DNA of 64,000 bases from assembly GCF_019097595.1 (NCBI RefSeq), contig NC_080710.1:10718780-10782779 (forward strand). Direction: 5' to 3'. Positions 1-64,000 of the stretch are shown here, one piece after another. The notes beneath the pieces were generated by a model, which was not told where the DNA came from, did not search any database, and was given only the letters and a program-made list of their open reading frames with translations. The position numbers and the translations under genes are program-made. Within the stretch, counting starts at the first letter, position 1. Each line of letters opens with the position of its first letter. The DNA is from Hemibagrus wyckioides. Its lineage: Eukaryota > Chordata > Actinopteri > Siluriformes > Bagridae.

Positions 1-19
1 TTGATGAGATCAGAACAGA

Positions 20-310
20 TAATCTCCCATGCAGTGAACCTTGGGAGCCCATGACCCTTTCACTGGTTCACTGATTCTCCTTTCTTGGTCCTTGTTTGGT
101 AGGTACTAACCACTGCATACCAGGAACACCTCACAAGAATGGCCCATTGGTTTTGCCATCAAGTCACTCAGATCCTTACATTTGCCCAAAACATCAACTT
201 TGAGAACTGACAGTTCACCTACAGCCTGATATATCCCACCACTTGTACAGGTACCATTGTAACAACAACCCTGTCAGTGGTTTTAACCTCACAGCTAATC
301 AGTGTTATGC
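20..310 (-). mobile_element. Tc1-like transposon remnant (family C)
   Basis: Degenerate non-coding flank of a fish Tc1-like element. The stretch around 170-240 carries the same kind of words as the copy at 24425-24844 (ACATCAACTTTGAG, TGATATATCCCACCA, then a CAGGTACC block). No transposase frame survives. The assignment rests on remembered family similarity and is approximate at both ends. Confidence 0.4.
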
Positions 311-1624
311 TTATAAATGTTGTATGAATGTAACTAAGTTATTTATCTAATATCTGTTTATTACAGTTCCCAATGAATTATTAAATATAAAGTAAATGGT
401 GGGGTTTGGGGGTGGGTGTTTTGAAGTTCACTTATCTTAGGGGCAAGTTATAAGTAGTGAACTGTCTTTTCAGTTACCTTATCAGCCAGTGCCTGAAGTC
501 AGTCACATAATGAGATATTGAGATGCATTCTTGAAGGACTTCAAATTTATGTCACACGTTCGTCATCAGCACCAAAGCTGAATGTGTATCAAAGACATGA
601 ATTCAATAGGCAATAGTACCTTCCTCGGGCAGTGTTATGAGCCTGATTGGACTGACGGTGGCGCTGTAGTGTTGTATTAGATATGCACTATAGCATGGCA
701 CAATCTTCTAAAACCTTCATGTACTTTGCATAAGTATTGTACTTTAGTTTGAATTGTGGTCTAATGCATATTGAATATATTCTATATGTCTATATGTATA
801 TTTGTATTCAAGTATTTTTAATCATTACTCATTACTCTAAATATGTTCGTGACCAGCTTTCAGCAAGCCTTCGACAGGAGTAACAGTGAACTTTTTTTTT
901 TAATGAAACTTGATTGACATGTCCAAGTCTGCCTCTGCAGATTAACCTCACACATTATTTTATTTGTTTCCGAACTAAAATTCTGATTCCTCTGGACGAT
1001 TTTACTCCGCCCACTCAAATTTAAATTCATATAATGCAAAACCTAATCAGGATTTTTACTTAAATAAAATTCTTGTCAAACACTCAGCAGATGTTGATCC
1101 ACAGTAATTATCCAAAATAAATGTAAGCAATCTGACCACCACATGCTTTAGCATTTAGTAGTGAGATAATAATAATAATAATGATAATAATACGACGATG
1201 ATGATGATTATTATTATTATTATTATTAATGTTGTTGTTTTATTGTATACAATGTTAAATACAATTAGAATAAACGAATTTTTATATGGTGTTTATTAGT
1301 CAGTGGCTATAAAGCTCATCACCTGACTATAAGGTAATGAAGGCGGAACCTGAGTGTGAAGATCTGGGGAAATCCGGTGGAGGATTACTCTGATAGTTTT
1401 CCTGTAGAAAGATCACTCCTGCATGTGTGTTTTAATGACACTGTTTACAAACCGGCTGCCTCGTCTGCTTACTCACTTCATTTCTCCAGACGTTAGCTTT
1501 TTAATTCGAGTTTAATCGCCACTATTCGGTGTATTTGTTGTCGCATATTGTGATTAATCAGCACAGCACAGCTCTTTTTGAGACGATTATTGAGTATCAG
1601 TGGTGGAGCTCCGGATCTCTCCTG
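311..1624. other. Spacer upstream of the first CEACAM-like gene
   Basis: AT-rich sequence without a supported exon. It holds an (ATAATA)/(GATGAT)/(TTATTA) simple-repeat patch at about 1168-1230. The last 200 bases presumably contain the promoter and 5' UTR of the downstream gene, but I see no clear TATA box. Confidence 0.5.
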
Positions 1625-4600
1625 ATGGATTTACACGCTGTGTGCTGCACTCTGCTCCTGCTGACATGTTCAGGTGAGTATTGGAGAGTAAATTTATTTG
1701 CCTATCTGAATGTGTTCTTATTAAAGAGGGTTTTTGTTGTTGTTTATGTGTTGTTTATGTTTTAGATATTTTAGGCCACTTCTGGTTACTTTTCATACAG
1801 CAAACTGGTGGATTAACATATTTGTTTCTTCACACAGGACTGGGCTTTGGCCAACAGTTGATATTACCTGAGAGGATAAATAAAGCAGTTGGGGAGAATG
1901 TAGTGATTACTCCAATCCGTCTTCCTGACCTCCCTCACTACTTAATCAGATGGGAGTTTAATACAACAACCATTGTTGTTGGAACTGATGTACTGCCACC
2001 GTACACAGACAGAGTCAGTATAGACACCACGACTTTAGCTCTGGAGATCAGGAATCTGACTGAGAATGATACTGGACCGTATATTCTGACGATAAACACT
2101 GCTACAGCTGTTGTCACCGGTCAAACCTCACTACAGGTGCTTGGTGAGTAAACAAAACTGCAGTAAGATTTTTTTCTTTAACCTTGAACAGTCTTTATTT
2201 TGTAAATACACAGATATTTTATAGCTTTACAGCTAATATTACAATAATCACAATACATAATACATCATAGCTGAATTCAAATACACATCTACCAAACTGT
2301 AGAACATTATCATATTATTGTTGCATTGTAAATCCAGCAAAACTTTATTGAGTTCAGTTGTTTCATTTGATGTATTTGTATTAGAGACGGAATTTAGTCA
2401 AATCTAACCTAATCCATTCTCAACCTAATCTAATCTCTCTAGTCAAATTTCTGTTGATGATTAGCCTATGATTTATATGCTGCACTACTACTGGGCTTGA
2501 ACAGCTGTGTCCACTTCACATGTGCCATTTGGACTCATGCTGCAATGTTGTCGGGGAATTAGGTGGACCCGACCAATACCAAGAAGTCTATATAAATCAT
2601 ATAGTACTTATTACTTTTCTATCGTATATGGTATGGTCTGTCTATAACCATTTATATTTTAATGTTATTATTACATCTTTTCAAATGCGAGTGGAACGTT
2701 CCTATCGTACTGCACATGCGCGAGGTGTGAGCGGTTCAAAGACACTAACAGATGACAGTAGAGCAGAGGCGGGTTTAGATAGAGCGCGCAAAAGTGAGAA
2801 TTTTGTACATATGGAACAAATTTAGAAATAAACACTGAAACGCAGCTACCCCAGTGGAGCTGAAAAAGGAGGAGAAAAGAAGATATAAAAAAGAATGTGG
2901 CTAAACTCCCTAAAGTCACTTCTTTATTCTCACAAACTCCCACAGTTAGTGCTGCTCCCGCCGAAGCTGCTCTCTCGTGTTTTGTGATTGTGAATTCAGT
3001 TTTATTGGACTAAAATAAACTGGCAAAGCACACTTTACTCAGTTTTAATCATAGCTAATAATGCAGCTTTTTTTTAGTATGGCTGAAACAATGAAACAGT
3101 GATTATTGGTATGGTGACTATGCTTATGTATTGATAAATTTGCATTAAAATCTTATTTGTACTGGTGTCCACCTGAGCCCTGTATTGCGTTTTAACCCCC
3201 AGTTCCAGTCTCCAGTGTTACCATTGTACCAAGCCAAACAGAGCTGGTTGAGTATAACAGCACTGTGAATTTCGTCTGCTCTGCGTCTGGCTCCTCTCTT
3301 TCATTTATTTGGCTGAATGGCAGCTCTGAGATAACAGCAGGGGAGCGAGTTCAGCTAACAGACAACAACAGCAGTCTGACCATTACCAGTGTGATCAGAG
3401 GTGACACAGGCCCATACGAGTGCGAAGCATCGAACAGCATCAGCAGAAATAAGAGTCTCCCATTGAGCCTCATCATTTACTGTGAGTTATTTCATGCGAC
3501 TTGTTGACAGTCACGAGTTTTATCCAGCAGTCCTGCATGATATACCTGGTCTCCACAAGACCACATAGGCTCTAAAGCCGACTAAATATGGACTGTTCCA
3601 ATTGCAGATGGTCCTGAATATGTTAGTGCTTCAGCAGATCCAGTGGGACCCTTCTACAGCTCTGGGTCTAATCTCATATTGACCTGCTCAGCTGTGTCCA
3701 GTCCTCCTGCTGAGTTTCAGTGGGCTGTGAATGGAACAGAGCTTGGTGAAATGGGCCGAGAGCTCAAACTGAGCAACATTCAGATCAGTCAGAGTGGCAA
3801 TTACACCTGCATAGCCCATAACAAACAGAGCCTGAGATTCTCTGTGTCTCAACCCATCAGCGTCACTGTACTAGGTGGGTTAAAGTTTACTTATTAAATT
3901 CATGTGCAGCAAAAAAATAGACATTAAATTAAAATCAAAGCATCTCTCTCAGAAATGTGGAGATTTTTCATTGTTGCTGAAATTTTGGTAGCACAAACAT
4001 TTAACCTACTGCAGTAGACAGCCAAGGAAAAATGCTGAATTAGATAAAATTGTAAATAAACTGGTAAACATGAAGAACATTGACAGATTAATGCCTTTAC
4101 AAAGGAAGTGAACATGGATTGATGCAATATGTTGAACTTGCAACGAAGTAAAACTGTTGCATTTAACTAGCATTTTAATGTGTTTATGCAGGATTATGTA
4201 AGGAATAAACAGTGCTCAGTGAAAATCAGAGTCTCCTGTGAAGACTGATTAATGATTTAATCTGCAAGTGGTGCAAACGATAATTATTTAAAATAAAAAT
4301 GCTAATACAGTTAGTACAGTGATTAGAGTATTATCTACCTCATTGATCATTAATGTTGAGGTTTTATGTGTATGTCTACAATGATTACTGTTTTATTTTA
4401 ATTATAGATTAGTGTTGACTGATATGTATCTGAGTTCTGTATTACATTTTGATCCCCAGTGCAAGTCTCCAGTGTTACCATAATACCAAGTCTAAAAGAA
4501 GTTGAACTCAACAGCACTGTGAGTTTCTTCTGCTCTGCGTCTGGCTCCTCTGTTTCATTTATTTGGCTGAATGGCAGCTCTGAGGTAATGGCAGGGGAGC

Positions 4601-7600
4601 GAGTTCAGCTGACAGACAACAACAGAAATCTGACCATTACCAGTGTGATTAGAGGTGACACAGGGCCATATGAATGTGAAGCATCCAACAGCATCAGCAG
4701 AAAAAAGAGTCCCCCATTGATCCTCACCATTAAAATTAATGGTGAGTTACTTCATATCATTTACACACTTCAGGATTGCTGTGGGTTGAACTGAATAAGT
4801 TAGAAAAGTACACTATAATGAAGAAATTCAGGTTCTAAAACACTACAGAAAATGTTGACAGATTCATTTACAAAACAGATTCACAATGCTGTATAGTTTA
4901 TTTAAAATGAAACTGTATTAAACGACACTACTATAACTTCCATCAGACTTTACACACAGTGTTCTGTATTTAGAAACAATAGATATTTGTTATTCATATT
5001 CAGTCACATAATGTGACAAACTGAATGTCAATTTGTAAATTAATACTTTAAATACTTTAAATCTGGTTTATTAAGTTAAGTATATTTTTTATTTATTAAG
5101 CTTTTGTATAATGCATAATGTCACTACACATTTAATAATCTTAGGCTTTGCAATCAATTTTAATTTCCTCAGAATTCCATGTATTCATAGAAAAAGGTAA
5201 AACCATAATTGATTATAATGTCTAAGATTTTGAACTAATGTTAAGAAGCAAACTCTGAGTCTGAGCTGATCTACAACTAAGAATGGAACTGAGATTGGAA
5301 AAACTGATAAATTGTATTCATGCACAGCATTTCAGATTACTGATTTTACATCTTTACATAAAATACACTTTTCCAAGTTCCCTACAAAACCAGCAAACAA
5401 TCAAACAAACCCAGCAAGGCTGCAGCACTTATAGCTTTCTGTTCACTTCATGTGATCAGTTTAACATAAACCACTAATTCTAATAGAATTGAGATTCAGA
5501 CTGCTTTTTGAAAGGAACTAACTCCACTTATTTCTTTATCACATATACTTTATTTCTTTTATATTTGAATGGAAAATGCTGTATTGTTAAGAACGGGAAA
5601 ATGAAGACTGGCTTAAATTGCATGTATTTAGACATCTTTTCCATCAAGTCTGACCTGAAAATGAAAGGAAATGCACATTTAGCTAGATTTAAATTGTGCA
5701 ACTAAAATAATACCAAACATGGCTTTTCTGTGGCTATGGCTTTTGGTCTAAATACTTAAAATATACTGTTTGTATTGTGGAAAAATATAAGTGCAAATTT
5801 TACACAATACTGTTTGTAATGATAATAACAGGTTAGTTATTTTTTTAACACATGCTTCAGAATTCTCAGAAACTCTACAGTGAATCCTGTTGTTATTATT
5901 TGTGCTTTGTTTTTTCGACATAGTGTGCTCAGTCCATCAACTTTTAGTTTATTCCCAAAAATATTTTGGGAAGCAAGAATAATTGAGAAAATTATCCATC
6001 TCGTTCATAGTTATTACCCCCATAACTATCTAACTGTTGATGATGTATGATAGCTGTGCCACCGAATGCTAGCTAAAAAAATTCAGCCCCAACATACATG
6101 TAATGTAGCAATCCTTTCACTCTGGGTTATACCCTAACATGATGGTCAACAGCCTCTGGCATTCATGATAATCTGCCTGGATCTACTGTAGATGATTTGG
6201 AAGATTTCACCCCCAGCTGCTTTAATACCATTCTGTGTATTTTGCTTACAATCGTAAAGACATCAAAGACAACAAACTGCTTGATATTAGTGGATGGATG
6301 AAATTAAACATGACTGCATGTAGTTGTGTTGTACAAGCAGTTCCTCTTCTCTTGATTTTCTGCCTTTAAAGCTACAGCAAAGGCAAACTATCAACATCAA
6401 TAGATGAAAATCTGATATCAATAATTTCATAATGGAAAAAGTATTAGAAGCCAATTTTCGGTGGTTGTGGTTGAATTGTTTTGTTTGATGGTGATGTGGA
6501 GTTTTTTTTAAAATACAGTCTAGTGCATTGTGATTGCTTTAAGATTCAGTTTTAGAGAGGCATACTCCTTTTCACATACACACACACACACACACGTTAC
6601 TGTTCATCTGATTCACTGATTCACTAAACTGATTCAATTACATGTTAAGTGATATCTGAGGAAATTGTGGAATTTTTCCCTCTATTTATTTTTTTAAATT
6701 TATGATCCTCTAAATGTGGATTGTGATTATTCATAATCCACAAATGCATTTAGGACTGTCTAAATTTTGCTAATTCAAATGACATTTTAAACCAGAACAA
6801 TTTACAAAAAATTCATACACAAAGTTGGTAATATATAAATGATATTTTATTGGTACACTGGAGTGGACAGAGTTCTTATACTAAATGTCAGAGTAGATAA
6901 CATGTCAAAATCTTACTTTGAAAAAAATGTACTCCAGTTTTTAACTGATGAAATGTAGTTTATATCATGTTTTGTTCATGCAGAAACTAAAAGTAAACTG
7001 AACTAAAATTAGTGGATGTGTAGTGTAGATTCCAGATTTATAATGAGTACACTGAAGGTAAAATGTATGTTTTCTTTAAAATTTAATTCAGTAAGAGTGC
7101 AGATATTAAATATCATTAATATTCATTTAAAGCTTAAATATCAAAATAATACTTTATAATTACAAGTATAAGTATAGTGACAAGTACAATTATTCAAGTA
7201 TTTTCAGCTCTCTTGGTACCTGTTCTTGAAGGAGGATGTTTATCCAATAGCTGATTTTGAACATGTCACTGTGTCACACTTTTTTTTATCATGATGTATT
7301 AATAATTGATATTTTGCCTTTCAATGAAAGCACATTACCATTTACTGCAATTGTTCTGTTCTGAGCTTGTTGTATTTTTGTGCATTTATTTCCCAAAGTC
7401 TGTTCTGTAATGGAGTCTTGTGTTCTCATAGATTCAACAGATGAGGGAGGAGGTGGAGATTCACTGTCTGCAGGAGCTATAGCTGGGATTGTTATTGGAG
7501 TTTTATTAGGTGTTGCTGGAATTGCTGTCTTGATTTTCTACCTCACGAAAGGCAAAAAAACGTAAGTACATTAAGCGATATCTTTATAATTTTTTTCTAA

Positions 7601-10600
7601 TCTGCTTTTTCACCACTGAAATGGCTCTGTATCAAATTTGGGCCAAAGATTAATTTTTCATTCTTCAATAATATAAGCTGTCTAAATCAGTTTTGGTGCA
7701 GATCTCTAAGTTGATCAGTTGATGTATTGGGTCATGCCAAAAAAAAAAAAAAAAGTGGGGCCTGCTCTGATATATAAATTTGGAGCAGATGCAATGCAAA
7801 ATTTCAAGATTCAAAATTCAAGAAGCTTTATTGTCATTTCAACCACATATAGCTGATGCAGTACGTAATGAAATGAAACAACGTTTCTCCAGGACCTGGT
7901 GCTACATAAACATACAACAACAAAGTTCAACATAAAAACAACACCACAGAGCTAGGGCAGAAGATTGTCTTAGCCACGTAATGTGCACAGTGTGCAGCTA
8001 GGTGCAAACAGAGCATAAAACAAGACAGTGCAAAAGACAATAAATACAAGAAAGACAACACAAAAGAACACAGGACACTTAGCGCCGAAAAGAAAGAAAA
8101 GAACGTGTAATGGAATGTAAGTGAAATAAGATAAGATAAAGTGAAATGATGTAAAAAAAAAAAAGTATTGTGCAAAAAAATTGTGCAAAAATACACAGCA
8201 GCGGTTGAGGTAGTGCAAATAGAAATAAACTTAAATATGACTATAGCAGCTATGACTATAGCAGCGGATGACAGGTTGAGGTAGTGCAATAAGTAATGAG
8301 CAATATAAATTGTGTGTGTGCGTGTCCACACAGTCAAGAGAGAGTGTGAGTATGTGTGTGTGAGAGGGACAGAGAGTTGATATACAGTTCAGTCCTGAGT
8401 GAGAGTGTGTGTGTGCGTGTGTGTGTGTGAGAGAGTGTAGAACAGTTCAGTCCTGGGTGTTGAGGAGCCTGATGGCTTGAGGAAAGAAACCCGAATGCTC
8501 CGGTACCTCTTTCCGGATGGCAGAAGGGTGAAGAGTGTGTGTGAGGGGTGTGTGGGGTCGTCCACAATGCTGTTGGCTTTGCGGATGCAGCGTGCAGTGT
8601 AAATGTCCGTGATAGAGGGGAGAGAGACTCCGATGATCTTTTCAGCTGTCCTCACTATCCGCTGAAGGGTCTTGCGATCCGAGACGATGCAGTTCCCAAA
8701 CCAGGCAGTGATTCAGCTGCTCAGGATGCTCTCGATTTGCTCTCAATTTGGCCCCAATCCAGTGCACTGTACATTTCTTGTCTGGGTATTTCAGCCCTCC
8801 AGCATTTACTGGTTTCATTTACAGCTTAATAAAGCAGAGCAAACAATTATATTTAAAAAATATATATATATTTTGTGTGTATGTTGTTGGTGATACATTA
8901 TTGGTGCCAATACATTTTACCATAACTATCTGTGATTTATTGTGCTAGAGATATTCCCATCAGCTCTTTATAGTGGGACATAATTCTATAATAATTCTCA
9001 CCAATGTTCTGCCAGTTGTTCAGATGGTGGTTAATTATTTACAAACTAATTACAGTACACAGTTTTAGTTTTGAATTATATATTTTTTTATTATATAAAC
9101 AATTACACTTAAATCTGATTTATTTATATTGTCTTCAACCTGTAGTTCACGAACAACCTCCAGTGGAAATAAGCAGAATGGAGGTATGTGTAAAGAACTC
9201 AAGTTTTCAAACTGTACATGTACATGACCGCTAAATATGCTGATTGTTTTCATGTAATATTGACAGGACATGGAGAATAAAGTAATATTTTTAGATTTAT
9301 ACACTTACTATCCAAATCAATTTTTTCACATCAATCATCAGAATGGGGGAAATGTGATCTCTGTGACTGTAACTGAGGCATGGTTATTTGTACCAGATTG
9401 GCTGGTTTGAGTATTTCAAAAAACATAAATGTTGAGTGAGCAAAGTTCTGAAACATCTTGTTGAGAGAGATCAGAGGAGAATAATCAAACTGGTCCTAGC
9501 TGACAGGAAGTCTACAGTGACTCAGATGAACACTCCTACAACCATAGTGAGCAAAAAGCATCTCTGAACATACAACACATCAACCTTGAGGTGAATAAAC
9601 TACAACAGCAATAGACCACATCAGGTTCCACTGCTATCAGCCACGGACAAGACTCTGAGGTCAAGACTCACAGAAACTAGACAGTTAAAGACTGGAAAAA
9701 GACCAGGTGATTTTCTTTTATTTTCAACTGTCCAATTTGAGAGAGACTACCAATGATTTTTTCAGATTCTTATTCTTGGGTGTCAGGAGTGGAACCTGAT
9801 GTGGTCTTCTGCTGTTGTAGGTTTGATGTTTTGTGCATTCTTTTCTGCTCACCATAGTCGTAAAGAGTGATTATATGAATTACTACATCCTTCCTGGCAG
9901 CTCTAAACCAATCTGGCCATTTTCCATTGACCTCACTTATCTACAAGGCATTTCCACCCACAGAACTGTTACTGACTCATTATTCTTTTTTGCACCCATT
10001 CTGTGTAAACTATAGAGACCTGTGTGTGAAAATCCCAGGAGATCAGCAGTTTCGGAAAAAATCAACCTAGCCCATCTGCCAATTTCCTCCATTCTGATGT
10101 TTGATGTGAACATTAACCGAATCTCTTGATGTGTATCTGCATGATTTTGTGCATTGTGCTACTCCCACATGATTGGCTGATTAGATAACAGCATAAAGGT
10201 GCAGGTGTACAAGTCTTCCTATTAAGGTGGACAGTGAGTGTATATGGTACATATTTAAAAGTGATATACAATTTGTTGTTATAAACATAACAAATAACTT
10301 TATTATTGTCTAAACACATCCTAAAAATTATTCTCATATTCCTTTGTATAATGATAATGATGCTTTTTTCCCCACAGCAGCATCAAATGAAGGACAGCAT
10401 GTGAGTTACTGTCTTAAATTTTCAGTCTTACGCTCCATAAACCATGCAACATAGCTATAAGACAAGGGTTTATTCAGTGCATGTATCTGACAGTTGCTTT
10501 GAATGACTTTTGATAGTATTTATAATACAGAAGTAATTAACGTGACAGAGACTCTTCCAGTTAGTGCAGAAAGATATCTCTTACCGTAAGCCACTGAGGA

Positions 10601-13600
10601 CTTTGACCTCATGCACCACATATATAGAGCTATGTCACTTACCACTCTGGTAGATATGGATACAGCGATCCTTTCCAGTAAATAATATAAGGAAATATGC
10701 TATAAGAAATACACTATATTGCCAAAAGTATTCGCTCACCTGCCTTGACTCGCATATGAACTTAAGTGACATCCCATTCCTAATCCATAGGGTTCAATAT
10801 GACGTCGGTCCACCCTTTGCAGCTATAACAGCTTCAACTCTTCTGGGAAGGCTGTCCACAAGGTTTAGGAGTGTGTTTATGGGAATTTTTGACCATTCTT
10901 CCAGAAGCGCATTTGTGAGGTCACACACTGATGTTGGACGAGAAGGCCTGGCTCTCAGTCTCTGCTCTAATTCATCCCAAAGGTGTTCTATCGGGTTGAG
11001 GTCAGGACTCTGTGCAGGCCAGTCAAGTTCATCCACACCAGACTCTGTCATCCATGTCTTTATGGACCTTGCTTTGTGCACTGGTGCACAGTCATGTTGG
11101 AAGAGGAAGGGGCCAGCTCCAAACTGTTCCCACAAAGTTGGGAGCATGGAATTGTCCAAAATGTCTTGGTATGCTGAAGCATTCAGAGTTCCTTTCACTG
11201 GAACTAAGGGGCCAAGCCCAGGTCCTGAAAAACAACCCCACACCATAATCCCCCCTCCACCGAACTTTACACTTGGCACAATGCAGTCAGACAAGTACCG
11301 TTCTCCTGGCAACCGCCAAACCCAGACTCGTCCATCAGATTGCCAGATGGAGAAGCGCGATTCGTCACTCCAGAGAACGTGTCTCCACTGCTCTAGAGTC
11401 CAGTGGCGGCGTGCTTTACACCACTGCATCCGACGCTTTGCATTGCACTTGGTGATGTATGGCTTGGATGCAGCTGCTCGGCCATGGAAACCCATTCCAT
11501 GAAGCTCTCTGCGCACTGTTCTTGAGCTAATCTGAAGGCCACATGAAGTTTGGAGGTCTGTAGCGATTGACTCTGCAGAAAGTTGGCGACCTCTTCGCAC
11601 TATGCGCCTCAGCATCCGCTGACCCCGCTCCGTCAGTTTACGTGGCCTACCACTTCGTGGCTGAGTTGCTGTCATTCCCAAACACTTCCACGTTCTTATA
11701 ATACAGCTGACAGTTGACTGTGGAATATTTAGGAGCGAGGAAATTTCACGACTGGATTTGTTGCACAGGTGGCATCCTATCACAGTTCCACGCTGGAATT
11801 CACTGAGCTCCTGAGAGCGACCCATTCTTTCACAAATGTTTGTAAAAACAGTCTGCATGCCTAGGTGCTTGATTTTATACACCTGTGGCCATGGAAGTGA
11901 TTGGAACACCTGATTCTGATTATTTGGATGGGTGAGCGAATAATTTTGGCAATATAGTGTATATCTCTACATTCAAACTGCATTTGTTTCAGACTGTTAG
12001 AGCTTTCGGTGCCAATGTACTACAATAGCTCCCTGAACCAGACTGTAGCACCTTTAAGTGTGTGCAGTTATCTTTGCTTCAGTGAACCAAAGCAATGAAG
12101 AAATAGTGGCTTTTGGGTAATCATGCAGTTTATGACATAAATATTTTACTATGCATAAATCAACATTTATACAGTTATATTTATTTTCTAATGCCACATT
12201 ATCATAACTATAAAAGAAAAAAAAGAGCAAACAACCTAGTGTGATCTATGATTAGTACATTTTTTAAGATCACTGAAAAGCACAGCCCTGATCAAGCATG
12301 CACAAAATACAGTGTTTTTGCATTATTTATTCTGCTTGTGCCCTTTTATTAGAAATAGCAAAATAAATAAATAAATAAATAAATAATCTAACAAAATTTT
12401 GACTCATGATATGCTTAAATAGTGATTAAGATTAAATGATTTAGTTAGGACCTAGTTCCTTTCACTGGGTTGTTTATGTTGCTGGCATGGTGTCATGGTT
12501 AGTCATTATCAGACTGGAACACATAGCTCTGATTAGCAACAATACTGCAGTTCTGCTGAACTGTAATTAAATTGTAGTTAAGGATTTATTGCATATTGCT
12601 ATTATAAGTAAATGCAAATGTAAAGTGCTTTTAATATTAGACACTGGGATATAATGATCTGAACAGTTTTGCAAGACACAGGACTATATATTATTGACCT
12701 TGGTGATGTATCATAAGTCATTGATGTAAATGAAAATATTCACTGCCTACTGTAAGATTCAAATTGTGTGAGGAAATAAGTACACAAAAAAGAAAGTAAA
12801 TTTGTGATATTAAAAAGTAAAAATTGTAAATGAAATTAAATATTATTAGGTGGATATTTTCATCTGTAGTATAGATTAGTTTCTTGATATAGGAAAGCAT
12901 TGAAAATTATTTTGCTTGTTAAGTCTGAGTATAATCACATTAGATACAATATGACAAAAATCCTGTCAGTTGTTTCCATGGGATGTTTATTTAAAGAGAA
13001 TTTATTTTACTTCAGTTTGCTGTAGTAATTTGTAAATTTGTAAATGACTTTCATTGTTTTGCTAATGTAACAATATGAAAACAGATCTGAAAATTGTGAG
13101 CAGTTAACACATACAGATATAGATGTTGGCACTGCATTACACATCGAATGCTGATACATAAATGAGATGAAATGCACAAGTTTAAGTTGAACCAGCCACA
13201 TAAACAAAATGCTGACTGATAGCTTAATGAATGTATTTGAATCCATTAGTCCCTCTTTGTGTTCTAGGAATTGCACTATGCAGACGTCCGTCATCTTCGG
13301 AATAATCAAGGGCAGCCAGGAACATCAGCCACAGGAACAGCTCCAACACCATCTTATGTGGCTCGGAATAATATGGTAAAAAGTTCTATTTTGTTTGGTT
13401 AAAGGCCCAAAACACTTTTCATCACAGCTCATCCCCAAATAAAATGGGGACAGTCACTGTTTGAAGTGATACACAATACCAGAATTTCATTTTTTTTCTT
13501 TTTTCACAATCTCTCAAGGGTCTGATTTACCAGTGCCTAGCCTCAGAATCAAACAGTGGACTATGTTCACTACATAAGATAAAAATAAAATTGGAGGAAG

Positions 13601-13690
13601 TTAAAATTACAGCATGTGCAAAATATGGTTGTATATATTTTTATAGAGTTTATCTTTCACTTACACATGAAGAGCTTGATACATAAGTGA

Positions 13691-13763
<73 letters not shown>

Positions 13764-14180
13764 GGACTTGCTGCCAAAAAAAACTAATAGACCTTCTTTG
13801 CAAGGGCTTGTAGAAAGGAAATATGTTCTGAATTACTGAATTATTAACAAAATAGTAGGGTAGATAATCTTAAACATTTCTGGATCAACTCAGTCATGTA
13901 ATAATGAAGGTGAAGGCAAAGAGCTTCCAACTGTTTAATGATTTGCTAAAACCCATCATACAACAATACAGGAGCAATTTTCACTTTCAGCATTGGGAAA
14001 ACTTAATAGCAGTTTGACCCCAGTTATCACTAAACTGTTAGGAATGACTTTAAAAGGATTGATGATAGTAAAGATGGTGTATGCTGGAAAAGATAATAAA
14101 TGTCACTTCATCTTCTCTTCCAGACAGCGACATCTAATCCTGCAACACAAATCATTTATTCTGATGTGAGGAATTTGTAG
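1625..14180 (+). CDS. CEACAM1-like receptor with two ITIM-like motifs
   Basis: Ten coding exons can be joined: 1625-1673, 1838-2143, 3203-3481, 3608-3874, 4460-4741, 7432-7561, 9146-9183, 10378-10400, 13268-13375, 14124-14180 (about 512 residues). The protein is a cell-surface adhesion and inhibitory receptor by family. Order: signal peptide (1-17), N-type IgV domain without the usual cysteine pair (17-118), three C2 domains with Cys, Trp and the DTGPYEC or SGNYTC motif (119-394), one membrane helix (about 410-432), and a tail with LHYADV (Tyr462) and IIYSDV (Tyr506). Both fit the ITIM consensus and would be expected to recruit SHP phosphatases. Ig exons are all phase 1-1, as in CEACAM genes. 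Exon 6 could start at 7441 and exon 8 at 10381; both stay in frame. Closest in layout to CEACAM1; one-to-one orthology is not shown. Confidence 0.85.
2550..3010. other. Unidentified GC-richer intronic block
   Basis: Part of intron 2 of the first CEACAM-like gene. It is richer in GC and CpG than its surroundings and holds short open frames on both strands (2520-2825 +, 2671-2943 -) that resemble nothing I can name. It may be an old transposon fragment. Confidence 0.25.
4742..7431. other. Long intron 5 of the CEACAM1-like gene
   Basis: AT-rich intron of 2.7 kb between the third C2 domain and the membrane exon. I see no Ig exon remnant. A short CA run lies at about 6577-6594. Small open frames at 5283-5477 and 5508-5705 show no domain, no splice context and biased composition, so I do not call them. 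Confidence 0.5.
7802..8745 (-). mobile_element. L2-like LINE fragment, 3' part
   Basis: Non-LTR retrotransposon in intron 6 of the CEACAM1-like gene, inserted antisense to it. Its 3' end is at 7802-7840, with short ATTCAAG-type repeats before AAGCTTTATTGTCATTTCAA. It is 5'-truncated near 8745. The reverse-transcriptase C-terminus is recognisable on the minus strand ([20 protein letters not shown]) but shifted and stopped. It matches 62030-63340 closely along its whole length and lacks a block of about 28 bp found there. Confidence 0.8.
9335..10245. mobile_element. Head-to-head Tc1-like remnants (family B)
   Basis: Two halves of the same Tc1-like family lie in opposite orientation: 9335-9715 reads along + and 9775-10245 along -. 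The pair makes a large imperfect palindrome in intron 7 of the CEACAM1-like gene. The + half carries broken transposase words (GAGAGAGATCAGAGGAGAAT, ACTCAGATGAACACTCCTAC). The - half ends in the family's terminal block, CCTATTAAGGTGGACAGTGA. No open transposase remains. Other copies are at 35650-35955, 37225-37825 and 56995-57790. Confidence 0.65.
10712..11959 (-). mobile_element. Complete Tc1-like DNA transposon (family A)
   Basis: A 1248-bp element flanked by the TA target duplication at 10710-10711 and 11960-11961. Its terminal inverted repeats begin CACTATATTGCCAAAA and match over about 29 bp with a single mismatch near position 17. It carries an intact transposase gene on the minus strand and sits in intron 8 of the CEACAM1-like gene, antisense to it. 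Near-perfect ends and an open frame point to a recent insertion. A broken relative lies at 45955-46190. Confidence 0.95.
10794..11825 (-). CDS. Tc1-like transposase, DD34E
   Basis: Encodes a 343-residue cut-and-paste transposase, the usual size for Tc1 enzymes. The N-terminal third holds paired-like helix-turn-helix regions ([18 protein letters not shown], then [14 protein letters not shown], which includes the GRPR hook). The catalytic part shows [16 protein letters not shown] and NPIEHLW; exactly 34 residues separate the second Asp from the Glu. The open frame extends upstream to 11909, but Met at 11825 ([10 protein letters not shown]) gives the family length and is preferred. The frame has no stop or shift, so the enzyme could be functional. 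Its neighbours are only the element's own inverted repeats. Confidence 0.93.
11962..13267. other. Remainder of intron 8 of the CEACAM1-like gene
   Basis: AT-rich intronic sequence with an (AAAT)n run at about 12362-12386. No exon, RNA gene or recognisable transposon was seen. Confidence 0.5.
13691..13763. repeat. (GATA)n microsatellite
   Basis: About 18 uninterrupted GATA units in intron 9 of the CEACAM1-like gene. GATA arrays recur at 45869-45950, 46195-46250 and, as ATCT, at 63967-64000. Confidence 0.97.
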
Positions 14181-14776
14181 AGTGATGCGACCCCATTAAA
14201 TGTGGACCACACTGACCAAGCTGCCAATCACCTGCTAAAAAGAGAGAGCACAATTCAGGAATTGTTCAAGAGCCATTTGTGGATTTGATCAATCTGCCAC
14301 TGATGTGGAAGAGAAAATCATGAGTCCAAAATCTTGGAGTAACTGAATGTTTTTCTTTGCAGATTCTGCTTGATTAGAAATAGGTGTCACTGGCCATTTT
14401 AGTGCAATTCTCAGGGTTGAATTTCATTCCTTAGCTTACTTATATTAGATATAAATGTATTATAGATATATTGGATTGAAATCATTTGCATTCTATTAAC
14501 ATTTTCTGAAATTTAATTCTCCAGGCTGTAATAACTGAATTGTAATACATGAATTGAAAGGGCATGTGTGGCTCCAGACAACCTTTGATTAGAAATACTG
14601 TATATCTATTCCAAATGACCGGTATTATGGCAAAGGGCATGTCATAAAACATGTTTGCTATTGAGCTGTTTTCGATTCTCAGAGAGACAGAGCCTGACCT
14701 TTGGACCTGCATATCTCTGTTACTCAGGGAACCTAAATGAGGAAGTACTAAAAGTTAGAAATTAACTGGATGTTGA

Positions 14777-14782
14777 AATAAA
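14777..14782 (+). terminator. Candidate polyadenylation signal of the CEACAM1-like gene
   Basis: AATAAA about 600 bases after the stop at 14178-14180. It is the first canonical hexamer downstream on this strand, so a 3' UTR of about 0.6 kb is implied. Confidence 0.5.
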
Positions 14783-15105
14783 AGAAGTGCAACATAAAAC
14801 AATATAAAATCATTCATTCTATTCTCTGTACTGAAAGAACATGCAAATTCTTTTTGTTAATATTTTTTATTTCATCTAGGCCTATGTAATTTTATCCAAA
14901 TGTTTGTATATAATTGTTTTATTTAAACTTGAACAGTGCTTGGTGGGAATTCACACAAATCAGTTTGTATGAACGGCTACGATTCAGTTCACAGCTGTAC
15001 TTTGACCTCTTTTTTTGAAATCCACAGAAACTCATTATAATTTTCATTTAACTTATTATTTTTTTTTCTAAACTCATTACATTATGACAGATTTAAATTC
15101 AGTCC

Positions 15106-15410
15106 ATGATTTTAGTCAAAATCTGTCTCTGCACTAACCATAAAAGATTAAAAGTTAAAAAGATTCCATTTAAAATTATTTTTCTGACTTAGCGGATGTT
15201 AAAATAATTTGTATTTCCAAGGCAGACACTGTTATCCATAGCCATTTACAAGAGAGACAGGAATATGATGTATATATAGCTGAGCAGCTGAGGGTTAAGA
15301 AGGTCAAACAGTGACTTGGAAATTAGACACTGCAGATTTACAAAGCCTTAAAGGATTGTGTAAAGGATTGAATAAAATGTAGTGAAGTTTTAATCTTTGT
15401 GATACTTCAT
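15106..15410 (+). repeat. Direct repeat, left copy
   Basis: About 305 bp starting CATGATTTTAGTCAAAATCT and ending near GTGATACTTCATGA. It recurs in the same orientation at 17699-18014 with only scattered substitutions and one extra short ATTAAAAG-type unit. No coding potential was seen. Confidence 0.9.
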
Positions 15411-15850
15411 GATTTTTTTTTTTTCTAAACTCATACTCCCATATCTTATACTGAGTATAAGATACTCCCATATCTTATACTAAGTCTGACAGCTTTACAG
15501 TATATATATTTTTTTTATCTATTATGCTGCAACTCTCATTTAAATCATTTGTTAACTGTATCCACTGTTATGGTCAGAGCCTAATCACAAACCTCAACCT
15601 CCCATTTCTCCCTGAGAACATGGCTAACAAAAACCAATATTTTAAATGTTCAGAGCTAAGGGTTATGGGAAATGATTTTAACATCTTTACATCGTTACAA
15701 CATAAAGCAGTTACAAAAAACACCTTGTTTAAACATTTTATTAAACTGTTGCTTAAGTTTTGGATATGCAATTTCTTGTGCAAAAGGAAATGTGTCTACA
15801 TGCAGAACAACTCAGAACAGAACATTACATCATGACAGATTTAAATTCAC

Positions 15851-17698
15851 TCCACACTCAAAAAATGATACTTTAAGCTTACTCAAATTAATTATGGACA
15901 GTGGTTCCACACAACCTTATTAGTTTTTATTAACATTTAAGATTTTTGTTTAGTCTATGCCAATCTCTTGAGTTTTGACAACAAACCTGAATGATGAAAA
16001 ATTAACGTGAATTATTTGTGCTTAATCAAATAAGTATTATTACGTTCCTGTAACTTAAAATGGTTAAGTTGTTTGAACAAGTTTTCATCTTTTAAAAACA
16101 CTTCAGATATTTTTCACTAAACCAACATAAGAACATTTCATTCAAACAACTCATTTATATTATGGACAGTGGTTCCATCCAAATAGCTCAAGTTACATTA
16201 ACACAAGTTTTTTTTTATTTCAAGTTACATCACACACAAAAATGCTTTGCTCTGTAATTATTTGTTAAAGACTTGTCAGACACCAGCTCTTTTTAAAGCA
16301 CTGTTTATTGCACTTAAATGACAGATTCTAGATTAACTAAATATAATGATTACTGATAAAATTGGATACATTCTGCACCATTAAGGGAGCTTGTAACAAG
16401 CTTAAAGGTTTTTTTAAGAACAACTACAGTTAACAGTTGGACAGTTACAGTTAAACAATACTGTAACGTAACAAAACAAATGTTTACTGAAACAGAAAAA
16501 TAGATGCACTCTGTACCATGTAAGCTGTAAATACAGCTGGCCATGCAGATGACTTTAGACTTGAAGATGGCTCAGGAGATGTGTCCAAATGTGACTTTGA
16601 GATGTGTCCAAATGTGGCAAGGGTGAGGTAGTCTCAAGGACATTTGATGTCAGAAATACAGCCTTCAATGGAATTTTTGTCATGAATTTCAGATGTGGAC
16701 ATGAGATTCATGAATTCATTGTCACATTCAGGATCCATGAATTGCAATCTAAAATCTCCTTGTAGGTTACACTGTTTTTTCAATTTCCTTTGAGAGATCA
16801 CTAACAGAAGTTGGCATGCCATTCTGGAGGATCACCTTCTGATCACCTTCGTCTTGACTGGAGAAGTCATTTTGGTAAAACTGTGGAAAAAACAGGAATA
16901 CAACTATTTTGTGAAAATACAAGAGTATGGTAATGATAAATTAAAAACATGCAACAGTTTAAAGAAAAAGAAAGGAAATTGTGAAGTTCTTTTTAAACTT
17001 TATGCATGCACTTGTCTTTTCAAAGTCACCAACCATAGGACCAAAGGACCAACCATATAGTCAGCCAAAGGATAATCATCAGCTAAATCACCATGTTCTA
17101 CAAAGAACATCTCTCTTGTTGGTGAAGCAGTAAGCTCAAATGCCCTAAAGTGTTCCCTGTACCAACCACACAATTGTCTCATTATGAAGCACGATGTCTT
17201 TTGAACTATACAAATTTGGACAATTTCTCCAAGGGAGGCCACTTGTTTTATGTGCCAGGATCATACCATTTCTGAATTTGAAACCCTTGCTAGAGACACT
17301 CTTAGCAATATGGACTTCCAGTATATCTTGGTACTTACTTTTGATCATCAATACCAATCAATATCAATATGAATATCACAACAATATCACCCAAAAAACA
17401 GCGCAACATGCGACCTAACACAAAAGCCAAATATAGCGCACCTCGTTCGAACGCATGAATATTCAATTAAGTTTTAAACAAACATATATATACTTGACTA
17501 CTATATAAAACACTAAAATCACCCCAAAACAGAGCATCAAGTTCAATACCGACCAACGTGATGAAAAGGATAAATGAAACGCAGCTCCTTCAACCGCATG
17601 AAATCATCCACACAATACTCGACTGCAATATAAAAGCGCCACAACAGAGCAAAGAGTTTAAAACTAAAGCACAGTGCCACAAAACCCATTTTTGAGTG
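15851..17698 (-). mobile_element. Unclassified DNA-transposon-like insertion
   Basis: An island of about 1.85 kb whose ends read CACTCAAAAAATG (left) and CATTTTTGAGTG (right), short terminal inverted repeats. Broken minus-strand frames at 17000-17357 together spell a protein segment with EHFRAFELT and DYPLADYMVG. This resembles multicopy, transposon-associated proteins of fish that I cannot name precisely. A further minus-strand fragment lies at 16634-16822. The right end abuts the second direct repeat exactly. Confidence 0.5.
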
Positions 17699-18014
17699 CA
17701 TGATTTTAGTCAAAATCTGTCTCTACCCTAACCATAAAAGATTAAAAGATTAAAAGTTAAAAAGATTCCATTTAAAATTATTTTTCTGACTTAGCAGATG
17801 TTAAAATAATTTGTATTTCCAAGGCAGACACTGTTATCCATAGTCATTTACAAGAGAGACAGGAATATGATGTATATATAGCTGAGCAACTGAGGGTTAA
17901 GAAGGTCAAACAGTGACTTGGAAATTAGACACTGCAGATTTACAAAGCCTTAAAGGATTGTGTAAAGGATTGAATAAAATGCAGTGAAGGTTTAATCTTT
18001 GTGATACTTCATGA
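17699..18014 (+). repeat. Direct repeat, right copy
   Basis: Second copy of the 15106-15410 sequence in the same orientation. It begins at the base following the transposon-like right end. The high identity suggests a recent duplication. Confidence 0.9.
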
Positions 18015-18365
18015 ATTTAGTGAACAGAAGGAGTATATTCTTCCACTGCAGGTTTTTTAGAACGTGCTCCTGCAGTCATCACTATGTATTAATAATACCA
18101 AGTATTAATCTGTTATATCCAAATGTATATATTGTGTATTATTGTTGAAGCGTACTTCTGTTAAAAAATAAAAAAATAAATAAAATAAAATAAAAAAAAA
18201 TAAAAAAAAATAAAAAAAAAAACAAGCTCAGTGTCCTAATATATTACGTCAGAATATATTGCATAATCTGGGAATCTACTAACTTCCTGTGACAGTGTTT
18301 ACTTATTTTTCTGAAGATATATTTACTTGCTTTTTGAGACTCAGAGAAAGAAAGAAGAGCTAAAG

Positions 18366-20851
18366 ATGCAGCTGGATGTCTGTATAAATTTGTTACTGAC
18401 AATTACAGGTAAGCTTGCTCTGTCCTGTGCCTTTACATGGTTGCTCCTATATTACAATACATGTTGGTGGTGTTTTTCTTTTTTTTTGTGAATGTATTGA
18501 GACAGCCCAGGTCATTTAAATGAATGGTAACTTACTTCTATTTGTCTGTATTAAAGTTTTATTTCATAATTAAAACGAATAGTTTCATAGCATTATTATA
18601 TACTGTAGTGAAAATATCAAGTACCAGTACATAGTTTTATGCCTCAAAGTGACAGTAATGGTGTAATCTAAAACTGTTTGATCGCTTATTTGTAGAACTT
18701 CAATCAGTTTATATATAACCTTTTAAAAGCTGTCAAGTTGGTGTCTTTGCTCACAACTTGACAGCTTTTACCTAAGGACTTTTATAATGTTTTGCCAAGT
18801 AAGCAGTAACCATGCCTACATTTTAAACAATACATTTCATTAATGTATACAGTAACTTGTATTGTTGTTGGTGTTCTTGTAAGTATATCCAATTCAATCT
18901 TTAAGTCAGAAAAACTAAAATTGTAAAAGAAATCCATGTGTTTTATTTCAGGGCTTGTGCAGGTGGTTACTGCAGGTGAGTTGATCTGTTTGTGTCTTCC
19001 ATTCCTAAATACTTGTGTGTGTCTACCTTCTTATCCGTCTGTGGTTATCTTTCTGTTCTGTGAAATAAAATAGCAGCACTTTATGTTTTATAGAATAAAA
19101 CAATAAATAATAAACTATATAAACATTTAAATAAATCCACACATATTATCATATTTACCATATAAAGACATGTTTCAGAAATAATAGGTGGAGCTGAGTC
19201 CATAATATTCATTTAATAGGTTCTGAGTCTAAAAATATTTTTTTCATTTTCTTAGGTACCCCACATGGGGTAACGATCTCAGGTCCTACTGAGGTGGTAG
19301 CTGGAGTGAGTACCATCTATGAGTGTTCTGCATTCTGCAGTCGTACCTGTTATTATACCTGGAGTGTGAAAGAACAGTCATTTGCTGGAAGCAGACTTAC
19401 CCTGACTGAAAATGGTGTAGACAATTTCATTTCACTAACATGCACAGTGACAGACGAAGACCATAAGCACTTTGTCAGTGAGATCATATTGGTCACAGTG
19501 ATAAGTAAGTTCATCCTGCTGTCCAGATCAATCTAATTTCATGAGTTTTGATTCATTTCAGATAAATAACAGTTGACCAACATATTTCATACACAAGTGA
19601 CATCATTAATATAGTGATTGTCTTTTGAACTTTTACAGATCCCATTTCTGTGAAGCCATCGACTAATCAGTCAGTACTTAACCAGCAGCCTAAAGTGGGG
19701 CGGTCATTTCATTTAACATGTAATGGAGCCTCCCTACCAGTCACTATAACCTGGCTTAAAGATGGTGCACCTCTTACATTAGACTCCAAGATGAGCCTAT
19801 CCCCTGATAATGTGACTCTGTCTTTTAGCCTTCTGAAAGAGTCAGATAGTGGCCAATACCAGTGCAAGGTCCTTAATGGAAGTGCCAGTGTTATAAGCAA
19901 GGCCTACTGGATTAATCGTAAGTAAGCCTTATTTATCTTTTATGTCAAATATTTCCTTATTGTTCCCATAAATTCGAGAGAACCCTGTTTGTCCTGTCAT
20001 CTAAGATATCAGATAAATCACATAATCAGATGAACATACCTAACCTTTAGAGAATTATGGCTGAGAAGGTCAAAAAAATATGACCTAATGTTAATCCTGA
20101 TCTTCTCCTGCAGTTGGATATGTGATCATAAACCTGACTGGGCCAAACTATGCGGAAGTAGGCATACAAAGCGAGTACACCTGTGAGGCACGGTGCGGCA
20201 TGGATTGCACAGTGCAGTGGGCTTTGCATGCAGGCTTTCCAAGAGGAAGATTCATTGCTGAAGGACCAAGGATTCTCTGGACCCCTTCTGACATCGGACA
20301 AACGCAGGTCTTCACTTGCATCACTCTGAACCCGGGTGCAGGCAATATTGGGCAGGTGTCCAAAACTGTAACTGTTGTAGGTGAGTTTGTGTAACAGAAC
20401 GCTGGGGCCACCTGGTGGTTAAGAGCAGGTACATTATTCCACACTTTACACTACTGAAAAACCTTTGGCAGAGAAATCAGTAAGAAAATGATCATTAACA
20501 TTAATATGAAAAATAAATAAACAAGCAAGCAAATACACAAACAAACTGCTATCTAATGGGATGATAAAGAACATCTTAAAGCTGTACAATAAGAAAGTGT
20601 TGCATACATATTTAAACCCTTTTATCAAGCATGTTGCTCGATATGTGTTAGGTTCATTAAGATTTAGATGGATTTTTAAAATTTGTATAAAGAATTGGCA
20701 AGGTTTTAATTTTGTGATTAGTAAACAGTGTGATTTGCTCTTTGCAGAAGCACAGCCACGTCCCAAGCCCAGTAACGCTGTATTCGCCAAACCGAGTGTA
20801 GCTGTGGTGAGCAGTGCAACTCTGCTGATGCTGGTTTCTGCTTGTGTCTGA
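18366..20851 (+). CDS. CEACAM-like Ig protein, probably GPI-anchored, cysteine-rich
   Basis: Six coding exons join in frame: 18366-18408, 18952-18975, 19256-19504, 19639-19917, 20114-20380, 20748-20851 (321 residues). Order: signal peptide split over exon 1 and a 24-base exon 2, then three Ig domains (about 23-105, 106-198, 199-287). The last exon has a Pro-rich linker and a hydrophobic end (VSSATLLMLVSACV) with no cytoplasmic tail, as in GPI-anchored proteins. The first and third Ig domains share an extra-cysteine pattern, CxxxCxxxC, before the B/C-strand Trp. The middle one is an ordinary C2 domain (DSGQYQC). There is no N-type CEACAM domain. All internal exon joins are phase 1. Likely an extracellular adhesion or decoy molecule; partner unknown. 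Exact family placement is less sure than for its two neighbours. Confidence 0.78.
18724..18770. repeat. Perfect hairpin in intron 1
   Basis: Two perfect 17-base inverted arms (18724-18740 and 18754-18770, arm TAAAAGCTGTCAAGTTG) around a 13-base loop, within intron 1 of the second CEACAM-like gene. Confidence 0.9.
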
Positions 20852-21331
20852 GGGTCGTCACAGAAAAAGAAGAAGCTCTGCACACAGTTTCAATTCTCAA
20901 ATTCCTATTACTAGACTTCTTATATTGTTTTTATATATTGTATATTATACTGGTTTCCTCTGGGTAAAGTTAATTGATTTTAGTTAACCAAAGTCTTCAC
21001 ATCACATCTGATTTAGCTAACTTTGTACTGACCTATATTGTATATTTAAACATAAAATACTTATTTTGTGGTTAAGCCTAAATGTCTTTTTAGGTATGTT
21101 CATATTACTAAATGACTAAGTAGCCTATACATTCATAGAAACCTACCTTCAGTTAAATTCAGCTGAATAGTGCTTTAACAGTAGATACTGTTATGTTTGA
21201 GTTACAACCCTGATGAGCAACCAAGACATCACAATTTTAAGTCCTTGAGTCAACCTTGAGTTGTAAACTGTATACTATAAAGGCAAATGGTATTATGTCA
21301 GTTGAAAAGATTTTATAAGGAGTATATTGTG

Positions 21332-21337
21332 AATAAA
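21332..21337 (+). terminator. Candidate polyadenylation signal of the second CEACAM-like gene
   Basis: AATAAA about 480 bases after the stop codon at 20849-20851. Confidence 0.4.
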
Positions 21338-22887
21338 TTCCTAGGAAGAGAATAGGACCACCTTTAGTTGACGTTATACAGGTAACATTATCATTATCAT
21401 GACATTTATGTATAAATCTGCTTGCACCCTAACCATAATTTAGACCATTTACTTCATCATATATCTTTGAAATCAGTCAATGCTGATTGAAAAAAAAACC
21501 CTATCTATAGGCAGAAAAAGATAATAACAAAAATAACAGAAATTGACACATCTGATGGAACAAACTCAAACTCAATCCACACAGCTAAACATAGGGTAGA
21601 AATCCTAGGAATGAATATGACTGTTAGATGTCTGTTATGTTTTAAGCAAAAAAGGTATTTCGGTGTGTCCATAAATGACAAGTGAGCCAAGATGGAATAT
21701 GTTTTAATACAAAATGAATTACAAGTAAAGCAGAATCACATCCAAGCACAAAGGTGTTGTTTTTTTTTTAAGAGTGACGATACATTTCCTTCCAAAGGAC
21801 AAAAAACAAGTGAGAAATAATTGTAGAAAGAACAGAGAAGGCTACAATAAAATATACAAACATTACTACAACTACTACTACTACACAAACACGCACAGAC
21901 ACACACGCACAGACACACATGCACAGACACACACACACACACACAGACACTCGCACAAAGAAACAGTAAAATCATGCAAAATGACAAGTAAAAACCACAC
22001 CCTTTAAACAATGGGGCCATCAAACACGTCAGCAGATAACACAGGAAAAGAGAACACACCCAGATGGAAAAACTCATATACACACCTGACACAGTGAGAG
22101 GTTTCAGTAACAGGTTTCGATGTTCAAGTGCACTTGGAAGAACTGGGTCTTTCAATACTGAACCTTCATAATGATCATAAATAATAAAATTGTAAAAAAC
22201 ATTTAAAAAAAAATCTATATAAAGTTGAACTTATGATAGCCTTAACAGTAACAATCTAAATGCAAATAAAAAATATATAATAATATATAATAATAATAAA
22301 TATAAAAAATCTATATATTTGTATATAGTTAATAAATAAAATAAAGGTAAACAGATCACATTATACAGATGTTTTTTTTCTGTTCTTTTCACCGAACAGG
22401 CTGCAACAATGTTTGCTCTGTATTGCCTGATAGGATTGTCTTCCTCTGGGGTGCTCTTTATTCACAGAAGTCCTTTGATTCTCAGTCAGTGATATGCAGT
22501 TGTAACCCTGCTCACCAAATGCAGGCTTGTCTCCTGTTAAATGTGTGCTGCTTAGGAACAAATGCACGAATGTGTAATGTTAAATACTGGTTAATAATTG
22601 GCAGCTTTACTGCACTGTGGCTCCATTTCAGTTGACGTCAGTTCAGCAACAACTCACCGCAGTACTGTGTTCTTGCAACAGAGTTTCTAATAAAATAAAA
22701 TATATATGATTTTGTTACATAGGAATGCATTACATATAAAATAGACCATATGTACAAAGGGAACTGTAAACATGGTAGAGTTTCCCCTTAAGAAAACATA
22801 TTCAACAATTTCCCCATTTCTAGAGCAAACTGTTTAGAGCACAAAGGTTTACTACATCATTTATTACATCAATAAAGGCAAGATGTC
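21338..22887. other. Spacer downstream of the second CEACAM-like gene
   Basis: AT-rich spacer with a CA-rich patch (about 21890-21945) and TA/AAT-rich runs at 22265-22330. At 21949-22016 it contains a 68-bp block that recurs inverted at 34749-34816. No exon was seen. Confidence 0.5.
21949..22016 (-). repeat. Inverted-copy block shared with 34749-34816
   Basis: The 68 bases are the reverse complement of 34749-34816 with about two differences, and each is flanked by CA/GT microsatellite sequence on the same side. The core includes CACACCCTTTAAACAATGGG. Confidence 0.85.
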
Positions 22888-23700
22888 TGGTAACAAATTC
22901 AAATTCAGATTCAGATTCAGATTCAAATTCAAATTCAAATTCAAATTCAAATTTTATTTGTCACATACAAAATCATACACAGTACAATATGTAGTGAAAT
23001 GCTTATTACGACTGTCCTACATTTGAAGAAGAGTATAAAGTACAAAGTAAAGTCTGTGGACAAGAAAAGGATAGGGATATAGGTAATGAAAATATAAATG
23101 GAAAAATAGGAAGAATAAAAAGTAAAAATCTTAGTAGAAATTAAGACATGATAAATTATGAAAAACACCAATAGTTACATAAAACCGATTGTGTATCGGA
23201 TATACATATACAAATATATGTGTATATAAAAATGTGTATATAATATAAATATAAACATAAACATAATAGAAACATAATAATAATATAATAATAATATAAT
23301 ACAATATATTATACACAATTACTATATATTATATATTATATATAATACAATAATAAAATAGTATAATAGTATAATAATATAATATCTATAACTGTAATAT
23401 GATAATAATAATATGATATGTAATATAATGTTATATTATATGTATATATATATAAACCTCTGCAATATATAGTATATACATGTATGTAGATAGAAAAAGT
23501 CAAATATAAATACAAACGTAACAACAATAAATAATACAGTATGTAAAGTGTCGGTGCAGTGTGCACACAAAGATGTCCAGTGAGTGTGGTTATTGTGTGT
23601 GCAGAGTAGTACAGAGTATACAAGTAGTGCAACAGTGTAAGTATTGTAACAGCAAGGTCAGTGAACTGAAGATTTTGAAGAGTTTGATATGCACTAAACA
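22888..23700 (-). mobile_element. Non-LTR retrotransposon 3' tail
   Basis: Starts with tandem ATTCAA/ATTCAG repeats followed by TTTTATTTGTCACATACA and a GTAGTGAAATGCTTATTACG block, typical of fish L2-type LINE 3' ends read from the minus strand. It continues through a very AT-rich stretch to a block rich in GTGCAACAGTG-type words near 23600. No reverse-transcriptase frame is left. Confidence 0.6.
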
Positions 23701-23879
23701 TCTGAGTGTTGTAATTGACATCATGTGCCTGGAAAATGATTGCAATTACTAGGATTAAATTATTTATTTTTCTCATCTTGTAAAATTAAATCAACTGTAA
23801 ATAAATAATTGATATATTAATGGCGCACTGTGGGATTGGAGCTTGTTTGAATCTCAAAAGTCTAAACTGCATCTCTCGT

Positions 23880-24195
23880 TAACAAAATAGGCAAGCGTAA
23901 GGATTTGAGCGAGTTTGAGAAGAGCCAAATTCTTATGGCTAGACGACTGGATCAAAGGATCTCCAAAACTGCAACTCTTGTGGTGTGTTTTGCAAGGGTC
24001 AGTATCTATCAAAAGTGGACCAAGGAAGGTACAGTGGTGACCGACAAGAGGGTCATGGGCGGCCAAGACATGGGAAGCGAAGGCTGGCCCGTGTGATCCG
24101 ATCCAACAGACGAGCTACTGTTGCTCACATTGCTGAAGAAGTTAATACTGGTTCTGATAGAAAGGTGTCAGAGTACACAGTGCATTACTGACACC
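23880..24195 (+). mobile_element. Tc1-like transposase N-terminal remnant (family C)
   Basis: Broken frames spell [42 protein letters not shown] and RATVAHIAEEVN, the DNA-binding half of a Tc1-like transposase. A shift splits it near 23980. It stops after about 310 bases, before any catalytic residue. Confidence 0.75.
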
Positions 24196-24424
24196 TAATG
24201 CATCAGGTCCCTACTTTTCACCAATGTCACCTCCACCGCCTTGTCCAGTGATTAACTAATGATAAATGCCACATTTATGTTCACGTTTGCATCGTGTGTT
24301 GCCTCAGAAACAGCCAATCACCGAGCTCCAAATTCTGTCTCTATGGATAATAATTAAAACGTAGTATTTTAAAGCGATTTAACTTAAAGTTTTGCACACA
24401 TTGTGTTACTATAAAGTGCAAGTA

Positions 24425-24844
24425 CACCGATTAGCCATAACATTATGACCACTGACAGGTGGCATGAATAACACTGATTATCTCCTCATCATGGCACCTG
24501 TTAGTGGGTGGGATATATTAGGCAGCAAGTGAACATTTTGTCCTCAAAGTTGAAAAATCGGCAAGCGTAAGGATTTGAGCGAGTTTGGCAGTGGTCAGTA
24601 TCTACCAAAAGTGGTCCAAGGAAGTAACAGTGGTGAACCGGTGACAGGGTCATGGGCAGGCAAAGCGCATTGATGCACGTGGTGAGTGAAGCCTGGTCCG
24701 TGTGATCCGATCCAACAGATGAGCTACTGTTGCTCAATTACTGTGTATATTACTGTCAGAATACACAGTGCATGACAGGTCAGGGCTATTCTGGCAGCCA
24801 ACACAATATTAGGCAGGTGGTCATAATGTTATGCCTGATTGGTG
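24425..24844 (+). mobile_element. Short non-autonomous Tc1-like element (family C)
   Basis: A 420-bp internally deleted element. The ends are inverted repeats: CACCGATTAGCCATAACATT on the left, and a right end whose complement reads CACCAATCAGGCATAACATT. A TA precedes the left end; the right TA is altered. The inside keeps scraps of the same transposase 5' region as 23880-24195. The two neighbouring pieces may come from one locus with nested insertion. Confidence 0.75.
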
Positions 24845-25645
24845 AATATTCTACAAAAATGTTAAAATATTCTTACATTTGATTGTAATACAATCAAACT
24901 TATATAGTACATATTGTTATTGGTTGTTTTTGTTGTTGTTATTGTTGTTAATTACCTTTTTTTAATTATCGATCATTCAACTGTGAACTGAATCACCTAC
25001 TAATCCTGGAATAAAGGCATATCAACCATTATCAGTATGGACAGAATAAAAACTCATGATGTGCAGGCATTCCCAAAACATAGGTATATAGTCCCCAATA
25101 AAGCCTGTATTACATTTTTTAGGCTCTGCATAGTAAACTCTGTGAGCAAACTTAAAGTGTATCACCTGATGGGCCAGACTTTTTGATTAAATAAAAATAT
25201 TATGCCAAATAGTCTCCAAATCACATTCTACACCAATTACTCCAAGGTCTCTGGACCAGACTGAAAGAAAACCTATGGCAGGAGCTCTAAGCCCAGTGAA
25301 CACATTAAACAGATGAGACCAAACCCAGAGTTTATGTAAATTTCTGTAAATGTTGAAGCATGGGATGATTCTGTAACTGAGTATGTGCAGAGCGTAACCT
25401 ATGGTATAAAAAATAGGTTTTCCCAGGAAGAGAGAAAGAGTAACAAAGATCCTGAAAAGAGCATAGTATTTCAGAATTAAAAAGATCAGTCAGAGTATGG
25501 ACATTTTTTCTGACCAGAAAGAGGAAACAAATGGTTTAGAGCCTTTTAAGTAATGGTTGTGCCATATAGGAGAGAATTTATGATATTTACTGTTTGATTG
25601 TTTAATTAGATATAAAATCTGGGCTTACAGTAAGGAAAGCAGTGA
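24845..25645. other. Featureless spacer
   Basis: AT-rich spacer. I see no exon, RNA gene or clear transposon. Confidence 0.5.
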
Positions 25646-25649
25646 CTAA

Positions 25650-25965
25650 ATTTAAGTCAAGTCAATATTATTTGTTCGTATAGTGCTTTTAACATCGGAG
25701 AGGCTTATACCTATACCTAAGTTTATAGCTAATGAAGAAAATCTAGAGGCAACATTGCTAAGGACAAACTCTCTGATATGACAGGATTAGGAATCCCTGA
25801 GAAGAACCAGACTCAAAAGGAAAGCCATCCTCCTCTAAGTGACATTAATTTATAAATAATTATAATTATAAATAATTCCCTTATAAATGATCACAATTAC
25901 TGCTATTATAAATAATTCCCTTCTATAACTATGTGCTGTATTGTGCAATTGTGCTACCGGAAAAG
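25650..25965 (+). repeat. Fish interspersed repeat (SINE-like), copy 1
   Basis: Contains TATAGTGCTTTTAACAT, AGAAGAACCAGACTCAAAAG and a run of AATTATAAATAATTCCC. The same order of words occurs at 30585-30890, and the 5' part occurs in reverse at 56375-56580. This is a widespread non-coding repeat in catfish-like genomes as I remember it; its exact class is unsure. Confidence 0.6.
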
Positions 25966-27371
25966 AGGCGAGAAGCAGATGTTATTATGAAATCTGTGTA
26001 GCCAAAGGGTAGTAATATAGAAACTGGCAAGCCTTCCCATAGATTTCAATAAACACCTACACTATTAAAAAAGATGCCAGAAATCTTCGTCATTGCTTTC
26101 AATGACTAAGGAGAAATCTGTCTCTGTTCATATCTTGATAACCAACATACACATTGAACTTGGTGTATAACATGTCAAATAAAGCACTCTGCAAATTTAC
26201 AGAAGATTAAATTGCACAGCACCACAATATAGACTTTGGAGAAACTACTCTGCCCTTCTTCTGTTTGTAGTATCCGTCACCTGACAATCACCCACATGAA
26301 CAGCCTGACGATCACCATCAGATCACTGTGGATGGCTGTCAATGTTCTTCCTTGAATGGCATCAGGACTGCAATTTCTAAGAACAAGTTGCACTCAAGGC
26401 TCCATTTTGAACAGTTAATAATTTCACTTGCAGACTTTGTTGCTCATATTCATAGGTTAGATCATAGATTTCTTATTACAGAAATACAATTTTTGACACT
26501 AGTGTACAGTTATAGAAGGCAAATGATTTATAATCACACTATCTGGTGTCAGCTAGTGAAACTGTAATGAATTGAAATTGAATACTCTCAAATCAATAGT
26601 TACATTTTTGGAAAATCATTCTGTCAGTGTGTTTTCAAATACACATAAGCAAATAGTTTCAACATTGCATTAAATATATACAAGTATATTATTTGTGAAA
26701 CATTTACACACAGTAAGAAGAAATGTAAGATACGGTACATTGCCCTGGAATATTTTGTCATCCTCATAAATAAACAAACAAACACACAAATAAATAGTTT
26801 TTTTTATTCATTATATTTTAAATAATTCTGAAAAAAAAAACATTATAATAAAAAGAATAACACATACTAAATTATGGTGTTAGATTAAACAAATAGTGAT
26901 TTTGTAAACAAAACAAGAAAGCTGGAGATTGAGGTTTGCTCTCAAAAAGTCATGCTGGTAAGTGTATGTGGTGCCCTTTGATGGAAAAGTCTAAGTATAT
27001 TTGTGTCTTGCCTCAGTAGTTCAAAGCCCCTACTTAGACCTAGCCTCAGTGGCTATTATGGTTAGATATTAAATAGAGCAAAAGCTGTCCAGAAGATACA
27101 GGTTAAAACCCAGGCTCCTTTTATGCAAAAACACACTTACCATATCATTTCAGTTCTGTTTTTTTCCTATGAATTTCCTAGGTCTTGGCATTAATTTTAT
27201 CATGTGTGTGTGTGTGTGTGTAAGGTATTGCACAATTCCTTTGAAACTATGCAAATATTTACTGATGTCATATCTGAATACGGTGGTAGCCGTCATTTTT
27301 ACACCATAAAAACCCACTGACTTACATCTTTCAAATGAACCGTAAAGAAGCAGCTCAGGAACCTTCTCAAA
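25966..27371. other. Spacer and presumed promoter of the third CEACAM-like gene
   Basis: AT-rich, with a GT run at 27204-27221. The last 130 bases before the start codon hold an octamer ATGCAAAT (27249-27256) and a TATA-like CATAAAAA (about 27304-27311). No exon was seen; the open frame at 26328-26567 has no support. Confidence 0.45.
27249..27256 (+). promoter_or_regulatory. Octamer motif ATGCAAAT
   Basis: Exact POU/Oct-factor octamer about 116 bases before the start codon of the third CEACAM-like gene, followed about 50 bases later by a TATA-like CATAAAAA. Position and order are as in many lymphoid promoters, but an 8-base match can be chance. Confidence 0.35.
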
Positions 27372-30300
27372 ATGGAGTCTAAATTTTTCTGTTGCTTCAC
27401 CTTGATCATCACAAGCTACATAACAGGTATTTCTAGCATTAATATTCTAATATGTTTCAGTTCTTTTTCTAGCCATTATGTATTATTTTCAAAATGTTTG
27501 TTGATTATATATTGGGGTTATGGGGTAATGCATCTTCAAACCCATTTTTTTCTAGGCAAAATTTAAAAAATGAACTTATCAAATTTACTTGATATCTCTT
27601 ATACTTAATCCTTTGATAAATAAGACTAAAGATGTTCATGTAAAATGTTAGGGTTTTTTGTATTATAAGTTTTTTTTAAAGTAATTTATCTTTCACTTAG
27701 TAGTTTTGACATCATTTTGTGCTGGTACAAATATCATATAGAATAGAAGAACATGGGTTTCTCATGTGCATAAAGTTTTTTTTTTTGTGGTATATAGGTG
27801 ACATTAAACTACAGTGTAAACTACAGTTTAATAAGGTCACCTATACACCACAAAAAAAGTAAGTGGCCATTCTTGTACAGGCCTTCTTTCCCTATCTTGT
27901 TTTATCAATAGCAGTTCTTCATCAAGTCTAAGAATTATTTTTAGCTTATTACAGGCTCTAGGCAATAAATGTCCATCATGTAGGATACTTCTGTGCTGTT
28001 TCTTAGTCCTGACAACATAATAACCAGTGAAGATAATTACAAGCCATGAATTAGAACAAAAAAAAAGCATCACTCCATTCATCAAGATCAAAAATTTTCT
28101 TTTGCGATGTTTTTCTAGGCTTTTATTGCATCTAATTTCAGATTCAGATTGACTCAACCAAACTAAAACGTTAAACTTTTCCCCCGGATAAAGTCATTTG
28201 TCGAGTTGGCAGTGTGATTATAGGATCATTATTGTGCTGCGTGATGAAGTTCCTCTCAATTAATGTGTGTACATTTCTCTGTAAATTGTCAGACTGAATG
28301 TTTCTGTAGACTTCTGAATTCATTCTGCTACCATCAGGAGTTACATCATCAATAAAGATTAGTGAGAAAGATTAGTTCCAGATGCTGTAAACCGAAGCCA
28401 CCACCACCAGGTTTCACAGATGTGCATGTATGTTTGGGATCATGAGCAGATCCTTACTTTCTCCACATCTTTCTGTTACTTTGGTAGAAGGTTAATCTTG
28501 GTTCTCCAAATTTTGTGGCTCGTCTCTGTGTTTCTTTAAGATTTCCAACCTTGCCTTCTGATTCTTACTCTTGATGAATGGTTTACATCTTGTTGTATGG
28601 CCTCTATATTTCTGCTCTCAAAGTCTTCTTCAAATAGTGGATTCTGTTACCTTCATGCCTACCTGGTGGAAGTTGCTTCTGATTTCACTTACTGTTGTTT
28701 TTTTCATCACAGCTCTTCCAGTGTTTCTGTTATCAGGTGTTTTGTTTTCCTTTACCAACCTGCTTGCTGTCCGTTGCTCAGTACACCAGTGGTTCCAAGT
28801 TGTTGTATTTGCATTACCCATTATTTGCGTAATGCCTCTGATTGCTTTTCCTTTTTTTCTCAGCTTCAAAATGCTTTTCTCCTATAGACAGCTCTTCATG
28901 ATGGCTTACCCTTTTTAACAACAACTGTAGACTTTACAGTTGAAACCAAAGGCTGAAACCTAAAGTAAAGATTCAGAGCTATTAATTGTTTCATTGTTTA
29001 AAGTCCATTTGTCACATGGGGAGGTCTGATAAAAACGAATCTGCTTTGTGCTTTGTTCAGTCTATTTAAAAAATTATTTTGTTTTATCATTTTTTATGGT
29101 GTGTTAACTACCAGTTACCAAGTGCAATCATTATCATTTAATATTCACTTAAAGCTAGAGTTTACAGGATTTTTTGTTAATTTAAAATATATGCTAACAT
29201 TTTTAAGTCAAAAAGAAAAACACTCTCCAATATAATGTTCCTGAGCTGCTATGATTGACAAATAGTAGCCCAGTAACCCAGTAATTCAGTAATCCAGGAA
29301 GGGTTGACTCAGAATTTTCAACCAGATTTATTAGGAAATTTCTATGCATATGTCTTATGCCAGCTCTACTAGTAAAATATCATAATCATTCCCCATGTTC
29401 AGGCATGAAAGGATTCCAACTAGACTGTGATGGGCAGAAGCCGCAGCTTATCAGGAAAAAGAAAGAGAAAATGTAATGGTAGTCAGGTTTCCATTCATGT
29501 TTTCACTGTTGTAAAGTGAAAATGCATTTTTTTAAAAATTTTAAAAAAAATTTTAAAGTCTGTTATTATGCTATGAGAGGAAAAAAGCCTAGTTACTATC
29601 CTACATTAAAAATCTTCTATAGCAAGTAGCTTGTGGTAGTATTTTTCTACCAGGTGTGAAAACATCATTGCAAACCAGGGAAAGCAACATTGCTATTGTT
29701 CTAACAAATAATATACCTAAATATGTCCTCTTTCAGGTGTTACCTCTCTGACTTTGACTTCATCTGCGAATCCTCAGGCTGTTGGAGGAAATGTCACTCT
29801 TACTCTAAATCCTCTGATGAACATCACTATTGGCACTTGGTCCTTTAATGGGAACTTCATGTTGATCTGGTTCCCAAATCAACTTAGTGTGAATGAGAAT
29901 TACAAAGGGCGAATATCTTTTAACTTGTCCACAAATCAGATCACTCTGTATTCAGTACAAGTGAGTGATTCCGGACTGTATAAACTGCAAGGCATGGAGC
30001 CAAATTTAAATGTGGAACTTACACAGTCTGTCCAGGGTGAGTTTCCAAACACGAAGTTGAACTATGCTAGGACTCATTGGCGATATTTTGTTAATAAATA
30101 AATACACATATATTACAAGCAACGCACACAACAAAAGATTATGTTGTAAGATCATGTCAAAAAAAAACCTTTCAACCCGTTTCAACATGACATTGTTGCT
30201 CAACTAAAGTTTATGACAATGTAATGATTTCCATAGGCTAATAAATCAAATTTATCTCAGTGATTAATCATTAGGTTAGTTGTAAAAAAAAAAAAGTAAC

Positions 30301-33300
30301 ATGATTGTATTGGACACTTGATGGAACAAACCTGTCGAATGTGGGAATAGCTAATTGCAGGGTTAGGGTAAGGTTCTGTTGCAATAGCTGTTTTTATAGG
30401 AAATCCAATATTACCCTTAGTCACTTCAACTTGGTGAGTTCTGTGTCCCCGTTTCTGTCTTAATTATCACTAACAGACATATCAGAGACCTAAACATGAA
30501 TAAATGTATAGCAGGGAGGATGGAAAAATCTTTTTCATATATTTTCAATTTTAGATATTTTAACATGCAATTGATGAACAAATTAAATTTCGATTCAATG
30601 TTATTTATATTGTGCTTTTAACAGTAAGCATTGTCATAATGCAATTTATAGCAATATATACTTTCACAATATATACTATAAATTTAAATTTTAAAAGGAT
30701 CCCTAATGAGCAAACCAGAGGTCATAATGGCAAGGGAAACTCTCTGTGATGGCATGAAGAAGAAATCTTGAGAAGAACCATACTCAAAAAGAAACCCATG
30801 CTGGGTGACACTGGATAGTATGATTATAAATAAATTCCCTTCCATAATCTTGTACTATATGGTCGAAAAGTGCAATTGCATAACCACGAAATTCATTCTA
30901 GTTATAATATGAACTCTATCTTATTGAAGTTATCCACTGATGAAGTGCAAAACTGCTCATGGCAAATAGCTGTCCAAAGCCATCTTGTAATTAATGTACA
31001 AATTTATGACCATAGGAGAAAAAAAAAAGATTATCCATACTGAAATATTCTCTAAATGTTTTAAAACCATATGCTTTTAGTCATCTTTTATTGTTCAGTG
31101 TTCTCTGTCAATGTTCAGCATAGGATGTATGCTAAACTAAAAATGTCTTTTTTTTCTTACCATCAGTGCCAATCACAAATGTGTCTCTGACAGTAAGTAA
31201 GACAAATCTGGTGGAGTTTAATGGCAGTGTCGTGTTCACCTGCACAGGCAGTGGCACACTGTTAGCGATCACATGGTATAATGATAGCTCTGTGGTCACC
31301 GCAGCCAATAATCAAGTATATATTAATGGAAGTAGTCTCATTATTAGCAATGTAACAAGATACGACAGTGGGCCTTTCCGCTGTTCTGTGGCGAATGGCA
31401 TCAGTAATGGAACAAGCAGGTCAATTTCCCTTGATGTCAGCTGTGAGTATAGCGTTATACATATCTTCATATACATAATATATTAAATATGTATTCAAGA
31501 AAAATTGTGCTCATATGTGACTTTTATTTCTTCTTAACTATCTAGATGGTCCCTTGTCCACTAGGATTTCTGGCCCAGCCATAGCAGAAGTAGGTTCTAA
31601 TGTGACACTAAATTGCTCTGCTTCCTCTCAACCTGCCAGTCAATACAGCTGGTTTTTCCAAGGTTCTAAAGTGGCAGAGGGCTCTGTGTATCAGGGTTAC
31701 TCTCTTTCACTAAACAGCAGTGGAGAATACACTTGCCTAGCCCACAATAATATCACAGGAGGAAACAGCAGTGCTACATGGAACTTAACTGTCATTGGTA
31801 GGTCTTGACCTCTAGGTTCCTGACCTTTGCTATTCTACCTATAAGTTGTCACATCAACAGAAAACAGATACTCTTCTGTTACATATTTGTGTGCACTTAG
31901 ATATTTTAAATTATTTCTATGCTCTTTCTAATTATAGTGTTATCAACTGTGTTGTTTTGTCTTCAGTGGGTATTTCCTCAGTGGTGGTGACTCCCAGTAC
32001 TCTCAGCCCTCTGGCCTCTAAGGATATGCAGCTCTTCTGTAATGTGACTGGCTCCTTTAACACCATCCAGTGGCTAAAAGACAACCAGCCTTTAAATACT
32101 GCAGCCACAAAATCCATGTACATAAATGGCACCACTGTAGATTTCCAGCCTCTGCAGATCACTGACGATGGATCATATACGTGTGTTGCCACAAATGCTT
32201 TTCGACCACATGTTAGCCTGCCGTTTATTCTAATAGTTAATTGTAAGTGACTTGTGCTTTTATCACGGTGAATCTTATGTTGTCATATTATCATGTTAAA
32301 GTATGAAGAAAGACATTTCTGGGCACTCACACGATTTCATCCTTATTAATATGCATGCGGTGTATGTCGCAATCTGGCAAAACAAGTCAAATGATGAATT
32401 CTGAATTCCGGCCAGCAATATACTTTGAAATTCATACTTTAAGAAAAGATAACTATGCTGTATTTTAGCAACACTAGATGGAATGTGTTCCTTTAGGTAA
32501 CTTTATAGCATTGCTTTGGCGGCCTGCAAAGATTACATCAGGTACAGAGGCAGTTTAACAAACCCAGTGGTAAATGCAGTTTGAACTGATCTAAAAATCT
32601 TCCTAGCTGAGTGTAATTTGCTTTATGATTTTATTATTTCTAATGATTTAATTATATGTTATAGTAGAATGGATATGAACCTAATCGACTGTTTGTAATC
32701 AGATAGAGGATACCCAAGTTTAAATGCCACAAGTGCCTTTTATTTCAGGTATTTAAAATCAGATGTGGATAAAGCTGGCACTTGTATTAAATACCTTATA
32801 AAATCATGAGTCATTTCCCCTTGTAAAGACATATACAATATACATAGAATACTAGAAAAATGTTCAGATTTTCAATTACATAAAGCCATGGCAAGGTTTA
32901 TTGAACAACAAATTTTGCCTGACTGCAAGTTTTTTGTGTTAAACAGATGGGCCAGTGGATGTGACTATAACAGCTGACATCAAGGCTGCCACTATCTTAA
33001 TGTGCAATGCAAAGTCTCAGCCACCAAGTGTTTACCACTGGCTGTTCAACAACACTGTCATTAAAGAGGATGCTATTTTAATTTTACCTCTAATGCCTCC
33101 TCTGGGTTATAATTACACCTGTGTGGCCATAAACCCTCTGACCAACGACACACTGTCTACTTCCTATGTTATTTCAGGTGAGCAGAGCATTTCCACAATC
33201 AAATAGCTGATCTTTAGGGTTAGGAGAAAGTCTATATGAGTTTATTAATAAATATTATATTATATTTTACTGTTATAATATATTGGTATCAAATCTGAAA

Positions 33301-33431
33301 TTGTGATGATGACTGATGACTTATGTTGTTATTTTCCAGAACGTAATGCAGCAGCCCCTCTTCAGACTAGCATGTTGCTGACTGCCTTGTGTGCTCTAGT
33401 TCTTTTATTAATGTTGATGAAGCCCTTCTGA
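27372..33431 (+). CDS. CEACAM-like protein, N + four C2 domains, probably GPI-anchored
   Basis: Seven coding exons join in frame: 27372-27426, 29737-30036, 31167-31442, 31546-31797, 31967-32242, 32947-33177, 33340-33431 (493 residues). Order: signal peptide (1-18), N-type IgV domain without cysteines but with the SDSGLY motif (19-118), C2 domains at about 119-210, 211-294, 295-386 and a shorter one at 387-463. A 30-residue end follows (ERNAAAPLQ, then a hydrophobic run, then MKPF). The small residues Asn-Ala-Ala-Ala before a hydrophobic C-terminus and the lack of a tail fit GPI attachment; a very short-tailed membrane helix is the alternative. Many Asn-x-Ser/Thr sites suggest heavy glycosylation. 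All joins are phase 1. By family it is a cell-surface adhesion molecule, with no signalling tail of its own. Confidence 0.85.
27780..27858. repeat. 79-base hairpin in intron 1 of the third CEACAM-like gene
   Basis: Outer arms 27780-27802 and 27836-27858 pair over 23 bases with one mismatch (arm core GGTATATAGGTGAC). Inner arms 27803-27814 and 27821-27832 continue the stem at 10 of 12 positions, leaving a loop of about 6 bases. Length and shape are like a pre-miRNA or a tiny MITE. Confidence 0.85.
28190..29015 (-). mobile_element. Degenerate Tc1-like transposon (family D)
   Basis: Minus-strand remnant in intron 1 of the third CEACAM-like gene. Recognisable non-coding words of a fish Tc1 family include TGTTTCTGTAGACTTCTGAA, GGTTTCACAGATGTGCATGT and GATCATGAGCAGATCCTTAC. 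Several stops and gaps destroy the transposase; open frames on the + strand here are shadows. No clear terminal repeats remain. Confidence 0.7.
30585..30890 (+). repeat. Fish interspersed repeat (SINE-like), copy 2
   Basis: Same word order as 25650-25965: TATTGTGCTTTTAACAGTAA, CCCTAATGAGCAAACCAGAG, GGCAAGGGAAACTCTCTGTG, then GAGAAGAACCATACTCAAAA. It lies in intron 2 of the third CEACAM-like gene. Confidence 0.6.
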
Positions 33432-34524
33432 GCTGCTAACTGAAGCCTGCTAACTGACATGCGAATCTACTGTATTGTGCATTCCCCTCTGCACCTTACT
33501 TACTAAGTCTAGCACATTACTTTTTATTATCCACACTACCATTCTGAGGCCTAGAATAAAGCCAGATATTTAAATATGTTTTAGTGAAGCAGGATAATAA
33601 TAAGCATGTTGAACTTTGAATTCCTGAACAAGTCACACATTATCTTTCATCATGCAGTGAGCTCTTGGGTATGATGGTTGTTTCATTAGAGCCATAAATA
33701 ATGACAGGCAACTGGATGACTAAGCGCTGTTTTCCTAGAAAATTCTCATTGACTCCACATACAAAAATGTAGAGATCTGGGTGCCAAAAGGACAAGTCTC
33801 TGCCTATTCACATCTCAGTTTATTGCAATGCAAATCAACCATCAACCATGTCCTGCTATTACCTCTGTCAGTAATGCACATTAATTTTGTCAGGACAGGA
33901 ATGATGTCAGAATGATCATTGATTACACAAATTCTCATTTTTTTCTAATTATCATTATTTGCTGCCATGTTTACAAATTATACTAGCTCTACTTGTTAGA
34001 CTATTTTCTTACATTTTATAGATAATTAATTCACTAGATTCACTAAATCACTATCATGTTCTTCTTCAAATCTTTAAAATTCCTCATTATATACCCCTCA
34101 TACTAATATTGATACTTTATTTACTGCTACTTTTTAACAAACATGTATCATGCAAACTTTTATTTAAAATACTTTTCGTTTTGGTTAATTGAAGATAATC
34201 CACAGAGACTGAATGATACTGATTTATAAGTTTTAATGAGATTTGACTGGATTACACTGTAATAAAGCACAGCTAATGCATAATTTTATAACAAAAATAT
34301 CATCAGAAGGCACTTTGTGAAACTTGTATCTATATTCTACAAGCAATCTGTATACCGGTACATTTTTATGCTATAATATATGAAATAAATGATTTATGGT
34401 ATTAACAGCACCTTTCCAAATGCTATATCTTGGATTAGATTAAAGAATTTAATAAAAAGCAATGCTCTTCAGAGTAGAAAATGGTAAATACTGATGCCAG
34501 CTAGAAGGTGTGCTGGAAAAATGA
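33432..34524. other. 3' UTR and convergent spacer
   Basis: Holds the candidate polyadenylation signal AATAAA at 33555-33560 for the third CEACAM-like gene, 124 bases after its stop. The rest is AT-rich and lies between that gene and the oppositely oriented chemokine-like gene. No further exon was seen. Confidence 0.55.
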
Positions 34525-34825
34525 TTATATCGGGGTACTAATGTGTTTGGTCTTTTTCTTGTTTTTCAAAAGGTAATTCTTGCAATCTTTGTACTTGTTA
34601 ATGCCTCCCTTAATGCACTGGGCCTTTTCTTCCTGATTGAGTCCATCTAAGAAAGGATAAAGAGCATCGGTATTAATAACAGACACCAACAACAAAGAGT
34701 AAAAGGGAAAGTTTGAAAAATGGAAATACACAAGTGCCATCACAAAGCCCCATTGTTTAAAGGGTGTGGTTTTTACTTGTCATTTTGCATGAACTTACTG
34801 TTTCTTTGTGCGAGTGTGTGTGTGC

Positions 34826-34897
<72 letters not shown>

Positions 34898-36329
34898 GGC
34901 CATTTTGCATGGACACCCTTTCTGAGTTTTACTTTTACCTAAAGACACAAGGAAATGAACTCAGTTTGTGCTGAATTACTGCATTAGGAAAATATATGTT
35001 ATAAGTATATGTTAATTTTTGCCAAACATTTTGCCACTTTGTTTGAGTACTTCCTAATTATTTGAAGCAGCACTTAAATGTATAAATGTTGTTCTTGCTG
35101 TAGTAAAAACATACTGAAAAAGAATTTCAACTAGTGCTATCTCAGTTTATATTGACACAGGGAAATATAATAATTCACTGTAATTATTTAATTCATATGG
35201 AATGAGCATGTTTTAAGGGGTGCTCTTCAAAAAGGAAAAGCCAAACAAGACAATTGGGGCACTAGTCCACTATTTTGTATTATAAAGAAGACTTTATTAT
35301 AATTAGAAGAGTACAACTCCTCAGAGTTAGTTTTTGCGTGCACTATATCACACACTCCTGGTCCCTTTTGACATTTTTTTCCGCATTGAAACTGTAACAG
35401 TACTCACCTGGGCAGAGACAATTTCCAGTTCGTGGCTTGGTGGTTTTGTTTGGACTTTTAGCATCAGCAGGTCTCACTGCATTTCCTGAACTGGCTGCCA
35501 CTACATTACGCACAAGAAATATGTCCAGTAAACCCTTTATTACTTGCTACTACTTTTGGGAAAACATTTTAAATATAAATCCTTTTTTTAGTATTTTATT
35601 GAGTCAGAAAAAGGCATTACCTAGCAAAAAGGTTTGTCGACTACACTTGCTCGCTGCCCACTTTATTATGAATACCTGTACACCTGCACATTTATGCTTT
35701 TGTACAGTCAGTCAATTATTTGGCAGCAGCTTAGTGCATAAAATTGTGCAAATTCAAGTCAAGAGCTACAGTTAATGTTCAAATCAAGCAACTCTGTGAT
35801 CTTTGTGACTTAAACTATGGGCTGGTTTGAGTATTTCAGATACTCAAACAGTATGCACAACAGTATCTAGAGTTTACAGAGAGTGGTGTGGGGCTGTTGA
35901 TTGCATAAAGAACAGATGTACGTGTTCCTATTAAAGTGAGTGAAGAGTGCATATGTGTATTATAAAGGGTATATTTAAAATAAAAGTTTCAACTTTTGGT
36001 TATTATCAGAAATTTTAGCTCAACACAGCCACAGACCACTAATGAAATGACAAAATACAACTAACTTACAGCTTGAGTCTTTTTCTTGGGAGTCAATAAC
36101 CTCTGTGAGGACAAAAAAGCAAAGAGCGCAATGTGAGCAGATGAGCAAACATCTTTCATGAAAATTTCATTATAAAGTCCCATAAGTTTGTTATTCTCAG
36201 CGAGGTATTTTATAATATGTAATTAATATCATATAGTTATAATGTATAAGAAACAAGTACAGTACCCTGGCAAAGAGCATTGAAGTCCACCATGACAGTA
36301 ACAGCCAACAGAAACACCAAAAATTTCAT
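34525..36329 (-). CDS. cxcl17: CXCL17-like secreted chemokine-type peptide
   Basis: Four minus-strand exons join in frame: 36266-36329, 36070-36102 (33 bases), 35408-35500, 34525-34646, giving 103 residues with all joins phase 1. A hydrophobic signal peptide (MKFLVFLLAVTVMVDFNALC) is followed by a Ser/Lys/Pro-rich linker and a CLC motif. Then come QC and DC, a very basic stretch with NKKKTKH, and the end STPI. Mature features, CxC plus two later cysteines, high positive charge, about 80 residues, four exons and a C-terminal x-Pro-x, fit CXCL17 (human ends Leu-Pro-Leu). The place beside CEACAM genes, with cnfn and pafah1b3 near, matches human 19q13.2. Direct sequence identity to mammals is very low, so the call rests on synteny, exon plan and the tail. 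Exon 3 could start six bases later (35494). By family it attracts myeloid or lymphoid cells at mucosa. Confidence 0.68.
34749..34816 (+). repeat. Block shared (inverted) with 21949-22016
   Basis: Located in intron 3 of the cxcl17-like gene, about 100 bases upstream of exon 4. Runs straight into a GT/GA microsatellite at 34817-34891. Confidence 0.85.
34817..34891. repeat. (GT)n-(GA)n compound microsatellite
   Basis: GT units to about 34846, then GA units with one GT-containing interruption to 34891. Confidence 0.95.
35650..35955. mobile_element. Internally deleted Tc1-like remnant (family B)
   Basis: Begins CACTTTATTATGAATACCTG and ends CCTATTAAAGTGAGTGAAGA, both ends of family B, with only about 300 bases between. 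It lies between exons 2 and 3 of the cxcl17-like gene. Confidence 0.6.
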
Positions 36330-36421
36330 CTTTTCTCCAAAACGATCACTTTCAACTTCTATTTTATGTGTAATTTTTTGCTGAAGATTGCAAACTACTG
36401 TGTGTAAGTGAAGCAGTTCAG

Positions 36422-36429
36422 TATTTATA
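36422..36429 (-). promoter_or_regulatory. TATA box of the cxcl17-like gene
   Basis: On the minus strand the sequence reads CTTATAAATAC about 95 bases upstream of the start codon at 36329. Transcription would start about 30 bases downstream, giving a 5' UTR of about 65 bases that is uninterrupted and AT-rich. A clear TATA box suits an inducible secreted immune gene. Confidence 0.6.
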
Positions 36430-39214
36430 AGCAGAGGCTCTTGGTGTCTGCTTTCATGCACCATGCCTGAGCATGCTAGAAGAAAAGCCAAATCAAAGCT
36501 GACATGTGGACAATAAGTCCATATTATATTTACATGAGAATGCCAAGTTCTTTCCCCTTCTACATCTTTTTATTTTTTATTTTTATGCTGGCTTGACATG
36601 AAACTGGTCATGTTTATGTCTTAGTCCTTTATCATTCCAAAAACTTCACTCATATAAAAGATTAGAAACTCTACACCATTGCAGACATATTTCTCTCTGA
36701 AAAGGCTTCACTTTATGTGCATTATTATCTTTATTCAACAATCTGAACATGATACCTCTGGGATCACATCTTGATTCACCTCACAAAAATTAAAAAGACA
36801 GCATTCAACATCACCAGCCATGAACATTCTTTAACAGTTGATGTACAAGAAAAAACAACCTTTGTGCAGTTCTACATGCCCAGAATTTAGCAAAAGTTAA
36901 AGCTCCGTTTATTGGTCATTAACTATTTGGTTTGACATGTTGAGATGTAAAGATATACTAGAATTTCAGGGACATCAGTGCAGGCACATTAGTCTTCTTA
37001 CATTTAGGAATTTGATTTCTTGGATATGCTCCTATAAAGATGTCTTGTCTTATCATGCCTTTGCCACTGGCAATGATTGAGACTACAGATGTATCAGCAA
37101 AAAATCTTAAAAGTCCATTTATAACTGTAATCCACTGTTTCACTGAAAAATTCATCCTAACAATTTACTCTCTCCACTGTTTTTAGACTTTCTAACCTTT
37201 GGGTATCACTTGTACAACCAAATATGACTTGTGACATCAATACCACAAGATGTTGGACACAGAAATTGAGATTCATCAGACTAGATTACAGTTTTTTGTG
37301 TTGAGTTTTGGTGAGAGTATATCTACTGCAGCCTCAGGTGGAGAAGTGGAACCCGATGTGGTTTTCTGCTGTTCTAGCTCAACTTGTCTCAAGTTTTTAT
37401 GTGTTGTGTATTCTGAGATGCTTTTACTGCTGACCACAGTGGTATAGAGTGATTATCTGAGTCACTGTAGCTTTTCTGTCAGCTGAAACCAGTCTGATCG
37501 TTCTCTCTTGACCTCTCTCATCAACGAGATGTTTCGGTCCACAGAACTGCTGCTCATTTTATGTGTTTTTCTTTATTGCACCATTCTGAGTAAACTCTAT
37601 AGACTGGTGTAAATGAAAATCCCAGCAGATCAGCAGTTATAGAAACACAGAAACCAGCCCATAAAGTACCAACAATCATGCCACAGACAAAATCACTGAG
37701 ATGACACTCCAAATTCTGTTTGATGTGAACATTACGCAAACGTGTTGCCCTGCGTGATATTATGCATTGCACTACTGCCACATGATTAGATAATTGCAAA
37801 AATATACTGGTGTATGTTCTTGGAAAAATATGTATTGAGAATATCTTAACACATTCTAAAATAAAGGTTTGCTGGTAGACTATTGTAACTCCAAACAACT
37901 CTCATTGACAATGGAATTCTGTAATGTGTTTATATGTAGCTCTGTGAATTTTCCAAGTAGATATTACTGATTATTGCTATATTGTTATGCCTGTTACTTT
38001 CACTGAAAAAGGAATAGTCTAGCACCTCCTACACTGTGTATATCCATTAAATCAAGACACCCAGTTGGTTGAGTCCATGGTTTTAATCCAGCATTTTAAG
38101 ACAGAAGACATTTGCATTTTGCAGTGTTAAATCACAGATTTGGCCCGAATTATTGATGGAAGCTCTTGAGATTTTGTTCTTCACAGGCCAACAGGTTTGT
38201 GACCAAAGGATTCTTTATCAATGTCACAGGACAGGATGAAAAGACATAAAAAGCAGGACGACACTAAAGTGGAATTACTTATAAAGGCGTTATGTACAGG
38301 TCACAGCATAGTGTTTAACATTTTCATTGCTCTTATGCATTTGATCTTATCAGCAGAATGTGACTTTTCTATAGTTGTAACAGATCTGCTGGAGCAAGAA
38401 AAACATTAAACAGAGGTAATGCAGTTGTTCTCATAGACAAGAATTGGAGAACTGAACTGTCAGGTGCCATGGGGTTATGTAAGCATGTCAAATTTATGTT
38501 TTACTATAGTAAACTTTGCAGAAAAGAAAAGACAATATTTACAGGTTCCAACATAGACATACAGCCAGGAGACAGATACTAACTAAAGCTTTCTATGCAT
38601 TTATGACAAACCAACAAACATTGTACAAAACAAAGAAATCATAAGTGCTTTTAGGAAAAAAAAAAAAGTTCAATGTATGTGAACTTAAAACTCTGCCTTG
38701 CCAACGCTTCACCATGGTCGTGTATTTTCTAACCACTGTTACGTGAGTGGAAGTTCACTGTGAAGTTCTAAACTGAAAGGCTGCATTTATTCATTGAGCT
38801 TTGACTTAAATATTTCTCATTAAAAACACAACCCACTGCTTCTTGTTAACTGTGCAGTGACCACGAACTTTCCATAGGCTTAAGCTAACATCTTTTGCTA
38901 GAAAAAAAAATTATTTTGCTTGGGGTCAGCAAAAATAACTAAGTGGCAGTTTTTTGTCATGGTAGTTGAAGCATCACTCTAGTGAGCACAATGATCAGAT
39001 AATTCGCATAATGTATTTACCGAAATCAATAAATGAAATGTCATTGAGGGGTCTGCTTAGAACAGTGTATGTATAGGTGTTAGTGTACTATATCTTATGA
39101 CTTGTTGGTCCGTAACAGTATTAATGTAAGTGCATGATTTTTAACTGTTGATAATTTCTGTGTGTAGGATACATGTCTACAATAGTGTATGAAGACTTAT
39201 TTGCTTTTGGGCAC
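36430..39214. other. Spacer between cxcl17-like and pafah1b3
   Basis: AT-rich, mostly unremarkable. It contains a family B Tc1-like remnant at 37225-37825. A minus-strand open frame at 36958-37155 has fairly protein-like composition but no splice context or recognisable family, so it is not called. Confidence 0.5.
37225..37825 (-). mobile_element. Tc1-like remnant (family B)
   Basis: Minus-strand fragment with GTGGAACCCGATGTGGTTTT, AAAATCCCAGCAGATCAGCA and TGCCACATGATTAGATAATT, the same order as in the - half at 9775-10245. The transposase is destroyed. Confidence 0.7.
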
Positions 39215-42200
39215 TCAGGGTGCGTGCGTTTCTAGCAGGGTTTTAATTTGTGTGTATATTGGCTGGCACACTTTCTGATAGGCCTGTGCTGTTAGGTGGA
39301 GATAATCGTATAGGTCCTGATGGGAGATGGAGCCATCTGATTGCACAAATCCAGGATCCACGTCCAAAAAGGAGGCATATGAGAGAGATTCCAGCTCAGC
39401 CTGCACCAGAGTGTTCACTCGTGCGTTACGCTTGCGTAGTGGGTTCAGACTCTTCCCTCTCGGCAAAACACCCTAATGACAGACAAAAAGAAAAGGCATA
39501 TCCATCCAGTTTTCAAATAACAAAATACCAACTTACTAATGACCTTTGTACCATGCAGAGCAGTGGTTAATGTTGGCAGGGTTCTATCCTGAGCTCATGT
39601 TTCTGTGTGTGGAGTTTCTTCTCCATACTTCCATCTCCAGTTTCCCTCCAACTACCAAAAACATTGCTACATTGCCCCAGGTGTGAATTTGTGTGTGGTG
39701 AATGTGTGTGTGCGCGTTTGTGTAATATGAATCAGTTCTATTTACTGAAAACAGTGAAGATTATAAATGACACAACCGACTGCACCAGTCAACAACAAAA
39801 TGTGCTAGAACATGCTTTAGCATGTAAATTAAATGTATGCCAAATAAAATCAATAGAAACAGGAAAAAAACCCTCAATTTAAAGTATTGTAAAAACAACA
39901 GCTTAAATATATTTTGTTCTTCTGAAAAAGCATTGATGAATGGACCTTTTTCTATTATATATAACAAAAAAACAATGTGATGTAGATATTAAGAGAATGA
40001 ACTGACCAGTACAAGAACGTGAGTTTGAGGAAGGTGCTTGTTGATCACGTTAACAATGGCCATGATGCCGCCACAGATCTGCTCGGGGGTGTGGCCATGA
40101 TTATTAGTGCCCACCCACAACACTACCACCTACATGTAATGGGGGAAAAAAACATATTTAATTGATATCTATGAAAACATATGTATCTAGCACATTAAGG
40201 CACGGTGAATATAAATCTGATATATAGTACATTAATGTTTAACAAGAACAGGTTTTATATAATAAATATAATATAAATATTCAATTAGATTATGACTCAG
40301 CCAAAATATCTGGCTACACTAAGCAACCTCAGCAAAGTGGAAGCTGTACCTTGGGGCAGATATGGTCCAGTTCTCCATTACTGAGTCTCCATAGGACATG
40401 CTGTGTCGCATCACCACCAATCCCAAAATTCAGAGAATGGAGTGGGGAAAACAGCTTTCTCCAAACCTGTCAACAGCACACACATTCATTAATAAATGCA
40501 TTTTAAAATGGAAGTTATAAAAAAAGCTACACTAACCGACTATGTACATGTTATTTTTCTGAATATTTGGTCCAGAAAAGTAGCCTTGCAAACACTACAA
40601 GGGTTTTAACCTTATTGCTGGTGTATGGTCTTTAGTTAAATTGAATTAAAACATGCACAGCAGTCAGCACCCTAAAATGGCTAAAATGACAACTATACTT
40701 TCCCTTTTCCTGTCCTGTCTGTATTTTCCATTTGGAAGTCCCCCATTTTGAGCCAAACTGAGTCATTAAAAACAGACTGACCCAGCAGATGGGTGCTCTT
40801 TGACCTATTCATCTCCACATTTCTGATAAGCTGCTTTGAGTAGCCAACTAGACTACTGTGATGGTTTCTCTGTTCATCTTCCTGTATTAATTAATCACTA
40901 TTATTATAAAATCCATAACCTCAAACACTATTGTTTCTTCACACCACAGTAACCAGTCCATTAAACAATGAAATACAAGTGGGAGGTTAATCATCATAAG
41001 GAAACCTGTCCATATTTCCAACAGTCATCTGAATGTGCAGATGCAACATCAAAAAAAAGATATATTTTTATGTTCAAAGTGGCCAGGTAGAAGCAGTGAA
41101 TTACAAAACCATTAGTGAATTAAACCCATAGTACACTTATAGTGAGGGAAAAAATGATTTGATCCCCTGCTGATTTTGTATGTTTGCCCACTGACAAAGA
41201 AATGATCAGTCTGTAATTTTAATGGTAGGTTTATCTGAACAATGAGAGACAGAATAACAACAAAAAAAATCCAGAAAAACACATTTCAAAAAAAAGTTAT
41301 ACATTGATTTGCATTTTATTGAGTGAAATAAGTATTTGACCCCTTTGCAAAACATGACTTAGTACTTGGTGGCAAACCCTTGTTGGCAATCACAGACGTC
41401 AGACATTCCTTGTAGTTGGCCACCAGGTTTGCACACATCTCACATCTCAAGGAATTTGGGCCCACACCTCTTTGCAGATCCTCTCCAAGTCATTAAGGTT
41501 TTGTGGCTGACCCTTCAGCTCCCTCCACAGATTTTCTATGGGATTAAGGTCTGGAGACTTTCTAGGCCACTACAGGACCTTAATGTGCTTCTTTTTGAAC
41601 CACTCCTTTGTTGCCTTGGCCGTGTGTTTTGGGTCATTGTCAGGCTGGAATATCCATCTACGACCCATTTTCAATGCCCTGGCTGAGGGAAGGAGGTTCT
41701 CACTCAAGATTTAACGGTACATGGCCCCGTCCATCGTCCCTTTGATGCGGTGCGGTTGTCCTGTCACCTGGGGATGGTGTACTTGGGGTCATAGGCAGCA
41801 TTCCTCCTCCAAAGACGGCGAGTTGAGTTGATGCCAAAGAGCTGGATTTTGGTCTCATTTGACCACAACACTTTCACCCAGTTCTCCTCTGAATCATTCA
41901 GATGTTCACTGGCAAACTTCAGATGAGCCTGTACATGTGCTTTCTTTAGCAGGGGGACCTTGCGGGCGCTACTGGATTTCAGTCTTTCACGGCGTAGTGT
42001 GTTACCAATTGTTTTCTTGGTGACTATGGTCCCAGCTGCCTTGAGATCACTGACAAAATCCTCCAGTGTAATTCTGGGTTGATTCCTCGCCGTTCTCATG
42101 ATCATTGAAACTCCATGAGGTGAGATCTTGCATGGAGCCCCAGACCGAGGAAGATTGACAGTCATTTTGTGTTTCTTCCATTTGGGAATAATCGCACCAA

Positions 42201-44448
42201 CTGTTGTCACCTTCTCACCAAGCTGCTTGGCGATGGTCTGGTAGCTCATTCCAGCCTTGTGTAGGTCTACAATCTTGTCCCTGACATCCATGGACAGCTC
42301 TTTGGTCTTGATCATGATGGAGAGTTTGGAATCTAATTGATTGCTTCCTTCTGTGGACAGGTGTCTTTCATACAGTTAACAAGCTGAGATTAAGAGCACT
42401 CCCCGAGAGTGCTCCTACTGTTATCTCAGCTCCTTACCTGTATAAAAGACACCTGGGAGCCAGAAATCTTTCTGATTGATAGGGGATCAAATACTTATTT
42501 CACTCATTAAAATGCAAATCAATGTAGAACTTTTCTGAAATGTGTTTTTCTGGATTTTTTTTTGTTGTTATTCTGTCTCTCACTGTTCAGATAAACCTAC
42601 CATTAAAATTACAGACTGATCATTTCTTTGTCAGTGGGCAAACGTACAAAATCAGCAGGGGATCAAATAATTTTTTCCCTCACTGTATGTAGTTCTCAGC
42701 TTTATCATAGCTGACCTCAGGTTAGAAACTACATAACTAAAAATTTACATTATTTCTAAACTTAGATTAAAAATATACATAATGCTGTTAAGCACAAATG
42801 ACACCAATCTAACATTTAAAATATAATAATAATAAAAAAAAAATTCATAGTCTAATGACAAGAAAAGTACATGCAGAGATTTCTCAAAGGGTTAACTAAG
42901 CAAAATACATGACTGTAATTAATAATAGTGTAAAATTTTTAATGTGTTTGATTCATAGCACTCCTCCAGTTTACATGTACATTGTTTTTGTGTATGTTCT
43001 AATTGTATTTGAACCAAATTCTGCCGAGTACAACAGCTTTGTTTTCTTTATTTCATTTCTGCATTATTGTCCCTGGACTGCTGCTGATTCAGTTCAGTGG
43101 ATCATTTTACATGCATGTTTAAGCTTGTTGAACATTGTATTGAATGTCCATTTTTTTCTTCTACACCCTATTGCACACAATCTTTGATTGGTCTGGCTTG
43201 AGCCCCATATTTGAGTTGCTTACTGAATTGATGCTTTGTTGGTAATCAACAACTCCGCCTAACTTCAACCCTTAATTTGAAACTGGAGACACGGACATCT
43301 TAATTCACCTTTCATTATGCTTAGATTAATGCAATTCTATTTCCATTGGCATGATCGGTCAAACCCTAAATAAGCTGTCAGAGTCATCACAATAATCCCT
43401 TTGCACAAACTATGCCCACACTTCAACAAACACTCTGGATTCCAGCCACTGCTTAAGTAAAATAGCTCTGTAAAATAGCTTGGTATGGTCACAGCTGCAA
43501 TTACCTACACAGGTTCCCCATCCAGCTCTTTAAGTCAGGCTTTTCGGTGAAAACAGCACTATATATAGTATAAAGGTATATGTAATTATCGAATTAAAGA
43601 CATATTATGTCTATTATATCTGCAAAATAAATAATGCAGATGATGTCAAATGGTTTTGCAACTTATTACGGCATGAAAACACTCAGCATACACTGAAAAT
43701 TTACTCAGTGACCATAGGATTAATTTTGGCAAAATATTTTTGGTGATAAATATAAATATATATATACACACACAGCATACATGTACTGTTTACTAGCCCA
43801 AAAGTGAAAACATCAAGGTGTTAAAAATCCCCTGCTGTACCAGGGCACCAAATAAATGCAACCCAGCACAAATATATTCTAATATATTCTGGTACTAGTT
43901 GGTAATGGCAATGGTACTATTCATGGCATGATAACCCCATAACCCAGTAACATATTTTTCAGTCTACACATCATGAAAAAGAACCATTATAGTATAACCC
44001 ACAACAATATAATTTCATATTAGTTTTCTTATTATAGTATGCCATTATATCAGCATCACACCACTATGTACAAGTCAGTCATGAATAAGCATATGTGCGT
44101 GTTTACGTGATTACAATTGTCTGTATAACGGAATCAAAAACATAAATCATACCTCAAACTCATGCATTAGTTGGACAAGAGAATCTCCGACGAAGAGCAC
44201 GTCTGGTTCCTTCCCTTTACTGTCAGATACAAAACGATTGTGCTGTACAGAGAAACAGAAGTCCATCATTTTTAAATGCAAAGTATTATTAATACAAAAC
44301 AGAAAGTGTACAATTCACTGAATATGTATTCTTTTATGTATGTGGAATGGATTTTGAGCAGACTTACCAGTGACATCCATCGTCCATCACCGTGTATGTC
44401 CTCACAGGGGGTGGGGGTAGCTGCAGGATTGCTGTCTCCGCTGCTCAT
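39215..44448 (-). CDS. pafah1b3: Platelet-activating factor acetylhydrolase 1B, catalytic subunit 3
   Basis: Five minus-strand coding exons, all phase 0: 44368-44448, 44153-44242, 40350-40466, 40007-40129, 39215-39472 (222 residues, close to the mammalian 231). A cytosolic GDSL-type serine esterase that removes the acetyl group of platelet-activating factor, working as a dimer with PAFAH1B2 and binding LIS1. Visible motifs: [17 protein letters not shown] block with nucleophile Ser48, [24 protein letters not shown], and DLYDYLHL with Asp193 and His196 completing the triad. All are one position off the mammalian numbering. Start is [13 protein letters not shown] 5' UTR exon probably ends at 45484. 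The neighbouring head-to-head prr19 supports PAFAH1B3 over PAFAH1B2. Intron 2 carries a Tc1 element. Confidence 0.95.
41140..42685 (-). mobile_element. Tc1-like transposon with long inverted repeats, inactivated
   Basis: A 1546-bp element flanked by TA (41138-41139 and 42686-42687). Its inverted repeats are about 205 bp each (41140-41345 and 42480-42685), starting (T/C)AGTGAGGGAAAAAA, with few differences. This long-repeat plan is typical of one group of fish Tc1 elements. It lies in intron 2 of pafah1b3. Confidence 0.92.
41366..42315 (-). pseudogene. Broken Tc1-like transposase
   Basis: The minus strand starts at 42315 with [20 protein letters not shown] and stays open for 183 residues through paired-like helix-turn-helix regions ([11 protein letters not shown]) and the first catalytic block ([11 protein letters not shown], where the usual Asp is Asn). 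It then shifts and stops at 41764. The C-terminal half survives only as fragments in other frames. Confidence 0.85.
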
Positions 44449-45483
44449 TACTGTTATTCTAGAAGCCGATACATTACAAAGGCATGCATTACAAAGGAGT
44501 GTTATGTTTCCTGTTATAGGTAGCTGCAGAACAGTTCTTCATCCATAATGCCCATTGTACATATATTGACACTGAATCTGATCAATTAAAACAGTTACGT
44601 AAACTACTTTTAAAAAAATGAAAAGGAAAAAACAAAACCTCAAAATCCAATAAGTACAAAAAAACTGATTTAGAAATAAAAATATAGATTGTAAGCGCCC
44701 TTAAAACTACTACCAAAGCAGGCATCTTTGCCAGTTGTAATATTTGACATTATTTGGTTTAGGCAACTGCTTGATCATTGTTAAAAGTAAAACTGACCTA
44801 GCAGATGTGTAAAAAATGGGTGTTATCTCTAAACCGGGCTGTTTAGTTAAAGGAAATCTCGTCATAATTGGGTATTTGTTTTCATATCATCATTAAAACC
44901 TCTAGAGTATAATGTTTATGATATACCAATTTAATTTCTCCTTATCGAGACACCGCCACAGCCTTAAAGCATTACCGTGGTCAGTATGAGATTAAATCAG
45001 TTTTCTAACATATGGAAGAAGACATGCAGCTTGTAATGACTAGTTGGAATTAGTCCTAATTCCGTGTTTTAAGCACTCTATTAATAGCAGTAGCCCTTGT
45101 CTTGTACCGTCCTGAGCGTAGAACCTAATGCTAAACGTGTTGTGCCTGTTTGCAGGGACATGTTGCCACTTTGCTGTAGCTGATGGGCTACTAATTCAAG
45201 TTAATTAGGAAGTTCTGAATTACAAATAATAACAAGCTAATGAAGAAGACTGTAATTCAGATTAAATCCTGCAATTTGGGCGTTAATACAAGTAAAACGT
45301 CTGGAGATTTCCAGATGTTTATGTAAAGATATAGGCCTTTCATTCAGGAAATGTTTTTTTCCTTTCAGTGCACAAATCATCTCTTTTGAGCGTCTTGAGC
45401 AATGATACGATTATAACACATTAAGTCGCTATTTGGGATGAGGAAATATAGCAACTAAATAAATAAACAGCAATTGTTCTTAC

Positions 45484-45770
45484 CTATCGCTTGCTTCCGC
45501 AAACTAGCGACGCGCCAAATGCAGGAAATGACGTAGCACCAAGTTTATCAAGACGCGACCAGCAGAACTCTGAGTGTCCAGTGTCCACACAGAAACAGAT
45601 GTCAGGGTCGTATATGTAGCATGAACTACGCGATTAAACAAGAAATTAAACGGTGGATTCATATTCTAATATTGGCAGTGCAGAAAATAACCAAATGACT
45701 TTGCATCGTTAAAATCAGGACCTGATCCCCGATCAGCGGAAATCTCCCTCACGGGCGTTTCTGCGTCACT
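45484..45770 (-). promoter_or_regulatory. Likely pafah1b3 5' UTR exon and promoter
   Basis: GC- and CpG-richer than the surroundings. A donor consensus on the minus strand (GCGATAG then GTAAGA) ends a probable untranslated exon at 45484. An ATGACGTAG word (about 45528-45536) resembles a CRE site. No TATA box, as expected for a housekeeping gene. Confidence 0.5.
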
Positions 45771-45868
45771 TTATATTGTGACTACACTTTTTACTGTTAT
45801 GACACATCACGCATATTTGTAACCCATATATGTGCAATGAATGATACATGCTCATAAACTAAATTTGA

Positions 45869-45869
45869 C

Positions 45870-45951
<82 letters not shown>

Positions 45952-46194
45952 ACTCACTCATCCATGTCTTTATGGACCTTGCTTTGTGCGCTGGTGTGCA
46001 GACATGCAGGAACAGGAAGGGGTCATCCCCAAACTGTTCCACAAAGTTAGGAGCATGAAATTGACCAAAATGTCTTGGTATGCTGAAACATTAAGAGTTC
46101 CTTGCACTGGAACTAAGGGGCCAAGCCCAACCCCTGAAAAACAACACCTGATTTCAGGGATTTGGAGGGGTGTCCCAAAATTTTTGGCAAAATG

Positions 46195-46250
<56 letters not shown>
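45869..46250. repeat. Tc1 family A fragment between two GATA arrays
   Basis: (GATA)n at 45869-45950, then a 235-bp piece matching the family A transposase region (compare 11048-11240, with TTATGGACCTTGCTTTGTG) joined directly to an element end (GGGGTGTCCCAAAATTTTTGG), then (GATA)n at 46195-46250. The inner part of the element is deleted and its terminal TATAGTG sequence seems replaced by GATA repeats. Confidence 0.85.
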
Positions 46251-46252
<2 letters not shown>

Positions 46253-46969
46253 TAGGGACAGTCTTAAGTGGAGAAAGCATTTTCAGATAAAAAAAATATT
46301 TCAGATAAAACGCACTGTTGTACTAATATATAATATTATTAAGCATTTTCATAATTAAACAGTAAGTCTATTTTTAGAATTTTAGAAAATATTTTGCCTC
46401 AGTTCGCTGTTGAAACTTTTCCACATGAAAACGCTTCTGCTGTGGCAAAATGTGGCCAAAAGATGGCGGTATGCGCTAAAAAAGAAAATGCAGGTAGTTC
46501 CTGCCAGATTTCTGATAAATTTGCATTAAAAGCTTTCAGCTTTCTCATGGGTTGTTTAAATCTGACGCCAAATTATCGCAATATATATATTTTTCTAATT
46601 CATTTAAAAGAGTGATTGTTGTTTGTTGGTCTGTTTCTGGCGCTCTGGCAATAATTAAAACCACTGCTGAGGGCTTAGTTTTGTTGTGTTTGTTTTAGGG
46701 CTCTGTCTGAATTTATGTTTGAACTAAGGTCAAGTTTAATAATATAACGAATGTACCGATATGAAATACTAACAGATGAGAAATAACTAGTATTTATTGA
46801 TTAACTGCTCCTCGGGTTATTTGAGATTCCAGACAGTATAATGTGAAAGGAGAATTGCGATTTGGGTGTTTTAATGTGTTTAATTTTCAGATGGTCTGCT
46901 GAAGAATACGATTTATTTACAAATGTATGAAGTAAGTAAGAGAAATATCTCGACCATTTTTAACAGCGT

Positions 46970-46982
46970 GTTGCCAGGTAAC
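46970..46982 (+). promoter_or_regulatory. X-box (RFX-factor site) upstream of prr19
   Basis: GTTGCCAGGTAAC is a full two-half-site match to the RFX X-box consensus GTNRCC-N(0-3)-RGYAAC. It lies about 100 bases before a probable 5' UTR exon end (47083, GCGGAG then GTAGGA). RFX factors drive ciliary and germ-line genes, and prr19 is a meiotic gene. Confidence 0.55.
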
Positions 46983-47414
46983 AGAGTGTTCGTGTTAACG
47001 GTGTAACTCGAGTTAACGAGACTGGTCAACAACATTAAACAAAGTGTTTGGCACGACTGGTTAGAGAAGAAGGTTTAGCGGAGGTAGGACCACACACACT
47101 GACGTCAAAATGGATAATAATAATAATAATAATAAAGTCATTTATCAGCGGGATGTTACACCCCCTAAAGCTATCCAGACTGCATGCTAGCTATCTTAAC
47201 AGCGACTACCGGCCGAATATAAACGCTGGACATTTGTAGGAGAAGTTGGTCACTGGCTATTAATCTTGGCTAATGCTGTAAAAAAAAAACACCTTAGTTT
47301 TAAAGTTATAAACGCACCAGGGTAACAAAAATAGGGGGGAAATGAGTAAATATTTTAAATCTGGTCCAGTACAAGTAAAAGAAGCAGTACTAGTGGGACA
47401 GGTGGTGTGTGTGT

Positions 47415-47417
<3 letters not shown>

Positions 47418-47504
<87 letters not shown>

Positions 47505-47520
47505 ATATATATATATATAT
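47418..47520. repeat. (TA)n microsatellite
   Basis: About 100 bases of TA with one TG-containing interruption, about 300 bases before the first prr19 coding exon. Open frames of Tyr-Ile repeats on both strands here are artefacts. Confidence 0.97.
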
Positions 47521-47816
47521 AGGATGAAACATGCACGCTGCGTACATATAAATTAACGTTAATGAGATGTTTTCCGTAAAGCTTCTTTCCATTAAGGATT
47601 TGAGACAATGTCCAGTTGAAATGAACTGGATTAATGTTGTACCGATGGTGCATATGCAAAAGTGTACTATGGGCAAAAATGTGTTTGTTTATGGGGTGCA
47701 TTATTATACCACTAGTCATCTAGTATCTAACTAATTGTTTTTTCTATATCGATTAAATGATCTCTTAGTCCAGCTAATTTCCTTTTATTTGTGTGCATTT
47801 AACTAGCATACTTGCT

Positions 47817-50800
47817 ATGAGGCATCACAGCAGAAGAGCATTGTCTGACAAACAAAATGTCTTAAACATGTACAACAGCAATAGGAAGGCCAAGTTGAAA
47901 CCCTGCAACACAGGTATTTCTGCTCCTTGCCACAGTTCAGTTTGTAGTAACAATAAAACTGAAGAGCATTACAGTGTGCCTCAAAAGACGAAACGTCTCA
48001 AAACCATTAAACAACGAAACCAAATTCGAAGGCAGAACAGCAACAGGTTTAACCCGCACCATCAACACTGTGAAAGAGGAAGCAAGAACAAAAGACCATG
48101 TAGTGAATGTCAGGATAGCCATTGCAGTTGCTTCCTGAACATTTCTGTAAAAGAAAAGCCAGTTGCTAAGCCATTTCCTTCACAGAAGCCAAGCATTATC
48201 ACTGAAGGTCGTCTTACATCTATCAGAGGCCTTTTCAGCCATGAGGTGAGGTCTGTAGACATCGAAAGACTAGTACAGGAAAAGAAACATCACAAGCACA
48301 CAGAAAAGCAGGAAGGACATACTACTGCAAGTAATTCCCCTACTCCTCCCTGTGTAATTCCCCATTCAGCATCCCCTGCTGTGATTGCTGAAACAAGTGA
48401 GGAAGGCATTTCTGCATGTGCAAATAAAGACCAGAAATCAAAGAAATTAAAGAAAACAGATCATTTGCAGACTAATTTAGAAGAGACAGACGCTGTGATT
48501 TTGCACAGCGGAGATGAAAATCACAGTTCTACACAGATTCCAAAAACTACAGATAATACTGCTAGATCTGCAAGCCCATCAGATCAGAAAGGGGTGCAAG
48601 AAGCTGCCAGTTTGTCTTCGTCAGAAAGTGAATCTGTACGTAAGTCCTTTCCAACATCCTTTAAAGTCACCCCGAATGACTATAAAGCCATTCTGAAAAA
48701 GAAAAACACACACATCCAAAAGCAAACTGCTGCCATGGATCTGCAACCTGATTTTGTAAATTCTGAAAGACTTGGCATCCCTGCAGGGTTAGAAGTCTTA
48801 AATTTTCACGCGCCACAGTTTGATCCTAGTCCTACAATCTTCCCGTTTTCTTCACCCACAATGGATGGAAAAATAAATGCACTGAGAGATAAAAGTCAAC
48901 ACAGTAAACCTGGTTTTTCATCCAAAGATGACACAGTGAGTAGGCTCACAGCCCGGCTGTGTCACGATCTAGGTTCTTTTCCACTACAGCGCCACTGCCC
49001 TCTGCTGACAGACTGCAGGAAAGTGCTTCTGCACCACCTACAGGAACGACATGGCTCTCAGCTTCACCACAACCTGCACAGGCTTCACTCACACCTCAGT
49101 GTAGAGGGGCCACATTCCCCACACACTGCAGAGCAAGTATGGCCTAGAAAAGTGCAAAAATATTTAGACAATAAACAAAAGCATTTCGGCTATATGAGGA
49201 AACATGAAGATGATCAACAGAGTGAGATAATGGAATTTCAGACAGGTATGTCACCTTATCAGTAAGTGGCCATATTACATATAGTAATTTATATTTGGGT
49301 GAAAAAAAAGGATTTACATATTTTCTGAACAGTGTTTGTTATTGTCTGTGCTAGATAATGGCTCACAAAATGAGGGCTTTTGTGAGAATGTGGATAGAAG
49401 AGCAGCCATTAAGAGGCAGAGGAAGCAAACTTGGGGGATACTCTCACCTCAGGATTTTGTCACAAAACTCCAACGGCCATGCCCAGATACGGTATGCCTT
49501 TGATGGTACAGAGTTGCACAACACATACAGATGCAAAAAACATGCTCTGTTACTACCAACACATGAAAATGTACTGACTGAAACGTATGGAAACGAACAC
49601 AATATTGCATTACTTAGCCATGTCCTTTCACTTAAGGCACGTATGTGCTGATCTATTCATGAAATATGCATGTAAACCTGTACCTATATTTGTAAGGCTA
49701 CATTATATTCTTACATTTCTTTAAAACTAACTTTTGGGGTAATGGAAAAATCCATTTTTGGCCAAACTATTCATTCAGTAGTGCACAAAGCCCACTATAA
49801 AAATTATTGTGATTATTATGAGTAGGATGGCCAAAATATAATCAAAAATGAAACTTTTAGGGTTAAGAAATTTGATTCTGATTCTGATAGCATTATAAGA
49901 ATAATGAGGGGCAAACTGTTAGACACACACACTCGCACACACTTCAATGCAGCTGCATTCATGGTTTCATGATGAAGTGTTTCATGTCCATGATGATGTC
50001 ATGGGTTTCCACTGAATTCCAAAGATATTATATTAAACTTTTCTATACAATATACTACGTCTGTCCTTTTGTGTAATTTGTACTATGATTGAACAATCTG
50101 TGCATAGTATGTTAAAAAAATGTATGATACAGCAAACAATGCACCTCATTACACCTGTGACTGTACATATACACATTTCGAGTACAGCTAAAGGGTCTAA
50201 AGTAAAATTGATATAAAATGTAACACAGTTTTGCTATGGGGAAGTGGTGGTTCATTAGATTTGTTTTCTCTGTCTGTAGTTAAGCCAATGGAATATAACA
50301 GCACAGTCTCAAGAGTCTCTTACAGCAAAGCCGTACTCCAAATCCAAGACATTGTCCCTGCACCAGGCCTTCACTAGATCTCAGATTCCAACACTGTGGT
50401 CTTGCACAGATCGGATTGTGGACCCCTTTTTCCTGGAGCCACAAAAGCAAGTAAAATTAAGCAGTGGTGAAAACAGGAGGAGACACAGCACTGCACTACC
50501 ACTGCTGGAACAGTGGAGAAATGACCCTGATTTAAATTTTCTGTTCCAGGACGAGAATTCAAAGAGAACCCATACGTCATTAGGTTCTCTAACAGAGCTG
50601 AGGAATCATTCTCCTGACCCCGACACTGAGAGTGTCAGTGAGAGGCTGTTCTTTAGTGCTTCCTCTACTGTTTCAGCGTTCTTTCCTCCTGAAGGGTTTT
50701 GTTATGAACCTTACTATCGGTTTCCACATCCATCCAACTCCTTTTACAGGTCCGAAAAATCTACTACGAGTCTTTACGCTCAGCCAGATGTTGAAAAGCA

Positions 50801-50843
50801 GGGACTTGAACCATCCTTGCACTCGACTAATCCTTATTTCTAG
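47817..50843 (+). CDS. prr19: Proline-rich protein 19 (meiotic recombination factor)
   Basis: Three coding exons: 47817-49245, 49355-49491, 50280-50843, giving about 709 residues. In mammals PRR19 pairs with CNTD1 and promotes crossover maturation in meiosis. The start Met at 47817 (MRHHSRRALSDKQNVLNMYN) follows an acceptor at about 47806; an upstream in-frame Met at 47793 lies in the intron side. The protein is Lys/Ser/Pro-rich and low in hydrophobic core, with conserved-looking patches: a basic N-terminus, LTSIRGLFSHEVRSVDIERL near the middle of exon 1, WGILSPQDFVTKLQRPCPDT in exon 2, and IPTLWSCTDRIVDPFFLEP in exon 3. It is about twice the human length. Identity rests on these patches plus the head-to-head pafah1b3 neighbour, as in mammals. 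Confidence 0.82.
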
Positions 50844-51694
50844 CATTGGCCGTAAGCTAATGGTTACATAAAGCTATATATTTTATATGTAGCATTTATT
50901 GTGATGCAGTGACTTTGAGTGTCATCACTAGATTAGACTAAAAAAAGTTAAATAGATGGAAAGAAATGTTTAATAGTGAAAATAATCACTTTAGTTTTTA
51001 TGTGATTATATATGTACTTCAACTTTGTAATTTGAGCTTTGGGCCAGACCAGAGTTCCCTTCTATAAAATTTCCTAACTGTTACTTAGTAGAAGCGTGTG
51101 TAATTTCCCCTTACTAAAGTGTATTGCAAAATGAATTTGCTCAGATGCATATCTATAAACCTGACATATGATTCTTGGTCATTTCAGTTTGATTGACATG
51201 TCACAATTATGTATTATTGTGATTTGGACAGCATAATTGAATGGATTAATACACCCAGTAACACTTTTGATGTAAAAAATGTGTTTTCTCTGGTACTCAT
51301 GGCAGTATATCAGCCTTCTGTTTGAGTTTGTTTTTGACAGACCAAAGTACATGTGCAGTAGCAATGCATATGTGCTTCATATAGTCAAGAATGCAGATTT
51401 ATAATAAAGTGTTATTTTATTTTCATTTTTATTTCTCACAAAATCTTTTTTGGTGTTGTTGCTTACAGCTGATATTTTGTGTCAGATTTATGTTATTTAA
51501 CAGGATTTATGCCATTTTCATTCTGTTCATTGTTCATACTTCTCTTGCCAGTGCACACTGAAGTAAATAATCATTTAAGAAAAATGTTATTAATAAAGAA
51601 ATTGGTACCAAATGTTTGCAGTCTAATACAGGCTTATTTACTTTCATGATTTCTTTGGAAGAAAAGAGACTAGAGATGAAGCATAAGTCTGATG
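50844..51694. other. Convergent 3' region of prr19 and tlr21
   Basis: Contains AATAAA at 51403-51408, the likely prr19 polyadenylation signal, and minus-strand AATAAA candidates near 51417-51435 for the Toll-like receptor. No exon seen. Confidence 0.55.
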
Positions 51695-54676
51695 TTAGGG
51701 CATAAGGGGATATGGCTCATCATCCATTTGTTCCTGGTTCTTACAATATTCTCTTTCCTCTGCTTTTGCATCATCTTTCTGCTGCCCAATGTGTACATTC
51801 TCCTCCATCTGTTCTTCATCTTGGCGTCTACAGTTGCTGCTTCTTAAAGCTCTTTTAAGCTGCTTCCAGAACAGCCCCTGTGCCTTGACGGGATCTGTGC
51901 ATTCGAGTCCTGGCCACTGCAGATAAGTCTTTTTCAGCATAACTTTTCTCATACGGTGATAGGCAGAGAGCTGTCGCTCATGGATGGACTCCAAAAAGAC
52001 CAGTAAGAGCACATCCTGCATCTCGTCAAAAAGACGGTAGCTGGCCAACTGGATCTCTAGGGAGCACCACTCACTATGGAGGAAGTTCTGGCTGACCACA
52101 CACACTGTTTTGCGGCTGTTGTAAACCGCTGACACAATGTTGTCGACTATATTGCGGCCCGGCTCAAAGTCCCGGTGGTGGAGGCAAAGTCGGAACCCAC
52201 TCCCTTCAAGGTTTGGGAGAAGCTCCTCCATCACCCATTTCTCATCTGCCGAGTTGTAGGAGATGAAAGCATCATACGTGCATTTCTCTTCCTTTTCTCG
52301 AATTCGACGCCACTGCTCACCAAACCAAGAGCGGAAGACGTAATAGCCATATTTAAATTTCCAGTAGAGCTTGACATAAAGTAGTGGCAGTAATGTTAGT
52401 AGCAGTGTTACAACATAAGTAGAGGCAAACCAGTACACTCCAAAATCTGAGCATACATGGGTGTCAAAGTTGTAAAAGCTTGAATTTTTGTCACCTGGAC
52501 AGGTATGGTTGTAAAGATATATAACCTGGACCCTTTGGTTGTTTTTTGTCCAATTCTTTAGCTCGCTATTGGGACAGTTGCAACTGAGAGGAGTATTTCT
52601 AACATCTAGATACTGTAGATTAGTCAGATTTTCCAGCAAGTCCACATCCAAAGTCTGCATGGCATTGCGGTTAAGATGCACTACTTTCAGTCCTGTGAGA
52701 TTGCCAAATACCTCTTTTGAGAATGACTCAATGCCCATGTTCTCAACTGTTAATTTCTCCAGCTTGTGAAGATTTTTGAAAATTCCTGGTTTGAGTTGGG
52801 TTATGCCAACACATGAGTCATCTAATGTTAAAAATTTTAAGTTTATTAGGTCATCAAATGTGTCAGTGCTAAAAGATGAGATATGGTTGTTACTGAGGTA
52901 AAGACTTTTCAGGGATGTGAGACCACGAAAAAATGCATGTGGTAATAAGTTGATGCCATATGGCATCTGTCCATCTAACTTTAAGTCAGTCAGCTTTGTT
53001 AAATTCACAAATGGGGAGTTTACATGTTGTTTAGCATAATGGATGAAATTGCCTTGTAAATCTAGCACGTTCAGTGTGCGATGCAGGCTTCCAATCAGCT
53101 GAACATCAATTTTTGCTAGACGATTGCGGTCTAAGTAAAGATTATTCAAGCTGTCTAGCCCTACAAATGCTAGGGGCATTAAATGTGCTATCTTGTTTCC
53201 TCCTAAATCTAAAATCCTTAGCTGACTGAGGGAGTAGAATGTGTTGTTGAATATGACAGAAATTTGGTTATTACGTAAATTAAGTGTCTGAAGACTGTGA
53301 AGGTCCTCAAAGCTCTCATTATAGAGATCAGTCAGAAGATTGTTGTCCAGACGGAGCGTAAGAAGGTCTTTAAGTCCACTGAGTGCTTTGCGATCCAAGT
53401 AGGCAATTATGTTTATATTCAGTTGAAGAGTTGTCAGATTTGGCGTATGGCTGAAAGCAAAAGAATTCACTTTAAGAATGCGATTGTAGCGGTAGCTCAG
53501 TTCCTTCAAGTGGAGGAATTTTGTGCCATTTTTGCAACTTTCAAGCTCTGAAAAGTGGTTATGTTCAATTTTGAGTTTCACAAGATATTTTTGTCTTACA
53601 AGGAATTTCAAACAGCCTATGCTTTTCAGCTGATTGAATGAAAGGTCCAAACTATTAGTTATAGTAGGACAGTCAGAAAATGTCTTACTATTAAGAACTT
53701 TCAGATCATTGCTCTGAAGGAGCATTTTTTGCATATGTTTGTTTGGATAGTATGACAGTTGTTTGCACAGTGAAACTATCATTTGGGGCTCTTTTAATCC
53801 CAAACCTGAGAAGTCTACATGCCAAGGAATCACATTAGTATGATTAAGGAGTGTTATAATAGAAATGTTGGTTGAATGCAAATGTAAGTATGTCAGACTG
53901 CTCAGGTTCAGACCAAAGAAAGCTTGGGCTGATAGACCTTCATTGTAAGAGAGATCCAGCAGTTTGACTCTGCTTAGAAAGTCATTTCTGCATTCCAGTG
54001 TGGTTAGGTTGTTATGACCAAGAAAAAGATGGGAAAGTGACTGCGGCAGGTTGGCTGAGTGTAGCAAAGTGATAAGTCTGTTGAAGGAAATGTCCAGGTA
54101 TTTCAGCCTTTTCAGCTTTGATATGGAGTGCACCAATGCTGAGAAGTTCTTTAACTGGTTTGTACTTAGATCCAGAGTCTCTAATTCTGATAAGCTAGAA
54201 AATAGGTCAGAAGATATATTTGTCAGTCTGTTGCCATTCAGGAACAAAGTTCTGAGGGTCTGAAGGTCTTGGAAAATGGACGAATCCAGATAAACTATGT
54301 CGTTGATGGACAAGTTAAGCATGCGAAGATCATGTAGGTTAGAAAAGGCATCTTTCTTGATGTCCTTAATGTGATTGTTGCTTAGTTGCAGAAATCTGAG
54401 GTTCGGCAGGCCAGAGAAGCTATTTTGAGGAATTTCGTCAACTTTGCAGTAGAAGATTGAAACGTTTGTAGCAGAATTTGGTAAGTCACCCACAATAGCA
54501 CTCAATGTCTGAGCTTGGCGTTCAGTGCATTTGAAGGTTGTATGGTTTGAGCCAGGAAATTCTATACAATTCTTGAAACTGTAGCTCATGCTGAACTGAC
54601 ACATCGAAATGACAATTGTCACTGAGATCAGAGCTTGGATCCTGTATTGTGCCATAGCTTGTAGACCTGTGTTCAT
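51695..54676 (-). CDS. tlr21: Toll-like receptor 21
   Basis: A single uninterrupted 993-residue frame. Order: signal peptide, a long leucine-rich-repeat ectodomain (about 30-745, over 20 LxxLxLxxN repeats, closed by a cysteine cap CNCP...C...C), a membrane helix (about 748-770), and a TIR domain (801-945). The TIR domain starts YDAFISYNSADE and contains the BB-loop RDFEPGRNI, SRKTVCVVS and the FW box (LFWKQLKRAL). A 48-residue acidic tail follows. The intronless plan, length and TIR wording fit fish TLR21, an endosomal CpG-DNA sensor acting through MyD88. TLR13/TLR22-type receptors of the same subfamily are the alternative. Met at 54655 (MAQYRIQAL) has a better start context and gives a tighter signal peptide than the first Met. 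It is convergent with prr19. Confidence 0.82.
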   Translation of the reverse strand: MNTGLQAMAQYRIQALISVTIVISMCQFSMSYSFKNCIEFPGSNHTTFKCTERQAQTLSAIVGDLPNSATNVSIFYCKVDEIPQNSFSGLPNLRFLQLSNNHIKDIKKDAFSNLHDLRMLNLSINDIVYLDSSIFQDLQTLRTLFLNGNRLTNISSDLFSSLSELETLDLSTNQLKNFSALVHSISKLKRLKYLDISFNRLITLLHSANLPQSLSHLFLGHNNLTTLECRNDFLSRVKLLDLSYNEGLSAQAFFGLNLSSLTYLHLHSTNISIITLLNHTNVIPWHVDFSGLGLKEPQMIVSLCKQLSYYPNKHMQKMLLQSNDLKVLNSKTFSDCPTITNSLDLSFNQLKSIGCLKFLVRQKYLVKLKIEHNHFSELESCKNGTKFLHLKELSYRYNRILKVNSFAFSHTPNLTTLQLNINIIAYLDRKALSGLKDLLTLRLDNNLLTDLYNESFEDLHSLQTLNLRNNQISVIFNNTFYSLSQLRILDLGGNKIAHLMPLAFVGLDSLNNLYLDRNRLAKIDVQLIGSLHRTLNVLDLQGNFIHYAKQHVNSPFVNLTKLTDLKLDGQMPYGINLLPHAFFRGLTSLKSLYLSNNHISSFSTDTFDDLINLKFLTLDDSCVGITQLKPGIFKNLHKLEKLTVENMGIESFSKEVFGNLTGLKVVHLNRNAMQTLDVDLLENLTNLQYLDVRNTPLSCNCPNSELKNWTKNNQRVQVIYLYNHTCPGDKNSSFYNFDTHVCSDFGVYWFASTYVVTLLLTLLPLLYVKLYWKFKYGYYVFRSWFGEQWRRIREKEEKCTYDAFISYNSADEKWVMEELLPNLEGSGFRLCLHHRDFEPGRNIVDNIVSAVYNSRKTVCVVSQNFLHSEWCSLEIQLASYRLFDEMQDVLLLVFLESIHERQLSAYHRMRKVMLKKTYLQWPGLECTDPVKAQGLFWKQLKRALRSSNCRRQDEEQMEENVHIGQQKDDAKAEEREYCKNQEQMDDEPYPLMP

Positions 54677-55975
54677 CCAGAATGCTTTTCAAAGATTTTC
54701 AAGTCTTTTTTGGTATGGTATGTTTAATAATATAGAAGGCCTGGACTCTCTGGGCTTTTATGGTCAACCACAATTGTCTGGAAAGAAAGAAGAAAAGAAC
54801 AACTGTTAATTCAACAACAACAGCAATCAGTTTTTGCTTTCAGACATCTTGACTACTTTCTAATGGTCATACTTGATAAAAAAAAAAGGAAAGAAAAAGA
54901 AAAAGAAAGAAAGCAAAAGTACTTAAACACATAGGAACCCACATAAACATATAAACCACACAGATTACATAAATACATAGGGGGTTTAGTAAGGGTTGTA
55001 AATAAAGTAACTTTTTTGCAGTTTTTACCTGGCCTGCCATTTGCAATTCCTGAAGTTATAGTGAACTCTGACTGCCAAAATCACATCTGATATAAGATAA
55101 ATGTTTAATGTGTAATTAACTGTATTGTACAAATGTTGAAAATGTAAATTACTTCAAAAGTGCTTCAAGAGCTTAAATACGTTTTCCAGGCCATCTATTA
55201 CTATGACTATTGCTGCTGCATTTTCGGATATAATTTATTTTTTAAAGTGTATTAATATGTTGCTTTTCCAGTTTTATTTGCCTTCGGTTGATACAAGTTC
55301 CTGTTCTTGGTTGACAGAAGTGAAAGCTGATGAGGAAATATGATGCTTTTTTAGCCCCCCATCTGGGCAGGTTACCAGAAACCATGCCAAAGTGAAATAA
55401 TGAAGTTTTTTGTCCATTCTAATGCTTGATGTGGCCCAAAAACACCTAAGCCATGCTTACATAGAAAACAATAAAACAAAACCAACTGGCATTTATTTAA
55501 AAAAAAAAAAAAGATACCACAAGCACACTTTACATACAAAACATAGAACATAAAAAAGCATTTGTACACTTACAATTATTTTGGTCTTCACAGTTAATCC
55601 ATGCTTAATATGATGCCCTGCACCATGTGGTTACATGCTTGGGAGACCTGTATGAAATTAAAGATTACTACATACAGACTACATACATCCACTATAAATT
55701 ATTGTGAGACCAGTTGGCTAATAGTAATTGCAAAATGGGTCTAACAGCATCTGTTTGCAAAAGGAAGGCCACTCTATTCACCAGATAAGCAAATTCCCCA
55801 TAGTAGTGTAATAAAGGCCAAAGGTTAATGAACACTGACAAAGTACTGGCAGAACCAGAAAGATACCAGTACCAGTATCTGGGTTTTTCTTTTTTCTACA
55901 GTGGTGCTTATGTTCATTGATGACATTAAGAACACATAATTATTCATGCTCCTTAGAGAGCTCTTTAGATCTGTG

Positions 55976-56013
<38 letters not shown>

Positions 56014-56374
56014 GAGAAGAAATAAGCAGAATGTCAGCAGATAGTTTGGAGGAACTGCTCCCTGGACCTGTTTGATCCAGCCGGATATCCTACTTCCGGT
56101 TAGAGTTCTCATCACTTTGAAACCATTCACCACTGCTGAGGATGGCATGTTGGATACCACTTAGAAACCACAAGGATTTTTTTTTTTAACTGCAATTGAT
56201 ATGATCAGTTTTGCAATAACTTCCTAGGACTACAAGTGATAAGATTTAGAACGGCAAATATTGTTAACTGTTTTTATTCATTACTTTTTGACCATATAGT
56301 ACCAATATAGAAGCAAGTTATTTATAATTGCACCATCTGGTGCCACACAGATGAGGTTTCCTTTAGAATTTGGT
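54677..56374. other. Spacer upstream of tlr21
   Basis: Presumed tlr21 promoter and 5' UTR; AT-rich with an A/G-rich tract at 54880-54920. An (ATG)n/(GAT)n microsatellite lies at 55976-56009, giving a spurious His-rich frame on the minus strand. No TATA box or exon identified. Confidence 0.5.
55976..56009. repeat. (GAT)n microsatellite
   Basis: Eleven GAT units. Confidence 0.97.
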
Positions 56375-56580
56375 TCCTCTTAATTTTCTTCCTCATATTG
56401 TCTCAGGCTTTTCTCACCACTGTCACCTCTGACTTGCTCATTAGGAATAAATTTATAAATTAATTTATAAAAATTTATAAATAAATTAATTATATCATGT
56501 TTTTATATATTTTCGCAAAGTTGCTTTGTGGCAATGTCCATTGTTAAAATTGATTATACAAATAAATTTAATTGAATTGA
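56375..56580 (-). repeat. Fish interspersed repeat (SINE-like), copy 3
   Basis: Reverse orientation of the family at 25650 and 30585: the minus strand reads TGGACATTGCCACAAAGCAA and, further on, CCTAATGAGCAAG-type words. The middle is a run of AATTTATAAAT repeats. Confidence 0.55.
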
Positions 56581-56994
56581 CTTAAATTAAGTTTTGTAAA
56601 TTAAAACCTACCTGTTCATGCCCAAACTTGAGTTTTTAACTAAAAACTAAAGCATTGTAACAGTTTTCTTTAGTAAAGCCAATACTGAGCATACATTTTG
56701 TCTGATTTTCAACAGTACATCTATGATTTTTATATCTTTAAATGATAACTATGTTTTGGGAAAGACAAAAGAAAAAAAGAAAGACTTGACATTGTTTTGT
56801 GCTTAAAACTCAAAGAGAAAATTCAGAAGGTAAACTTGTGAAGCAAACGCAAGAAATCCTCAAATGTTATTTGCAGGTATTGCCAAGTGAGGATGCTTAA
56901 GCACACATTATTAAAAAAAAATATAATGAATAATCAATAATCAGAGCTATTCACATTGAATTTACATTTACTGAGTACTTAATAACAGTCATTT

Positions 56995-57790
56995 GTACAC
57001 TTACACATTCGTGCAATTATCCAATCATGTCCGCAGTGCAGTGCATAAAATGTAGATATGGGTTATGGTGAGAAGAAAAGCTTGAGGCGGATGTGCTACA
57101 ACATCATAAGACCATGTTTCACTTCTGTCAACCAAAAACAGAAATCTGAAACAGCAGTGGGCAAGGACTCACCATAAGTGGACAGTTGAAGACTGAAAAC
57201 AAAGCCGGGTCTAATGAATCAGGATTTCTGCTGAGGCACACAGATGATTGGGTGAGAATTTGGCACCAACAGCATGAATCTATTGAACCAACCTGCCTTG
57301 TGTCAACAGTCCACAACAGTATGGGGAATGTTTTCTTGGCACAATTTGGGTTGTTAATACCAATCAAGTATTACTTGAATGACACAGACTATTTGAGTAT
57401 TGTTGCTGATCGTTTGCATCATTTCATTTCCACAATTTAACATCATCTAATAGCGACTTCCAGCATGATAATGCCCCATGTTACAAAGCAAAAGTCCCCT
57501 CAAGCTGGTTTCATAAACATGACAATGAGTTCAGTGTTCTTTACCTTACTAGTCACCAGATCTAAGATGTGGTAGAACAGGAGATTCACAGCATGAAAAC
57601 AAAAAATCTGCAGGAATTGCATGATGTAGTCATGTCAGAATAGAGCGGAATCTCAAAGGAATGTTTCCAACATCTTGTGGAATTCATGACATGAAGAAAT
57701 TAGACTCTTTTAATAGCAATAGAAATCACTACCCAGTATTAGTATCGTACTAGTTTCCATGCAAAATGTAATAAAATTTGTGCTCCTAAT
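56995..57790 (+). pseudogene. Degenerate Tc1-like transposon (family B), transposase remnant
   Basis: The plus strand preserves much of a Tc1-like transposase in pieces: RIWHQQHESIEPTCLVSTV, GNVFLAQFG, DYLSIVADRLHHF, then FQHDNAPCYKAKV-type and SWFHKHDNEFSVL in shifted frames. It ends in CCCAGTATTAGTATCGTACT near the family terminus. Several stops and frameshifts; the catalytic Glu block is missing. Confidence 0.8.
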
Positions 57791-58128
57791 AAAGTAAGTG
57801 TATTTTAAATATAGTGTATATTCACATTTGGTAGTTTGGCTACTTGGTTTTTACTTTTAGATACTTTTTTATACCTCTAAACTTGCATGCTATATTTGTA
57901 CACCTTACCTTCATCAGTTGTTGCTGCATAAATCTTTGAGAAGTGAATAAGACTGTCTCTGTATTAGCGTTTTAGCGTCCATCACTCTCTCTTTTCTTCA
58001 GGAAAAGACCAGAATTAATTTCAGCAGAAACAAAAAAGAGGAAGCAAAATGAACGCATACATTTGGAAACTTTGCACTGTGATTAAATCACACTCAAAGC
58101 ACTGACAAAAGCACTCCAAAACAAATAT

Positions 58129-58134
58129 TTTATT
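58129..58134 (-). terminator. Candidate cnfn polyadenylation signal
   Basis: AATAAA on the minus strand, about 230 bases after the cnfn stop at 58361. Confidence 0.45.
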
Positions 58135-58153
58135 GAACTGGGTAGTCAAAATG

Positions 58154-58154
<1 letters not shown>

Positions 58155-58197
<43 letters not shown>

Positions 58198-58206
58198 TAA
58201 TAATAT
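58155..58206. repeat. (TAA)n microsatellite
   Basis: About 17 TAA units with one C interruption. Confidence 0.95.
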
Positions 58207-58360
58207 GATTATTATTGCAATATTAATAATATTGTACAAGGCAGTCTACAGTAAAGTACTCCTATGACTAGTTATTATTTATCTATAAATTAACATGTGG
58301 AAGAGGAAGTTTTGTCATCAGGAAGCCACCAGGCATCATGTCCCTGACTTTTTGGATTCC

Positions 58361-60093
58361 TCAGCCCCTCATCTTTTGTTCCCGAGCCATCTGGCAGAGA
58401 CCACATAATGGGCAGCAGGCCATAACCAACCAGTCATCACAGATGGACCCCTGCGTAAACATGTACAACCAATCATATACTGCATACACTTGTATACTGC
58501 CTGTACTGTTGTATTACTCTGTATTAGATACCATACAAACTTGATGCATGAGTATTTATGTCATGTTAGGTACATTTTAGGACATTTAATATGCATAGGA
58601 ATAGTGTATTCAATATGTGTGTACAAATATGCAATATGCACTTTCAAATATTCTGTAAACTCAACTATTTTAATGTGAAATCAGTTTTTAGCATTTGTTA
58701 AAAACGAAAAACGAAAAAAATCATAACCTTTTGGAAACATTATTGGTGGTTTGTTTGTTTATTTGTTTATTTACTTATTTATTTCAATTACTTGCACATA
58801 ATGAAATATAAAATGATCATTAACAATACACTTGGAAAAAGGACAAATTAAAAATTGCACAATTGTTTGGTTTTCTGTCCCATAACATTTTTTTTAGTTT
58901 GTTTGTTTTTATTTGTTTTTTAAGTGAGCACATCTGTTTATTACAGATAAACTTACATTGATCCGGTATTTGTCACGAATGCTGGTTCGTAACGCAATCA
59001 TGGCTCCAGGCAGAAAGGGTAGACAGCAGGTATCACCATGGTCCTGTGCCACCTTACAGCCAAGGATGCAGGGGATAAATGCACCACAGAGGCCTGTGGA
59101 GAGAGAGACACACATTTCATCCATTTATGTAGAGAAGGACTAGGGTTCAACTTGAAATGCTGGTCTCCTTACATTTCAGATTATATACATTATTACAGTA
59201 ATAATGGGCAATGAACTGTAAATATTGATCACTTCCTATGAAAAACAATTCTCAGCAGGAAAGAAGCATACTGAACAAACATTATGTTCCACTGTGTACT
59301 TTCTGAGCTTCATTTATTAAATCTGAATTTGCTTGAGGCTCCTTGTTTAAAAGTAAACTCCAAAATAAAAAAAAGCAAAAAATTATTGGCTACATCTGTT
59401 CTAACTTAAAAGAAGGTAGAATTAAAACCTAATGTTATTAGAAGATTTTAAAAACCAATCACACATTTATCAGGACAGTCTCCACAGTTCCATAAAACAG
59501 GATCTGAGTTCAGAGTAACACATCAGCCACAATTATACTAACCTCATTGTTGGCCAACATTACCACTATTACTTACTACTACCACAAATATTAATAATTA
59601 TTAATAATTCATCTTCAATCAGCTGTTTATCCAAGACAAGGGTGTGATGTATCTAAAATCTCTCACAGGAACAGAGTGAATGGGATCCCAGTAAAATGCA
59701 GGGCATCATGTGCGCACACACACACACACACACACACAGGAACAATTTAGAATAGTAGCCCACCAATCATATTTTTAGCGAGAAAACCCACACAGGCATA
59801 GCATCCTAAGCTGAAAATCAAACCAGGGACCTACACCTACGGCAGCTACAACTGCACCACCATGCTTCCCACAAATAATGCTAATAACTATTAGAAATAA
59901 ATATGACTGCACATAAAAAAGCCTCCCTCTTCCTCATTCACACATATACACAGACATAAACCCACTTACAGATGCCACAGTCATCACAGCAGTCACAGAG
60001 GTTGGAGCTCCAGTCAGAGGAACCAGTGGAGACAGAGTAACTGGTGACTGTCACCTGAGGCTGTGTGCTGACCACTTCAGTTTGATATGTCAT
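58361..60093 (-). CDS. cnfn: Cornifelin (PLAC8-family cysteine-rich protein)
   Basis: Three minus-strand coding exons join in frame: 59970-60093, 58957-59093, 58361-58450, giving 116 residues (human 112). The start MTYQTEVV lies two bases after an acceptor, so at least one 5' UTR exon is upstream, probably ending at 60334. The PLAC8 signature is complete: DWSSNLCDCCDDCGICLCG, CILGCKVAQDHGDTCCLPF, a basic RTSIRDKYRIN stretch, then GSICDDWLVMACCPLCGLCQ and the end REQKMRG. In mammals cornifelin is a component of the cornified envelope; in fish it is more generally an epithelial, membrane-associated Cys-rich protein. The two-residue-class spacing of cysteines matches the family throughout. Its presence near CEACAM and cxcl17-like genes agrees with human 19q13.2. 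Confidence 0.92.
59717..59740. repeat. (CA)n microsatellite
   Basis: About 12 CA units in intron 1 of the cnfn coding region side. Confidence 0.9.
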
Positions 60094-60333
60094 CACTGCC
60101 AGAAACACATATAAAATGCTAATGTCTAAAACGCTATGGTACCCACCAAGCTTCAACAGTTAGACATGATTATTTTATTTAAGAGATATACAAAATGCAT
60201 TAACCCAGGGTCTTAACCCAGGGTCTTAGTATCTGATAAATGTTCTATGATATCTAATATCAGTTAAGAAACTCCCCTGATAGAGTTTACCATCAAAATA
60301 TCTCAAATATTTTTGTTAATTTAGAAAACTTAC

Positions 60334-60410
60334 TCTTGATCCGTGTCAGGTTGTAGATCTCGGCGAACGCGGGAGCTCACAGCCAGCAGTTCAAATGGGA
60401 GGAGAAAAAA
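60334..60410 (-). other. Probable cnfn 5' UTR exon
   Basis: On the minus strand CAAGA is followed by GTAAGTTTT, a strong donor, and the preceding 75 bases are the only CpG-richer stretch upstream of cnfn. The 5' limit is not visible. Confidence 0.4.
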
Positions 60411-62029
60411 GATCCTTACCGTTTATACTAATAATGATGTCACAGCCTGGTTCCAGTGCTAAGGCAACCTGTGGCCCTGATAAGAGGTACTGGGTGGGTG
60501 TACTCACCTGCCATGTTATAAAACAAAACACTGTTTGATTTTGGGGCGAGTTAGGTTTCTGTTTATTCTTCCTGAATATAGTATACATGTGTAGAACCTT
60601 TCTGGTGCTTATGTGTGCATATGGAGGTGGTCTTAACACAACAGGGTGGAGAAACTCACAATTCTTGATGTTTTGATTAATGCAGTTTCTGTAACCTATG
60701 ACACACTTTTACAAACAATATTATTTGCTGTAATGTCTACTCCTATATGAAACTAAACTAAATGTACATATAATAAGGCAAATGTTTCATAGCGTGTATG
60801 TACACTTATACACGTTCCAACCTGTTCAAAAGATCACACATGATTTCTGTGGAATGTTTCAAAGTATGTAATGCCTCATAATTGACTAATTTTCCTAACA
60901 ATGTTTTTTCCACCCTATTAAATACGTCCTCGCAGGGCACGTCTATGTTCTTCTTACATCAGTTGTTTACTTTCAGGATAGAGTAGTATCAAGCATCATA
61001 ATGGCTAAACAAATTACCTATATACCTCAATATCCAACAGACACAACATGAAAGGAATGACCTATATAGCGCCAACACGAATACACAATACAACTTTGTT
61101 TAAATTATAAAATTAAAGTCACATTTGATCTTTGTATGTCTGAGGTACTAAAAAGAGCACATGGACGAATGGAGAGTATGATTTGTACAAAAGAGTAATA
61201 AGAAAGGCTTATCAGTGAACTGAATTTGTGGATGTGTTTGACTTTACTATTTACTTACCAAGGCATGTCACTGAGTGTTCACTCAGGATATCAGGCAGTA
61301 ATGTTTTTTTCCTACTCTGAATGCAGTAATGGCCCTGTAAAGTAAAGTTCTGTAGCATATCTCAACACCCCATTTGATAACAATGAAATGCTTTTATTCT
61401 TTACGACTTAAGAGCTGTTTAAACAGTGCACTGACAGGAAGGGCTGTTTCATTGTTTAACTGTGACCATCCCAAAAACTGTAATGCTGTGTCCAGAGACA
61501 AAAAACAACAGTTTAGTATAATGTTTCTGAGGAAATCATGCTGAGGAATCTGTTCTGCTCTCACATCCCATTTGCCCCACATGCTTATTTCCTAATTAGA
61601 AAACACTTTCAGTTGTGTTACAAAAGAGTTATATTTTTATATGGTAGGTCTGAGCAAGACTACTGCTAAATCCCAAACTTTCACAAGTCTTATTATATAT
61701 ATCCCAGACTTGTGAAAGTTTGGGACTTGTGTATATATATATATATATACTGTTTATTGAACTTCATTTTGCTCCTTCCTAAAGTTAGTTATTAACCTGA
61801 TAACAAAAACAGTTAGACATTTATAGAGCAAAAACAGTAACAATAAAAAAAAACACTAGTGAATTTCATGTGATGTCCCATAATATGGTCATACATCAAT
61901 AACATTTTTCAGAAGTAGCTTGTCCATAACTAATAAAGCAACCAGACTACAAGTTTAAACACTGATGCAAGCAGTCACTAGAAAACACAAGCACAACAAT
62001 CAAGCACTTCTACAACATGCTACTGAAGA
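60411..62029. other. Spacer upstream of cnfn
   Basis: AT-rich; presumed cnfn promoter at the left edge. Holds a perfect hairpin at 61671-61725 and a TA run at about 61730-61748. No exon was seen. Confidence 0.5.
61671..61725. repeat. Perfect 19-bp hairpin
   Basis: Arms 61671-61689 and 61707-61725 (TCCCAAACTTTCACAAGTC and its exact complement) around a 17-base AT-rich loop. Confidence 0.92.
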
Positions 62030-62674
62030 TTCAAGATCAAGATTCAAGAAGCTTTATTGTCATTTCAACCACATATAGCTGACGCAGTACATAGTGAAAT
62101 GAAACAATGTTTCTCCAGGACCTGGTGCTACATAAACATACAACAACAATGAGTTCAACACAAAAAAACAACACCACAGAGCTAGGACAGAAGTTTGTCT
62201 TAGCCACGTAAAGTGCACAGTGTGCAGCTAGGTGCAAACAGAGCATAGACAAGACAGTGCAAAAGACAATAAATACAAGAAAGACAACACAAAAAACACA
62301 GGACACTTAGCGCCGAAAAAGAAAGAAAAGAACATGTGTAATGGAATGTAAGTGAAATAAAATAAGATAAAAAGAAATGATGTAAAAAAATATTGTGGAA
62401 AAATACAACAGCAGCGGTAGAGGTAGTGCAAGTAGAAATAAACATAAATACAACTATAGCAGCAGATGACAGGTTGAGGTAGTGCAAATAAAAATAAACG
62501 TAAATATAACTATAGCAGCAGATGACAGGTTGAGGTAGTGCAATAAGTAATGAACAATATAAATTATGTGTGTGCATGTGTGTGCGTCCACACAGTCAAG
62601 AGAGAGAGTGTGTGTGTATATGTGTGTGAGAGAGACAGAGAGTTGTATACAGTTCAGTCCTGAGTGTGTGTGTA

Positions 62675-62708
<34 letters not shown>

Positions 62709-63345
62709 CATGTAGAACAGTTCAGTCCTGGGTGTTGAGCCTGATGGCTTGAGGAAAGAAACTGTTACACAGTCTGGTTGTGAGGGCCCGAATGCTCCGG
62801 TACCTCTTTCCAGATGGCAGAAGGGTAAAGAGTGTGTGTGAGGGGTGTGTGGGGTCAGCCACAATGCTGTTAGCTTTGCAGATGCAGTGTGCGGTGTAAA
62901 TGTCCGTGATAGAGGGGAGAGAGACTCCGATGATCTTTTCAGCTGTCCTCACTATCCGCTGAAGGGTCTTGCGATCCGAGACGGTGCATTTCCCAAACCA
63001 GGCGGTGATGCAGCTGCTCAGGATGCTCTCGATGGTCCCTCTGTAGAACACAGTCAGGATGGGGGAAGGGAGATGGGCTTTCCTCAGCCTCCTCAGGAAG
63101 TAGAGGCGCTGCTGGGCTTTCTTGGTGATGGAGCTGGTGTTGAGTGACCAGGTGAAGTTCTCCACCAGATGGACACCAAGGAATTTGGTGCTCTTGACGA
63201 TCTCCACCGAGGATCTGTCGATGAACAGCGGGGAATGGTCACTCTGTGCTCTCCTGAAGTCAACAACCATTTCTTTAGTCTTGTCGACATTCAGGGAGAG
63301 GTTGTTGGCTCTGCAGCAGGCTGTTAGATGTTGCACCTGAAAGAG
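62030..63345 (-). mobile_element. L2-like LINE, 5'-truncated
   Basis: Minus-strand non-LTR retrotransposon. The 3' end carries tandem GATTCAAGATCAAGATTCAA repeats at 62028-62050 and a 3' UTR with GT/GA microsatellites (62568-62710). The 5' end stops abruptly near 63345, as usual for target-primed insertion. It is the longer sister of 7802-8745. Confidence 0.9.
62722..63336 (-). pseudogene. LINE reverse transcriptase, C-terminal fragment
   Basis: A 204-residue open frame holding the end of an L2/CR1-type reverse transcriptase: [64 protein letters not shown] and [20 protein letters not shown]. The catalytic palm with its DD motif and the endonuclease lie beyond the truncation and are absent, so the product cannot retrotranspose. 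The initial Met is internal to the original protein. Confidence 0.88.
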
Positions 63346-63966
63346 TATGTGCTAATAAAAGTCTTACACACTTTTGACCTCTGAGTAATTCTGCATTTAA
63401 AGTACATCCGTTTTATATTAGTAAAGCAACAGTGCCACTCTGTGCTAAAGGAAGTCAGTACAGAAATGAAATCTTGAGATTAAGAATTTACATGGGCAGA
63501 GATTTGAAAACAGATTTTAAATCATTTTGAGCATTTAAAAATATACAACCATACAGTGATTGGGAAATATTTGCATACCAAGTATGAACTGATCAGACAT
63601 TTGTCATTTGCAAAGCAAATACAAATTAGAAAAAGTCAGTGCTATTACCTAACCATCTGAACACCAAATGGCAAAGCAGAGCTTGTGGTCAGACAGTAGT
63701 AAACGTGCAGCCTCGGGTTGAGCAATTCACTAAGCCATACTTTCGTCTGTGTCTTCAGCTTTTTCACTTCTCTTTCACACCAGTCCTCAGATGGCTCTCG
63801 CAATTCTGATGCCAATAGTCCTTGAAACGTGCTCCAACAGCTTCTTTTTTTTGTACGGTTTCAAATTGCAAGCAATTGTTTTCTCTTTCATCTGACTTTA
63901 TGACTTTACTACAGTGATACATCAACCATTCTTTTTTAATTTTAATTAGGCATTTATAAAGAAAAA
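63346..63966. other. Spacer at the right edge
   Basis: AT-rich; no exon or transposon recognised. Confidence 0.45.

Positions 63967-64000
<34 letters not shown>
63967..64000. repeat. (ATCT)n microsatellite, cut by the window end
   Basis: At least eight ATCT units, the complement type of the GATA arrays elsewhere in the window. Confidence 0.95.

Follow-up and report, generated by a model that had tools for sequence, protein, structure and literature searches.

Does the interval between a CEACAM-like immunoglobulin gene and pafah1b3 in a catfish genome encode the chemoattractant CXCL17, and does its predicted protein show the cysteine pattern published for CXCL17? As late as January 2024, CXCL17 was considered restricted to placental mammals (PMC10792014), and PMC4690017 describes the information available for fish as limited. 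The original prediction for this locus proposed a teleost ortholog; as to whether CXCL17 exists in teleosts it has been overtaken, given that fish CXCL17 was described and tested in zebrafish in January 2026 (PMC12905490). According to this report, zebrafish CXCL17 is the product of zgc:158701 (UniProt B0S594), located between pafah1b3 and ceacam1; it has 109 residues with cysteines at positions 47, 49, 60, 62, 80 and 91, ends in Leu-Pro-Ile, and acts as an agonist of zebrafish GPR25, nearly all activity being lost without the last three residues. The same source describes the CXCL17 C-terminus as Xaa-Pro-Yaa, where Xaa and Yaa are typically large aliphatic residues, reports homologs in several other ray-finned fish, and states that overall the zebrafish protein is not significantly similar to mammalian CXCL17.

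The window, that is, the whole 64 kb stretch of DNA analysed here, contains in order a CEACAM-like Ig gene, the candidate gene, pafah1b3, prr19, TLR21 and a cnfn-like gene (Table 1). The three expected neighbours pafah1b3, cnfn and ceacam1 are thus represented, the last one by an Ig gene that is named by its position. When the two cnfn-like pieces were searched separately, the second matched PF04749 (E 2.4e-5) and the first gave no match. Among the best 120 of 756 protein matches, identity of the TLR21 frame is 82-83% with the proteins of Ictalurus and Tachysurus and 78% with those of Silurus and Clarias, which makes a siluriform catfish the most likely host. Ig-like exons occur on the plus strand in three groups (1678-4794, 19198-20394 and 29721-33206), which may form a small CEACAM-like gene cluster; Ig matches are clear at 3196-3507, 19629-19925, 31136-31486 and 31816-32250, and the other scanned frames gave weak matches or none. 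The minus strand also carries a long Tc1-like transposase frame with HTH and DDE domains, stop-free across the domains (10797-11966), a Tc1/Sleeping-Beauty-type transposase fragment inside the pafah1b3 region (41767-42375), and a frame matching Pfam ALKBH8_N (62725-63351, E 1.8e-22), which we take as putative retroelement sequence and not as a repair gene.

Table 1. Features of the candidate gene and of its neighbours in the window; a slash marks an exon-intron boundary.
Feature	Position	Strand	Remarks
CEACAM-like gene, Ig-domain exons	29721..33206	+	Pfam Ig matches; CEACAM name from position and Ig content; piece 32943-33206 outside the scan
Polyadenylation-like signal ATTAAA	34448..34453	-	71 nt downstream of the stop codon
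Last coding exon	34525..34646	-	Two more cysteines with a gap of 11; hairpin of two helices predicted, then a loose tail ending in Thr-Pro-Ile; stop TAA
Additional predicted exon, 42 nt, GKSKTQKGCPCKMA	34897..34938	-	Phase 1-1; second CXC (CPC)
Exon 3	35408..35500	-	Phase 1-1; first CXC (CLC) at exon end; weak acceptor, very strong donor CAG/GTGAGT
Exon 2, 33 nt, EVIDSQEKDSS	36070..36102	-	Symmetric, phase 1-1
Exon 1 coding part, signal sequence MKFLVFLLAVTVMVDFNALCQ	36266..36329	-	Ends in phase 1; weak donor AGG/GTACTG
TATA box TATAAA	36424..36429	-	100 nt upstream of the ATG
pafah1b3 exons (GDSL acetylhydrolase), approximate limits	39218..44448	-	PF13472, E 7.3e-13, five exon pieces joined with X
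prr19, large exon	47778..49265	+	PF15455, E 3.6e-7
TLR21, single open frame, 997 codons	51695-54688	-	Protein similarity
cnfn-like PLAC8 exons, approximate limits	58361..59079	-	PF04749, E 1.8e-10 for the two pieces linked by X

For the candidate gene, four coding exons had been proposed on the minus strand between 36329 and 34525. All of them are present and join in one frame through GT/AG introns, every join being in phase 1 as claimed, and their translation gives the predicted 103-residue, secreted-looking basic peptide, ending in HISTPI. The signal peptide, itself a prediction, is consistent with the hydrophobic start LVFLLAVTVMV, and the TATA box was found. The exon set was nevertheless incomplete: a fifth, predicted exon (34938-34897) had been overlooked, and the four mature cysteines of the 103-residue model (positions 60, 62, 74 and 85) become six once it is added. 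As to the individual sites, the exon 1 donor falls in the 80th percentile among all GT dinucleotides and the exon 3 acceptor in the 70th among all AG on the strand; these percentiles are rough. The frame is also kept if exon 3 uses an acceptor at 35485 or one at 35494, or if exon 2 extends to 36037. Across both strands of the whole window, exon 2 is the sole open phase 1-1 exon between 18 and 90 nt that reaches its site scores, a threshold that it meets by construction; it is possibly a cassette exon.

Since published CXCL17 has six mature cysteines and the four-exon model only four, the introns were scanned for an additional exon, defined as open, in phase 1 at both ends and containing C-x-C. 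Ten phase-compatible candidates were obtained, three of them with at least 8 pyrimidines in 15; one of these three is exon 3 itself, and the remaining two share a single acceptor, the longer one having a weaker donor. The shorter one, which lies in the third and last intron of the four-exon model, is bounded by the acceptor TTCCTTGTGTCTTTAG/G and the donor CCA/GTAAGT, in the 99th and 98th percentile, respectively, for the minus strand of the window. On neither strand does the window contain another open exon of 18-180 nt, in phase 1 at both ends, with scores as high; the exon itself again meets the threshold by construction. Among 2000 dinucleotide shuffles of the intron, 2 contained a phase-compatible open exon with both sites as good and none contained an equally good exon that also bears C-x-C; when each site was allowed to be 3 bits weaker, 3 shuffles had a C-x-C exon. 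With the additional exon the protein has 117 residues, or 106 without exon 2, and six mature cysteines in the order CXC-CXC-C-C, an order that is obtained only if this predicted exon is included. All introns remain in phase 1, and the number of coding exons is four if exon 2 is skipped and five if it is used.

A 96-nt repeat lies beside the additional exon: positions 34747-34842 are 95% identical to 22017-21922, in the opposite orientation and with an attached microsatellite. A long CT/AC microsatellite reaches approximately position 34890, and the exon ends next to it. We considered whether the exon could be part of the dispersed repeat and rejected this idea, given that the repeat stops at 34842 and the microsatellite at about 34890, which leaves the exon (34897-34938) outside.

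All three models (103, 106 and 117 residues) are shorter than 200 residues and have a strongly hydrophobic N-terminus, with a cleavage site after ALC judged by eye; the mature peptide is basic (pI about 9.6-9.9, charge +11 to +14). In the C-terminal Thr-Pro-Ile, proline and isoleucine fit the Xaa-Pro-Yaa pattern, whereas threonine is not a large aliphatic residue. Structure prediction of the last exon alone, from a single sequence (mean pLDDT 78.7, 56 for the last block, pTM 0.44), placed helices at residues 4-12 and 18-34, each with one cysteine, followed by a loose tail. Such a predicted helix hairpin would suit the C80-C91 disulfide predicted for zebrafish CXCL17, plus a free tail.

The cysteine gaps of the catfish protein are 2, 10, 2, 14 and 11, followed by 18 to the end, and those of zebrafish CXCL17 are 2, 11, 2, 18 and 11, followed by 18 to the end; the last 11 and 18 are therefore shared, in contrast to the 10 and 14 of catfish that stand against 11 and 18 in zebrafish. 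From the spacings given in the zebrafish paper (PMC12905490) we derived the pattern C-x10-C-x16-P-[ILVMF]-stop. It matched once in the six frames of the 64 kb, at the gene, where 0.05 matches per window were expected from 60 simulated windows; the fit of the gene had been noticed before the scan, so that the result is a measure of rarity and does not amount to a blind discovery. When the pattern was loosened (C-x6-14-C-x6-22-P-aliphatic-stop), no enrichment was seen in the window, with 4 matches versus 3.7 expected. For these two reasons, the level of the loosened pattern and the prior knowledge of the fit, only the exact spacing carries weight.

It had been anticipated that similarity searches would miss the gene, and this held for the Pfam, PDB-sequence and protein-collection searches that were run. 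A profile match to mammalian CXCL17, suggested as a check, was not obtained: the 103-, 117- and 106-residue models matched no Pfam family at E 10, including the CXCL17 family PF15211. No PDB sequence matched the 103-residue model, and in the protein collection neither this model nor that of 117 residues had a match, with one word-sharing candidate each. This collection contains many fish and catfish proteins, including the TLR21 of this same genome; given such richness and the lack of a match, annotation may be lacking at the locus, or related proteins may have diverged too far, or be too short, to surface in a shared-word search. A genome-wide search with PF15211 also gave no match and is uninformative, since 0 of 14 controls were detected. 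In the 790 Mb genome the DNA of the last exon matched the locus itself and nothing else, and the corrected protein had four matches with E no higher than 10, none of them outside this locus (the additional exon, at E 0.404, the last exon, and exons 1 and 3), while exon 2 gave no match alone; no second similar locus was found in the genome.

Taken together, the position of the gene, its phase-1 introns, the basic secreted-looking peptide, the CXC-CXC-C-C order of the corrected model and the zebrafish tail spacing with Pro-Ile support a teleost CXCL17, and judging from sequence we consider it highly probable that the gene is the catfish ortholog. The lack of a match to PF15211 does not prevent this assignment, because zebrafish CXCL17 is likewise reported to lack overall similarity to its mammalian counterparts (PMC12905490).

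Basic cysteine-rich secreted peptides are common, and the locus might encode an unrelated, lineage-specific cationic peptide, for instance an antimicrobial one, with a CXCL17-like cysteine order arising by chance. The unmatched Pfam model of CXCL17, the failure to find database relatives, and the loosened tail pattern at its expected level all speak in favour of such a peptide. This explanation is nevertheless improbable, for it requires that the interval, the CXC-CXC-C-C order, the Pro-Ile end and a spacing of the last cysteines identical to that in zebrafish CXCL17 all coincide; moreover, an antimicrobial family, a better match to which had been named as grounds for abandoning the CXCL17 identity, was likewise absent from the Pfam results at E 10. 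Even less probable, and by a clear step, is that the frames are open by chance, with no gene or a decayed one at the locus. The two weak splice sites (exon 1 donor and exon 3 acceptor) would agree with this, as would the fact that the protein collection lists the TLR21 of the genome and no protein for this locus. Against it stand five open, phase-compatible exons, with exon 2 and the additional exon unequalled at their site scores on both strands, and further the TATA box, the polyadenylation-like signal, the exact tail pattern and the gene position. Finally, a canonical CXC chemokine with an IL8-like fold, which the earlier CxC wording might suggest and with which the C-x-C motif and the basic character agree, is scarcely credible and was rejected on cysteine spacing, intron phases and Pfam: there is no IL8-family match at E 10, the gaps of 10, 14 and 11 between cysteine blocks are unlike the Cys7-34 and Cys9-50 of CXCL8 (as given in PMC10628517), the introns are all in phase 1 whereas phase 1 followed by phase 2 is described as typical of chemokine genes (PMC3346806), and the last exon is predicted to form two helices.

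If the gene is CXCL17, its function may be outlined by analogy with the zebrafish and human work. The protein would be secreted, its basic body would bind glycosaminoglycans and hold a gradient, and the free C-terminal tail HISTPI would enter the pocket of GPR25 on lymphocytes and draw these cells in. It would thus act as a chemoattractant without having the fold of a canonical CXC chemokine; for CXCL17 in general, such a fold has been argued against (PMC8320810, PMC10792014). Because both small exons (33 and 42 nt) are symmetric and the additional exon ends beside a microsatellite, exon skipping could yield two ligands, a six-cysteine form and a four-cysteine form without the second CXC, the latter equal to the model first proposed, with the receptor-binding tail in both; we regard this as doubtful. 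For human CXCL17 a four-cysteine form has been reported that arises through a cleavage removing the first CXC (PMC8320810); splicing in the catfish, if real, would be a different route to a four-cysteine ligand.

Fish CXCL17 is already known from zebrafish, and the gene is accordingly assigned as an ortholog in another species; the present contribution consists of the catfish member, its overlooked CPC exon and its divergent tail. PMC12905490 does not mention catfish in its main text; a catfish may be among the homologs in its supplementary table or figure. A catfish member with the complete cysteine order, in the interval known from zebrafish, would widen the picture of the CXCL17-GPR25 pair in fish and provide a test case beyond zebrafish, in which the Thr-Pro-Ile tail probes how strict the receptor-binding motif is. 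The locus also illustrates that tiny symmetric exons can hide the signature of a family, and that such genes may be overlooked or counted as four-cysteine peptides.

Among known systems, the zebrafish paralog CXCL17-like (si:dkey-112a7.5) is also a small secreted basic peptide with six cysteines and an X-Pro-aliphatic end (PMC12905490). According to the same report, its cysteine order is CXC-C-CXC-C and it lies on another chromosome beside ponzr genes and ugt5g1; the catfish gene, in contrast, has the order and position of CXCL17, and the paralog was rejected on the CXC-CXC-C-C order and the neighbours. Human CXCL17 (Q6UXB2, 119 residues) shares with the catfish gene the CXC-CXC-C-C order, the phase-1 introns, the basic character, the neighbourhood and an X-Pro-aliphatic end (PMC12905490, PMC3346806); four exons with intron phases 1, 1 and 1 are listed for it (PMC3346806, Table 1), and it has also been modelled with a C-terminal helix (PMC10628517). 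Its cysteines, at 50, 52, 75, 77, 103 and 110 (PMC10628517), are more widely spaced, with gaps of 23, 26 and 7 and 9 residues to the end, and the catfish protein differs further in not matching PF15211. The comparison with zebrafish CXCL17 uses published positions and spacings. The catfish gene differs from it in the Thr-Pro-Ile end in place of Leu-Pro-Ile, in the extra 33-nt exon, which gives five coding exons if used where the zebrafish gene is reported to have four, and in containing tyrosines, the zebrafish protein reportedly showing no absorbance at 280 nm (PMC12905490). Both have in common the pafah1b3-ceacam1 interval with cnfn nearby, the CXC-CXC-C-C order, the Pro-Ile end and a basic secreted peptide of about 110 residues.
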